A stretch of 64,000 nt of DNA, from assembly GCF_026151205.1 (NCBI RefSeq), contig NC_087078.1, positions 3,004,175 through 3,068,174 of the forward strand, given 5' to 3'. Numbering within the stretch: the first letter of the stretch is position 1; the number at the start of each line of letters is the position of its first letter. The notes under the pieces were generated by a model that did not search any database, was not told where the DNA came from, and worked only from the letters and a program-made list of their open reading frames with translations. A program made the position numbers and the translations under genes. This DNA comes from Bolinopsis microptera (lineage: Eukaryota > Ctenophora > Tentaculata > Lobata > Bolinopsidae). Of this stretch, positions 1 through 64,000 are shown piece by piece.

Positions 1-681
1 TCGGGAGGAGAGGAGTTTACTAGGTCTGTTGGTGTCAATACCATTCCGAGTCACAACGCTTCAGCCATTAGTGAGTTAGATAGTGTTAGTAACGTAGAAT
101 GTGATTATAACGCTTCAGCCGTTAGTGAATCCTTCAGTAATGTTACACGTGATCACAACGCTTCTTCCGTTAGTGAATCCTCTAGTAATGTTACACGTGA
201 TCACAACGCTTCTTCCGTTAGTGAATCCTCTAGTAATGTTACACGTGATCACAACGCTTCTTCCGTTAGTGAATCCTTCAGTAATGTTACACGTGATCAC
301 AACGCTTCTTCCGTTAGTGAATCCTCTAGTAATGTTACACGTGATCACAACGCTTCTTCCGTTAGTGAATCCTCTAGTAATGTTACACGTGATCACAACG
401 CTTCTTCCGTTAGTGAATCCTTTAGATCTTTCTACACACCCGGGTGGAGCAGAGGGGTTGAGGAACCTACATCCGAGATAGAGGATAGTTTAAGTCCTGT
501 CGAGCTGGGGGAGAGCAACAATACACTAGCTTACTCACCTGATGAACAGAGTACGCCTGTAGCCAGTGGAGTACGTTCTCTAAGAAATAGAGCTCAGTTA
601 AAGAGGCCGGATTACTATAGACCGGTGTCGAAGATTAGTGTTGTTTTGAAAGGGGTGAAGGACTGTTTACTTGGTTTTTAG
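1..681 (+). CDS. C-terminal end of a probable LTR-retrotransposon polyprotein (5' end outside window)
   Basis: Frame 1 is open from the first base to the TAG at 679-681, giving 226 codons, so the start lies upstream of the window. The first part is a run of 16-residue repeats reading DHNASSVSESSSNVTR with small changes, encoded by a 48-bp DNA repeat. The tail is acidic, then basic, with VRSLRNRAQLKRPDYYRP near the end. Pol proteins of gypsy-like elements often end in a basic arginine- and proline-containing stretch like this after integrase, but no integrase core is visible here. A candidate LTR downstream (2187-2916) supports the reading. It could also be the end of an unrelated host gene. 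Each repeat holds two N-glycosylation sequons (NAS and NVT), which would be unusual for a cytoplasmic Pol protein. Confidence 0.45.
   Translation, partial: SGGEEFTRSVGVNTIPSHNASAISELDSVSNVECDYNASAVSESFSNVTRDHNASSVSESSSNVTRDHNASSVSESSSNVTRDHNASSVSESFSNVTRDHNASSVSESSSNVTRDHNASSVSESSSNVTRDHNASSVSESFRSFYTPGWSRGVEEPTSEIEDSLSPVELGESNNTLAYSPDEQSTPVASGVRSLRNRAQLKRPDYYRPVSKISVVLKGVKDCLLGF
103..438 (+). repeat. 48-bp coding minisatellite
   Basis: Units begin with GATCACAACGCTTCTTCCGT at 151, 199, 247, 295, 343 and 391, spaced exactly 48 bp. A diverged copy starts near 103. The period is a multiple of three and preserves the reading frame. The copies differ mainly at TCTAGT versus TTCAGT, which suggests recent amplification. 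Confidence 0.9.
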
Positions 682-1099
682 AGGATTGCTGGTCAAGGGA
701 TGCCAGTTAACTACCTGTTGCTCGGGCAGATACGACGATTGTTGTCATGTTTTGCAGACTACCTGGAACCTGTGGAAGGTGGTCATCGTTGCATTTCTTA
801 TCTCCCGCCGTGCTTAGGGTATGCCTGGTGTCCTTAATATCAGTTGATATGGTTGAGTGATGTCTGGTTTTTATTTTGAAGGGCTTGTTACCCCGGAGAG
901 TGGAGAGTTTGCTAGAGGTGGAGTTAGTTGTTGAACCGTGGAGGAGAGTAGAGTGTAGAGTGTGGGTCACCTTAGTTCCGGTAGAGCATCGCTCCTGATG
1001 CCTAGGTTTGCCTTTAGTTGACTTTTTATCTTGTGCCGATAAGGTCTTAATCTAGATGATTGACTTCATATCTATGTATATGACAGTTTGAGGTGACTA

Positions 1100-1600
1100 G
1101 CAGGTTCGTACCTAAAGCGTACTGAGCATTTTAGATAAGTATGTTAGTACCTAAAGCGTACTGAGCATTTTAGATAGGTATGTTAGTACCTAAAGCGTAC
1201 TGAGCATTTTAGTTAAGTTAGTTTGTACCTGAGCGTACAGAATTTCTTAGTTAGAGTATGTTCGTACCTAAGCGTACTGAGCATTTTAGTTAAGTTAGTT
1301 TGTACCTACGCGTACAGAATTTCTTAGTTAGAGTATGTTCGTACCTAAGCGTACTGAGCATTTTAGTTAAGTTAGTTTGTACCTAGGCGTACAGAATTTC
1401 TTAGTTAGAGTATGTTCGTACCTAAGCGTACTGAGCATTTTAGTTAAGTTAGTTTGTACCTACGCGTACAGAATTTCTTAGTTAGAGTATGTTCGTACCT
1501 AAGCGTACTGAGCATTTTAGTTAAGTTAGTTTGTACCTGAGCGTACAGAATTTCTTAGTTACAGTAGGTTCGTACCTAAAGCGTACTGAACATGATGAGG
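1100..1600 (+). repeat. 77-bp tandem repeat made of two related half-units
   Basis: Four near-identical 77-bp units start at 1260, 1337, 1414 and 1491. Each holds two related halves of about 38 bp, one carrying GTACCTAAGCGTACTGAGC and the other GTACCTACGCGTACAG. Single half-units flank the array at 1100-1259 and 1568-1600. It lies between the ORF stop at 681 and the candidate LTR and is not coding. The rest of 682-2186 shows no gene. Confidence 0.85.
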
Positions 1601-2186
1601 AGTAGAGGGTTCGTGACTGGGTGTGCCGAGTAGAGGAGTATTTTTCAGGCATCGATCACCAAGTGGAGAATGCAGGAGACGATACAGATACTACATCTAC
1701 ATTCTACATCAGTCAAATTAACATCAGAGACAGGAGCAGAGACAGCAGGAGGGACAATTTGGAAAGGACAGTTAGGACAATTTAGGAGAGACTAGAGGGT
1801 AGCAAGTGTGTATATATATTTGAAATTTTATGTTTGTATGACGTGATGTCGTGATAGTTATCACGGGATAATTTTAATATTTGTTGTTACGAGCATTTAT
1901 TATATGTGCGTAATTGTTTATTTTGTAGTTGAAAGTTTTTTACACGTGCAGTGTATTACGTGAAATTTTTTGATTGTGTATGGAGTTGGACACGTGAGGT
2001 TAGCACGTGGGGTTTTAGGGTCAGTGTTAGTCACGTGAGGGTTTATACGTGCATTTTCTTTAGATTTTTTAGTGGTGTAGGTTTTAGTATTTTAGGATTT
2101 TAATAGATAGGGGGGGATTTAGTCGAATTTGTCAATACCTCCTGGAGATATTGACTAAATCGATTAAATTTTCCCGGGGGATATAG

Positions 2187-2916
2187 TGTAATATGGTAAG
2201 CTAGTTGCAGCAGTATTTATATATATATTAGGCTTTTTAGATCTTTTAGAATATTCTAGTATAAGTGTTGAATAACCGTTAGGATTAGTATAAGATTAGA
2301 TTAGATTAGTGGAATAGATTATGGATGGTTTTGCGGAGGAAGGCACGTGTTAGTCAGGTTAGCTAGTTAAGTTAGGTTATTGGACAGACTGGGCCGCGCG
2401 GTGTCACGTGGTTCGCCATGTGATGTCACGTGACCCAGAGCTGGTAGGTTTTGCTTGCCCCGTTAGCGGCAGTTCTTCGGGAAGCATTGAACGGTAAGGT
2501 TGTAAAAGTTACCGCTTCCGAGGACAGTGTAGCGTGGCCTTCGAGTCGCTAGTCTTGGTTTATTGATCTAATAGTAATATATTACCTTTCGAGACTTATT
2601 GTTCGAACCCCCTGTTTCCTTTGTTCTTACCTAACTTAGGACTCGATCAAGTCATTCGATCATTTAAAGTTGTACGGCACTCAGAAGCCTGTAAGAGTTA
2701 AAGTTGCAGAGCTAGAGATTTGCAGGTATCCGTGTACGATACTTCAGTATCGTGCCCGTGTATTTCTTAGTACCGTGTACGACACTTCTCTATCGTACCC
2801 TTGTACAGTTTAATTACCCGTGTACGCCACTTCGTTACCGTACCTTTGTGAGCAGGCAGAGTTTACCATCGGTACGCCCCGAGGGAGGACTGTTCTGGTG
2901 CCTACCTTATTTTACA
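2187..2916 (+). repeat. Candidate 3' LTR of the element ending at 681
   Basis: A purine-rich stretch (gggggatatag, 2176-2186) is followed by TGTAATATGG. The proposed end is TTACA at 2912-2916, giving the TG...CA ends and short inverted termini (TGTAA/TTACA) usual for LTRs. A TATA-like run lies near 2212-2230. Only one LTR falls inside the window, so the boundaries rest on these signals alone and may be off. Confidence 0.35.
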
Positions 2917-2944
2917 CTACGTATAAGGAAGTTAGTCTAATTTC

Positions 2945-3040
2945 TCGTTAGGGTTACGTTAGGGTTTCAGCATATGCTTTTGTTAAGGATTGGGTTAGGG
3001 TTAGGGTTGGGATCAGATTAGAGGGTTAGGGTTGCGAATA
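2945..3040 (+). repeat. Degenerate telomere-like TTAGGG repeats
   Basis: Several GTTAGGGTT units are interspersed with variants (GTTAGGGTTACGTTAGGG near 2948, GGTTAGGGTTAGGGTTGGG near 2992, and GAGGGTTAGGGTTGCG near 3021). This looks like a short interstitial telomeric-type sequence, just outside the candidate LTR. Confidence 0.55.
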
Positions 3041-3203
3041 GTCGTTCAGGACCAGCTAGAGAACGGGTTGAAAAAGTCACGTGACAGTCGAGTGTAGAGT
3101 GATTAATCATTCTTTTGGTGAGGCATATACATTATACATGATTAATGATATAGGGACGAATAGAAAAGTTAATATATACTGGCTAAATATCAGTATTTCT
3201 TAC

Positions 3204-3856
3204 CTTCGGATTCCACACTTTGTACCGCAAATTTGTACTCTGTTACTCCTTTGTCAAAGCTAAAGTTTATCACCTCTTTGTTTTTTCCCCACGTATCTCT
3301 CCAAAACGCGGACCACCCCGTGCACACTGCGTTGGAAGGTTCGAAAGTGATCAGCAACTCGTCGTTGCAACTGATCTTCAAACCATTTGTTCCGTGGGTT
3401 TCTACTTTGAAGATCCTAAAGCCATCATCATCTTTAGCGGGCAAATCAACAGGAAGGTCTAAATTTGCTTCGGTTAAATGCGTACACTTAAGGAAACCAT
3501 ATTTTGGTGGATCTGAGAACGTTAATTTGAAACCCCCTGTCGAGTCACCGGCATTGTTTTCATAGTTGATTCTCAAATCTTTGCCATCTCCAATCGCCAG
3601 ATCAGTCTTCATATAAACATCCGCTCCTTCGGGAATGTCAATATCTCCCATGAACGGTTTGTCCTTCCATTGATCTGAAACTGCGGTGTTTTTAAGACAA
3701 ATGACAGTTAAAAATTGTACTTCTCAGTTCTCAGCCGAGTAGAATTAGAAAATATCACAAAATCTAGCGTCTATTACCTGGAATACTATTATCATCCCCA
3801 TCTTCCACAGCAACAATTACTTCTGGAAGAGGACCCACCATCGGAATTACCGTTGC
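3204..3856 (-). CDS. Two internal exons of an unidentified gene
   Basis: On the minus strand, exon 3856-3778 is preceded by ATTTCAG and followed by GTAATAG. Exon 3674-3204 is preceded by GTTTCAG and followed by GTAAGAAAT. The first exon starts in phase 0 and ends in phase 1. Joining them keeps the frame and reads IVAVEDGDDNSIPDQWKDK and onward to EYKF and ESEG. The second exon encodes about 157 residues rich in aromatic and charged residues, for example GWSAFWRDTWGKNKEV. I do not recognise the family. The beta-rich look and acidic linker would fit a secreted or surface module, but that is inference. The 5' exons and the exon after 3204 were not found. Part of the second exon is duplicated at 4108-4323. 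Confidence 0.55.
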
Positions 3857-4107
3857 CTGAAATGAATTAGGGTTTGTTTGATTTGTCAAACAAAACAAAG
3901 TTAATAAACTAAATTAAAGCAATTTTGTGTACAGGTTCACAATGACGTGGTTCAAGGTGATGTTCAGTATAACTGACTGAACTAAAATTAATTCAATCTG
4001 ACGTCAAATTTTAAATGTAGTTGCAGTTAGGTATTGATAACCAGATCTAGATCACAAACTGGTCGGTAGCGTTTCCTGAAAAGTTGGTAAATATCAGTAT
4101 TTCTTAC

Positions 4108-4323
4108 CTTCGGATTCCGTACTTGAGAATTTGTACTCCGTTACTCCTTTGTCAAAGCTAAAGTTTATCACCTCTTTGTTTTTTCCCCACGTATCTCTCC
4201 AAAACGCGGACCACCCCGTGCACACTGCGTTGGAAGGTTCGAAAGTGATCAGCAACTCGTCGTTGCAACTGATCTTCAAACCATTTGTTCCGTGGGTTTC
4301 TACTTTGAAGATCCTAAAGCCAT
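4108..4323 (-). pseudogene. Partial duplicate of the exon at 3204-3674
   Basis: Positions 4088-4323 are nearly identical to 3184-3425, covering the last ~216 bp of the exon, its GTAAG donor and ~20 bp of intron. The copy has its own AG immediately before the homologous part (ccaccag on the minus strand). Its phase-1 end cannot join the exon at 3778-3856, because that junction reads into a stop. It differs from the original near the 3' end (FSSTESEG against FAVQSVESEG). It is therefore more likely a duplicated exon remnant than a working exon. Confidence 0.6.
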
Positions 4324-5949
4324 CTGGTGGTGCTAATAATGCGAGAGGAGCCTTTGCATAAGTGTAAGTGGGCTCTCGTTTAAAGGTTTTCTGTGATTTG
4401 ATTGAGTGATAGAATGAGAGTTTGGAAGAAGTTGATTTCTGATATTCCATCAGTTTTTGAATTGATTGGATAGAGCTTCGTGATGTTAGGAATTTCTATA
4501 CTTTTTGCTGCATAGTGGTTTCGATACATGGACTGAAATTTGACTGGATTTTTGAGGGAGTCTTTTTAAAATTTGTTGATCACTTACAGGGTTGGCTTGG
4601 CTTTGTTGGTGCATTTGTATTGGGAATTCGGTGCGCGTTACGTGATCTAGTTTGTTAAATTTCATCTAGTTAAGGAGTGGTTTTATGTATCGATACCAGG
4701 TAAGTTTAGTGATTTTTGTTCTTTTACGGCTGCAGTTAACAAACGAATTCGACTTTGATTTTGTATTTAGCCTTTTGAAAGTCATTTATGTTAAGCGAAT
4801 TGATTGATAAATCAGAGAATTCTCCTTGTTTCTCCCCATACCCTACATTTGATGCTTTACGATGGACTCCCAATGCCCATTTTAGGAATGAAATATGCAC
4901 TCTTTCTTGCAGAGAGGCGCTGATATTTTTTTAAGTAAGTTAGTTAGCGGTTGCTTCTGCGAGTTAATCGTTTTGCAGAGAGATTTGTTGATCGTACTAG
5001 TGGGTGTCCAATTGGAGCACCATATAATTAAAATGGGCTTTGATGAGAGAGTCGAACAGTGTAAGGAGTGCTTTAAAAGATAACTTTGAAACGATGACAC
5101 CCTTTTCAGGGCCAAAAATGCACGCATTGCTGAGGTTTTAAGGTTTGTTGAGCGATCAGCACTTGACACGATTGTATGAAGTTCAAATCCAAGGTAACAA
5201 TAACTGTCAACAATTCAAGATTTAAGATCCGTTGAGTGTAAGTTTTATGTTTTGTACGTCCTGTTTTAACGGCTTTTTACCCAAAGTGACTGCTTGAGTT
5301 TTGAGTTATTGATTTCATTGCCACTTCCTTACAAAAATTACCGAGAATATTAGTTGATTGAAAATATGATCCATCGAACAAAATGATGAACATAGTTATA
5401 GTATTTGACATGAATTTTTAAAAATGATTTTGGACACGTTCCGCTTATAAGAAAAGGCAAGCTTCTGTCACTACTATTTTTGGGCACGGCGGTGAAAATT
5501 TCGGGAGTAGTGGATGATAAAAGACACCGTCGGTTTTATTACAGTCTAGAGGATTAGAAGTTAAGTTGAGGCTAACTCTCAAAGGCCTCCAGGAGAAACG
5601 TTTACGAGATGAAACAGCTGATCAGAGAAGATCTTGTATTTAATTTTCTAAATATTGAGTTTCAATTTTTGTATATAAGGAGATGAAAAAAATGCCCAAA
5701 TACCATGATTTTAATTTGGAGTACGAAAATATGGCGGTTTCGGAAAAAAAAAAAATCTCTTATTTTGTTCCCAAATCTTTAGGTCCACCTGGAAATTTAT
5801 GTCGAACCATAAATATGCCTGTTAGGTATAATGTATGATTATGAGATCGGAAGCGGTTTTGGTTCTGAGATTCAATGTTTATTTGTAAGATAACAGTCCA
5901 TGTATGTAATGAAATCATATATATGGCAGATCGCCAAAACTAAAACCAA
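4324..5949. other. No gene seen
   Basis: AT-rich DNA with many stops in all frames. Short open stretches near 4882-5169 on both strands show no splice context or recognisable motif. There is a short poly-A run near 5742. Confidence 0.5.
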
Positions 5950-8620
5950 TTTCTCGTGTTTGTCCCCGGATATCAATATCGAGATCATATCAAATACCTC
6001 GGAGAAGTTGGAGAAATGGAAGCGGAAAGTTCAAAAAGCTCTTGTCGGAATGTGAGGCTATACAGAAGAGAAATACCCCAAAACACACAGCAGAAGAACC
6101 AAACCATGTTGCAAAGTTTTCAACGGATGATTGCAAAGGGCAAGGTTGCGGCTCGCTCTGAGATGGATAACAAAACAACAATCACAAACCCTGGAAATCA
6201 GTCCCCCGAAGTTGTTCAAAAAAAACTGAATACCAAACATCCTGACGCAGCCCCACTAGCAACTGGAGTATCATAACGGTTAAAGGTGCCCATCGTCGAA
6301 CCTGTCATCTTCGAAAAACATTCGACGCCGAACTGTTTACCAAAGCGCAAAAATACGAAGGAGGCGTGCGGGGGCCCAGTGGCCTTGACAGCGACACCTG
6401 GAGGAGGATATTGTGCTCAAAGTCGTTGGAAAATCCTCCTCAGACGCTTGCTTTGTGTTCAAATAAGCCAGGGCATGTTGTAGGAGGCTCTGCACCGAGA
6501 ACGTTGACCCGCAGCCAATCGCACCCCTTGCGAAAACTGTAGACTTATACCTCTCGATAAGAACACAGGCATTCGTCCTTATAGGTATTGCGTGAGGTCT
6601 TGCGACGAATAATGGGAAAAAAACGGTGGTCGATGTTCCTGAAGCCGAAATCGTCAAACTCCGTCGGGGCCACTACAGCTTTCTGGGGTCAAGAGGGAGG
6701 ATGCGAAGCCCGCCGCTGTCATGAAATGTCCGGACATATTTGCTGAAGTCGACTGCCAGGGAGTCTACTGGTGGACGCCAACGACCCGTTTAACAGCCCC
6801 AATCGCCAAGACAGCACTGGCACAACATCAGAACACCTGCCCCGAATTCGCCAGTACCTAATTAACACTACAGAAAACCCAATCGAAACTATTCCTCCGA
6901 TTGGCAATCACTTATTATTAAAGAAGGAACAAAAAAGGGTGACAAACTGTGCGTCCGGTTTTTATTCCTTTTCCACTCTCATGTTCTACAAGGAGTTGTC
7001 ACTATCGTCGGCTGTAAGAATATTGGTACGCCGACGACGGAGGAGCTGGCGGCTACTTCTTGGAGTCACTCAAAGCCTGGGGGGACAAATTACTGATAAT
7101 TGGACCTCCCATAGGATACTTCCCAAAATGCCACAAAGACATGGGTTAGTTGTCAAACAAGAACACCTTAGACCAAGGCACGAGAGCTAATTTGATGGGA
7201 CAGGAATCCAGATTGACTCAGGAGGGAACTGGGGAATAAATCAGGATGGGCAGAGTACCTCGCGCTTGCTAGGGACACAGTCATTTATCAAGCATATGTA
7301 CAAGATAAGTGGCAAAATGGGTCACAGAGCTGAGGAGTTATGCAAGATCGCACTAACCGAACCCAGCTGGCGTTACTCAGGTATATCAACTGGATCAGCA
7401 AGAGGTGGGACATACGTGATGAGGGAACAATACCAAATATAGCGACCTGTTCGCCCCAATGGAGGCATGTATTCGCTCTAAGTTTTTACCAATAATAGTT
7501 GGAAACCATGCCTTTTCACGGACACGATAGGGACTTTACAGCCTACCCACAGATTCGGAGCCTAGCTGTATCCAATCCGTGGAAAATGTGCCCATAGAAT
7601 ATTGCCTCTCCAGGGAATGCCAACAACCTCTCACTGAGGCTTATCTTAACCAGAAACTCCACTCTCCCTGAGGAAACCAATGAAATGAACCAAAGATCAA
7701 ACATGCGAGAAAAAATGGCATTTTAGTGAGAAAACCTCTTACAATATGTACAAGTGGCCTCTAATAAAGCAAAATGTTACTGACGACATCAGCAGAAACC
7801 TGGACCATTCTCTGCAGAAAGGAGCATCGTCATGGCTTACCGCCTTACCGCTGGAGGAATTCCACTACACGTTATCAAAGCAGGAATTTTCCGACGCGTC
7901 CTGATGAGATAAAAACACCCAAACAGAGACAGGACCGCAGATTATGTGCATGCTCTAAAGCGAACCACCATAGACCATTGCATATCCTGTGCTATGGGAG
8001 GATACAGGGATATGCGGCACAACCAGATCCGCGACTAGAGCCAGTCTCCTGGAGAGGTATCGCAAGACGTTCGGACAGAACCAAAATTGCAACCTTTACA
8101 GGAGAAACCTTCAAACTCAAGACGAACTAACACCGACAGATGCAAGGCCTGGACATCCGGCAAGGGGGGGCTGGAACACCGTGGACATGACGTTTTTCGA
8201 CGTTCGAGTCTTTCATGACGGGAAATAAAAGCAAACAGTGGGGCCTCTTGGACAAAGTGTTTCAGAAACACGAGGCTGAAAAAAGAAGAAACGAACATAT
8301 ACAGCCCGGGTCCTGGAAGTGGAGAAAAGACATTTACACCCCTCGTTTTCTCCATAGCGGAAGCATGGGAAAGATGCTGAAGCTTTCCTTAAGAGAAAAT
8401 CGCAACACTATATCAAAACAAAAGGGGAACACCCTATCGTGATACGATTTCTACATACGCCGAAAAAACTTCCGCTTCTCATCCTACCGCCACAACCCTC
8501 GCCGCCATCGAGGACACAGAGGAAGAGCAGTCAATGGTGCGGACGACACGAACAGCGGACAATCAACCCTCATACCAGGATGGACTAGTAATATGTGTTG
8601 GATCTTATCTTTATATTTTC
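5950..8620 (+). pseudogene. Decayed non-LTR retrotransposon with reverse transcriptase and restriction-like endonuclease signatures
   Basis: No single frame is intact, but recognisable pieces appear in order when plus-strand frames are switched. Near 6345-6420 is GGVRGPSGLDSDTWRRIL, a signature preceding the RT core. Near 6580-6640 is VLREVLRRIMGKK. Near 6768-6810 is VDANDPFNSPNR, matching RT motif A (VDA.NAFN.LNR). Near 7018-7150 is YWYADDGGAGG followed by GPPIGYFPKCHK, containing the catalytic YADD. Near 8000-8030 is GGYRDMRHNQIRD, and near 8150-8225 ARPGHPARGG then TFFDVRVFHDGK, resembling the PD-(D/E)xK nuclease region of these elements. Frameshifts and stops throughout show it is dead. 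The clade is not assigned. GC content is higher than in the flanking DNA. Confidence 0.7.
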
Positions 8621-11600
8621 AAATTGTATTGTATTTATAATTTTACACTTTGACCGTCGTTGGAGCTGGTACCTTTCGATATCATTGCAGCATATATAAA
8701 ACTTTGGTCGTGGGAAAACGAGTTATAGAATATTTGTAGTTTTCACTTTCCACATAGGTCTCTATAAATTTAGCTTTTAAACAGTGTGTGTATGTGTGTG
8801 TTGTAGTTACACGTTATATCGTGTAACAAGTAGTAGTAGTTTGATGAGCTTACTCAGTCACTCTTCTCACGTGTTCATATCTAACACACGTGACCATGTG
8901 AACACGTGGACCACGACTGGATTAATATGGTTTAGTGGCGTAAGTAATCACGTGACCCATCCGTAGTTCTTTATTATTACACTTTACAGAGAGCAGTGCT
9001 AAATAATGATACGATTTACTTACTCTACCTTAGTTTAACGGTCAAGTTATAACGTTAAAAGAAAGTTAAGTAAAGTTTTTATATGTCTGTATTTGTACAT
9101 TTTTATACATTGTATCATATATTTATCACTTATTTCCACTTACCACTCTTTCTTTTCAGGTATTCCTTCTCTCCTTCTTAATATTATGAGTTGTTGGTGT
9201 CAGTATGAAGACTTAAAATATGTCTCTTTTCTACACAGGTAAATAGTGAATTAATAACTATGGTATTTTCAGTATTACAATGTATAATATATATATAGTG
9301 AATAGGATATTATTCTACTATTGTATAAAACTATGATATGACGTTTTTATTTTATAAAGTAACCATTGTACTCTATAGTCCACATATGCAAGCTGTTGTA
9401 TAGTTGGAGTGTACAATTCGCACGAAATTAAAAAGTTGTTAACACGTAAGGCTGAGTAATGTTACGTTATATCGGCTTATTCATTGTGTTCGAACTTGGT
9501 AACGAAATTAAATAACAAACTTACATTGTTGCCTGAATGTGCAATAAGTTGTGAGGTTATTAGTTTAACACACGACCACACGGGATTTCAGGTAACTGAA
9601 ATAGCAAACCATTGTGAGAAGATGATCATGAATGAGTGTAAATAGTCTGTGTATCTGCAGTTATAAGCCATGTTTATATTTATACAGCAGTGGTTAACAC
9701 AATCTTAACTTAACTTTTTAATTTATAAATTTTATCCCCTTACACATTATTAGCAGTGTTAAAAACTATTTTATTTAATAAATTTATTAGAATATAACTC
9801 CCACAGGGTGATATGTAAGCCGGCAAAACGCTCGCAGTTATTCGTGGGTAAGGTAGTTTCGCGCAACGAAGTACCCCGCATCGAGTACGTGTGCGCGGCG
9901 CTCATATTCGTCGTGTGGTCAGGTGTCTTTCCTATTGTGCGAACCTCAGGGACTTCAAAGAATTATACAAGGAAAACTACGGTTAGTTTTTATCAACAAC
10001 TGTTGGTTAGGTTTTATTTATTTTGGAGATGTTTAATTATGTAAATGGTATCACATAGATTTGAATCTGTATAGTGTAATATATATACGTATATAAGCAA
10101 GGAAAGTTCTTGGGTATATAAATGTGGGTGCGTATTCCTGTATTATGACCCTACTACTAACTTTTTAATGAAGTAGATAATTAACAATACGATTTTCAGC
10201 TCTCAGGGTTATTCATCTTGCTGGTGTACATTAGTGTTTGACACAGTTTCCTCAAATGGCAGGAGAACTTACTCTTCTTACAAGATTGTCATCTTACCAA
10301 GTAAATAAATTTTAAAATATGCTTTTTCTTATTTAAATTCATAACACATTTGTGAGGTCACCGCCTTTATCTAAACTTTTTTAGCTTAATAGCATACGGT
10401 TATAACGTTTAGAAGTTTGATTTTAGGTTTGACTGTGTCTGGATTACCTGTTTGTGAAGATTGTTTTGCAGTTTGCGAAGGTCCACCCTGATCATTAATC
10501 AACTGTGGTTATCCCTGTATTTAGTATAAACTTTGTTAGTCTTTTTACAGCCCTAATTTCACACGTTTTAACAAGCAGGTGCAACTTACATTCCGGAGTT
10601 AATTGCACCGGAATGTAAATCGCTTGAAAATACATCTGACTAAATTATTAATATCTCCTAACCAACACAATCAGAATGAAGAAAGGAAAAGCTCCTTTTC
10701 TATCCACTCCTTCTAATAATACAAAGTCTAGGTACTACAAATTGATAGATTACCATAATTACACACAGGTGATGTGAGTGTGTTATATTATAACCTACTA
10801 ATTTCAGTGCATGTTGGCGTACGAACATCTTCTCTCTTCTTTTCACCGGAGTTTTCCCTTTGATGGAAGAAAATGTTGTTCTCTTAATCTCTTCCTCTGT
10901 CTCCCAAACACACCAATACTTGCCTAATGATGTAAGCGGAATGGAGCATTTCTCTATGACCGGTCTATTCAGTTTAGTTATTTTATCATTTCAGTCGGGG
11001 CTGACTATTTCAACATGATCCAAAAAATAACTTTCCCTGAGAGCAGACTTTATGGTGCACCAAAACTTGATAACATAAATAATAAAGGTTAAAGCAATTT
11101 AAGATCATTCAAACTTCGAAATTGGTATTGCAGACTCAATAACATTTAATAATTAAAGTTAAAAATATAATATTGAACGCTTGAACAGACTTCCGTTTCT
11201 CTTGTCTTTGGGCAATCGTGAGTTGCACCTATTCCAATACGCTAGAGAGATGTCTTTACCCTTAACACCCCCAAAATTCCCAGGGGTCAATTCTTCATAT
11301 TATTACTGTTCGAGTCATTGGTACCTGTTGTATTCACCTTATCATGGCGTAAGTCGACAAGGTACCTCAGCATTTTGTCAGCTGCTTCATGTTTCGGACA
11401 CCCTCTGACAGCCCAGTCATTCCTTGGGCGTCTTATCGTCTTCATTGCTATATTCCTGCGCATCTACGCGAAGCAAGATCAACCAGAGCGTCTAAGTAAT
11501 TAAGAAATTTAATTATGTTATTTTGGCACATGGCATTTGCTATTACCTGGAATCTGTATTTCTCGGCTGTTAGTAACTGTTGCATGCAAAATGTATCCAT

Positions 11601-13180
11601 TAAATTATTATTGTTTACTATAAAGAGATTATTTAATTCAGTTATGTATCTTCTGAATGGCTAAGGTAATGGTGGTAAAAGCTTTTTCATTGGGGTGGCA
11701 TTCTGGCTGCATGTAAGCAACGTTGATGCAATCTTAGCCAGAATATTTTATTTGTAAATATGAAGCTGAAGACTTTGATGACGAAATCGGACATGTCAGG
11801 ACAAGGGTGCATGCAGTTTCAATAACAACAATCGGGGAGGCTACGCTTTTAAAAACATTATAAAACAGCGCGGTTGTTATCGATGTTTTAATGTAATGCG
11901 GCGATATTTTTATAATTTATAATTTGTTTCCTTTTTAAGATAATTAAAATTTGTAAGCTTTATTAGCGTGGCTTTTGTTTGGGGACAGCTTTTTTTAATG
12001 TAAATAATTAAAATAACTAACTAATTTGCAGCACAAAGGTCTGATATGGTGGATGGTACTTTTAAAAATAAGCATCATAGTTTCATTTACTTGTTTAAGT
12101 AAAGTTAAGAAAATGCTGATTTATATTGCTTAATTTTCATCTCAAAAACATCAGTTAATTGCAAGTTTTTCATTTTACAGATTGATCCGAAAGTGAATCG
12201 GAAGGACACTGCCAGCAGCACTGTTTTTAAAAGCACTATTGACAAACTAGTCAACTAATTTGGGCTATTATATGATGTGATATTTTATACTAGTGGCTAA
12301 GCTAAAGAAGTTCGGTAATGACATTTCAAATTAGTTAATGTATCATTAGAATTCCTGGTTTAAGTATTTTCAGAATTGAATTATAGTATGTGATCAATTT
12401 CGCGCTAATATAAACGTTTTCATGTTTTTTGGTAATCTATTTGCAGTTTAACGTGACATTAAACAGAATTCTACCAAACTTCTTTCGATTTTTTGCTAAA
12501 CCAAAATAAGGGGTAGCGAGATAAATATTATGAAAATAAAATGGATCGGGTAGGTATGAAATGCATGTCTTCATTCCAGTTGGACAAGCACCAAGCACCA
12601 AGCTTTTAAGCTCTAACTCACTATGTGACACTACTTATAACGTAAGCAAGATTTGCAACTATCACACCAAGCAATATTATACCAAGCATAGCAGACGAAC
12701 ACATCCACATTCGTTACGCTTTACACTCAAGTCACAGCAAACTAAAACGGTAAATTATAAGTGAGTGTACAACTAAAGGCCGGTACACGCCGCATTGTCA
12801 AACCGCACGTGCGCACTCAGATAGGACAAGAGGCGCCAAGGGCCAGCTAGTAAAATGTCTTCTACTACATTCATACATTCAATCGATTTTTAGATCTTTA
12901 TTCTTGTATGGAGAAATATGCCGATTTTTAATTGTGTCCATATCGGGTTTCAAACAAGTCAAAACAAAATAGCAGTTTGTGGTTTAGTTAGCGGATGCTA
13001 CTTATCTTAGTTATTTATAAATAGAAATACCTACTATAACTACATAGAAAGCCTTTCTGAGTTACATTTAACTATTAAAGAGAATTATTCGTAACTTAGA
13101 TCTTGGCTAATTCAGTGCAACCAAAGATACCGCTCTCGCAAACGCCAAAGGTAACACGACGTAATTAAAACAGCACAGAA
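8621..13180. other. AT-rich DNA without a supported gene
   Basis: Stops are dense in all frames. Notable points are a CACGTG-rich patch (8870-8955), a GC-richer patch at 9810-9940 open on both strands but unrecognised, and an inverted repeat TTACATTCCGG (10586-10596) / CCGGAATGTAA (10608-10618). A minus-strand frame of 58 codons at 11287-11463 is also unrecognised. Confidence 0.45.
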
Positions 13181-13199
13181 CAAAATGCTGACACAAGCG

Positions 13200-13320
13200 A
13201 AGGGTGCGCGCGCACGTTGGTCTTAACACATAATTGACGTCACAGCCCAAAATTGCTATCAGCCAATAGGAGCGCGGCGTGATATTGCACGAATTATCGA
13301 TTTCACAGTCCGGCGTATTT
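13200..13320. promoter_or_regulatory. Promoter-like island with CRE palindrome and CCAAT box
   Basis: A GC-rich patch in AT-rich DNA holds a full CRE palindrome TGACGTCA at 13235-13242 and CCAAT at 13263-13267, followed by AGGAGCGCGGCG. CRE and CCAAT spacing of this kind is common in animal housekeeping promoters. No adjacent first exon could be identified, so the role is inference. Confidence 0.3.
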
Positions 13321-14479
13321 TTTGATTCTACACACTTTCACAGGACTTAAACGCGAATATTTGGAAGTAAATTCTAAGGTCCCCTCATCCTTTAAAATTA
13401 ACGAGAAAGATTACACAGAAACTTTGTATATAATATATTGAATTTATTAGCTATCTATTGTTTAGAACTTAAGTATATCTTTAATCGAATAATGAATGCT
13501 CGGCTCCCTCGCCAGAGCTGACCAAGTACAGCTGATATATTACATGTACCCACTCACTGAGGCAACGCAAAATAAAGCTCCATACTTTGTGTGCAACAAC
13601 ATGTTGCTTGCTTACACTAAATCGGCTCTCTAACTCCAAGACAATCGTTTGTGTTAGCCATACAGGCATCCGGCATACCTGATACCATGTTCTTCCTCGT
13701 TATTTACCACTCAGCAAAGTAACAGCTAATGGGTGGTTAGCGTCTGTATGGCGGGATAACACGTCCTTGACAAAGAAGCTGTCCATTTAAACAAGCCTCA
13801 TTGGAATGAAGTAGGTTAACTAATTTACACATTACCCTATCAGATATCATAATAGAGATAGCAGGCACCTCAGAAGATAAATTAGGCAATGGCTTGAGTC
13901 CCTCAAGTAAGCACACACGTTAACGTAGAGATCTTATCTCTACAACTCAACTCAAGAGACATTTAGCAATGAACAATGAATATTCATGCATGACCTTTGC
14001 ATGTACCATCATAAACGTCCTTACGACATCATATGAATACACAGTAAAGAGGCGAGTTTTTGTGGTTCTACAACTTAAGATGTAGCATTGGTGGTTTATA
14101 TTAACATTACGGGAATAGCATGAAGTAGGAACAAGGAAGTATCTAAATTAAGTTATGCCTACGATATGATGGAAATTAACTTTCGTTTGAAACATAGAGT
14201 TATTATACTTGTAAACACTCAAACCTCATAAAGATGAGGCTACTCCAAGAATACGATCAATACTGCGCTAGTAAAGTACCATTTGTATTTTGTAATACTA
14301 GTTAAGTACTATTAGCGGTTTATTCAAATACCAGAATCAACTATTTCACTACAGACGAAAGCTTGCATCTGAGAATGGAGAGAGGTGTATGTGACAATTG
14401 TGTTGCGGCAAATCTTATGAAGGCCCGAGGGAACTGCTCATGGCTTTCAATTTAAAGTATCAAATAGAACAGATAAACG

Positions 14480-15940
14480 GTCTTACAATCAGGTTTGATT
14501 ATGTAAATTATTAAATTATTAAATTATTAAATGCTCCCTCATTCCTAAAATGGGCACTTATACAACCATTGCCAATGTCACTTGTATAGAGTTTCCGGGA
14601 ATTAGCTTTATAAAAATGCCCGACAATCGCCCATCTGGAATTATACTAAATATATTCATTATTCATCCGGTCAAGTCCTACTGCCTTAATTATAATAACA
14701 ACGAGTTACAGCTCTGACAATGGTTGGTACCAACAGTTCCAGGGATAAATGATCACAAGTATACGTATCAGCATGTAATTATAGATACTTAAAAATGTTG
14801 TGAATAAAGTTAAAGTTGTAGATTAGGAATGGGATAGAAATGAAACAAATAGGAAGGAACAAGGGATAAGATAAGAGAGGGGTAGGGTGATACAGGACAA
14901 GGGTCGTTTATAGAAAGGTAACTTACAGCGAATCAAACTGTAATGGTTGATTTATCGGTAACATTTAAAATCTAACGTATGGGTAATAGTCGTGAAACGG
15001 TTTATACCGTCTATTTTTCACATATTGCTCAAACTTTTAGCACCAGACAATCTGCCTTTTAAAGTCTTTTAGGGTAATTTTGGAGACATTTCTGAGTATT
15101 CATCATGCGCGAGGGAGATCTCAATTGATCAATACATTCCTAGACGCGGTCAAGGTTACTGTTGAAACTGCAGAATATTTCAGGGTATAAATTAGGATTA
15201 ACAAATAATAAGTCCACCCTATTCTGCTGTATTCTAGTTTAAATGGGGAGATTCTTGGGACCAGTATTAAAGTTGGAGGCAGGAAACAATCAGTAATAAT
15301 GAATAGTTAACTGATAATTACTAGTAGCCCGTTGCAGCTGTTACAGGGACCCATAATGCATATATATTACAAGTGCGTGTCCAGTATAAGCTGTGCTATG
15401 ATAATACATCAATTTCAAAGTTATCTATTAGAATGAGATAAGAATGAGACAAAGAGGAAGCGACAACGAATGGTATAGAGGTACCCCTTAATCGACCCAA
15501 CCAAATGAGATGTATTCTGAATCGAGTTAATTAGGGCGATATTAAAGGTTGGTGGTAGAAATCAATCAGTTACTGGAAGTGACCTTAACGTATGATGATA
15601 CTTCACACATAGCATCAGGTTCGATTATTAAAATTGATATTAGGATGCAGTGAAACTATCGGACTTGCCAAACTTTAGAGGATCCCTAATCCCTAATTCA
15701 TAAAGTCATAAATATGAGCCCCCATACCACTGTCATGAATTTTTCAATAGAGAGATGCGAGGAATTAGCTTATGTTAATAAGAATGCCCGACAGTCGGGC
15801 ACAATTTGAATTAATGCTAGAAATAGATGAATTCATGCGGTTCATCAGGCCCAGTCTTGTTGCCCTATTAATATTAATAAAGAGTTATAGTAATGTCAAT
15901 CACTAGTACCAATAGTTATAAGGGGATACATGATGGAGTA
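14480..15940 (+). repeat. Diverged long tandem repeat, about 1.1 kb apart
   Basis: The stretch at 14490-14760 resembles 15615-15935 in the same order: ATCAGGTTTGATTAT, GGAATTAGCTT, AATGCCCGACA, GAGTTA with TACCAA, then GGGATA and ATGAT. A second pair is 14810-14900 and 15415-15500. Substitutions and small indels are frequent, so the duplication is old. No coding potential is seen. Confidence 0.45.
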
Positions 15941-16297
15941 AAGGTGAGAATATTCTCGTAACCCCAACTTCACGTTCTAAAATATTAAACATCGCACACT
16001 TGGTTTTTTAGAGCTGTATAAGTCAGAATATTGTCATAACCTTAAAAGTTAAAAGTTAAACGTTTAAGTTAGGGTCCTACCTAATTAAGCTACAGCCTAC
16101 AGTTTCCTTAACATGAAACCAGCACAAAAATTTCCTGTACCATTTTTGTGTAATAACATTTAGTGGTGAACTATTGTTCCATTATTGATTATAGACTATA
16201 TTTGTTGAAGAATTGTTCCACTTTGAGTAAAGTGCTGTGCAGTTTATTCCAATTAACATGAACGATGTTTCTTATCCAATTGGGCACTTTCCACAAT

Positions 16298-17117
16298 TCA
16301 ATCTTCTATGAGGTCTGTACGATTTCTCAATTTCCCGATTTCTTTGTTTTTACTGCCCATTTTATAATTTTTAGAACTTCTGAGAAAAGAAATTTTAGAT
16401 GGTTTCTTGCAGCCTCTCATATACAGTATATTAGAACAAACCTTTCGTTAGCTATCTCTGAACAAGCATCTCTGAGCTGTTGAGATAATCTTTTGGAGTG
16501 CTTTACAGAGGGTAACATGTTTTTAGAGTGCTGGTATAACTCCTCGCACTGGACTGTGTAACTGCTTACAACTGACAAAACATCTTCTGTCGAAATTTCT
16601 TTGTATCTGAAATGTTAGGGAAGGTGGTTATGTTTGAGTGGGGTTGGAAAGGGACAAAAAGTGATGGATGAGGTCAAATATGTCCGAAATTAAGATGAAG
16701 TAACTCGTGAAAGCTACCTAATACTTACACTTTGGAGAATCCTTTTATTAATGAATTAGCAGAGGTTATTTTATTAACAGTAGCAGCAACTTCTGGATGT
16801 TGGAGCACAGATTCCGAAATTGATATCTGACTAAGCTCCATACCAGTAGTTCCCAAAGCTGATCGTGAAGGTGTTAAAACGTTTTGATGATCAAGAAGAG
16901 CTATGGAGTCAAAACTTTGTCTGTTTTTTAATGGTGTACCAAACATTGGGGACAGGCCTATTGATTTGTTCCCAATCCTTTTAGAAGGAGTAAGAGACTC
17001 ATCTAATGTACAAATTGCTCGTTTTATGTCATGCAATCTGTCGGCATATTTGAGGGAAGGTTTTTCTTGGAGTGGTGTACAGGAGTATTCAGCCATTTTG
17101 TTGCAACACCTGCACAT
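16298..17117 (-). CDS. Small three-exon gene, unidentified, with S/T-P motifs
   Basis: Minus-strand exons 17117-16729, 16606-16442 and 16379-16298 have GT-AG introns (GTAAGTAT donor, GTTTGT donor, and CAG acceptors including TTTTCTCAG). They join in phase to give 636 nt, about 211 residues, ending in TGA at 16298-16300. The N-terminal third has repeated S/T-P sites followed by basic residues (LTPSKR, GTPLKNR, LTPSRS), typical of CDK-type phosphorylation sites. The C-terminal half is predicted to be helical (SVKHSKRLSQQLRDACSEIA). I do not recognise the family; a cell-cycle or cytoskeletal role is only a guess. Translation may start at the ATG at 17117, or at the second ATG (17096) if a CAG acceptor at about 17113 is used. 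A possible upstream exon lies at 17480-17650. Confidence 0.6.
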
Positions 17118-17217
17118 AAAGTAGAGGAAAGTTATAGGATAGAATTAAAATTGACACAGCTAAACACAATTAAGATCTAATTAAAATAATATGATGAAGA
17201 CATAGTTTCAGTTAAAC

Positions 17218-17417
17218 AAAAAAATTCAGTTAAACAAAAATTTCAATTTTATGCCATTTATTAGTGAATAAATTACAGAATAAACAAGTCTACAATAAAT
17301 CAATTTGATATTTAATTCAAAGGAATCCTAATTCGATGTGTAGTATGGTTGTCAATCTTTGAATAGATTAGATATAGGTTGATGGGGCAAAGGAGTGTGT
17401 GTGCTGTTTACTATTGA
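17218..17417. repeat. First copy of a ~190-bp dispersed duplication
   Basis: CAGTTAAACAAAAATTTCAA, TACAATAAATCAATTTGATA, TGTGTAGTATGGTTGTCA and GGGGCAAAGGAGTGTG are shared, in order, with 22858-23045. The two copies are in direct orientation about 5.6 kb apart. No coding sequence is seen in the copy. Confidence 0.7.
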
Positions 17418-17526
17418 AGGAGAAGTTGGGTTTGAAGAAGATAATTAAAGAAATTAACTCTCCTATTCAAATCAATACATTTAGTTGGCAGCAGCGGACA
17501 TATATAATACACATGAGTTTTTTATT

Positions 17527-17650
17527 AACAGCTTGTATTTCAGCAATCTTTTCAGCATATTTATTGAATACACGTTTAATGCCAGAGGGAGACTTTACAT
17601 TTTCTTGTCTGATGTCATTGAGACCATCGCGTCGTATAGTTAGTTAATAG
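17527..17650 (-). CDS. Possible upstream exon of the 16298-17117 gene
   Basis: The minus strand reads TIRRDGLNDIRQENVKSPSG then IKRVFNKYAEKIAEIQAVNK, a charged helix-like stretch. A GTGTAT donor after CTCAT would join in phase to the CAG acceptor just before the MAEYS codons of the next exon. Against it, there is no in-frame ATG upstream, a TAA lies just before, and no AG acceptor is close. Confidence 0.25.
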
Positions 17651-18150
17651 AATTTTCGAATTCACAACCAGCTATATTATGTATAATTTTTTAATTGATT
17701 TTTTTAATCAATAAACTTTCAAAATGTTACACAAATACATCATTTTATTTCAAAGAGAATTTCGCCGAATGACCTTACATACCTTGACAAGTGACCGAGT
17801 GTAAACAAAATTAGGCACACCGAAACACCAGTTGACCAGTAAACTGGTCATAAGATCTTTCAGTTTAATTTGGGTACATTTCGTTTTATGACGTGTCGAC
17901 TACGTTTACTTAGTTTCAGTATACTTTATCCCTACCGTTTTATTACATTTTTGACTTTATTTACCTATCACTATACATATTTAATCTTAAATAATCATTT
18001 TAGTGGAACTATGTAAAAGGGGATCGTTGCTAGCGTCGAAACTGTTTTAACCCTGCCTTAGTCAGTTGAAAGTCTGATAGCATATGTTCTGTTTGATTTG
18101 ACCAAACTAATGCCTTTCATTGCTTTATAACAATTACATCGGGCCCTATT
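17651..18150. other. No gene seen
   Basis: AT-rich DNA just upstream of the LINE at 18165. It holds a small palindrome, GACCAGTAAACTGGTC (near 17834), and nothing else recognisable. Confidence 0.5.
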
Positions 18151-18164
18151 ATATGCACCTATAA

Positions 18165-21101
18165 GTGAAGCGATACTGCAACCAAGGTATGCTAGGTTTA
18201 GGCTATGAGAGCTTCTATCAAGATACCTTTGACTCGAAAGTAAAAGGCTCAGGAGTAGCTCTATATGTCCTTAACTCCTTTAATGCTGTTAAAAATAACA
18301 ACCTGTCACAAGTAACAGAAAATCTAGAAACCCTCTTTGTAACCATAGGAAGTATAGGAAATTATACTTCTATAGGAGTAATATACCGCCCTCCAAGTGG
18401 CAATGCTGAGCAAGCTCTCCAAGAATTGTCGTCAATCCTTGATAAAGCACCAAAACATACACACATTGCAGGTGATTTTAACATTAATCTCCATGGTAAA
18501 CACAGTAACATTATTGCACAGTATGAAGACGTCCTATTCAGTAGAGGCTTCTTCCCATTGATATCATTAGCAACTCATGAAAAGCCTGGATGTAATGCCT
18601 CGTGCATCGACAACATCATTACAAATGACCTAGACTCTGTTACTGCCTCTGGAGTCATAACTGACCACATATCTCACCACCTCCCTATATTTAATATATC
18701 TGACTGGAAAATTAGCAAGACCAAAAATATTCATAAGCACACTCAATATTATGACTATTGTAAGTCAAACACTGATAAATTTGCTGAAGTCTTGGGTAAT
18801 AAACTAGATAATGAACCAATTATAGATTTTACCAACTTTCATGATATCTTTAAAAACAGCATTGACGAAACCTGCAAACTAGCTGTACCCAAAACCACTA
18901 AGCGCACTATGCAGAACAACCCCTGGATTACTGGCGGGATTATAGCCTCAGTAAACCACTGCCATGGACTGTATGATGCCTGGGCGAAAGTCAGGAAAGT
19001 TAAGTGTAAACATGGCGAAACTGACACAAAAGGGGGCACATGCCTGTGTTCTATCTGCTGTAATAAAAGAAACCGTTATGATGACTACAAAGAATATAGA
19101 AAGGCTCTAAAAAAGGTTCGTAAAAAGGCTGTGTCTGAATATTATTCTGACAAGTTTCTTGAAACTCAGGGAAACTCCAAGAAAACCTGGGAACTTATAA
19201 ATAAAATTCGTGGCAAACAGAAACGTGATATCAGACCTATATTTACCATAGACAATGAAAAGATAACTAATCGCAGAGTTATAGCGAATGAATTCAATAA
19301 GTATTTTGTATCCCTAGCATCTAACCTTAATGCAGCCTACACAGAACTAGGAGAAATACAAATTAATCAGCTTCCAAGTTTCTGTGACCTCTTACCTAAA
19401 TCGAATACAGCTAATATATATCTACATGACTGCTCACCTGAAGAGGTGGCTAAGATCATATCGGAACTTAAGAATGGCAAGGCTAGTGATATACCAGTAC
19501 ATATAGTAAAGGCAGTATCAGGTATAATTAGTCCACTACTATCGGTATTGTATAACGAATGTATGCAACAGGGAGTTTTTCCAGACGACCTAAAAGTAGG
19601 TAAAATAAGTCCAATATATAAGAAAGAAAATGCTGAGCTTCTTGAAAATTACAGGCCTATCTCAACCTTAGCGATATTTGGTAAAATACTTGAGAAGATC
19701 ATATTCTCCAGGCTTTACAGTTTCTTTCAGTCGCAAGGATTATTATATGAAAATCAATATGGCTTCAGAAAAAATCATTCCACAAGCCATGCACTTAACT
19801 TCTCTGTCGACTACATTGAAAAATCACTAAGAGATAAAAATCATGTACTAGGCATCTTCATTGATTTAAGTAAAGCTTTTGATACAATCTGTCATGATAA
19901 ACTGCTTAAAAAACTGAATGATTATGGAATTCGAGGGACTGCAAATAAATTAATAGCCAGTTACCTCTCTAATAGACAGCAATATGTTTCAGTACTTGGA
20001 GAAGAATCCGAAAAACTGTCTGTAATATTTGGTGTGCCTCAGGGGTCAGTATTAGGTCCCTTGCTTTTCATTATCTACATCAATGAAATATATAGAGTAT
20101 CAGATCTAGGTAAGTTTATACTTTTTGCCGATGACACCAACATATTTGTTGTAGATAAATGTATAAAAACACTTTACTGCAAAGCTAACAAAATTCTTAA
20201 ACTTGTTCATCAGTATATGAAGAGTAACTTGCTGCATATCAACACAAAGAAATGTTGTTATATCCACTTTAAGCCGAACTGTAGAAATGAACCAGATTCA
20301 AACACCAATGAATTAGAACTGACACTGAATAATATAATAATTAAAAAGGTAGAGGAAACTAAGTTTCTTGGAGTCATTATTGACCAAAAACTGAACTGGG
20401 ATGCTCACTTAAGAGAGTTAAATAGTAAATTGAAATGTGAGATTGGTAGACTATGTGGAATTAGACGCTGTGTACCTAAAAAACTATATAAGGACCTGTA
20501 CCACACCCTTTTTGAATCACACCTATGTTATGGAATATCTGTTTGGGGAGGTGTATCAAATAATAAACTAGAAGCCATATTTAAAACACAAAAGAAATGC
20601 ATAAGAATTCTCTTTGGTGATAATGATGCGTACTTCAATAAGTTCAAAACATGTGCCAGAGTAAGGCCTATCACTAGGGATAAGACCGGTAAAGTTATCA
20701 AGCAGATGTTAGGCAAAGATTTCTTTGAACTAGAACACAGTAAACCAATCTGTAACGAGTATAACTTCCTGACTGTCCACAATCTTCATAAGTTGCACTG
20801 TTTACTGGAAATGTTTAAAATTAATAAGTTCCAATCACCAGTCTCAATGTTCTCTTTATTCAACAGGTCACCAAGACGAGACAACTACTTCATCCCACCC
20901 ACTCCGTCCTCACTATTCATCTACCAATCAACCAGTATTTGGAATCACTGCCGTAAGTCAACAAGTGAAATAGACTTCTCCACTCCTATCAGTATATTCA
21001 AGAATAATCTTAAGAAAGCTTTGTTAGAACTACAATCTAAATATGACAGACAACTATGGTGCAGTTACAACTTTGATGCAAATGAATTATCATTGAAATA
21101 G
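18165..21101 (+). CDS. 5'-truncated LINE ORF2: APE endonuclease and reverse transcriptase (CR1/L2-like)
   Basis: This 978-codon frame is uninterrupted. The endonuclease is missing its first strands: it begins around GYESFYQDTF and continues with VIYRPPSG, GDFNIN (from residue 103) and DHISHHLPIF, the late catalytic block of APE-type nucleases. The RT follows with ENYRPIS, FRKNHSTSHA, FIDLSKAFDT (motif A), GVPQGSVLGPLL (motif B) and FADDTN (F654-D657, motif C). A LINE-typical C-terminus carries TCARVRP and LTVHNLHK. It is closely related to ORF2 at 35896-39300 and to the inner element at 44921-46836, which share the HSTSHA-like, FADDTNIF/YADDTNIF and TCAR.RP motifs. Truncation within the endonuclease is typical of incomplete target-primed reverse transcription. 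The frame looks intact, but the copy cannot be complete. Confidence 0.9.
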   Translation: MKRYCNQGMLGLGYESFYQDTFDSKVKGSGVALYVLNSFNAVKNNNLSQVTENLETLFVTIGSIGNYTSIGVIYRPPSGNAEQALQELSSILDKAPKHTHIAGDFNINLHGKHSNIIAQYEDVLFSRGFFPLISLATHEKPGCNASCIDNIITNDLDSVTASGVITDHISHHLPIFNISDWKISKTKNIHKHTQYYDYCKSNTDKFAEVLGNKLDNEPIIDFTNFHDIFKNSIDETCKLAVPKTTKRTMQNNPWITGGIIASVNHCHGLYDAWAKVRKVKCKHGETDTKGGTCLCSICCNKRNRYDDYKEYRKALKKVRKKAVSEYYSDKFLETQGNSKKTWELINKIRGKQKRDIRPIFTIDNEKITNRRVIANEFNKYFVSLASNLNAAYTELGEIQINQLPSFCDLLPKSNTANIYLHDCSPEEVAKIISELKNGKASDIPVHIVKAVSGIISPLLSVLYNECMQQGVFPDDLKVGKISPIYKKENAELLENYRPISTLAIFGKILEKIIFSRLYSFFQSQGLLYENQYGFRKNHSTSHALNFSVDYIEKSLRDKNHVLGIFIDLSKAFDTICHDKLLKKLNDYGIRGTANKLIASYLSNRQQYVSVLGEESEKLSVIFGVPQGSVLGPLLFIIYINEIYRVSDLGKFILFADDTNIFVVDKCIKTLYCKANKILKLVHQYMKSNLLHINTKKCCYIHFKPNCRNEPDSNTNELELTLNNIIIKKVEETKFLGVIIDQKLNWDAHLRELNSKLKCEIGRLCGIRRCVPKKLYKDLYHTLFESHLCYGISVWGGVSNNKLEAIFKTQKKCIRILFGDNDAYFNKFKTCARVRPITRDKTGKVIKQMLGKDFFELEHSKPICNEYNFLTVHNLHKLHCLLEMFKINKFQSPVSMFSLFNRSPRRDNYFIPPTPSSLFIYQSTSIWNHCRKSTSEIDFSTPISIFKNNLKKALLELQSKYDRQLWCSYNFDANELSLK

Positions 21102-21682
21102 GTTAATTAACTAAACTTAATCATATGAGTAAACCACGGTGTTATTGCAAAGAACCATGACAAGGGTATCAGACCTATATTAATCTAAGAGACGAAACAA
21201 AACGAATCATCATACAACAAATTTTAAAATCCTGCGGCACAGGATCCTGTTGTTTTCCTACTCTGCCTCTCCCAAACCCCTCTCTCCTTCTCCTTCTTCA
21301 GGTTTATTCTACAATTTTTTAAATTAGATAGCAGATATATTTTCTTTCGAATGTAGTAATGGCATTATACATTATTTGGTATCGTATGTATGTTGTGTTT
21401 AGTGTTTGCTAACTAGGTATGTGCTATATATTTTGAAGAATTTTGAGGCTCACAACGTCTCGTCCCATGGGTTGAGTTGCAAGCTGAGTATATGTTCAAA
21501 TCGCCTTACTTCGTATGGTGAAACATCGACAGGTTTGCCTTGACCTTTCGGACGAGTGTTTGCCCACCGGGGATCCAAAAATATGATCACCATGAACATT
21601 ACTTTGACACGTGAACTTATCAAACGACTGTAATGATTCCATTAAATTTTCTTAGTACATTTAGCTAGTTTATAGTAGATAC

Positions 21683-21735
21683 ACACGGTCACAGAATAGA
21701 GGAGCACAATTGGGCTCTTTGTTCTGCGACCGTGT
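21683..21735 (+). ncRNA. Hairpin downstream of the LINE at 18165-21101
   Basis: ACACGGTCACAGAA (21683-21696) pairs with TTCTGCGACCGTGT (21722-21735), a 14-bp stem with one G-U pair. The 25-nt loop holds a second small GAGC/GCTC pairing. The distance from the ORF stop (about 580 bp) is close to the 3'-UTR length of the two related LINEs in this window. It may be a 3'-end structure recognised by the RT, or it may be unrelated. Confidence 0.35.
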
Positions 21736-22857
21736 TTCCTCGGTGGGCCGACAGGTTTTTGTTGTGTAGTAGTGCTGGGGAAAAAACACGCTTTAAATAT
21801 CAATGAATGTAAATATTGTTAATTGACATTAGTGCCACAGTTTATGTGGTAAAAACAAATTTATGGTCAAACATTATATATCGTAGAAGGGCATGATTTA
21901 CCCACATCACTAAGCATCTGGATGGATAATTAGCACACAAGGATAAACTGAGCTTTAAACATGACCACCATCAATAGCATATAACCATAGCTCCAAAATA
22001 AATAAATTGCTCTACATAGAAACATCTGGCCTGATCTTATCACATTGTGGTCCCCTGGGGTTCGGTAAAGCCCTTACAGGCAACTGGGTCCTTTTACCAG
22101 CCACAATAAAACTAGTCATGCCAGTACTGTCATAAACTGTAACCAACTATTTAAAAATAAGATATCTTTTGCTAGAATTTTAAATTTTAAGCCATAGAGC
22201 AATCTTCTCAATTTTAAAATTTAAAAATAACATTTTACCCTAACTATGATGTGGTGGCATTTCATACTTAACTAAAATTCAACTTTGAAAGTCAATAGAT
22301 TATTAGTCACAACAAAATTATAGTTTAAGACATCCATTTTGCATTGTGTTTCCATTATTAGAATTTATGATATGTATTGATTGAATAATTGGTAATAAAT
22401 TTAACTTTTGTTTTATTAAACTTTTGTTTTATTATTCCATTGAACTAATAAGGTTACAGCCTAAAATATAAATATAATAAATAACAATGTACCATAATTA
22501 TAAACACACTTGAACATATTTTATTAATTACACTTTTTATCAATTTATATTTAGATAATTTAGTTACTTTAAAGATAACGAAAACTTTCAATTATCAAAA
22601 TATATAATATCGTGATCTATAACAAGAAATTATAATTACTGATTAAGGATTTGCAGCATTTGTACGGGGTTGTAAAGTACAAAAAAATATAATTCGTGAG
22701 AATAATGCCAGGAATGCGCACAGATCTTTAATCAAGATCGAAATTGTACTGAGGTGTTTAGCATTGTGAAACTGCTCGAGGTTATTCATAATTCGTCTTG
22801 ATAGTAAAGTATTATTTCGTTTGTGTTATCAAAGTTTGTGTGTCTGATCATTGTCAG

Positions 22858-23045
22858 TCAGTTAAACAAAAATTCAGTTAAACAAAAATTCAATTTTATG
22901 CCATTTTTTACAGAGTAAACAAGTTTACAATAAATCAATTTGATATTTAAAGGAATCCTAATTCAATGTGTAGTATGGTTGTCACTCTTTAAATAGATTA
23001 GATATAAGTTGACGGGGCAAAGGAGTGTGCGTGCTGTTCGCTATT
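22858..23045. repeat. Second copy of the ~190-bp dispersed duplication
   Basis: Direct-orientation copy of 17218-17417, a few per cent diverged, with small indels around TTTACAGAGTAAACAAG. Confidence 0.7.
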
Positions 23046-24589
23046 GCTCGCACCAAACGGCAACCTAGTAAATGTTTTGTATGGACACCGGTCTCCATCA
23101 CGATACAAAATTAGGATTGTAGAATTTATTGTATAACTTTTAGTGCAGTGGAGGAAGCGGTGTGGTGCATTATTAGAGTGACAGCCTACTGATTTAGAGT
23201 TGTTTTTAAGTGAGCATAATGGGTATATTTTTGGACCTAAACGCTTTACTATGGCAACTTTAAAATTGGTTCTTTTAATCATTGTGAAAGTTTAAGTAAA
23301 TTGTTTAATTGTCAGAAGATGTTATATGGTCGTTTAGAACTGTCCAGAGGTACTGAATTAAATGGGTTTTAAATAGTTGCAAAAATTGTTAATCTATTTT
23401 TTCATTTCTTTAAAAGATATAAATAGCACGAGCCGCTTTATTTTTGAAATAGTACTTAAGGCAAAGCAAAGTGCTGCAAAAAAGTTAAAACGCAAACCGC
23501 GGGTCTGCAGTCCATTCACCATTAATAATGGACAGTTCAAATATAAAATCATTAATAAGGTTCACATTGGATATATAGATAACCAATGATATCGTGGTTT
23601 AAAGTCATGTGATACCGCGATGAGCTAGCTGGCGTCTGCCTAAGATCATATAATATCGATGCTTCTCCTCTTTTATCACTCGATAGCGGTAACTCTTTAC
23701 ACATGCTTTTTTGTTCAACCTGTTGTTCAATTTGTTTAACATCTCTCTGGTTATTTCAAACCACTTCAATCCCCAAATTTATACATCTAACCATCTCTCT
23801 GGTTGCTTTCATCTCGTTAAAGCCAAGGCTCGACCGGGACCGCTTTTTAATCCGGGACTGGGAAAAAGTGCCAGGACCGGGATTAAGACCGGGAACGGGA
23901 TTAGGGATCAGGATTAAGCCGGGATCCTGGTCTAGCTTACCACAAGTTGGGCTCTCTCCAGTACTGTTTGGCTATTATGGCTAATCACCTCCAATCCAAC
24001 CTCATGTAGTAGAATCTACTTCTAGTTTTCTTCAATTCTGCTACCTCCATTCTAGCTCTTTCTAGCAATCTCTGAATGCTACTTCCTGCTCTATCTAGCT
24101 TCCACCAACGCTCAATAATTGTTGTATTGCTACCACTAGCACTTGTAAATGTAAGCCCTATCCAGCAACCTCAGACTTATTCCTACTCTGTCCAGCTATC
24201 ACCAGCACCAGCAAATTACAAAAATCATATTTTTGCACCTGAGGGTAATTTAGAAATTTCCCCCCTTGGGTTGGAACTACTGATAAAATTTGCGTACATT
24301 ATCAATTCTGATCCAGAATGACCATACAAAGGACCTGGTTTCTAGAAAAGTTGTAGACACTAAACTGCATACTTGATTTCAATTAGCTTCTAGAGTAGAT
24401 TTTTTTCACTTTCGCTCGAATGTTAAGGCCACTAAGTATTCCGAGTTGTGTTCTATGAGTAAGCTAGATGGTAGCATATTTATTTTAAAAGGCCTCCCCC
24501 AGCCTCGGATCTTAGGATTGGATTTGCAAAAATTCCTAAGACAAACTGCTTAAGAAAAGCTAAGACTGCAAAAAAAGCTGAGACAAAAT

Positions 24590-24995
24590 TTAAGCGAACC
24601 TGAGATGTCAAAATAAGCTAAGACAGCGAAAAGTCTTAAGACAAAATTTAAGGAAACCTAAGACAGCAGATAATCCTGAGACAAAATTTAAGGAAACCCA
24701 AGACAGCGAAAAATCCTAAGACAAAATTTAAGAAATCCTGAGACAGCGAAAAATCCTGAGACAAAATTTAAGAAATCCCGAGACAGCGAAAAAACCTGAG
24801 ACAAAATTTAAGAAATCCCGAGACAGCGAAAAAACCTAAGACAAAATTTAAGAATCCTGAGACGCGCGAAAAAACCTGAGACAAAATTTAAGAAATCCCG
24901 AGACAGCGAAAAATCCTGAGACAAAATTTAAGAAAACCTGAGACAGCGAAAAATCCTGAGACAAAATTTAAGAAAACCTGAGACAGCGAAAAATT
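24590..24995 (+). repeat. 40-bp subterminal tandem repeat, left arm
   Basis: About ten units, each made of GAGACAAAATTTAAGAAAT and a related half GAGACAGCGAAAAATC. A 40-bp spacing is exact at 24721 and 24761. Subterminal tandem arrays are a hallmark of foldback elements. Confidence 0.85.
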
Positions 24996-25288
24996 TTTAG
25001 ATACAATTTATACAATAGCCACAAGAATATACATGGATATTACATCTTTTAATTTCTTGCAAAGAATATAATAAATACAATATTACTAGGTATAGTAGGA
25101 ATGTCAATAAGTCAATAGAATTTGTCTGAAACCTCTATGTGCCTGCTAATGAAGTGAGTATCCCAGATCATATCTTTCCAGATCATATCCCAGATCATAT
25201 CTTCACAGATCATATCTTTACAGGTAGATCTGTATAATGGGGGCCCGATGTTATAGCGGACATCATCTCCCCCCCCCCCCCCCCCCTT

Positions 25289-26243
25289 ACCCCTTCTTAC
25301 CCCTAGTTCCATAGCGGATATTATGCCAAATTATTAGACGGAGGTCCATTTCTACGGTGATGATTCTCCGGCTCCGTCTACTGTATTATACGGAGATGAA
25401 GCTCTCCGGGAATTTCTCGGAGATTGTAGCAGTTTGTGGCAATTTCTTTGCACTTTGCTCTGTGAGAATCAACAAAATTACCGTAGATGGTCTCCGGATA
25501 AGGTTATGGAACTGCAAACCGGAGAAATATCCGAAGAAATATTAGTTGACGATCTCCGTCCAATAATTTGGCATAATATATCCGCTATGGAACTGGGGTA
25601 AAAAGGGGTAAATATATATTTACATCAAAAATTTCACAAGTACATCACCCGAGTAGCTTAGCGGCTAGGCGATCGGCTAGCTCTGCACGAGGTCGGGTGT
25701 TCAAACCTGCGTGAACACCGTGTAAACTTTTACCCAGCACAATTTTTTTTCTTCATGATAAATAGGAAATAAACCTTTGAACCTAGCGAGCCAGTAGCTT
25801 GAGCAAATAATTTAGATAGTAGCAAAAACTTAAGTAGTCCCAGTGCTCAGGTTTGAGGACATTGAAGAATAATCTGAAAATATCGCCGAAATCCACGACT
25901 ATTTGCCGAAATCCACGACAATCCGCAAAAGCACTTGCAAGTTACAAAAAAGCTAGGCTTTGACTAGATAACCGACTCCAGTACTCAAAACTGAAATGGG
26001 CCTGGCTAGGTAACTCGAGCAGCGGTAATTTGCCGATGAATTTTAGCAAGCTAGTCAATAACTCAATAAGTAGATTTCTCGGAGATTGTAGCAGTTTGTG
26101 GCAGTTTCTTTGCACTTTGCTCTGTGAGAATCAACAAAATTACCGTAGATGGTCTCCGGATAAGGTTATGGAACTGCAAACCGGAGAAATATCCGAAGAA
26201 ATATTAGTTGACGATATCCGTCCAATAATTTGGCATAATATCT
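25289..26243 (+). mobile_element. Inner inverted-repeat segment, left copy
   Basis: It begins with TTACCCCTTCTTACCCC then AGTTCCATAGCGGATATTAT. The first ~320 bp form a complete short element, since the reverse complement of its start recurs at 25570-25612. Then comes a tRNA-like unit and a second copy of its 3' half (26066-26243). It lies in the same orientation as 28017-28992, although the surrounding arms are inverted. Its inner end lacks 11 bp (TTCCATAGCGG) present in the other copy. Confidence 0.7.
25647..25730 (+). repeat. tRNA-like SINE head, left copy
   Basis: TAGCTTAGCGGCTAGGCGAT fits a pol III A box, and GGGTGTTCAAACCTG resembles a B box at tRNA-like spacing, with an anticodon-like arm CTC-TGCAC-GAG between them. 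The acceptor stem is poor, so this is a tRNA-derived repeat rather than a working tRNA. Confidence 0.45.
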
Positions 26244-28016
26244 GGGGGGTTAATCTGATTAAAAGCTACAAAAAATTCCAGAAATGAGATGACTGGTTAA
26301 AACCTACCTTTGGAAAGCTCTGATGAACCTGCCCGTGGAGAAATAAACACACTTCACTTCACCTCAATTGAGCAATAACTATTTATCGCTTATTATTTCA
26401 TTTATTTTGGATGTACAGTGTGCTTCGTAACTAATTTATTATTATAAAGTTTAATTTCTAATAAGCTAAAACGACAACTAATCTTTCGTTTTACTCCCTA
26501 CTGTACAGGTTTACTCGTCAATCCAGGTATATGAGAATGTGTGAGAATGGTCTTGAAACTCTGAAAAGAGGGAAGCAGTTTTGGGGACGGGGAGATTGAA
26601 GCGGGTGGGCGACAAATGAACCCCCCCCCCTATTGTAAGCCCCCCGGCTTACAATTGACCCCCCATGCAATTACACTGAGTCAATTGATCTCAGTATAAT
26701 AACATGGGGGTTAATTGTCGGGGGTCAATTGTCGTACTAAGCCCTAGATTGTACCTGCTAATGAGGTGAATATCCCAGATCATAGCTTCACAGGTAGGAC
26801 TGTATAATGGGGGCCCTGATGTTATAGTGGACATCACTTTCCCCTCCCGTATCTGATTAAAGGATACAAAACAGTCAAGAAATGAGATTGGTTAAAACCT
26901 ACCTTGGGAAAGCTCCGATGGACTAGCCCGTGGAGAAATAAACACACTTAACTTCAGCTCAATTGAGCAATAACTGCCTATTTATTGCTTATAACTTCAT
27001 TTATTTTGGATGTAGATTGGGCTTCGTTGTGAGATACTATACCTGAGTGATTACTCCGAACTTTCTAAAAAGCTACAAAGTTAACTTTCTGAAAAGCTAC
27101 AAAGCTAACTTTCCTACTGTACTGGATTACTCGTGAATTCAGGTATAGGAGTATGTATTAGAACGGTCCTGAAACTATGAAAAGAGGGAATTAGCGGTTT
27201 TGGGGACGGGAAGATTACAGCATCAAAAACGGGTAGGATGTAGGAGCCTAGGAGGGTAATTATAATAATAAAGGTACTGGGGGATTGAACAACTTACTTA
27301 CTTTCGGCGATCCTCGATCGAACTCCCATTCACTGTCTGCCTCCACACGTCTTGATCGCACATAACAGTTCGAAGGTCGTCCAACTGGAGCCCAGTGTCA
27401 CGAGCTACTACGTAGTGACGGAAGTGATGTCCACTATAACATCATGGCCCCCATTATACAGTCCTACCTGTGAAGCTATGATCTGGGATATTCACCTCAT
27501 TAGCAGGTACAATCTAGGGCTTAGTACGACAATTGACCCCCGACAATTAACCCCCATGTTATTATACTGAGATCAATTGACTCAGTGTAATTGCATGGGG
27601 GGTCAATTGTAAGCCGGGGGGCTTACAATAGGGGGGGGGGTTCATTTGTCGCCCACCCGCTTCAATCTCCCCGTCCCCAAAACTGCTTCCCTCTTTTCAG
27701 AGTTTCAAGACCATTCTCACACATTCTCATATACCTGGATTGACGAGTAAACCTGTACAGTAGGGAGTAAAACGAAAGATTAGTTGTCGTTTTAGCTTAT
27801 TAGAAAGTAAACTTTGTAATAATAAATTAGTTACGAAGCACACTGTACATCCAAAATAAATGAAGTAATAAGCGATAAATAGTTATTGCTCAATTGAGGT
27901 GAAGTTAAGTGCGTTTATTTCTCCACAGGCAGGTTCATCAGAGCTTTCCAAAGGTAGGTGTTAACCAGCCATCTCATTTCTGGAATTTTTTGTAGCTTTT
28001 AATCAGATTAACCCCC

Positions 28017-28992
28017 CAGTTCCATAGCGGATATTATGCCAAATTATTAGACGGAGGTCCATTTCTACGGAGGTCCATTTCTCCGGCTCCGTCTACTGTA
28101 TTATACAGTTATACGGAGATGAAGCTCTCCGGGAATTTCTCGGAGATTGTAGCAGTTTGTGGCAGTTTCTTTGCACTTTGCTCTGTGAGAATCAACAAAA
28201 TTACCGTAGATGGTCTCCGGATAAGGTTATGGAACTGCAAACCGGAGAAATATCCGAAGAAATATTAGTTGACGATCTCCGTCCAATAATTTGGCATAAT
28301 ATATCCGCTATGGAACTGGGGTAAAAAGGGGTAAATATATATTTACATCAAAAATTTCACGAATACATCACCCGAGTAGCTTAGCGGCTAGGCGATCGGC
28401 TAGCTCTGCACGAGGTCGGATGTTCAAATCTGCGTGAACACCGTGTAAACTTTTACCCAGCACAATTTTTTTTTCATGATAAATAGGAAATAAACCTTTG
28501 AACCTAGCGAGCCAGTAGCTTGAGCAAATAATTCAGATAGTAGCAAAAACTTAAGTAGTCCCAGTGCTCAGGTTTGAGGACATTGAAGAATAATCTGAAA
28601 ATATCGCCGAAATCCACGACTATTTGCCGAAATCCACGACAATCCGCAAAAGCACTTGCAAGTTACAAAAAAGCTAGGCTTTGACTAGATAACCGACTCC
28701 AGTACTCAAAACTGAGTGGGCCTGGCTAGGTAACTCGAGCAGCGGTAATTTGCCGATGAATTTTAGCAAGCTAGTCAATAACTCAATAAGTAGATTTCTC
28801 GGAGATTGTAGCAGTTTGTGGCAGTTTCTTTGCACTTTGCTCTGTGAGAATCAACAAAATTACCGTAGATGGTCTCCGGATAAGGTTATGGAACTGCAAA
28901 CCGGAGAAATATCCGAAGAAATATTAGTTGACGATATCCGTCCAATAATTTGGCATAATATCCGCTATGGAACTGGGGGTAAGAAGGGGTAA
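28017..28992 (+). mobile_element. Inner inverted-repeat segment, right copy
   Basis: Direct copy of 25289-26243, with a small duplication (CGGAGGTCCATTTCT) near 28060 and the full inverted ends. It ends in GGAACTGGGGGTAAGAAGGG next to the poly-G tract. Confidence 0.7.
28366..28446 (+). repeat. tRNA-like SINE head, right copy
   Basis: Near-identical to 25647-25730, with two differences in the B-box region (GGATGTTCAAATCTG), both consistent with decay. Confidence 0.45.
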
Positions 28993-29282
28993 GGGGGGGG
29001 GGGGGGGGGGGGGGGGGGGAGATGATGTCCGCTATAACATCGGGCCCCCATTATACAGTCCTACCTGTAAAGATATGATCTGTGAAGATATGATCTGGAA
29101 AGATATGATCTGGGATACTCACTTCATTAGCAGGCACATAGAGGTTTCAGACAAATTCTATTGACTTATTGACATTCCTACTATACCTAGTAATATTGTA
29201 TTTATTATATTCTTTGCAAGAAATTAAAAGATGTAATATCCATGTATATTCTTGTGGCTATTGTATAAATTGTATCTAAAAA

Positions 29283-29640
29283 TTTTTCGCTGTCTCAGGT
29301 TTTCTTAAATTTTGTCTCAGGATTTTTCGCTGTCTCAGGTTTTCTTAAATTCTGTCTCAGGATTTTTCGCTGTCTCGGGATTTCTTAAATTTTGTCTCAG
29401 GTTTTTTCGCGCGTCTCAGGATTCTTAAATTTTGTCTTAGGTTTTTTCGCTGTCTCGGGATTTCTTAAATTTTGTCTCAGGTTTTTTCGCTGTCTCGGGA
29501 TTTCTTAAATTTTGTCTCAGGTTTTTTCGCTGTCTCAGGATTTCTTAAATTTTGTCTCAGGATTTTTCGCTGTCTCAGGATTTCTTAAATTTTGTCTTAG
29601 GATTATTCTGCTGTCTTAGGATTATTCTGCTGTCTTAACT
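29283..29640 (-). repeat. 40-bp subterminal tandem repeat, right arm
   Basis: Reverse complement of the left-arm array: TTTCTTAAATTTTGTCTCAG alternating with GATTTTTCGCTGTCTCAG. Sequence variants such as the GCGCGTCTC unit occur in both arms, so the arms were copied or corrected together. Confidence 0.85.
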
Positions 29641-29972
29641 TTTGCACCTGTGTCTCAGGAATTTTTGCAAATCTAATCCTAAGATCCGAGGCTGGGGGAG
29701 GCCTTTTAAAGGGATTAGATTTATTTATGTTTTGTTTTAGAACCATCTACTTCTGAGCTGCCCTGTCAAAACTATAAGGGCATATAGGTTGTCCCGGCAA
29801 AAGCCTCCTTAAATTATTAATATCGATCCTAAAGACCGTAATATGGTCATGAACACTTCAGAAGAATTGAATGAAATAAAGGATATTGCCTTTAAGCTTG
29901 TCATACGTTGTATGACCCGCCGCGCGGCTCCCCCTGTAGCGACCCTGGGGGTCGCAACATGATACAACTGTA

Positions 29973-30260
29973 CAGTGGCGTAACGTTGCCTGTTGGCGCC
30001 CCCCTGCCGAAAAGGCGCCCCCCTGTTGGCGCCCCCTCTCCTTTTGGTGCCCCTCCCTAAAATTGAACAAATTAGGCTATTTAAGAGGATACGCCGGTAA
30101 AATCTCGAAAAAAGTGTGTATCTAGAGCAAAACGCGCAGTTTTGCTAGTACTTTAGTTAAGTTTTCGAAATTGTCCCACATTCAATCGACGATTTGGCGC
30201 CCCCCTAAGACGGCGCCCCCCTGCACAGCGGGGTCAGCAGGGCCCTTCGTTACGCCACTG
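29973..30260. mobile_element. hAT-type MITE
   Basis: 288 bp bounded by 13-bp inverted repeats CAGTGGCGTAACG / CGTTACGCCACTG and flanked by an exact 8-bp target duplication CAACTGTA (29965-29972 and 30261-30268). The CAGTGGCGTA start and 8-bp duplication are typical of hAT elements. The inside holds repeated GGCGCCCCCCT motifs and no ORF. It sits between two direct copies of a ~38-bp unit, TGTAGCGACCCTGGGGGTCG, which itself can form a hairpin. Confidence 0.85.
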
Positions 30261-30268
30261 CAACTGTA

Positions 30269-31029
30269 GCGACCCTGGGGGTCGCAACGTGATACAACTG
30301 TAAACAATGTTGGAGGAACCGTTTGAAGCTTTTGCACATTTTACGGTGTGAAGATGTTTTTACCATGGTAAATTCGGTACACGTACTCAAGTTCGACAAG
30401 AACTCTAGTTCGTCACCTACTGTAGTTCGACAAACCCTGAGGTTCGACTCTGTCGAGCTAAAGTGCTCTATCTGGACTCAAGTTCGACAAGCACTAAAGT
30501 TAGACAAGAGAACTTTGACTGTCGGACTACAGTTTTGAAATATCCAATATCAAGCAACGATCCTTTATGAGCTTGAAATCTATTCGTTTGTTTGTTTTCC
30601 ACTTGTCTCATGCTGTTCAATTATGTGTTTATATAATTTCTATAATCCATATTTATGGACATTTAATTGACCTCATGATACTCAATTGTTAGTTATTAGA
30701 ATTTTAGACAGAGGTGCGAGAAAAAACATTATTGATATAAACAGTCTAGATCTAAACTTGGAGCCACAAGGCCGAGAGTAATTTTTGATTGTTAAGGGAA
30801 TTTTTTGAATTCTTAAAGGGTTGATTTTATATAGGGTTATTGCTATATTATGTGTATATTGTTTGAATAATTTTATATTTAAAAAAAAAGAATTGTAGGC
30901 TTAACGGAGAAATAAAAGAGTAACGTGGTAACTCTTACTTCCTATTATAGATATAGATTGTAGATTATGCTAGTTAAGTAGTAAGATAATTAATGATTCA
31001 CTCCCGGCGCGAGAACAAAGCACCAGGAA
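30269..31029. other. No gene supported; short GTTCGACAA repeats
   Basis: 30385-30510 has several degenerate copies of (A)GTTCGACAAG. A 71-codon frame runs over them (30323-30538) and is likely repeat-derived. The rest is AT-rich. Confidence 0.4.
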
Positions 31030-31055
31030 CTACTACTACTACTACTATGTCGGAG

Positions 31056-33773
31056 CTAAGTCCGATCTACGCCAGAAAACCCCCTCCATATATCCCTGTC
31101 CCGCATCAGGGTTCGCAGTTCCTCTTTAGAGTTTGTCCCAACTTCCTTCAGTAACATAGACAAGTAGCTTTGTCTTGGTCGGCCTTGCTGTGCTCTACCG
31201 TGCGTAGGTTCCCATAAGACTAAATCACTGGCAAGTAGCTCAGGATGTCGGATGCAGTGTCCCGCCATTTTTAATCTCCTGCTTCGTAACTTGTTTGACA
31301 GCCTTGGGAGGCTACCATACAAAGTTATATTGCTGACCTTGTCCTTCCATGAGATACCCAGCACCATACGCAACATCTTTGTGTATGTCCCGTCCAAACT
31401 TTTCTCTTGAGCCTTTGTCAGTGTCCAGGTTTCTGATCCGTAGAGCAGTACTGATTCACAAGCCGCTATGAACAATCTAATCTTTAGGCTCTTTGAGAGT
31501 TTGGATTTCCAGATATCCTTCAGTCTATGTAGGGCACCCCACGCTTTTCCCTTTCTAACCCTTATCTCCCTATCTGTGCTCTCAATCCAGGAGCCTAAGT
31601 AGATGAAATCATCTACATTTTCTATGGCTTCCCCGGATCGACTTTGTAGGTCGCTAGATCGATCCTCCATATTCAGTGTCATGACCTTGGTCTTGCCTTC
31701 GTTTATGTGTAGTCCCACGCTTGCTGCCGCTGATTCTACTCTGAGCAGGAACTCGTTAGCCTTGTCCATGTCCTCAGATATAAGTGCTATATCATCTGCA
31801 AAGTCCACATCGGTGATGATCTTGGGCCCCACTCTTCTGCTTTTTCTACGTTCGAGGGTGAGTCCAAGTCGCTCCGCATCATCGCCTATGGCTTGCCTCA
31901 TACAGTAGTCGATGACTATTGCAAAGAGGTAAGGTGCTAAGGTATCACCCTGTAACACACCTGCAAGTATCTCGAACAATTCAGTTTCTCCGTCTGGAGT
32001 TAGGACTTTGGCCATTGTCTTCTCGTACATGAGCCGTATAAGCTGCACGATTTTGACTGGAATGCCGTAAGCTTCTAGAATCTTTAGCATTTTCCCACGA
32101 TGTACACTGTCGAAAGCCTTCTTAAAGTCTATAAATGTCAGAACAGCTGGCAGTTTCCGACTCTTGACACCCTCTATAAGACGTCTCAGTACCAATATCT
32201 GTTGAGTTGTTGACCTTCCTGGTCTGAATCCATTCTGGTTTCTACGCAGAATTGTCTCGATTTCTGGCTTCAACCGGTTTAGAACCATCTTGTTTAGAGA
32301 CTTGGCAACTAGGGATGACAAGCTTATTCCCCGATAGTTCATTGGTTCGCTAAGGTCGCCCTTCTTTGGAATTGGTATGATGTTGGCAGTTGACCATTGG
32401 TCTGGTTTCTCACCTTTCAATAGAGCATTGTTACAGAAGTCTAAGACAATTTGATCAAGGTCGCATCGTTTTAAGACTTCTGGGGCTATGTTGTCGTCAC
32501 CCCATGCTTTCCCTTCCTTTATGCTGGACTTTGCTTTCCTGTACTCATCCAACGTAAACGGTTCTGTTCCGATATTCAGAGGTGGGTGGACTGGATCAAT
32601 ATCCTCTTCCGCGTTCTCTACCGTCGGTGGTGAGCCGAGAAGAGTAGCAAAATAGTCCTTCCATTTCTGAACCCTTTCCGTTGGTGAGTTTCCCTTGATT
32701 TTGCCAGTATATGATGGAGCTTTACCTGTGATCTTGTTGATCATGGTCCAGCTTTTAGCATGTCTGCCCTGCCAACTTGCTTCCTCCAGTTCCCGGACCT
32801 GCCCCTCCAGCAGGTGCTCTTTGGCTGCTTGATAAGCATCGCCTAGCTTCTGTTTGCCCTCTTGAACAGCTATTCGGTTGTCTTCTGTAGCATCTGAGTG
32901 GTATTTTATGCTACATTCCCTCAGCTTCAGCCTGGCAGTCTCAACACTTGGAGTCGCTGAGATTTTACATCTTTTCTTTTTCTCCTTTTCAGGTAGTAAA
33001 AGTCGAGAAGTTGTCCTATTCGCATCAATAAAGCATTGGTACCTTTCTGTTGCCGTCTGATCATCCTTTTCAAGTATGGAAAAGCGGTTTTTAACTTCCA
33101 CTGTGTACCTCTCTTGTAGAGCGATATCAGTTTTAAGTTTAGACCTGTCCAGAACCGGAGCCCTCTTCTCCGTCTTGCTTATCCGTAGACTAAGCTTTAC
33201 CCTTGCTACGACTACTCTGTGATCCGAGCCAATACTGTGGAAACTACCATATGCTTCGGAGTTCTTGACGGAGTTCCGCCATTTCTTCCGGCAAATGATG
33301 AAGTCGATTTGAGATTTACTTTGACTCATATCTGAGAGATATGTCCAGAGTTTACCTCTTCGCTTCTGAAATCTGGTGTTTGTGATTTCTAGCTGTCGCT
33401 CCAACAGCATATCCTCTAGCAGTCTACCATTTCGGTTTGCTGGACCCTTGTGGAAGGATGTCCAGTTTCCTGATGATGAGACATGCGCATTGAGGTCTCC
33501 TACAACGAATAGTAAGTTGTGGGCTGGTATCTGGTCGATGGCACCACCAAGGCTGTCGTAGTAGTTTTCTGCTTCGTCGACAGTCGCCCCCTCTGTTGGG
33601 CTATAAGTCACAATAACAGTTGTGACCGGGTTCCCTGCAAAGTTGGCTACCATCGTCCTCCTGTCATGTGAGTATACACTAATCAATGAGTTGAATACTG
33701 TCTTTTTGTCCAAGACAATACCAACCCCACCAGCAGCCGCCCCATTGCTGGTTCTCCATGCCGAAGTTGTTAT
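31056..33773 (-). CDS. RTE-like LINE polyprotein, endonuclease C-terminal part and reverse transcriptase
   Basis: The frame from the first Met at 33713 has 885 codons and no stops. It extends upstream to the insertion junction, reading TSAWRTSNGAAAGGVGIVL, the start of an APE endonuclease core strand. Next come VVGDLNAHV and GSDHRVVVARV (endonuclease), then FIDFKKAFDSVH (RT motif A), GVLQGDTLAPYLF (motif B) and DFADDIAL (motif C, F638-D641 counting from the Met at 33713). The C-terminal region has YGSETWTLTKAQEKSL and RRLKMAGHCIRHP, usual in RTE-group proteins. Its missing N-terminus is at 39898-40090. This copy was probably complete until the second LINE landed in it. Confidence 0.9.
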   Translation of the reverse strand: MTTSAWRTSNGAAAGGVGIVLDKKTVFNSLISVYSHDRRTMVANFAGNPVTTVIVTYSPTEGATVDEAENYYDSLGGAIDQIPAHNLLFVVGDLNAHVSSSGNWTSFHKGPANRNGRLLEDMLLERQLEITNTRFQKRRGKLWTYLSDMSQSKSQIDFIICRKKWRNSVKNSEAYGSFHSIGSDHRVVVARVKLSLRISKTEKRAPVLDRSKLKTDIALQERYTVEVKNRFSILEKDDQTATERYQCFIDANRTTSRLLLPEKEKKKRCKISATPSVETARLKLRECSIKYHSDATEDNRIAVQEGKQKLGDAYQAAKEHLLEGQVRELEEASWQGRHAKSWTMINKITGKAPSYTGKIKGNSPTERVQKWKDYFATLLGSPPTVENAEEDIDPVHPPLNIGTEPFTLDEYRKAKSSIKEGKAWGDDNIAPEVLKRCDLDQIVLDFCNNALLKGEKPDQWSTANIIPIPKKGDLSEPMNYRGISLSSLVAKSLNKMVLNRLKPEIETILRRNQNGFRPGRSTTQQILVLRRLIEGVKSRKLPAVLTFIDFKKAFDSVHRGKMLKILEAYGIPVKIVQLIRLMYEKTMAKVLTPDGETELFEILAGVLQGDTLAPYLFAIVIDYCMRQAIGDDAERLGLTLERRKSRRVGPKIITDVDFADDIALISEDMDKANEFLLRVESAAASVGLHINEGKTKVMTLNMEDRSSDLQSRSGEAIENVDDFIYLGSWIESTDREIRVRKGKAWGALHRLKDIWKSKLSKSLKIRLFIAACESVLLYGSETWTLTKAQEKSLDGTYTKMLRMVLGISWKDKVSNITLYGSLPRLSNKLRSRRLKMAGHCIRHPELLASDLVLWEPTHGRAQQGRPRQSYLSMLLKEVGTNSKEELRTLMRDRDIWRGFSGVDRT

Positions 33774-33823
33774 TTTTCAATCTTTTGAATCATTTTGACT
33801 AATCCAGTTTAAATACACTTTCA

Positions 33824-35902
33824 TTGTTTTCCACAACGGAACATTTGAAATTGCTATCTGCTTTTCTTTCTTTCCAGGGAGTGTGCTGGTTGGACGTGAA
33901 GGTGCCCCCTGGATTGCCTGGTACCCCCAATTGCTTCTACGCCATGAACGATACACCCACTGACTCTTCTCAATCTGTTCCGGACCAGACTTCAACTACT
34001 ACGGTTCCGGATCAGACTACACCTGCACCCACGACTCCTACCATTATGGTGGAAATCGACGAAGTACTGAAGGATGTTGAAAATATAATTCTTTCAGAAT
34101 ACCACGAATCAGAGGAAAATAAAGATTGTAGCAGCCTCCTTAGTTTCTTCTCAGGGTCTACCCCCCTTGACAACTTCCTGTTGACTCACTCGCAGAGCCT
34201 GCGCTCAGAGGTAGATATCATTAAGCTCAACATCTGTAACATTCTAAAACTTGATGTGAACAAATTTGCAATCATAACGCCATCTATGGTTAAGAGCTGC
34301 CCATCTCTTAAAAAACTCACCTTAGCAGAGGGTCTACTATCCCTGCTTGGCCTTGCAGAAAATGTCTGTGCTGTAATAAGTGGCAAGAGATGTGACCACG
34401 AGGTTAAGTCCCCTTCTTATTTGTCAGCCCCCTCCAGTATTCCAATGGGTCATACTACTTCTAACGAAAGCTCTATACACAAGTCCTTAGAAGATATTCA
34501 AACATCCATTAAAAACTTGAAAGACAATGATAGCCACCTTAGGACTCTTGACTCCATAAACACCAAGCTTGCTGAGCTCAAAGTTGATATTAACTGTTTC
34601 AAAAATAGCAGATCCTCAAACGTATCCACTCCTGACCTGCCCATGCCTCCTTTTATCATAGGGCCACCAGCAGCCTGTGAAACAGACCATGAACAGCTCC
34701 TGCTAGATGCACAGAAGCCTTCAAGTGCAGACGACCCAAAGTCTAAGCACATCATGTCTTATTTACCAGAATTCATTGATACAACCTTGAACTCTCAGCT
34801 ATTAGATTTCCTTGCTCAACAGAACGATGATTTTGTCAAGAACACAGAAAACGGGCATGGAGTTATAAGCTTTGGTGAACGATATGATTACCCCGGGGCA
34901 AAAGCTGCTAAGCCCATATCAGAAGACCTGCCTGAAGTTCTTGCTGAACTTGCCTCAAGGATAAAGAAGCTTTGCCCTGAAACAGTTATTAATCAATGCC
35001 TGATCAACCGGTACAATGATGAGAGCAGTTTTCTCCCTAAACACTCGGATAACGAGAACTCGCTTGTGCATGATAGTTCGATTTTCACTGTATCGTTAGG
35101 AAGCCAGTGTTCAGTTAAGTTCTCAATGAAAGGATCAGAAAGTGGGGAAGTCATTGAGACAATAGAGGGACGCAGTCTATATATCATGAGCAAGCAGTCT
35201 CAGTTCCTCTGGGACCACAGAATAGATAAGAGCAGTGAAAGGAGGGACGTGAGATTCAGTATAACGTTCCGCTACGTGAGCAGCAGTAGCAATGCAACAT
35301 TGATTATTGGTGACTCAAATACCCGGTTCCTCCGATTTGGTGCTGGAAAAGGGACATTCGGTCACAAACTGCCTGGAAAAAGACTTGAATGCTTCACAAT
35401 AGATCAGTTAGACCCTGCCCTTTGTGTAGGATATAAGAATGTTGTAGTACACTGTGGTGTAAATAATATTAAGAGGGGAGGGTGTGATGTTAAACACTGG
35501 GCTAATGAGCTGACGAAGAAGCTCACGAATATTTGTGAAATTTGTCCTTACTCTAAAGTTATAGTTTCACCAATCCTACCAACTAGGTCCTCCTGGCTAA
35601 ATGAGAGAGCCATGGAGTTTAATAGTATATTGTTTGGGTACTGTAATACCAACGCTAGAATAGGAAATTTAGATTTTGATAGTTTTGTCGATGAGGAGGG
35701 TCTACTGAACAAACAGTTTTGTAGGTACAAGAAGCCGGATGACCCAATCCACCTGGGGTCAAGCGGTATCTTCAAACTCTCCCGGGCAATTGCCCATAAG
35801 ATTCTAGGTAGCCCCGTTGATGGGAGGTTGTTCAGTGATGTTACCAAGGCCCAAAATAGATTTTCCCCACGTTCTCGTAGATCTGTAATCCAGTCATGGT
35901 AG
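33824..35902 (+). CDS. LINE ORF1: coiled coil, AlkB-like dioxygenase and SGNH/GDSL esterase
   Basis: The frame has 692 codons. A second ATG at 33944 (MNDTPTDSS) is an equally good start, because the first 40 residues lack conserved features. Residues ~220-265 look like a coiled coil (SLEDIQTSIKNL). An AlkB-type Fe(II)/2-oxoglutarate dioxygenase follows: NRYNDESS, H407 and D409 in HSDNE, distal H465, and R477/R483 in RFSITFR, with the six-residue arginine spacing of AlkB. All iron and 2OG ligands appear present. An SGNH hydrolase comes next: G496-D497-S498-N499 (block I), H543-C-G-V-N-N (block III), and D640-P-I-H643 (block V). Esterase domains are known in ORF1 of some CR1-group LINEs, and AlkB domains are known to reverse alkylation of nucleic acids. 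The predicted role here is binding and perhaps repairing the element RNA, which is inference. ORF2 starts 7 nt before its end. Confidence 0.85.
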   Translation: MFSTTEHLKLLSAFLSFQGVCWLDVKVPPGLPGTPNCFYAMNDTPTDSSQSVPDQTSTTTVPDQTTPAPTTPTIMVEIDEVLKDVENIILSEYHESEENKDCSSLLSFFSGSTPLDNFLLTHSQSLRSEVDIIKLNICNILKLDVNKFAIITPSMVKSCPSLKKLTLAEGLLSLLGLAENVCAVISGKRCDHEVKSPSYLSAPSSIPMGHTTSNESSIHKSLEDIQTSIKNLKDNDSHLRTLDSINTKLAELKVDINCFKNSRSSNVSTPDLPMPPFIIGPPAACETDHEQLLLDAQKPSSADDPKSKHIMSYLPEFIDTTLNSQLLDFLAQQNDDFVKNTENGHGVISFGERYDYPGAKAAKPISEDLPEVLAELASRIKKLCPETVINQCLINRYNDESSFLPKHSDNENSLVHDSSIFTVSLGSQCSVKFSMKGSESGEVIETIEGRSLYIMSKQSQFLWDHRIDKSSERRDVRFSITFRYVSSSSNATLIIGDSNTRFLRFGAGKGTFGHKLPGKRLECFTIDQLDPALCVGYKNVVVHCGVNNIKRGGCDVKHWANELTKKLTNICEICPYSKVIVSPILPTRSSWLNERAMEFNSILFGYCNTNARIGNLDFDSFVDEEGLLNKQFCRYKKPDDPIHLGSSGIFKLSRAIAHKILGSPVDGRLFSDVTKAQNRFSPRSRRSVIQSW

Positions 35903-38900
35903 TCAAACTGATATGCGAAATCTGCTGCTGTTGCAATAGACCTGTGCGTGCTGGACATCCATTTTTGATTTGTCAGATGTGTGACAAAATAATGCACAAA
36001 AAATGTAAAACTGATGATAACATAACCAAATTTCGAGATGCAACATATTGCAAAATATGCACTGATGCCAATGATATTGTACGGTACAACCCTTTCTACC
36101 AAGCACCACACTTTGCAAACAATGGCCTCATTGATGATGAGCCAGTTAATTATATTGAATCTATCTACAATAGCTCAAAGATTCTTGAAAATTGCAAAAC
36201 ATTCTCCATAACTGAGTTGAATGCTACCGTCCTACCTAAAAATTCAGCTAAATATTTGTCCAAATTATTCCTAAATATTGATGGAAATGCATCAAACTTT
36301 GACAACTTTGCAGTTGAGCTGTCTTGTATCGACCACAAATTCTCTGTTATCGGTCTTGCAGAAACAAATACTAATCCCGAAAATGGAACTCTGTATCAGC
36401 TTAACGGATACTCCTCCTGTTACCAATCACGTTATTTTTGTCAAAAGAAAAACCAGTTCAAGGGTAAAGGATCAGGAGTGTGTCTTTACCTGCACAACTC
36501 CTTTAACTTTAACAAAATCCCTGGCTTATCTCTCTGTAATGAACACATAGAATCACTGTTCGTATCCATCACTAGCTTGCAAGACCCAACTGTTGTAGGG
36601 GTTATATACCGTCCCCCAAACGCATCACTTGAACTGTTCAACGAAGCATATGAATGTATTCTCTCAAAACTGAATGGCAAAAAAGTATATATTCTTGGTG
36701 ATTTCAATATAAACATGTTGAAGGACCCATCTCCATCAGAGGACAAATTCCAAGAAATAATATTCAACAACGGCTTCATACCAACCATATCAGTACCAAC
36801 TCACCAAATGCCTGGCTGTTCCAGGACCTGTATTGACAATATCCATACCAATGTAGTAGATCAAACCCTTATTTCTGGTGTGATATCTGACAAGATCTCC
36901 CACCATCACCCTATATTCACTCTTATTGAACTTTCCCCTGACTCTGTGCCAACACCTGATTCATCAGACAAAATTACTATACACTACGACTATAGTAATG
37001 CTAACTTAGAAAAGCTCTGTCTTGAAATAGAAAACGATGTAGATAGGTTCCACCACAGCTGTAACACATTTGATTCTTTCATGCAGTTATTTCAAGAAAA
37101 GATAGATTTGTCTTGCAAACTTCTAACTCCTAGAACCACTAAACGTAACAGCATAACCAACCCTTGGATTACCCAGGGCCTAATTAATTCCATCGATAAG
37201 AAAGCTAGGTTGTATTTCGAATGGAAGAAGACTTGTACATTAAAACTACCTGACGGGGACCCAAACAAGCACATCTACTACAAGGAATTCGACAAGTTTC
37301 TCAAAAGGTCAATAAATATGGCAAAGGCTATGTGCTATACTCAAAAATTCGAGAAGTACAGCATGAATTCGAAAAAGACTTGGGAAGTTATAAATGAACT
37401 CCGTGGTAAAAATTTGTCTAGATGTAAGGACGATTTTGTCATAGATGGCCAGAGAGTTACTTGCAGACGAATAATTGCTAACAAATTTTGTGAATATTTT
37501 ACATCTCTTGCAAGTAATCTCAATAAAAATGTATTGTCAAACAATAGTATTTCTCTGGAACCAGTAGAATCATTTGCTCAGTCCATGTCTAATTCAGTAT
37601 CTGACTCCATATACCTAGAAGAAACTAATGAAGACGAGATTGTCGAGGTCATCAGAGATTTTCAAAATGGCAAGGCGAGTGACATACCTATAATCGTTGT
37701 AAAAAAATCGGCAAAGCTCATTGCTGGTACCTTGGCCAGGCTTTACAACACATGTATACAAAGTGGTACATTCCCAAGTATATTTAAAACTGGTAAAGTT
37801 ATTCCTATTTACAAGAAAGACAATAAGGAATGCATTGAAAATTATCGGCCTGTATCAATATTACCTTTATTTGGAAAAATCTTTGAGAAGATCATTTACA
37901 AACGCCTTTATAATTTCTTCACATCTAAAGGTGTACTAACAGACTCACAGTTTGGATTTAGAAAAGGCCATTCTACCACTCATGCTCTACACAAATCTAT
38001 AGACTCCGTTACAAAGTCTCTGGCTAGCAATAAACATGTATTGGGCATATTCATTGACTTGAGCAAAGCCTTTGACACCCTTGATCACAATATTCTTCTA
38101 AGCAAGTTAAATTCCTACGGTATTAGGGGTTCAGCACTTACCTTACTTAAAAGCTATTTGACTAACAGAAAGCAGTATGTTATGTATAACGATGTACCAT
38201 CAGTAACAATGGACGTGAAATTTGGAGTACCACAAGGGTCAATTCTTGGGCCACTACTCTTCCTACTGTATATGAACGATATAGTAAACTGTTTTTCAGA
38301 CAGTGAGGTGAAATTTGTACTTTATGCTGATGACACTAATATCTTCATATCAGGACCATCTAGAGAAGCAACATATAAAAAAGCCAACTTAGTACTTAAA
38401 CATGTCTCGATTTACATGAAATGTAATCTACTTCATATCAACATGTCCAAATGCTGCTACATACATTTTAAACCTGCCTCTGAATATGATGACACCTGTG
38501 CGCGGACTAGACCATTTGCTAACCTACTAGATGAATCTAGATCAATATTCATCGATGGTAAGGTTATCACTAAAGTCAAGGATACCAAATTCTTAGGTGT
38601 TGTTATAGATAGTAAGCTAAACTGGATTGCCCACATGCACTACATCCGTAAAAAGCTGCGGACCATGACTGGTGCAATCTGTAGAATCCGGCACTCTATA
38701 CCTGCTGAACTATACTTGAAAATATATAATGCTCTTTTTGAATCACATCTCAGTTATGGTATAAGTGTTTGGGGTGTTGTCATCAAGGAACGGTCCAATG
38801 ACAGTCTTTTTATCACTCAGAAGCACTGTATAAGGATCCTTTTTGGTGATCTCGACTCATATCTAGATAAACAATCAACATGTGCAAGAACTAGACCATA

Positions 38901-39300
38901 TGGTATGCAAAGATTAGGCCATAAACATTTTGAAAAGGAGCATACAAAACCCATTTTTAATAGACTAAAAATTCTTACAGTTCAAAACTTGTTCAAGTAC
39001 CATTGCATTTCAGAATTCTCTAAGATTATCAAGTACCACTGCCCATACTCCCTTTATGAGGCCATCAACATTTCAAACCGTACAACGAGTTTAACGGTTA
39101 TTCTTCTTAATAAATCAAATACTTTTTTGTTCACTGCAGCCAAGCTTTGGAACACTGTTCATAAAAAAATTCTAACCTCAAGCAATTGCCTAGAAACTTC
39201 CATTAACTTGATAAAATTGAGAACCAAGGCACTATTATTACAAGTACAGGCTGCTGATTTAAAAGATACTTGGAATCCAAACAATTTTAAATTGCAGTAA
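35896..39300 (+). CDS. LINE ORF2: PHD-like finger, APE endonuclease, reverse transcriptase
   Basis: 1134 codons without interruption. The N-terminus has a C4HC3-type finger: C7, C10, C26, C29, H34, C37, C52, C55. The endonuclease shows LAETNTNPEN, VIYRPPNA, GDFNIN (G268) and SDKISHHHPIF. The RT shows ENYRPVSILP, FRKGHSTTHA, FIDLSKAFDTLDH (motif A), GVPQGSILGPLLF (motif B) and YADDTN (Y810-D813, motif C). The C-terminus carries TCARTRP and LTVQNLFKYH. The order matches CR1/L2-like LINEs. The ATG overlaps the ORF1 stop in the string ATGGTAG, which suggests coupled termination and re-initiation. All catalytic residues that can be judged are present. Confidence 0.93.
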   Translation: MVVKLICEICCCCNRPVRAGHPFLICQMCDKIMHKKCKTDDNITKFRDATYCKICTDANDIVRYNPFYQAPHFANNGLIDDEPVNYIESIYNSSKILENCKTFSITELNATVLPKNSAKYLSKLFLNIDGNASNFDNFAVELSCIDHKFSVIGLAETNTNPENGTLYQLNGYSSCYQSRYFCQKKNQFKGKGSGVCLYLHNSFNFNKIPGLSLCNEHIESLFVSITSLQDPTVVGVIYRPPNASLELFNEAYECILSKLNGKKVYILGDFNINMLKDPSPSEDKFQEIIFNNGFIPTISVPTHQMPGCSRTCIDNIHTNVVDQTLISGVISDKISHHHPIFTLIELSPDSVPTPDSSDKITIHYDYSNANLEKLCLEIENDVDRFHHSCNTFDSFMQLFQEKIDLSCKLLTPRTTKRNSITNPWITQGLINSIDKKARLYFEWKKTCTLKLPDGDPNKHIYYKEFDKFLKRSINMAKAMCYTQKFEKYSMNSKKTWEVINELRGKNLSRCKDDFVIDGQRVTCRRIIANKFCEYFTSLASNLNKNVLSNNSISLEPVESFAQSMSNSVSDSIYLEETNEDEIVEVIRDFQNGKASDIPIIVVKKSAKLIAGTLARLYNTCIQSGTFPSIFKTGKVIPIYKKDNKECIENYRPVSILPLFGKIFEKIIYKRLYNFFTSKGVLTDSQFGFRKGHSTTHALHKSIDSVTKSLASNKHVLGIFIDLSKAFDTLDHNILLSKLNSYGIRGSALTLLKSYLTNRKQYVMYNDVPSVTMDVKFGVPQGSILGPLLFLLYMNDIVNCFSDSEVKFVLYADDTNIFISGPSREATYKKANLVLKHVSIYMKCNLLHINMSKCCYIHFKPASEYDDTCARTRPFANLLDESRSIFIDGKVITKVKDTKFLGVVIDSKLNWIAHMHYIRKKLRTMTGAICRIRHSIPAELYLKIYNALFESHLSYGISVWGVVIKERSNDSLFITQKHCIRILFGDLDSYLDKQSTCARTRPYGMQRLGHKHFEKEHTKPIFNRLKILTVQNLFKYHCISEFSKIIKYHCPYSLYEAINISNRTTSLTVILLNKSNTFLFTAAKLWNTVHKKILTSSNCLETSINLIKLRTKALLLQVQAADLKDTWNPNNFKLQ

Positions 39301-39897
39301 TCTATTCTAATCGCAGCAGCACACACTTAACACACTTAATATTACTATCATGATTGTATTATAGACTGAAAAGCTCTCAGATCAATTTTGGGCGTTTTTA
39401 ACCACTTGTTGTAATGTTTTTAATTATTTAATATCTTAACTTAACTAAATTTTTATTCAGATCGAATTAACAAATAATATTTGATAATTTATTCGATAGT
39501 TTAGTCTGATATTGATATTGACTATATTGATATTGTTATTATTGAATGAAGTTAACTCCAGACGTACATAATATTACTTCTTTTAACAAAGGGACTTGGA
39601 GTATAAACGACCAAGTTAGCATACATTTTCAACCAACCAAGAATTCTGGAGGCAAAGGTGGGTGCGTAAACTTTATGGTCTGTACTCTCCGATCCTGTAT
39701 CACCCAGGATTCTTTTCGACGTTTTTGGTAAAAGGTATATACCTTCTAGTCAATCTCTTGCTACTCCAAGTCCCCCAAGATTTCTAAACTAAAGTTCGTC
39801 CTAGTTATATTATATTATATAAAATATATTTTTTTGTTTGCTGTAACTGATACTAAATAAAATTGTTGTTTTCCTGAAATTGTTGTTTTCCTGTTAT

Positions 39898-40135
39898 GAG
39901 GTGAGAGCTTCCAAGATCTTGATACTCGATTTCAGTGCTATGTACTACCCGATGCTCCTGAATGCCCAAAATATGTACGCCACTATCCCTCATGCATACA
40001 CCCAGCTCATCCCTCTTGTATTGTTCTCTTATTGTTCGTACATTAAGAGTTCCTACAAGAATTTCCTTCTGGCCACGTAGTAGTAGGGTACCAGCCTTTG
40101 AAAGAGTTGGAGCAGGAGATTTGGGTGTGACCCGC
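39898..40135 (-). CDS. N-terminal endonuclease fragment of the RTE-like LINE
   Basis: On the minus strand the frame reads LVGTLNVRTIREQYKRDEL, then VHILGIQEHRVVH and YQDLGSSHLIT. These are the first strands of an APE-type endonuclease, with the catalytic N of LNVRT and E of QEHR. It stops at the 6-bp target duplication, and the next residues are found at 33767 on the same strand. The frame is open upstream to a TAA near 40137 without an obvious Met, so the true start is uncertain. Confidence 0.8.
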
Positions 40136-40329
40136 CGGTCGAGAGATTAAGGTGTGTGCCCGAGGTAAATACCCCACACACCATGTGTTGAGTCTACGGC
40201 GGCGCCCGGCCAATAGGCAGGTCACAAATTGTTTTGCCAGACTTGTATAACCGCATCATAGTACTCAAGCGAACAACCACCCCCCTGTTCGCTAGGGCCG
40301 TTACTGCAGAAAGCCTCACGTCTAGAACA

Positions 40330-41985
40330 ATTGATCATTTGTCGCTCCTGATCCTAGAGCATCCTTGTCTCGTTACTTGTCACATGCACTTTTTCTAAAG
40401 AGGAACTGTATAGTGATATACAGAAAGAAAATCTGTAGTAGATTTTCAAAGGCGACTGATAATATTGCGGACGCCACACCAACAATATGACAACCATACC
40501 ATAATCCAACATTCCCATGCACCTTTATAGTTTAGAGTGCTTAGCACTATCCCAACTGCCAATATATTGCCAAAACGTTTTTGTCCAACAGAAATGCCAA
40601 CTATAGTTATAGTGTTATACACTGTGCCTCAAATTATTTGATCAAAGCCGAGGATATGTGGGATGGTAGGCCGGTATATGTAGTGTAGTGCTGACACCTA
40701 ACTAGGACTGAGTGCAGTAGGACGGTAGAATGCAAGTGTGGAAGGAAAATAACACAATTTTTCGCGCGAACTTGTAAATTTACTTACGCCGCGCAGAAAT
40801 TTACAACCTACCAGGACGCGCACCGAGTTGAACTCGTCGACGGTCCAATATATGGAACAAATATTTTACGAGTATCACCCGTTAAATGAAATTCACAGCC
40901 GAATTTTCATCGACAATCGTGATGCCAATGGGTCGCGCGCGATTAAATTCAAAATTATGACTGTTTTCCTTGTATCATGTCGAGACCCCCAATGTCGTTT
41001 CACTTCACCTAACCATGTGCTTTCGCGCCACTTCGGGCGCGCTTGTTTCACAATTAAGTCAAGAGGCGGGCGCGCGCTACTGCAAGCGCAAGGGCTCTGG
41101 ATAGAGTAATCGTTTCACTATAATAAATTGACACACGCTGTAACCCCTTTTGAGCGCTTTGCGTGCACGAGAGGTATACAACGTGTAGCAAATAATAAAG
41201 TTTTTACGATACAGGGGGAGTTGCCCACTCGTGTGCGGCGGGTCATACAACGTATGACAACGTTTTCCTACATGCTTATACGTTTTTGTTTTATGAGTAA
41301 GCGGTGGGATTGCAAACGTAAACTATATCATTGTATTTTGTACGCTAATTTCGAATCAGACCTATTACATACATATATAGCATAAAAATCATTTCTCGAC
41401 AAGTTGTGAGCAAATAAGCATTTTCTGAGACGCGCACACGTGACAGGCTTGTAAAACGATATTTGAGCTGTTTTTGCTGTACATCACAATTTAATTACGT
41501 TTTCTTATCCTTCAAAATGAAAAATCATTAAAGTAAAGTAAAGTAAAGTAAAAATTATGACGTAATATCATCACTAATATTTACAAAGTATCATCGCACT
41601 ACATAAAAAAATAATTATTTCTCCATCAAATTTAAACGTATATATATATATATATATATATATAACTCTAAAACTCTGGTCACAAGAGCAACTGCCTAAA
41701 CGTGCAGAAGTGAAAACAAATAAATAAAATATACTAGCAGTCCTTAATACTCGTAATAAATAGATTCATTCAATGTCATAAAACTCTTAACCATACACGT
41801 GACCAGTAAAATAATTTAATTGGTCTATAGACTACTGTATAAAATTCTCAATATATAAACTTTATTAACAATAATAAATTAGTTAAAATAACACCAACCT
41901 TTGGTGTATAAATGAGTAAACAACCTCTATTTGTCGTAAAATATCTTTCATGATATTATAGTATATGCTATAATATCAAAACTGT
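40330..41985. other. No gene supported
   Basis: 40740-41260 is a GC-richer patch with CGCG motifs and two open but unrecognised frames (40828-41109 and 41128-41385). GTCATACAACGTATGAC near 41243 matches, in inverse, a palindrome near 29899. 41528-41550 is AGTAA repeats, and 41639-41664 is (TA)n. Beyond that the DNA is AT-rich. Confidence 0.4.
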
Positions 41986-41989
41986 TTAT

Positions 41990-43880
41990 TAGAGTTCAGG
42001 TAACAGAATTTAACTGTAATGGCACCTCTGTAGTATTATCCGTTGTTGAGATGTAACCATTTTTTCGTCCGGTCTTGATTAACCCGGCTCACGATACATA
42101 TGCTTCGTCCGGTCTAACATTGAACCCGGCTCACTAATCATAGGGATGGTGTAGTAGTTGGAATATGACACACTGTTTACAGTTTTATCTCTGTTCGAAG
42201 GAATTCTTCTGCATCCCTTGTTATTTCAACCGCTAAATCAAAGAACTCGCGAAGTCTGCTCCATGATATTAACATTGAATTTCCACCATAGCCCTGGTTA
42301 AAGATGTTGTGGAATGGGTGTCTTTTGAGAAGCTCACTCATGCTGTTCCTTTTATTTAGTTTTATATCATGACAGAAGATAAGCAGGTGAAGTGAGTTTT
42401 GCTCCCCTCGTCCACATTCACACAGTGGAGAATCAAATTTGCTGCTGTTGAACCGGTGAAGAAATTCATTCATGATGTTGTTGGGGTAGAACAGACTTAG
42501 GAATAGGGTTTCAAGTTGCCTTGTTGTTTTGGGCGGAAACTTAAGCTTTGTGGTGCTCACTGTAGGTGCCTCTGTATAACCTTCCAACTGATACTGGCTG
42601 TTTATGGAAGATTGCCAAAGCTGTTCACTGTAATGTTTCATAACCAATTTACTGTAGCTGCATCCTTTTGTTGATAAACTGGAGAATTTCTCAAGGTCAT
42701 GGTTGTTTATGATGTTTTGATCCTCCTTGGTGAAGTGTTCAGGGTGTATCGAAGATTTCCACAATAGAAACTGAAATACATCTTTTATCTTTCCAGTGAG
42801 TGGGCTATAACTGCCTGATTGGGTTTGGGCATCGATGAGTTTTTTCAGTGGATCCTCTTTATCAGGAAATATATTTAGTTTTAGGAGGTGCTTCACCGAG
42901 TTCACTTTGTTTGATATGGTTAGTGGCAACACACCTAATATCATTTCAGCTGTGGACATTCTTACATTGAACACTGCACCCAAAGCTGCCTTAATAGTCC
43001 TATACCAAGCACTTTCGACTTCTTTGATACTTCGATTATTGATCCAGACAGTTCCAGCGTAATGAATTCGTGAATATATGAGAACTTCAATTAGCCTGAC
43101 GATGACATGTTGTCTGAATCCCCAGTTGCGGTTTGTATATTTGCATATTGTAGCCCACCGGCCAAGTATCTTTCTGTTAATATCCTTTGCATGATCAATG
43201 TAAGTGAGCTTCCTATCCATTATCAAGCCTAATACTTTGGTCTTTTCGACAAACAGGATCTTGTTGCTGCCAAGATGAAATGACACTGGAAGAAGCTTTG
43301 CATCGTTTTCTGCGGTACCAAATCCAATTAGTTCAGTCTTTCCAGGATCACAGTTTATTATCATTCTCCACGTTATACTCCATTTATAGATAGCATCGCA
43401 TGTCATTTGTAGGTTCAGAAGACACTGGTGTGTGGTTTCACCTCTGACTCTTAATGTTCCATCATCTGCAAACTTGTAAACCCCTACATCTGGGTTGAGA
43501 GAAAGATCTTGTGCAAGGTCATGTAAATAGAATTTAAAGAGAATTGGAGACAGTGCCGAACCTTGTGGTAGACCAAATTCTCTACATGCTCTAATGAACC
43601 CAGTATAGTTGTTGAATATAAGGCGAACTTTTCTGTTGAACAGAAAGCTGTTTATAAGTTTCCATAAACTTCCCAACACTCCAAAATCCGACAATTTTTT
43701 CATGAGACCTTTTTTCCAAACACTATCGAAAGCCTTTTCAAAATCTATAAAGAGACAGATGACCGTGTATTTCTTCTGAAGATGACTACGAACATCATTA
43801 TCTAGTCTGTTTAGATAGCGAACAGTGTTGCGCTTTTTAGTGAACCCTTCTTGATACTCATCACTAAATAACGTAATAAT
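41990..43880 (-). mobile_element. 5'-truncated LINE, unassigned clade
   Basis: Minus-strand LINE beginning within the RT (LFSDEYQEGFTKKR at ~43875-43825) and running through its 3' region. The 3' region contains two direct repeats of about 37-40 bp, both with TTCGTCCGGTCT and AACCCGGCTCAC (42063-42145). The truncation upstream of RT motif A shows an incomplete insertion. Confidence 0.75.
42177..43863 (-). CDS. Reverse transcriptase fragment of a LINE
   Basis: The frame is open from about 43875 to the stop at 42177; the first Met is at 43703 (508 codons). Upstream of that Met it reads LFIDFEKAFDSVWKKG, RT motif A. Motif B is GLPQGSALSPILF, and motif C is KFADDGTL (F78-D81 from the Met). Thumb and C-terminal regions follow, ending with a zinc-knuckle-like CECGRGEQNSLHLLIFC. 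Compared with the CR1/L2-like copies it has FADDG rather than FADDT and a different C-terminus, so it is a separate family. The endonuclease is missing. Confidence 0.85.
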
Positions 43881-43885
43881 TTATC

Positions 43886-44300
43886 AAATATTAATCATGA
43901 ATAAAAACAACATTAAAAATTTTAATTTATTCATACTTTCCAGTGGAGTAAAAATTTATAAAACATTCCAAAAATGAAAGTCATTTACAATACATTTAGA
44001 AATCATATTCTTTTTAAAACTTTCCAATCCAATTTTGAAACTCAAAACTGTAAGCAGTTCTTCACCTCTGAAGGGAGTTTGTTGATTGATTGATTGGGGG
44101 ACTGGTCCGTAGTACCAGCCAATGTTTACTCAAAAGTAATATATAATTGAAATAAGTTAAATATTCATCCCCGAGGGGCACGCAGATTATAATTGTGATG
44201 TTATCTATTAAAACTATTCGATTAAAATTTTATTGGTCGAGTCGACTGGCCCTGATCTGCAAACATATTTGATATTGGTAACTTTATGATGCTGCCTCAC
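43886..44300. other. No gene; ATTG repeats
   Basis: AT-rich sequence with a short (ATTG)n run near 44084-44096 followed by a G-rich stretch. This resembles a LINE tail or simple repeat. No ORF. Confidence 0.4.
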
Positions 44301-44448
44301 CGCAATTAGGTGTGTTATCAGTGTAGATATGCACTATGTGGCAGTGAAATAAGGAATGTGCTGTTAGAATGGCAGGTGGTTAGAAATGTTGTCCTGATTC
44401 AGATTGTTTAATTTGAGCTGTATGAGTTTGGTTTTGAGTGATTATTGA

Positions 44449-44916
44449 CTATGTTCTTTGTGATTTACGTAATCCAGGTAGGTTGTGGAGTAAAAATGGT
44501 GGCCATTCGTCGTTGCAGCCAGCACTTTGCAAGTCTAGTAGTACTTTTTTTGACGAATTCTTATATATGTTGATAGAAAATATACTGGATGGGCATGTAA
44601 TGCGAGTGTTATGCTCTGAAATAGCGAGCATTGGGCCTTTATAAAAGATGCTAGATCTCAGGTCAGTCTGTGAGTAAATTGATAACCAGTCTAAGTTTTG
44701 TTCGTGTGTCGTTCCTTGTTTGGGTGTGTTAGGAGGGAAAAGTTCTGAAATCGATTTAGGTAACAAACTAGACATATTTCGAACTTTGTGCAGTAAAATA
44801 AGTGCGTTTTTAACGATAACCCCTTGAACGGTTAAGACCTCGTGTTCTTTAAATGCTAGTTTTGTGTGCTCTGGCAGTTTTCCGTCCTTGTAGTAGTAGT
44901 TCACATTTCCGGCCAT
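44449..44916 (-). CDS. C-terminal segment of the outer LINE ORF2
   Basis: 155 codons reading VNYYYKDGKLPEHTK, LTVQGVIVKNALILLHKV and SIFYKGPML, the usual C-terminal region of this LINE type after the RT thumb. The ATG that opens it is made partly of the target duplication. It is not an independent gene but the displaced end of the frame at 46837-48908. Confidence 0.8.
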   Translation of the reverse strand: MAGNVNYYYKDGKLPEHTKLAFKEHEVLTVQGVIVKNALILLHKVRNMSSLLPKSISELFPPNTPKQGTTHEQNLDWLSIYSQTDLRSSIFYKGPMLAISEHNTRITCPSSIFSINIYKNSSKKVLLDLQSAGCNDEWPPFLLHNLPGLRKSQRT

Positions 44917-44920
44917 AACT

Positions 44921-46836
44921 CAATGAAACTAATAAATCAATGAAACTAATAAATCAATGTTTTAGCTCATTTTACAAAGTCAAATATTTAAAACAATTAA
45001 AATTGTATAGTGCTCAATTTTAATAAAACAAATAGATTTTTGGAAACTAGAAGGACTGAAAACTAAAATTGTTTTTGATGGAGGCTGAGGCATGTTTTTG
45101 AGAGGGACGGTATAATAGCTTGTGGTAACAACTGGCCTTTACTTTAATAGGATGAAGTTTTAGTTTTAGGACAGGAAGAAGGCATTAAGAAGATTTGCTC
45201 TTTGTTTACAAGGCAGAATATAAGCAATGTTGGTTATAATATGTATCAATATCTAGATCTTCGTTTATCAATTTTCACTAAATGGGTTTAAAATTTTAAT
45301 AGGGAGGGAAATTCATCAACTTTATTAAGTACCTATCAAAAATAAATCTTATATCAATGTAATATATTAAAAATCATAATCCTAAGTCTAATAATAAATC
45401 TGTTAAAAACACTTTCTCACTACACTGCGCTCACACACGTTAGTAAGACAAAGGAAAATGCACACCCAGCTAATTTTCAATTTCAAGATAATCATTTTGG
45501 ATGTGTGGACCCTAGGGTAGACTTAATGTCAAAATTTAGATTAGAGCATTCGAAATCTTTGTTTGTCCAATCAAGATCAGCATGGTTATGCTGGTTGACG
45601 AGCAGTGATTGCTTCATCCTAGACTTCAGGCAGGCCACACTTAGACAGTAGTCACGTATACCAAGCTTAGGCACAATTACGTTCCAAATACGAGTCGTTC
45701 TGCTATTGAAGTTGTCAGGGGGGTCTGCTTGGCTTAGTATAAGGGTGGGTTTCCTACTTGAGCAGGTGAAATTTTCATGGAGGGAAATCGGAGCACGGAA
45801 TTTCATGATTTTATAGAGCTCAAGGAAACAATGGTAAGTGTACAGGTTTTGGACGGCAAGTATTCCGTGTTCCTTGAACAAAGGTTTCGTGTGCTCTTTC
45901 AAGAAAAATTTTTTGTTCAGATTTTGGTTGCCAAACGGTCGAGCACGAGCACAGGTCTTAAATTTATCTAGGTATGCCTCCCTGTCGCCAAACAGTACCC
46001 TGAGACAATATTTTTGTGCTTTGAATACAGAACTTATACGAGTTTTGGCTGCCCCACCCCAAACCGTGATACAATAGGAGAGGTGTGATTCAAATAGAGT
46101 GTAATACAACTGGCGGTGTAAGAAATCTGGGAGGGAGCAGCGTAGGCGGCAGAGAGTTGATGTTGCATGGCTGAGAGAACGCCTAAGTGATTTTATATGT
46201 TCTTCCCAGGTTAGCTTTTCATCGATGACGACTCCCAGAAACTTAGCAGATGCAACTTGTTTTATTGGAAAGTTATCAATGGTTAGAGTATATTCAGAAT
46301 TATTGTCAGTCTGGGAGGACGATGCTGGTTTAAAGTGAATGAAACAGCATTTAGACAAGTTGACATGGAGTTTGTTTGCTCGCATGTAGGAATATAAACT
46401 AGCTAAAAGAGAATTACCACGCATATATGCCTCCTTTTTAGATTTCCCAGTCACAAATATATTGGTGTCATCAGCGAAGGTGACAAATGATCCCAAACTG
46501 GAGCTGTTGGCGATATCATTAATATATAGGAGAAATAAGAGAGGTCCAAGAATCGAACCCTGAGGGACTCCAAACTGTATTTTCAAGGCGTCAGATTTCT
46601 CACCAACAACTTCAGTATATTGTGATCTATTTGTTAAGTAACTTTTTATAAGATCATTTGCCACCCCACGTATCCCATAGCCCTGTAATTTGACAAGTAA
46701 TGTACCATGATCTATTGTATCAAAAGCTTTGCTAAGGTCTATGAATATGCCTAAGACATGATGCTTAAGTTTTAGAGATTCAGTTATAAGGTTTACTGAG
46801 TGATTAACTGCATGTGAAGTAGAGTGTGACTGCCTG
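44921..46836 (-). mobile_element. Second LINE inserted in the outer LINE, 5'-truncated
   Basis: 1,916 bp flanked by an exact 6-bp target duplication ATAACT (44915-44920 and 46837-46842). The minus-strand 3' end carries just over two copies of a 17-bp unit, read on the plus strand as CAATGAAACTAATAAAT from 44921. It has the same orientation as the outer element. Confidence 0.85.
45492..46836 (-). CDS. Reverse transcriptase of the inner LINE (5'-truncated, fused in frame to the outer ORF)
   Basis: It starts in the RT at HSTSHAVNHSV, the point where related copies read FRKNHSTSHA. It continues with FIDLSKAFDTIDH (motif A), GVPQGSILGPLLF (motif B), FADDTN (F811-D814 of the fused frame, motif C), CFIHFKPAS, TCARARP and LAVQNLYTYH. 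It ends at 45492 with a ~570-bp 3' region. It is closely related to the LINEs at 18165 and 33774. The endonuclease and first RT blocks are absent, so it cannot move by itself. Confidence 0.9.
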
Positions 46837-48908
46837 ATAACTGCCCTCATACCTTGTTTTTGTTTAGCAAAAAGAGATTCTATAAGAGATTTTGAAGCAA
46901 ATCCCCAGACAAGTGAGCAGAAGTTTAAATGGGACTGAACAAAACTTTGGAAAATCTGTAAACGGGCCTTCATTGGCAATTTATGTTTTATCCTGTACAT
47001 CACCCCAATAAATCTTGACATCTTGCTCCTCAGTGCTTTTATGTGGCTACTCCAGTTAAGCTTTTCATCTACAATTACACCAAGAAACCGGGCTTCAGTT
47101 TTACGTTCTAATACTGTATTTTCTATTTGTACTTTAATCAATGATGGTTCTATGCGCTTTTTCGAGAAAATCATATAACACGTCTTTTTTAGATTTAGTG
47201 CTAATCCGTTGCTATTAACCCACCGTGATAATGTTTCCGTTAGTTGGTTGACCCTTAGCATTAGTTCTTGGACATTGGAACCGTTAATAATGATATTTGC
47301 ATCGTCTGCATAAAGTATGAATTTTACCATCATGTTAGAAATACCGGGAAGATCGTTGATGTATATGACGAAAAGTAAGGGACCTAGTATGCTCCCTTGT
47401 GGAACACCATGCACAATAGGCTTGTGGGACGAATGTGAATTGTTTATTGCTACATATTGGCTTCTATCACTTAGGTATGACTCAAACCACTTTAGAGCTA
47501 TTCCCCGGATGCCGTAGTGCTGTAATTTATTTAGCAGTGTAGCATGATCCAGGACGTCAAACGCTTTACTGTAATCTAATAATAGCAGTAGTGAAATTTG
47601 GTTTTTGCTAAGAGATTGTAAAATTGTACTTTGTGCATTAAGAAGAGCATGTTCACAGGACCTTCCTGGACGGAACCCATACTGATTTTCGAATAAAGAA
47701 CTATTTTTGTTGAGAAATTCTAAGACACGTCGGTGCATCAGTTTTTCGTAGATTTTTGAGAAGGAACCTAAGAGAGAGATGGGTCTATAATTTTCAACGT
47801 CAAGTTTAGAGCCTCCTTTATGGATGGGAGTTACTTTGGCAATTTTAAGGGCCTGTGGAAATATGCCTGTACTTAAGGATTCGTTGATAACTTTTGCTAA
47901 TATAGCAAGGAAACTATCGCTGGAACTGGCTACTTTTAGTGGTTCAATTTTTGTGTCAAGGGTCGCTTTGTTCTTCAAACCAATAATAATTCTTTGAATT
48001 TCGATCGTTTCAGCAGGCTGGAGATAGATTGATTGAGAACAGGATGTGGGCAGATATTCCTGGAACCCCCCAGGGTCAAAGGTCTGACGGGCACTTATCT
48101 GAGTTTTGATGTTCGTAGCAATGTTCGAGAAATAGTCATTAAACCTTTCAGCCACGGTATCTTCAGAACTCAAAATCGACCCGTCCGAACCTTTAAGTCT
48201 TAACTGCTCTGTTTTCCTGCTTCTACCAAGTAAACCGTTGATTATTTGCCATTGTTTTTTGGAGCAGTCCTGGTATTTTTCGAATTGTTTTTTATAGTAT
48301 CGTTGTTTGGCAATGTTGACATGTTTTTTACAGAAAAGTTTTAGCTTTTTATAGGCCTCTATATTATTCATTGTAGGTTCAAGTACTTTACTATGATAAC
48401 TTTCTTGTTTCCGCGCACATGCTTCTTCAAGCCAGGGTAATATCCAGGGTTTAGTATTAGAACGCTCATGTTCACGGCGAATATGATTGATTTTTAGTGG
48501 ATAGGCAGTGTTATAGTGCTTGGTGTATATATCTGCAAGTTTTCCGTATTGCAGACTAGCGTCGTCTGTACTTAATATCTCGTCCCACGTTTCCCCATCG
48601 ATGAGTTCCCTAAAAGCAGCATTGTTGGCTTCATTTATGACACGTGTTTCATAACTAAGTTTAGGTTGTGTGTTAGTGGGTAGCCTGAGATGTTGTTGCG
48701 AAGAGTTACTTAGTTTAAAAGTGGTAACGATAGCAAGATGATCCGATAAATCCACCGTTACAACGTTACTGCTTACTGTGTTATTTATATTATTTGTGTA
48801 GACATGATCAATTAAGGTAGCACTATGATCGGTGACTCGTGTCGGCCTTGAAACCGTCTGAACAAATCCATAACAACTATATAAACTTGAATTTAAATTG
48901 ATAAACAA
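46837..48908 (-). CDS. Outer LINE ORF2, endonuclease end and reverse transcriptase (first ~690 codons of an 1138-codon fused frame)
   Basis: The physical frame runs 48908-45492 (1138 codons) but is a fusion. Residues 1-690 belong to the outer LINE: the end of an APE endonuclease (TRVTDHSATLIDH, then VDLSDHLAIVTTF), the RT with ENYRPISLLGSFSKI, LLLDYSKAFDVLDH (motif A), GVPQGSILGPLLF (motif B) and YADDAN (Y533-D536, motif C), then RFLGVIVDEKLNW. At residue ~691 it passes into the inserted LINE without a frameshift or stop. The missing C-terminus of the outer protein is at 44449-44916. Confidence 0.88.
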
Positions 48909-49946
48909 TTACTAAATAACACATTTAAAATTGTGTGATGTTTACAATTTATAAAATTTGTTGTGTTGTCATTTAAATGTTTAAAAAAAGTTCAAATATA
49001 ATTATACATGAATTGATTGCCATATCCTTCAACATCATCACTCAAAAGCTAAAACGAGCTTTTAGGTCTGCTAGATTTGTTAATAGTTTATTTGTTATTG
49101 TAGTTTTTATGTTGTATGCAAATATTTGCTCTAACCAGAGCCCTCTCGCTTGCAGTAGCGACTCATGGCAATACACATTTTACGGATGGAATGATTGCAG
49201 GGGGACTCCCAACCCACTGCTTCGGCGGGTTACACTCCATCCATAATATAATCAACTGATGGGAGAAGTGCTTTAATTTCATTTTGCACGAAAAATCTCC
49301 CAGTACAGTAGGATGTATTCTGTGTGACATCTTCTCAATAATTTGGACTCGATGGTAGACAACCCTCGGGATGTCGCAGTCCATAATAATACAAGGCTGA
49401 ATCCAAAAAACTGAACTTAATCCAGAATATATGTTCAGTTATAAGCTTGATCAATGGATCAGAGGGATCCCATTAGACCTCAGCCAAGTAGGTGGACGTA
49501 ACATTCTCCCTTAGCCCTTAGTTATTGAGTTAGAGCCACCGACCAACAATCATATAATAGAGTGTACTTTACAATAATAATAATACATTAATGTTATCTT
49601 TATACAACACCCAAAAGGTTAAATAATTTAAATTTAATCCTTATGCTCAGCTGTAAATGACACTATGTATGTACTACGATTAACAGTAAATTGCATGTCA
49701 ATGATTTCCCAATCAAATATTTCCCAAACATTCGGCCAAGCCGACTGCAGCATAAAAATTAGAAGTCCAGAGAGCACCCATAAAATATTCTTAATGTCTT
49801 ACACAAATCGGACGTTTTTTCTTTGATCAGACTCCTTTTACATTTAAGAGTTATTTGAAGTAAAGTAAAAAGAGAGGAGCTCCTCAAATTCTGTGTCCTC
49901 ATCTCTTCTTTTCTTTATGTTGCATGTCTTTCTTAAAGTTAACAAG
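48909..49946. other. No gene supported
   Basis: AT-rich DNA. Around 49180-49260 is a more complex patch with GGATGGAATG and CACTCCATCC in inverse orientation, perhaps an old repeat. The short frames here have no recognisable motif. Confidence 0.4.
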
Positions 49947-49950
49947 TTAA

Positions 49951-50136
49951 GGGGGCAGGGGGGGGTCTTTATGAAATTTCTCTCGAAATTGATTTTATAG
50001 TTGTTTCTGATAGAGGGGAGTGATATCTATATGCTGATTTTGGTCCAAAAGCAGCAGATAGATATTACTCCCCTCTATCAGAAACAACTATAAAATCAAT
50101 TTCGAGAGAAATTTCATAAAGACCCCCCCTGCCCCC
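49951..50136. mobile_element. Hairpin MITE with TTAA target site
   Basis: 186 bp, almost fully palindromic: arms of about 80 bp, beginning GGGGGCAGGGGGGGGTCTTT on the left and ending in its complement on the right, around a ~29-nt loop. TTAA lies immediately outside each end (49947-49950 and 50137-50140). This fits a piggyBac-like non-autonomous element. No ORF. Confidence 0.85.
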
Positions 50137-50140
50137 TTAA

Positions 50141-51448
50141 TAGTAGTGAAACAAATTTTTAGTGAAACAAATTTAAAATTTTATCCTTTATTTTACAATC
50201 ATAATATAATAATATTTATAAGCCTCCGTTTTGAAAGTTTTAAATTTTAATACATTCACAATTCTATTTAAAATTCAATTTTATGTACAAGTCAATAACT
50301 GGCCGCCAAAGCCGCGCATTCTTGAAAACAGGATTAACTTGATTATAGTTATACGACTATGTAAATTTAAAACTATCCGTGGTTTTTTCTTTTAAATAAA
50401 TAAATTATAATTTTACCTAAGTCAACTTTAAATCGTCAACTTTAAATATTTACAATGCAACAATTCATTAATTTGTAAACACGCGTACTCCAGCCCCTAA
50501 ACGCATAAATTGTTATGCGGCGCGGCTCAAGCCGCGCACGCACGTATTATTTTATACTGTTTGCTTTCTAATAAATATCGTGCCAATGTGTACGTCTAAA
50601 TTGTAAACGTTCATGTTTTGTGCAGAGTGAATCCAATTGGGACTAGTGACAAGGATAAGGACCCAAGTGCCTGTGCGGCTTTTTCGGGCCCCTGTGGACC
50701 ACTACTCTTGAAATCACTCTACAACATTGAACATCTATATCTACTACGTCATTTGGCAATTGTTGTCATTAATCTAACTTTCTAATTAATTGCCGAGGGG
50801 GAAGAGTAAACGCTTCACATTAAAATTCAATATACAAAATTCAAAACCATCAATACGGTATTAAATATTATGGACAAGTCTATAGATCTATTTCGTAGTC
50901 ATATATTCACATGATTTGCTTTATATTATCTTAATACTGTAATGAAGTACAGTAGGATTTGTGTTTCGAGAAAGAAAGGTTGCGGTCAAATTATTAACAA
51001 AAGTAAACAAAAGTCCATCAGGGACTACGTGGAGTCGAAAAAGGTACACGGCTGCTGTCTGGTGCTGCTAGGCATTTATTGATCAAGATGTTTTATTGTA
51101 TTGATTTATAATGATTCTATTGTTCGTGACTAATCAAGTTCTAAGTGGAGGTATAAAGTGCTGCTCAAGATACTTCGTCATCTCATGTCCAGTATAATGA
51201 TTAAGATAGTATACAATGCAATGTAAGAATATAGTTCCGTGTCAGGGTAGATAAATAGATTTTTAGATAAATAAGTCACGGGAGAGGAAAAGAATAAAAC
51301 TTCTATGTACATTTCTTAGTTCAAGGTTCACCAAATTGTTTAAATTTAGCTATTTTTATTTTTTTAAATAGCTGCAAGGAATTTGATCTGTCCAATATCG
51401 ATTAATTTATGCGTGATACTCAAAATAAATATGCTTTAGTGATCAATA
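50141..51448. other. Intergenic, no gene seen
   Basis: AT-rich DNA upstream of the THG1 gene. It contains two related CCGCGC patches (50303-50318 and 50518-50541) and a GC-richer stretch at 50635-50705. No recognisable coding exon or clear promoter element. Confidence 0.4.
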
Positions 51449-52210
51449 ATGGCTAAAAGTAAGTTTGAATATGTTCGACTGTACGAGCTGGATGATAAAC
51501 TGTTAAAAAACGTGTGGATGGTTGTGAGAGTTGATGGAAAAGGATTTCACAAGTTCACCAACGACCACAACTTTGAGAAACCCAACGACTTGGCTGCTCT
51601 GAACTTAATGAACGATGCTGCTAAAGGGGTTATGTCAGAGCTACAAGACATTTTCATGGCATATGGACAAAGTGATGAATACAGTTTCATTTTCAAACGG
51701 TCCTCAACGCTGTATGGACGTCGGAGCAGCAAGATTCTATCTACAGTTTGTTCCATGTTCACATCACATTATTTGTTTAATTGGAGCAAGCATTTCAATG
51801 ATCCATTGTTGTATCCCCCTAGTTTTGATGCTCGGGTTGTTCTTTATCCAACAGTAAGAGATGTTAGGAACTATTTCAATTGGAGGCAAGCGGATTGTCA
51901 CATCAATAATTTATACAACACTTGCTTTTGGGCACTTGTTCAAGACGGTAATTTGTCTAACTCTGAGGCTGAGAAGCGTCTTAAAGGCACATTTTCTGCA
52001 GATAAAAATGAAATACTTTTTGCAAAGTTTGGAGTAAATTACAATGAACTTTCTGAAATTTACAGAAAGGGATCAACTATAATTTGGAATGAGAATAAAA
52101 GTGAAGATGGTAGAAAGAGAAAAGTTTTGAAGTTGTTGACTTGTGATATTATTGGAGATTCTTTTTGGGAAGATCATGCTTCATATCTTGATACTTCTAT
52201 TACTGATTAG
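51449..52210 (+). CDS. THG1L: tRNA-His guanylyltransferase (THG1)
   Basis: THG1 adds G(-1) to the 5' end of tRNA-His, the identity element for histidyl-tRNA synthetase, using 3'-5' polymerisation. The 253-codon frame reads FEYVRLYELDDKLL, VVRVDGKGFHKF (metal-binding D29) and MAYGQSDEYSF (D76-E77), then FDARVVLYPT, FNWRQADCHINNLYNT and HASYLDTSITD. The first aspartate and the SDE motif are the palm-fold catalytic carboxylates. The length is close to the family core (about 250-300 residues). The ATG chosen is the one directly before the conserved KSKFEYVR start, as in animal homologues without the mitochondrial leader. No introns interrupt it, unlike the next gene. It is transcribed in the same direction as PIH1D1, 530 bp upstream of that gene's ATG. 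Confidence 0.93.
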   Translation: MAKSKFEYVRLYELDDKLLKNVWMVVRVDGKGFHKFTNDHNFEKPNDLAALNLMNDAAKGVMSELQDIFMAYGQSDEYSFIFKRSSTLYGRRSSKILSTVCSMFTSHYLFNWSKHFNDPLLYPPSFDARVVLYPTVRDVRNYFNWRQADCHINNLYNTCFWALVQDGNLSNSEAEKRLKGTFSADKNEILFAKFGVNYNELSEIYRKGSTIIWNENKSEDGRKRKVLKLLTCDIIGDSFWEDHASYLDTSITD

Positions 52211-52569
52211 ATCTTTAATCATTAGTGATATTTTAGGTTGTCTAATGTATTGAATTATTAAGATATGTAATCTTTTAAGAAAGGCCAGGGTTTAATCGTT
52301 TTATTGCTATTAATTCCTTTGGAATATCAATTATTAGTGGTGTTAAGATTTTATGACGTAGCATAGTTAATGAAAATATTAATAAGTATTGGGTTCCCAA
52401 AGCAGTAGTATCTGTTTAAATTAAATTTCCGCCACAGATTTTCATCTAGAAAATCTAGAATACTCAGCTCTATTTATTCATTTTTAACAGAAAATTTAAA
52501 GAACACTTAATTTACAGAAATCGAGAGTTTCTCTGTCGACTAAATCACAATAATCCTGAGTTTTAAACC
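52211..52569. other. Intergenic, no gene seen
   Basis: AT-rich spacer between THG1 and the 15-bp repeat before PIH1D1. It probably holds the THG1 3' end and the PIH1D1 promoter, but no signal stands out. Confidence 0.4.
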
Positions 52570-52570
52570 T

Positions 52571-52738
52571 CCAACCCAGCAGCTGTAACCTAGCAACTGT
52601 AACCTAGCAACTGTAACCCAGCAGCTGTAACCTAGCAACTGTAACCTAGCAACTGTAACCCAGCAGCTGTAACCTAGCAACTGTAACCTAGCAGCTGTAA
52701 CCTAGCAACTGTAACCTAGCAACTGTAACCCAGCAGCT
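52571..52738 (+). repeat. 15-bp tandem repeat directly before the PIH1D1 start codon
   Basis: About eleven units of AGCAACTGTAACCTA or AGCAGCTGTAACCCA, ending at the ATG. It probably lies in the 5' untranslated region. The AGCAGCTG variants contain an E-box-like CAGCTG. Confidence 0.85.
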
Positions 52739-52739
52739 C

Positions 52740-55733
52740 ATGACCTCCCAAGTATTACTACACCCGGATGATGACTTGACCCAGGACGATGAGCAGATCT
52801 GGAGCTCACTCATTGACCAGGTCAAGGTCGGGGATACTCCTCGCAAATCTCAGGAGCTCGAGGTGTGTGTAATTATAATTCTATTGCATACTATAATTAT
52901 ATTGCATACTATAATCATATTGCATATTATAATTATATTTTTAATCATATATATTGGACATGTGCATTGTTCATTGTGTGAACGTGAAGCATTTTTATCT
53001 TTGATTCTCTGGTTTGATTGGTCAATTGTATATGCTGATTGGTTAATTGCTGTCACGTGTCAAAAAAGATAATCTGGATCTACTGGTGTATATCAATATT
53101 TTGAAGGTAGCCCCAAAGCCTACCTTTTGTGTAAAGACCAAGGACAAAGAAGGAAACAAAGTTTTCATCAACATTTGCACCACCGACTCTATTCCAGAGC
53201 CCAAGTGAGCTTTTAACTTACACACATTATACACATAATACATATTATATACACATTACATAATATTACACATATTTACAGGTTAATACCTGTGAAAAAT
53301 AAAACCATTGATCAGAATGAATTAATGGCGGAGAGGCCCTGTTTTAACTTTTATATGAGCGTTTTCTGTACTCAGCTTTAAATTGGAGCAATATTGTCTC
53401 TTCTGTAGCATTATGATCGACGATCGTTACTTTTACTTGCTCTACTTATTAATAGTATCAGTGATCGTTACTTAAATCAAAATAGCAATTTTATTTTACG
53501 AAATATCGATTTATGTTTCACAGTGTCACAAAATATCGGCACTGAACAGAAAGTTGTCTCAGGAAGAAAACTGTAGACGATTTGGTAAAGATGTTGGATA
53601 GTGAAGAGGAAATGTTAGCGGCTGACTACAGAATACCAATGAGCATTGGGGAGACTCCGCATGCAGAGGTTTAGTTCCCCCTTTAAAGAATATTTTAATT
53701 TCTTTCTAATTAACAGAAAGTACTCTATTAACAGTTCTTGACTGATTTGAATCTCCTGCACAGCAGATCGAAGCATCTCTAAATTATTTACTATTATTAT
53801 TGTATTGCTGTGTAAATTTGATTCTAATTCTAATTCTAATTCTAATTGTAATAAATTATTTTGGAAATTGAAATTGAAATCTGATTTATTCATTACAATT
53901 GTCACAATTACTAATTAAAATAAAAATTAATGTTTCTTCAGGTGGACAAGAAAGGCCAGGGTTGCAGTGTGCACGATATAGCTATAAACCCTAACTACGT
54001 AAAAACCATCAAGGAGGAACCAGCCTTTATGAACTTCTTCCTTCAAGTTGTATTTGAAGGTCTTACTGCTAAGTTTAATGTAAGATCAAAGTTTTTAATG
54101 CAGCTATAGCTTTTCTCTGGATTAATAATATTCCACTTCAATATAATAATGGTCTGTTTACGGTTTGAAAGTTTAAAGCCAAAAATTCCTAATTTGTTAG
54201 TTAACAACTGATTTCTTGCGATTTAATTTTTTTAAAGCAAGTAATAATAGCTGTTGACCTTATTTACTTCCCACAGATTGAACTCGAATGGGACTGGTTG
54301 ATACTGAAGAACCGAACGCACGTGGGCCGTGTTAAACCGCACATGATCAGAACCTACCGTAAACCAGTTATACAGGAGATGGAGAAGACGGAGAGTACAA
54401 GTAAGAGACCTGTCAAGAAAACCAGTAAACACACTCAACCCGCTCCTAAACCCGACTACATCCTCCTTCAGGTTAGTAAAACATACATCCTCCTTCAGGT
54501 TAGTAAAACATACATCCTCTTTCAGGTTAGTGAAACATACATCCTCCTTCAGGTTAATAAAACATACATCCTCCTTCAGGTTAGTAAAACATACATCCTC
54601 CTTCAGGTTAGGGGTGTTCAGTAAAACATACATCCTTCTTCAGGTTAGGGGTGTTTAGTAAAACATACATCCTCCTTCAGGTTAATAAAACATACATCCT
54701 CCTTCAGGTTAGGGGTGTTTAGTAAAACATACATCCTCCTTCAGGTTAGGGGTGTTCAGTAAAACATACATCCTCCTTCAGGTTAGGGGTGTTTAGTAAA
54801 ACATACATCCTCCTTCAGGTTAGTAAAACATAACCTGAAGGAGGATGGGTGTTCAGTAAAACATACATCCTCCTTCAGGTTAGGGGTGTTTAGTAAAACA
54901 TACATCCTCCTTCAGGTTAGGGGTGTTTAGTAAAACATACATCCTCCTTCAGGTTAGGGGTGTTTAGTAAAACATACATCCTCCTTCAGGTTAGTAAAAC
55001 ATACATCCTCCTTCAGGTTAGGGGTGTTTAGTAAAACATACATCCTCCTTCAGGTAAGGGGTGTTTAGTAAAACATACATCCTCCTTCAGGTTAGGGGTG
55101 TTTAGTAAAACATACATCCTCCTTCAGGTTAGGGGTGTTTAGTAAAACATACATCCTCCTTCAGGTTAGGGGTGTTTAGTAAAACATACATCCTCCTTCA
55201 GGTTAGGGGTGTTTAGTAAAACCCCAATTTACCGTGCCCCGATTTAAATCTGCATGTACTTAGATATTGAGACTAACTTTTTCTGTTTTGATCAGGCTAG
55301 AATCAGTACACAATATCAAGGGAATCTGTATAATTATTCTGAGGGGTTCTTATTTTTGTTCAAGCCTGATTTTAGCAATTATAAAAGATTACAATTTAAA
55401 TAATGATACTTTCAGGAGCCGATAGAAGGAACCCCAAACTACCTGATAATAGAAGTGTGGCTACCAGGAATAGAGTCCTCTTCTAAACTAACTCTAGATG
55501 TAGGAGAAGACAGACTGACCCTGCATGCTCACCCTGCCAAGTACTTCCTGGACATTGAGCTGCCCTACGATGTGGTTCCCATGGAGAGTGGTGCTCAGTA
55601 TGATACAGAGGTTCAGCTTCTTACTGTGGCTTTAATGACCACGTGTGCTGTGGAGCTACCCAGCAAGCCTGATAGAGTTATTTCTCTTGATAGAGAGAGG
55701 TTCTTACGGGATTTGAACAAGAATGATAATTGA
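52740..55733 (+). CDS. PIH1D1: PIH1 domain-containing protein 1 (six exons)
   Basis: PIH1D1 is the adaptor of the R2TP complex (RUVBL1/2, RPAP3, PIH1D1), which works with HSP90 in assembling snoRNPs, RNA polymerase II and PIKK kinases. Exons are 52740-52862, 53107-53204, 53563-53668, 53942-54079, 54277-54471 and 55416-55733. All have GT-AG introns and compatible phases, giving 325 residues. The PIH-N domain covers TFCVKTKDKEGNKVFINIC, YRIPMSIGETPHAE and VDKKGQGCSVHDIAINPNY, in the order found in PIH1D1. The C-terminal CS-like domain is in the last exon (NYLIIEVWLPGIESSSK, LTLDVGEDRLTLHA). The length is slightly above the usual ~290, due to a basic linker in exon 5. Intron 5 is filled by a minisatellite that repeats the exon 5 splice donor. 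Confidence 0.92.
54455..55222 (+). repeat. Minisatellite repeating the exon 5 / intron 5 boundary of PIH1D1
   Basis: The first units are 27 bp (GTTAGTAAAACATACATCCT then CCTTCAG), and later ones mostly 37 bp with GGGGTGTTTA inserted. There are about 20 units in all. Every unit carries TACATCCTCCTTCAG|GTTAG, the same sequence as the real exon 5 end and donor. The early 27-bp units are in frame and add VSKTYILLQ each. One fragment is inverted near 54834-54846. Confidence 0.9.
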
Positions 55734-56529
55734 GAAGGGTGTGTGTTACAGGAGATTTTCTCAGCTTTGAAGCATTTTTTACCCGAAGGGTTGACTCAAA
55801 GAGTTTTATAACTGTCAAGTATTTGTAAATAGGCGTTGTAACATTTTCAGATATTTATTATTTATCTTTACAGAAAATAAGCCGCTTTTAATCTCATTTC
55901 CAAATCGGCACCTGTAACGTTAGCAGCATCTTCGACTACGCATACTATTGAGTTTTTAAAGTTTCCCTCGTGCCCATAGTTGTTCATGCTAGCCCAGATA
56001 AACTTCCCGCTCAATTCCAGTTACATCTAATAACATAATTACTAAACCCTAAATGGCTCTGTTTAGTTATATAATCGATTGATGATATTGGTTTAATAAT
56101 TAACGACTAATTGGCCAATTAATTGATTATTGAATTAATATATAATTAGCCATTTAATCAATCAATTTGCCAATCCATAACGAATCAGACAGGCTATTCG
56201 ATCAACTGATTGAAATTTTATTTGAATAGAAGATGCACGATGAATCTTTGATTTTTGTAATAATAATAATTGAGAATGCGGATGGGGCAGGATACAACTA
56301 ATTGGAAAAAATTCTCTGGAATTTTACGACAAAAGGTCTACTAAAATTTATGTTGGAACGCGCCAAGAGACTATTGATGATACCGTTTATTTTGGCGCGC
56401 AATTTATTGTTTAACGATATCATCGAGAGTGATCTGACGACGAAATTTTCATTTTAATATTACAAGTATCCAGTTTAAAAGCATCAGTAGTCACATAATA
56501 TTATTCAAACTACCGATATCACCTAGGAT
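55734..56529. other. Intergenic between PIH1D1 and the coiled-coil gene
   Basis: AT-rich; 56060-56190 is built of ATTAATTGATTAA-like near-palindromes. GCGCGCC occurs twice near 56350-56400 (GGAACGCGCCAAG, TTTGGCGCGCAA), a possible E2F-like promoter motif for the next gene. Confidence 0.35.
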
Positions 56530-57566
56530 ATGGCTCTTGAGAACATCTCCACCCCACGTCTGATGACAGATTTACACGGTGTCACGGGGAAAATAGAACT
56601 TCCTCGTGGACAGAGACATATCGCTACTTGTAACCTTCCTGTCAGGTTTATATAACCATTAACCATGCTTCTATTTATCTAGACTAACTCCTTTCAATAA
56701 TATCAATGCAAATTTTTTACGATCTTTGATTCCTTTAAATAATGTTAAAAAGAGGAATTTTAGGGGGCCGAGTTATGTCACAATGAGCGACTGGTAGGTT
56801 TTATATAGCCTCTAACTGCTGATGCTACAATATTTACAGCACAGGCCAAAATTGCTGACTATCCCATACAAAGCATTTAGACTTTTAAACTTACGGTAAT
56901 TTTCACACTGCAGTCTGCACGTATTACGTACTTTGAAACAAGTTTAGCAAAGAGGCAATTTTAGAAGAAGTGAAAATTGTTGGAAATATTTGACACTTAT
57001 CCTTTATCATAAATAAAATGGTCATATTTGTTGGCAAACCTGAAAAACAAGATCAAGGTTTAATCAAGATTTGATAACATTCACTAATACAATTAACCGA
57101 ATTATCAGGAGTGGCTTCTCGGAGCCGTTACCGTTAGCAGAACAGTACTGTGGAGATAGTGATGCCGTACTTCAGGCTCAGTACCAACGCATTGCGTACC
57201 AGAAATACCAAGTTAGTCCACAAACATATGCCAGAGTTCATTAGGATTGAAAATATTATATCATTTTTTAGTCTGCATCATATTATATGTCTCTAGAATC
57301 ACGATTGTTTTAGGAGGAAAAATATGTTGATCATGAACAAGGCTATATTTCAGGCGGAAAAAGAGAGGAAAATAGCGGAATTCCAACTGAAAGTGAAAGA
57401 ACGGTTGAGAGTAATGAAGGTGCGGGAACAACAAGATATGGTCGACAGAACCCTGCAACTCACTGAGTCTGAGAACCTGTTGATGAAAAGTGTTGACCCG
57501 GTTAAGAAGCCTCCTATCGTAGCTTCACCTCTTGTGGCCATCAACTCTCAGGTAACAGTCTGCTAA
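56530..57566 (+). CDS. Small coiled-coil protein (three exons), unidentified
   Basis: Exons 56530-56645, 57109-57211 and 57354-57566 join in phase with GT-AG introns to give about 143 residues, starting MALENISTPRLM. Residues ~70-110 (EKERKIAEFQLKVKERLRVM) form a strongly charged predicted coiled coil. The third exon either ends at the TAA at 57564-57566 or uses a GTAACA donor after 57551 and continues. There is little room for continuation, because the convergent SRCR gene ends at 57620. The N-terminal helix has a faint likeness to centrosomal coiled-coil proteins such as CCDC15, which I would not assert. No other domain is visible. Confidence 0.55.
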
Positions 57567-57619
57567 TTAAGTCTCTTTTTTTCGTTTTGGTTAAAGTCTC
57601 TTCAGAATAAGGGGAATAA

Positions 57620-59108
57620 TCAATTGATTTTTTCCAATTTCTTTAAAAGTTGAGCAATCAGCAAATCTTTTTGGGTAATTTGCAAATCTTTTTGGTCAAT
57701 CTGAGAGTTCTTCTTCACTAAAAGAAAAACTATAACGGTACAAGCTAAAATCAAGATCGCTATGGCCAGATTCTCACCAGCCTCCAATTTTTCTTCTTCA
57801 CCCCTCCGATCTATAGTTTTGCTGCTGCCGCTACTATCTTGTCTTGATCTACAAGAGATGTAGATATCCTTGCCGTGAACACAATTGTGAGACGTAGTGT
57901 ATCCACACGTCCTCCACTCCCCCGCAGTGCAGTTCATATCATCTAGTGCTATACGGTAGTTGCCCCAAGACATGGCAACTCGCCAACTCTCAGCTGCAGA
58001 ATAACCCATGTCCCGACAGGCTGCATCAGCCGAGTTGTTGGAGAATTGGTCCCCGCAAACTGTCCCACCGTTATAGAGCAGTAAAAATTCCTGGCTACCT
58101 GGAATATAGATTATGGCTGTCTCAATCCATGGGAAATTTCAACAATTTTCAATTCTTAAATCTTATCTTTTTCTAATCTCAAACTTGAAACCCTGTCATT
58201 GATAAAACGTTAATAAGAACCAATTACCTGACACAGTGTACCCTCTCTTGTCGACTAAAGAGAACGAACTGCGGGACCCCGAACATGTTATAAACACGTC
58301 TCTATCATGACCGAGATAGTGAGAATCAGAGTGGTTGCAGGTTGACCAATCAGCCAAGGAACACTGAACAGTGTCAGTTAATACTGGGTAGGTTGTTTGG
58401 ATATGCCACTTCTGTCCAGATGTCCACTGGAGCGCTCCTGTAAAGCCCATAACTTTGCAGATAGCATGAGCTGCAGTTGAGTTGAAGTTATTGCTACCAA
58501 CAGTACCCTCGTTGTGCAGAAGTAGGCCTTCTTGTTCTCCGGTTGTGATGTAGTTACCGGACGAGTCTACCAGTTGGAACACTGATGCTACCCCTGAAGG
58601 TGGTAGATGTGTTAACTCTTTTGGTAGATGTGGTAGATGTGGTAGATGTGTTAACTCTTTACTTAATTTTTCTAGTCTCTGCTCAAGAGGCTTAGAAATT
58701 TTGTAGGCTTAATCTTTCTTCAAAACAAAAGATGTTGTTTTTTGGTGATATCTGCGTATTCTGATATCGGCCTAATTTGGCAGTGAGACTCACTTGGTAA
58801 ACAGGTCACAAAAACATCCCCCCCATGATTACAACGGTTTGGTGTATTGATGTAGCTGCAAGATGACCAATAGGGCAGTCGACAAATAACGTCGTCTAAT
58901 AATACGGTAAAACTATTCTGAATCTGCCATTTCATTCCAAATGTCCACTCAAGGGCACCTCCAAATCCCATTTCTTTGCAAATAGCATGAGCAGCAGTGA
59001 TGTTGAAGAGATCACGACAGACGGTCCCTCCGTTGTACAATAGTAACCCTTCCTGTCTTCCGTAAGTAATAGTGTTCCCTGAGATATCTATACGCCGGAA
59101 TTCCGCAT
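57620..59108 (-). CDS. Membrane receptor with three SRCR domains (first exon not found)
   Basis: Minus-strand exons 59108-58794, 58593-58228 and 58098-57620 have GT-AG introns, all in phase 1, so each domain is an exchangeable unit. Each exon encodes one scavenger receptor cysteine-rich domain. Examples are GGTVCRDLFNITAAHAICKE with DDVICRLPYWSSCSY, then AAHAICKVMGFTGALQW with VQCSLADWSTCNH, then GGTVCGDQFSNNSADAACRD with DDMNCTAGEWRTCGY. The domains are extracellular and bind ligands through disulphide-stabilised folds. The last exon adds a Ser/Glu linker, one transmembrane helix (AIAILILACTVIVFLLV) and a ~30-residue cytoplasmic tail with QIDQKDLQITQKDLLIAQ. The topology is type I. The signal-peptide exon should lie above 59109 but was not recognised. 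The gene is convergent with 56530-57566, its stop only 54 bp away. Confidence 0.82.
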
Positions 59109-59390
59109 CTGAAATACTCGTCCGTTATCTTAATAAGTTTATACTTAATTAGTTTCTACTTTAATAGTTTATACTTAAGGGGTACTGGTAGCAGGTAGCA
59201 GCTAACCAAACTGACTGGAAATGTTGTGCAAATTGTATTATTATCTTGTTGAAAAATTACCTCATAGTTCAGTTATCTTGATGTCATAATATTAACGAAG
59301 CAAATCATATCTTACTATATATAAAGCGAGACGATATATATATTGACGTATGTTTTGCGCGGTTTTGCAACGCCTTTGTTCCTCTGTAAA

Positions 59391-62300
59391 ATGCTAACAG
59401 TAACAATTTTAATCGACCAGCCCTCCACAACCTGGAGAAGGAGACCGCCAAGAGGAACTCTGTTTATGCCTAGTGATTCAGCTAAGTCAAACTATCATAA
59501 TATGCACTACCGAAGTTTACACAATGATACTCGTTTTGAAGATTACTTAAAGCTCTCAGACCAGTTTCCCACCCCCAGTGGTTACAGAGCTCAGAATACT
59601 AAAGCCGGGAAGAACAAGCACAGCACTACAGAACTAGCCGGACAGAACACAGGAAACTGCACACACAGTGCAGAACTGATTGTGATAACACGAAGTCCCG
59701 ACAAGATCACGGAGGACACTGCAATTACATCCACAAACACTACAAACTACTTGAACTTCCGGGCAGCCCCACTAAATACAAACACTAACTTGAACATCCG
59801 GGCAGCCCTTTTGAATATGTTAAATGCGAATGTGTACTTGAAATCATACTGTATATTAATATATCAATATATCCGTTTGTATTATAGTACTGCTATTATA
59901 ACTATATGTTATTACATCACACAAAATCTCACTAAAAGCTCCAATTTCACACACTTACACCGCCTGTCTGCTCAAGATTTATTTTGTTCTTTATACAGCA
60001 AAATATGTGTCAATGAAGGCAAAAGTCAAGAACTCGGGCGGAGTGTGGCCGCAGTCTCGCCACCCGGAGGTCTAGCGCGTACCATTGCACCACCGTCCTG
60101 GGTAACTGATAAGAAAAACAGCACCTCATATTCCAGCACTCCTCTTACTAGCATTTCCGGGAGTGTGAGCTGCTGCTATACACGACATGTATCCCAAAAT
60201 ATACATGATCCAAGTTATACACTGTGTGAGAGTTATATCTTGCAAAACTCAATAAATGTTGAATTGCTTAAACTAATATTCCTTTTACCCCTAGTTGCTG
60301 CTGTCATCGAAAATGAGGAAAGAGACAAGAACAGTGCCAACAACTCAACGAAAGAATCAACATCTGCAGGGAGGAACTCATCTATATCCGGAAGGAGGCC
60401 CCTGCGACCGCGCTCTGCTATTAACAATAGCAACTCGTCATCAAATGGTGATGGAGGAGACGATGAAGACGAGGGATTTAGACGGGAGAAGCTGAAAACG
60501 CAGTGCGAAAACGATGCAGTAGCCCCTTGCCCTACTTCAACCGAATTAATGAAGGAAGGAATCGATGAAAATGATGACAGTTTAAAAGTAGATTTGACAA
60601 ACGACCTTCACGATAAAAGAGATCAGTGGACTCCTTTACCACTACCTGTTAATTCTACCTATATCAATCAAGGTTCGGTAAACTTCATTAATATCAGAGA
60701 TATGTCAATCGTTAGAGGCATTTCCAGAGTATGGGACATCGCACGTAACGTGAGTGGGTTTAACGCCACTCAAGTCAACAGCACTGTTAACCTGAACATC
60801 TCAGTTGGGAACACTATCGGAGACATCTCATATCTATCTGATATTTCTCAGGAAACTGAATATGATGATGATGATAAATCAGAACCTGCAGGCAGTCCTT
60901 CACCCTCCCCCCTTTACCTGACACCGACCTCGAAAGTACCAACAAGTAGAGGAACACCCCCGAGGAAACATGTCGAACTGGACTACACATCCCCAGTGAG
61001 GACGAATTTCAAAAGCAGGTCACGCTCCAAATCTGAGAGCTCATACAGACGTGATCCGTACCACAAACCAACCCCAACAGCTCTTTTGAAACGAAGACTC
61101 AAAGAAAAGATTGCGCTCGAAAGATCCGCGGCTTTCAACGAAACACCAGTCGCGAGGATGAGACATAACTCTGAACCAGCCACCACTACGATTTCCTCAA
61201 ATGATTCACATAATCTCTCCTTTTCACAGGGAGTTGTTGGATGCACTAGAATAAGGGAAAGTGGCACTCACGACTGTGGCACCGACGGTGCCGGTATACA
61301 TTTGGAAAATGATTTACTGAACATGAATAACCCATTCCGCTTGAATATGAGCAATATTTCTAAAGCGGTGGAAAGAGCTCTGTCAACTGACCTAATGCAG
61401 ATTGACAACTCAAACCCGACAGTTACCATAACGTTCTGCCGAGAGGAGGTTGATCGAGTAACACGAATCAGTTCACTGGACGAACATCCACGTGACCTGA
61501 TCGAACAAAAGTCTCTCCTCTATCTGCTCGGTCAAATAAACCGTCACATGTCCCGCACAACATCATGCAATCAGAACTTTAACGGTCTAAAAATCACCAG
61601 CATGTCGAACAGAGCAAAACGAATGAAACTAGATGATGATAATTGCTACCCGCTTGGAATCTTGCATATCGGTAGGAGCAGGGGACTCGGCCTGCTACCT
61701 AAACGTGCTGCCCGCTTATCACTCAACGTCTATGATGTCGAAATGAGAAACTGGTCGTTCTTAACTATATCTTCGAAAACTCGGGCAACTATGATACCAA
61801 GTTTTGCTCCCGAAAGGAAGTTTGAAATGCATATACCTGATTACCACATAGTTATCATTCCATGCAACAGTGATGAAGGCTGCAATTTGTCACGGTCTTG
61901 TCAAAATTGCGTAGTTGTTGAAGATGGAAAAATACATGATGCCAGTGACGATCAGGGGAAGGAGACCACATGCCATCAAGAAGAAACAATGGCGGAAGAC
62001 AACAAAAAGTGTGTGATAGCTGAAAATAGCAAGAACGTCACAACAGAAGATGAAGAAAAGAAGACAGACTCTGAACCTTTTCACGAGAAGAAACTCTCAG
62101 TTCCTGATCATGCCGACTCTGACAGTGAGTACGATTCATGCGATCAAGAACCAGAGGACTCTGGAACAGAAAAAGTTGGAATTATGAATCACTCTGAAAC
62201 TGACTCTATTTCAGAAAATGATGTCAATGTACCCAACGACAGAGATGATGAAGATGGATATCTCGCCCAAGAACGTTCTTCAAATGTTGGTATCGCAGTC

Positions 62301-64000
62301 AATACAGAAACAGAAACGGATAAAGGAGAGGGAAGTGTTGCTGAGATTGCTGTGGCCCCAAATGAGAAACAGGTCAATGACGAACTTAAGATGGGTAAGG
62401 TAGAGGTGACCAATCTGCCGGAGGAGACAGAGCAGGAAACAGCAGGAGTTGGTAACCCTCCGCAATCTGACTCTTTACCTGGCAGTAATGACAATAACAG
62501 TAAGATTACAAACATTACCATTCCGACCCCATTCTTACAAAACAACGCCCACGAAGAAGTTGTCAGATTAAGGAACGGGGCCGTGGTTAAAGGTTGGCTA
62601 AAAGAGTGCAACATAAAATGTTACAACAAAACGGCAGACTGGAGCCGAGTGTATTTCATTGAGTACCTGGGCAATGTGGCATCAAGTAACTCTCCGTTGC
62701 AAAACAGTGTTACAAGTGATAGATATGCCCTTCACCCGAAAGTTATCAAAGAACTGATCGTATACCTGACAGACGATGCAGTAGTGAAAGAACTTAGCGC
62801 TCGAGGTGCATCTATCGCCGGAACGCCTGAAAAGAGAAAGAACAAGCTCACAGGTCTGTTCATTGATCTATACGGTGCCAATAAAAGCCCGGTCAAAAAC
62901 AAAAATGCTAAGAAGGGGAAACATGGGAAGAAAGGAAAGACGAAGTTGGGCCAGAACCACAAAGACGACTATACTAGTACAGAACCGGTCTGTGCACAAC
63001 CTGGCCCGGGAATAAAGACAACCATAATTAAGCAAACACCTGAGCCTCATGATATTAACGCAACAATACTAAGCGTTGTAGAAAGCCCCCTAAAAACGCT
63101 GGAAAATTGTATGCTGAAGCTAGATGATCGGTTATTAAAGCAAGAAAGTATGGTTGCAGCACTATCGAAGAAGATGGATGCCATAATACAAAACCCACTT
63201 AAAAACAACACTGAAATCGCTGAACGCTTCCACCTTCTGGAAGAAAATGATAAGACCCTATTCATCAATATCAAAGCGCTAAATACGGATAGTCAACGGT
63301 GCTCTGAAGAGACCCTGAATAAATTTAACTCAATAGCCCAAACGGTTGATAGGTTGGAGTCCTTGGTTAACATCTCTCCAAAGCCTGTCCTCTGCTCTTG
63401 TCACTGTGATGCAGAAAAAAGCCGAGATTTAAAAATGAATAGTCCCCTTAAAACAGCAACCATCTGCCGCTCACAGGATGCCGACTCTCAACGAGAAACT
63501 GTAACAAATGAAATTTTAACCCATGAAGAAACTGGTCCATTTACAGTGGATATCGGCGTCCAGACAGAAACCCTAAGAAACAGTTTATCTACAAGTCCGT
63601 CGACGACGGATAGTTGCGCCCAGACAGAAACAACTGTGTACGAGATTGCAACTCAAACCGAAGAAATGATCCCTCATTCTCTGAACGGTGCAAATGAAAC
63701 AGCCGATATGGAGGAACCATCTGCTCATGACGTTGAAAGAATCACCTTTGGCCTGCAACAACTCATAGAGTCAGTTAAAGATAAAGAAAAGATGATAATG
63801 GATCAGCTAAGCGACTTTACTTGTGAGCCAAATCAAAATGATACCATCAATTGTCTGCAACAACTCTTAAGGTCAACTAGAGATAAAGAAAAGGCGATAT
63901 CAAAGGAAGTTGAGTCAAATCACGATGAAACCATTCATAAGTGCTCATCATCTACCACGTTGTACTCGGAGATAATAGAGGCTAATGCGGAACCTATGGC
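59391..64000 (+). CDS. Very long uninterrupted ORF, unidentified, open at the window end
   Basis: From ATG 59391 to base 64000 the frame has no stop, giving at least 1,536 codons. The first in-frame stop upstream is at ~59322. Residues 1-300 include a repeated YLNFRAAPLNTN/LNIRAALLN motif and two hydrophobic stretches (ILIYQYIRLYYS; LLKLIFLLPLVAAVI). The middle is Ser/Thr/Asn- and acid-rich, with an SRSRSKSE stretch. A more ordered region around 61600-61860 has GILHIGRSRGLGLLPKRA and MHIPDYHIVIIPC. A later region, 62540-62880, has VVKGWLKECNIKCYNKTADW and a SAP-like VVKELSARGASIAGTPEK. It is followed by basic KKGKHGKKGKTK, coiled-coil segments (FHLLEENDKTLFINIK), three QTE motifs and a repeated LQQL..S..DKEK unit. 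I do not recognise it. The lack of introns hints at a retroelement ORF1 or a domesticated one, but no catalytic motif proves this. The start may lie further in. Confidence 0.6.
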   Translation, partial: MLTVTILIDQPSTTWRRRPPRGTLFMPSDSAKSNYHNMHYRSLHNDTRFEDYLKLSDQFPTPSGYRAQNTKAGKNKHSTTELAGQNTGNCTHSAELIVITRSPDKITEDTAITSTNTTNYLNFRAAPLNTNTNLNIRAALLNMLNANVYLKSYCILIYQYIRLYYSTAIITICYYITQNLTKSSNFTHLHRLSAQDLFCSLYSKICVNEGKSQELGRSVAAVSPPGGLARTIAPPSWVTDKKNSTSYSSTPLTSISGSVSCCYTRHVSQNIHDPSYTLCESYILQNSINVELLKLIFLLPLVAAVIENEERDKNSANNSTKESTSAGRNSSISGRRPLRPRSAINNSNSSSNGDGGDDEDEGFRREKLKTQCENDAVAPCPTSTELMKEGIDENDDSLKVDLTNDLHDKRDQWTPLPLPVNSTYINQGSVNFINIRDMSIVRGISRVWDIARNVSGFNATQVNSTVNLNISVGNTIGDISYLSDISQETEYDDDDKSEPAGSPSPSPLYLTPTSKVPTSRGTPPRKHVELDYTSPVRTNFKSRSRSKSESSYRRDPYHKPTPTALLKRRLKEKIALERSAAFNETPVARMRHNSEPATTTISSNDSHNLSFSQGVVGCTRIRESGTHDCGTDGAGIHLENDLLNMNNPFRLNMSNISKAVERALSTDLMQIDNSNPTVTITFCREEVDRVTRISSLDEHPRDLIEQKSLLYLLGQINRHMSRTTSCNQNFNGLKITSMSNRAKRMKLDDDNCYPLGILHIGRSRGLGLLPKRAARLSLNVYDVEMRNWSFLTISSKTRATMIPSFAPERKFEMHIPDYHIVIIPCNSDEGCNLSRSCQNCVVVEDGKIHDASDDQGKETTCHQEETMAEDNKKCVIAENSKNVTTEDEEKKTDSEPFHEKKLSVPDHADSDSEYDSCDQEPEDSGTEKVGIMNHSETDSISENDVNVPNDRDDEDGYLAQERSSNVGIAVNTETETDKGEGSVAEIAVAPNEKQVNDELKMGKVEVTNLPEETEQETAGVGNPPQSDSLPGSNDNNSKITNITIPTPFLQNNAHEEVVRLRNGAVVKGWLKECNIKCYNKTADWSRVYFIEYLGNVASSNSPLQNSVTSDRYALHPKVIKELIVYLTDDAVVKELSARGASIAGTPEKRKNKLTGLFIDLYGANKSPVKNKNAKKGKHGKKGKTKLGQNHKDDYTSTEPVCAQPGPGIKTTIIKQTPEPHDINATILSVVESPLKTLENCMLKLDDRLLKQESMVAALSKKMDAIIQNPLKNNTEIAERFHLLEENDKTLFINIKALNTDSQRCSEETLNKFNSIAQTVDRLESLVNISPKPVLCSCHCDAEKSRDLKMNSPLKTATICRSQDADSQRETVTNEILTHEETGPFTVDIGVQTETLRNSLSTSPSTTDSCAQTETTVYEIATQTEEMIPHSLNGANETADMEEPSAHDVERITFGLQQLIESVKDKEKMIMDQLSDFTCEPNQNDTINCLQQLLRSTRDKEKAISKEVESNHDETIHKCSSSTTLYSEIIEANAEPM

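Follow-up and report, generated by a model that had tools for sequence, protein, structure and literature searches.

A ctenophore LINE whose ORF1 is predicted to join an AlkB-type dioxygenase to an SGNH esterase domain

The window, a stretch of 64,000 nucleotides of contig NC_087078.1 of Bolinopsis microptera, contains a full-length LINE of about 6122 bp on the forward strand (33772..39893). Its ends are common to many copies, as seen in blastn comparisons with the window: most 5'-complete copies begin at 33772 (a few bases downstream in L017 and L018), while 3'-complete copies terminate at 39893-39894. Inspecting the flanks by eye, we noticed a candidate 5-bp target-site duplication, TGTTA, whose left copy (33768..33772, forward strand) includes the element's first base and whose right copy (39892..39896, forward strand) includes its last bases. 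The insertion lies in the frame of another LINE on the reverse strand (31056..33776, resuming on the right flank; PF00078, E 2.6e-33), which we take to be RTE-like. When one TGTTA copy is removed, this interrupted frame is open again across the empty site. The window ORF1 has 66 matches in the genome; other contigs carry near-complete relatives of it at 99-100%, and ORF2 has nine full-length matches at 99-100%, the window copy counted in. The element is a LINE with near-identical open copies, and these ORF1 and ORF2 matches rule out a chimera or an assembly artefact.

ORF1 is a single open frame on the forward strand (33824-35902; stop-to-stop from 33803). The preliminary description had it start at the TTG at 33824, which is unlikely, since the ATG at 33944 is common to the subfamilies and the DNA upstream of it is conserved without the reading frame being kept; the L017 residues upstream of this ATG match window positions 33814-33936, but in another frame. 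The protein probably starts at this ATG (likely true CDS, 33944..35902), which is M41 of the frame counted from 33824; all residue numbers used here (H407, S498, etc.) follow the latter count. Esterase-type ORF1 proteins are expected to have a coiled coil ahead of the esterase; here a possible one, with 3-4 leucine/isoleucine spacing, covers about residues 218-256 (34475..34591). Of 500 shuffles, 31 attained its best heptad score, which a stretch near residue 542 equals.

ORF2 (1134 aa; 35896..39300, forward strand) overlaps the ORF1 stop as ATGGTAG. Its N-terminus shows a pattern match to a C4HC3 (PHD-like) zinc finger (35914..36060); Pfam returned no PHD match for this finger in the window copy, and one below cut-off (E 0.0016) for the equivalent finger in the ORF2 of L038. 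Further along are an apurinic-type endonuclease region (36337..36894; PF03372, E 0.003, and PF14529, E 0.0032, both below cut-off) and a reverse transcriptase domain (37813..38607; RVT_1, PF00078, E 6.8e-36), and no RNase H family was detected by Pfam in ORF2 at E values up to 1. An apurinic-type endonuclease and a reverse transcriptase without RNase H are the predicted composition expected of LINEs with an esterase-type ORF1. Endonuclease and reverse transcriptase are likewise found in ORF2 of ZfL2-1 and CR1, and a PHD-like finger is known from L2/CR1 elements and probably sits at the ORF2 N-terminus in L2 subgroup 5 (available parts of PMC3905857 and PMC4120745). From the type of ORF1, the position of the finger and the short target-site duplication, we infer that the element is CR1/L2-like.

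The SGNH hydrolase/esterase domain of ORF1 is predicted at 35291..35803, with the motifs GDSN (S498), GVNN and DPIH (H643) from which it was originally proposed. In the window copy the Pfam match is weak (Lipase_GDSL_2, PF13472, residues 520-648; E 0.0032, 18.4 bits, below the cut-off of 32.9). Searched as a profile of six LINE sequences (A3), the domain matches 4c1b, a LINE ORF1 esterase of solved structure (E 1.4e-8), and 2hsj, a putative PAF hydrolase (E 3.4e-10). Across the six A3 rows, the glycine and asparagine of block III and the histidine never change, and both S498 (the GDS serine) and H643 (the DxxH histidine) are unvarying in 21 open ORF1 copies. The profile matches, together with the invariant serine and histidine, bear out the SGNH assignment, and a domain with the S, G, N and H blocks would make this a type IV (CR1/L2) ORF1. 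ZfL2-1 and CR1 share with the window family an SGNH domain in ORF1, as seen also in the match to 4c1b (available parts of PMC3905857 and PMC4120745); the available part of PMC4120745, where the words alkb and oxygenase were not found, reports esterase ORF1 proteins from vertebrate groups only.

Unlike in ZfL2-1 and CR1, the SGNH domain is directly preceded in the window element by a predicted AlkB-type 2OG-Fe(II) dioxygenase domain (residues 351-483, 34874..35272), which Pfam recognizes as 2OG-FeII_Oxy_2 (PF13532) with E 2.2e-16 and 61.1 bits (cut-off 31.2). The iron ligands H407 and D409 (HSD, 35042..35050) and H465 (35216..35218), as well as the 2OG-binding arginines R477 and R483 (RFSITFR, 35252..35272), are invariant in 21/21 aligned ORF1 copies and in alignments A1 and A4; the Pfam score and this invariance confirm the choice of these five residues in the preliminary description. 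We take R477 and R483 to be the 2OG and AlkB-specific arginines of the RxxxxxR with which the domain closes; a pattern search found the motif R.[SN]xTxR in 12/12 transposable element (TE) rows. Comparison of the domain with 11 bacterial AlkB proteins by hhalign gave 99.6%. (Of 47 bacterial AlkB loci, 26 entered alignment A2, 11 alignment A5 and six the trees; L091 was dropped for a stop in frame.) Triad, arginine pair and profile match all point to membership of the AlkB family, and a chance motif is ruled out by Pfam, profile and hhalign scores that are far from chance.

Among PDB sequences, ALKBH3 is the closest solved structure to the window ORF1 (E 1.9e-5). The AlkB domain alone matches ALKBH3 at E 2.9e-6 and ALKBH8 at E 1.1e-5, and the AlkB profile A4 matches ALKBH2 at E 1.6e-17, along with ALKBH3 and ALKBH8. 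ALKBH5 and FTO are absent from the matches of the window ORF1 (E<=1), of its AlkB domain (E<=0.001) and of A4 (E<=0.01), an absence that does not exclude m6A activity. These matches bear on the idea of epitranscriptomic evasion, that is, that the AlkB domain erases a host regulatory mark such as m6A that silences the element RNA. In vitro, an orchid Ty3/Gypsy AlkB demethylates m6A and its H448A mutant does not (available part of PMC9289625), m6A and ALKBH5 affect L1 (available part of PMC7873242), and A4 has weak matches (E 0.0056 and 0.0086) to two chains that bear the name DNA N6-methyl adenine demethylase. However, ALKBH5 and FTO are missing from lists in which ALKBH2, ALKBH3 and ALKBH8 are present, and we regard mark erasure as unlikely.

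Conservation was assessed on 21 open, near-complete ORF1 frames of five subfamilies, taken from the 66 matches; the rest (fragments, stop-containing copies and further open ones) stayed outside the alignment, so that ligand invariance is stated for these open copies. Loss of the iron ligands in other copies, named at the outset as evidence that would count against an AlkB domain, was not seen in these 21 copies, and dN/dS in the AlkB domain was 0.077-0.195 (5/6 subfamily pairs with computable dS), indicating purifying selection. Both domains retain their active-site residues under purifying selection; the dN/dS values and the invariant ligands rule out a dead or decaying domain. Constraint on the ligands does not tell the substrate. 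Besides the window's own families, the genome has about 280 AlkB places, and the match contains no stop in 149 of the 150 listed rows of one AlkB search and in 143 of the 150 of the other. Elements sometimes carry captured fragments, and the extra ORFs of bdelloid elements do not depart significantly from neutrality (available part of PMC5408684), but a passenger domain, captured by chance and unimportant for transposition, is already disfavoured and seems highly improbable, given the purifying selection, the ligands invariant across deep divergence and the stop-free matches. We also consider it rather improbable that the AlkB fold is mainly a nucleic-acid-binding module of the ORF1 protein, with catalysis secondary. 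Such a module would suit esterase ORF1 proteins, which are described as having no structural RNA-binding domain (available part of PMC3905857), and the catalytically dead orchid Gypsy AlkB still binds RNA (available part of PMC9289625); yet none of the five catalytic ligands varies, be it inside one aligned family or from one to another, and binding alone would not demand this.

The pair had first been described as a single retrotransposon protein. Its frame is indeed open, but it is not alone: our searches of this genome found AlkB and SGNH together in several LINE groups, whose ORF2s differ, and in at least one Helitron. In this Helitron (L029+L055), SGNH and AlkB are located upstream of Rep (Helitron_like_N, PF14214, E 1.8e-22) and helicase (PIF1, PF05970, E 6.2e-21) in one 2459-aa frame that ends within the helicase domain (profile positions 2-158 of 223); we assign it to the Helitrons by the predicted Rep and Pif1-like helicase in a single frame. 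Erasure of a silencing mark would cover Helitrons only if it were aimed at Helitron mRNA or at 6mA in Helitron DNA. The related frames that were scanned, most of them selected by an AlkB match, also gave PF13532 above cut-off (L030, L032, L033, L035-L037, L040, L042, L045, L048, L050 and L052 were fetched but stayed outside the Pfam scan). No relatives were found in viral contigs. A host ALKBH pseudogene is ruled out, the host ALKBH2 and ALKBH3 orthologues being separate loci (L025, L026). In phylogenetic trees, eleven of these TE AlkB domains form a grouping distinct from ALKBH2/3 and from bacterial AlkB; L049 and L053, being near-duplicates, were omitted from one tree. When ALKBH8 is added, it falls among or beside the TE domains, as a partial row with a very long branch, and a single origin of the TE domains is possible. 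ALKBH8 is a tRNA wobble-uridine hydroxylase, and its position in the trees, together with its E value close to that of ALKBH3 against the window domain, would agree with a different target, be it the wobble uridine of tRNA, some protein or an RNA of host defence. With the ALKBH8 row partial and long-branched, and with the AlkB profile favouring ALKBH2/3, we think this improbable.

The presence of predicted AlkB and SGNH domains in a LINE ORF1 is confirmed by these analyses; profile searches, invariant ligands and purifying selection all support the view that this is a LINE ORF1 bearing AlkB and SGNH esterase domains. The role initially proposed would fit this picture: protection or repair of the RNA or cDNA that the element makes of itself, or opposition to host RNA methylation. 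LINEs and Helitrons have in common a single-stranded intermediate. As a whole explanation, and with confidence just short of even, we suggest that multimers of the ORF1 protein coat the element RNA, and that the AlkB domain would bind single-stranded nucleic acid and oxidatively strip Watson-Crick-blocking methyl groups (m1A, m3C, perhaps m1G) off the template, either ahead of target-primed reverse transcription or while it is under way. The target of this domain in Helitrons would be their single-stranded DNA intermediate. Contact with lipid membranes would fall to the SGNH domain, which would anchor the particle there or release it, in line with the proposal for ZfL2-1, whose esterase binds phospholipids (available part of PMC3905857). 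Since esterase-type ORF1 proteins have no structural RNA-binding domain, AlkB may in addition contribute nucleic-acid binding. Methylated nucleosides are known to impede reverse transcription, and AlkB is used as a remedy (available parts of PMC8053708 and PMC7968990); if template repair is true, a retrotransposon-encoded AlkB would be the natural version of this laboratory treatment of RNA, and would give ORF1 a new reason to exist. A membrane role tied to the RNP does not explain the SGNH domain in Helitrons. More tentatively, a transposon-specific AlkB lineage and its SGNH partner may form an accessory module that circulates among unrelated elements of one genome (LINE groups and Helitrons), keeping their single-stranded RNA or DNA intermediates copyable by removing methyl lesions or marks. 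The same pair in a Helitron points to a need common to elements with single-stranded intermediates.

Plant flexiviruses provide a parallel, as mobile elements with a single-stranded RNA genome that also carry an AlkB domain; in their case it lies within the viral replicase, and no reverse transcription is involved. The orchid Ty3/Gypsy element, too, codes for a dioxygenase of the AlkB type whose centre is HxD...H, but it is a plant LTR retrotransposon with the domain in an additional ORF, ALKBH5-like according to its authors, and no SGNH partner is seen in the available part of its description (PMC9289625). Texim is a CR1-related SGNH hydrolase found with fish Helitrons, which mobilized it; AlkB is unmentioned in the available part of that report (PMC4021074), whereas here SGNH and AlkB share a frame with Rep and helicase. 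The GDSL and DEDDy ORFs of bdelloids are similarly enzymatic accessory modules, common to LTR and Penelope elements, but AlkB has 0 occurrences in the available part of their description (PMC5408684), and the classes concerned here are LINEs and Helitrons. The literature searched yielded no report of an AlkB domain in LINEs or Helitrons, nor is self-encoded template repair described there for either. The AlkB ligands provide a concrete handle on the question of esterase-type ORF1 function. The adjoining HSDNE, with its D-to-N change beside HxD, was considered as a substrate signature and dropped, since HxDNE occurs in two of the six bacterial AlkB proteins compared.

The open frame at 33824-35902 encodes an ORF1 protein whose AlkB domain and SGNH esterase domain, both proposed in the preliminary description, are real features and belong to a larger pattern. 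For the AlkB part, the Pfam profile PF13532 (2OG-FeII_Oxy_2) matched residues 351-483 (E 2.2e-16), and phmmer against solved structures found ALKBH3 (E 1.9e-5), ALKBH8 (E 3.5e-5) and ALKBH2 (E 0.0017). An AlkB profile of six LINE sequences of the genome ranked ALKBH2 first (E 1.6e-17), followed by ALKBH3 and ALKBH8; its matches to chains labelled plain AlkB (E 0.00025 and above) and to two labelled DNA N6-methyl adenine demethylase (E 0.0056, 0.0086) were weak. Hhalign of the LINE domain with 11 bacterial AlkB proteins gave 99.6%. For the SGNH part, Pfam alone stayed below its cut-off (Lipase_GDSL_2 at residues 520-648, E 0.0032); the corresponding six-sequence profile matched 2hsj (E 3.4e-10) and an ORF1-encoded protein, 4c1b (E 1.4e-8), which we take to be the ZfL2-1 esterase, in agreement with the accessible text of PMC3905857. 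A coiled coil, also described earlier, is possible but not significant, its score being equalled or beaten in 31 of 500 shuffles.

In the simplest reading, the AlkB domain would keep a single-stranded template copyable, the element RNA being presumably packaged by ORF1 proteins. According to the available portions of the sources, AlkB clears m1A and m3C from both DNA and RNA (PMC7968990), and it is applied because methylated nucleosides hinder reverse transcription (PMC8053708). PMC3905857 describes phospholipid binding by the ZfL2-1 esterase and the lack of a structural RNA-binding domain in ORF1 proteins of the esterase type. The main rival holds that the domain erases m6A marks, as in the AlkB of an orchid Gypsy element, the sole direct precedent found (PMC9289625, in part); however, the sequence matches here favour ALKBH2, ALKBH3 and ALKBH8.

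The element is about 6.1 kb long, because its ends, 33772 and about 39893, are common to many copies. Its host site is another LINE frame (31056-33776, minus strand; RVT_1 E 2.6e-33 in Pfam), which we take to be RTE-like; a candidate 5-bp duplication, TGTTA, lies on both sides, and joining the flanks minus one TGTTA copy restores an open frame. The TTG at 33824 is doubtful as the start of ORF1, since ATG 33944 is common to the subfamilies and the DNA upstream is conserved in another frame. The end of ORF1 overlaps the start of ORF2 (35896-39300) in ATGGTAG, whose ATG opens ORF2, and this arrangement suggests translation of ORF2 by coupled re-initiation. ORF2 begins with a C4HC3 finger (pattern match) and gives a clear RT and a weak endonuclease match in Pfam.

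Searches of the genome yielded at least 66 matches to ORF1 (49-100% identity) and at least 44 to ORF2, both counts being lower bounds (64 and 41 scored from 944 and 7309 first-look candidates). Among the ORF2 matches listed, 23 span residues 1-1134; 22 of these are stop-free and nine, the window's own included, stand at 99-100%. At one locus (L007, G000:C19:60073-64421), a pair of ORF1 copies from different subfamilies sits on the same strand, almost head to tail. The five AlkB ligands (H407, D409, H465, R477 and R483), whose conservation the preliminary description had left to be checked in other copies, are unchanged across all 21 aligned open ORF1 sequences, as are the SGNH serine (S498) and histidine (H643). 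Among four subfamilies, dN/dS of the AlkB part is 0.077-0.195 (Nei-Gojobori; five of six pairs with computable dS), ratios that are rough owing to high dS (proportions reach 0.71 in these pairs); comparisons involving the fifth subfamily, L019, are at saturation. Third-position differences shift along ORF1, rising between the window copy and L017 from 0.24-0.33 (residues 41-240) to 0.40-0.60 (291-490) and falling between L011 and L013 from 0.38-0.58 (41-490) to 0.08-0.18 (541-690). With these shifts the subfamilies resemble mosaics whose make-up changes ahead of the AlkB domain and around the AlkB-SGNH boundary, which suggests recombination between them.

A PF13532 search of the genome gave at least 151 matches from 587 candidates (150 scored), 149 of the 150 listed being stop-free within the match, and the AlkB domain of a further LINE family (L060) gave at least 150 from 769, with stops in seven among the matches listed. 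Compared by eye, the two lists have 19 rows in common, so that the genome holds at least about 280 AlkB places, of which a few are host genes and to which the window's own families are additional. Pfam scans took 19 proteins, 16 of them drawn from the PF13532 search. PF13532 was over its cut-off in all 16, and a GDSL/SGNH family appeared at E <= 0.05 in eight (L028, L029, L031, L038, L044, L046, L047 and L054), over its cut-off only in L054. The other eight comprise the host ALKBH2/ALKBH3 loci (L025, L026), L027, and L039, L041, L049, L051 and L053, several of these last five being cut or incomplete frames; in L041, inspection by eye shows an SGNH-like end. In L027, an SGNH frame (2662-3438) lies 0.7 kb downstream of an ALKBH3-like open frame (1063-1950) that is apparently an exon; the locus groups with host ALKBH3 in trees and may represent a gene of the host, a domesticated copy or a further element.

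LINEs combine the two domains in several ways. In type a, the order AlkB-SGNH is found in the window family and L019 and, by eye, in L109 and L110; L038 and L060, also of this type, add a PHD-like finger (below cut-off) to AlkB and SGNH, and are resembled by L061, where SGNH was recognised by alignment alone. Within type a, ORF2 starts with a finger and endonuclease-like sequence in L038 (Pfam, below cut-off), L109 and L110 (both by eye). In type b, L031 has AlkB and SGNH, and its ORF2 (L057), with a clear RT, shares just 25-31% identity with the ORF2 of the window element; L047 and L059 are of the same kind, known here from ORF1 alone. Type c, L044, has AlkB, separated by a long middle part from a weak SGNH match; the ORF2 that follows its sister copy L045 (L058) includes an RT and an endonuclease, its nearest counterpart being the window's RTE-like frame. 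Type d comprises frames of 2225-3388 aa. One of them, followed to its end at 2459 aa (L029 223-3402 plus L055 3-4379), encodes SGNH, a proline-rich linker, AlkB, Helitron_like_N (E 1.8e-22) and PIF1 (E 6.2e-21), stopping inside the helicase domain; the pair precedes Rep and helicase, in reversed order compared with the LINEs. The partly fetched L043, L046 and L054 share this SGNH-AlkB order, and we infer that they are also Helitrons; L039 and L053 have AlkB without an SGNH match. Helitrons have a single-stranded DNA stage, so their AlkB would also fit a role in keeping single-stranded templates copyable.

The main tree contained eleven transposable element (TE) AlkB domains (nine LINE-type ORF1, two Helitron-type), L044, host and human ALKBH2 and ALKBH3, L027 and six bacterial AlkB proteins; the ALKBH groups covered by these trees are 2, 3 and 8, and not 1, 4, 5, 6, 7 or FTO. 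Without ALKBH8, the eleven domains form one clade (99/99) with L044 outside. The AU test rejects neither a clade enlarged by L044 (p-AU 0.19) nor a grouping of the ten LINE-type rows (L044 among them) that excludes the Helitrons (p-AU 0.14), so Helitron AlkB may be nested among the LINE domains or stand apart from them. A smaller tree built before this one was less strongly supported (84/88), rejected LINE-type rows held with L027 (p-AU 0.014) and did not reject all TE rows held with L027 (p-AU 0.057). When ALKBH8, a partial and very long row, is included, TE domains and ALKBH8 split from ALKBH2/3 and bacteria (bootstrap 97-100), monophyly of the eleven is neither shown nor rejected (p-AU 0.16-0.44), and L044 weakly joins L027 and ALKBH3 (86/75). 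Taken with and without ALKBH8, the trees give good support to a TE AlkB lineage separate from ALKBH2/3, possibly from a single capture, and L044 may represent a second.

No description of AlkB in a LINE or Helitron was found in the titles and abstract openings of the papers listed by the literature searches, a set that perhaps lacks Repbase reports, and the AlkB-SGNH combination is new as far as searched. In the portions available, it is already known that Helitrons are associated with SGNH (PMC4021074) and that different element classes share esterase ORFs (PMC5408684), PMC6431247 lists extra Helitron domains without AlkB among them, and PMC4120745 restricts esterase ORF1 to vertebrate groups within its set, whereas elements of cnidarians and sponges are named as well in PMC3905857. 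The esterase-ORF1 LINE chassis and each domain are known, but the AlkB-SGNH pair and its sharing with a Helitron appear not to be.

Elsewhere in the window, a second LINE ORF2 frame (18165-21101, plus strand; 978 aa) is 44% identical to the element's ORF2, and the DNA upstream of it matched none of 11 AlkB-bearing query proteins. A single open frame at 45492-48908 (minus strand) fuses portions of two distinct LINE reverse transcriptases in succession. By eye, we take 51443-52210 and 57620-59124 to be likely host genes (a tRNA-His guanylyltransferase-like frame and SRCR-like frames), and a short repeat at 98-489, open both ways, shows repeated HVITTLLPLVNP.
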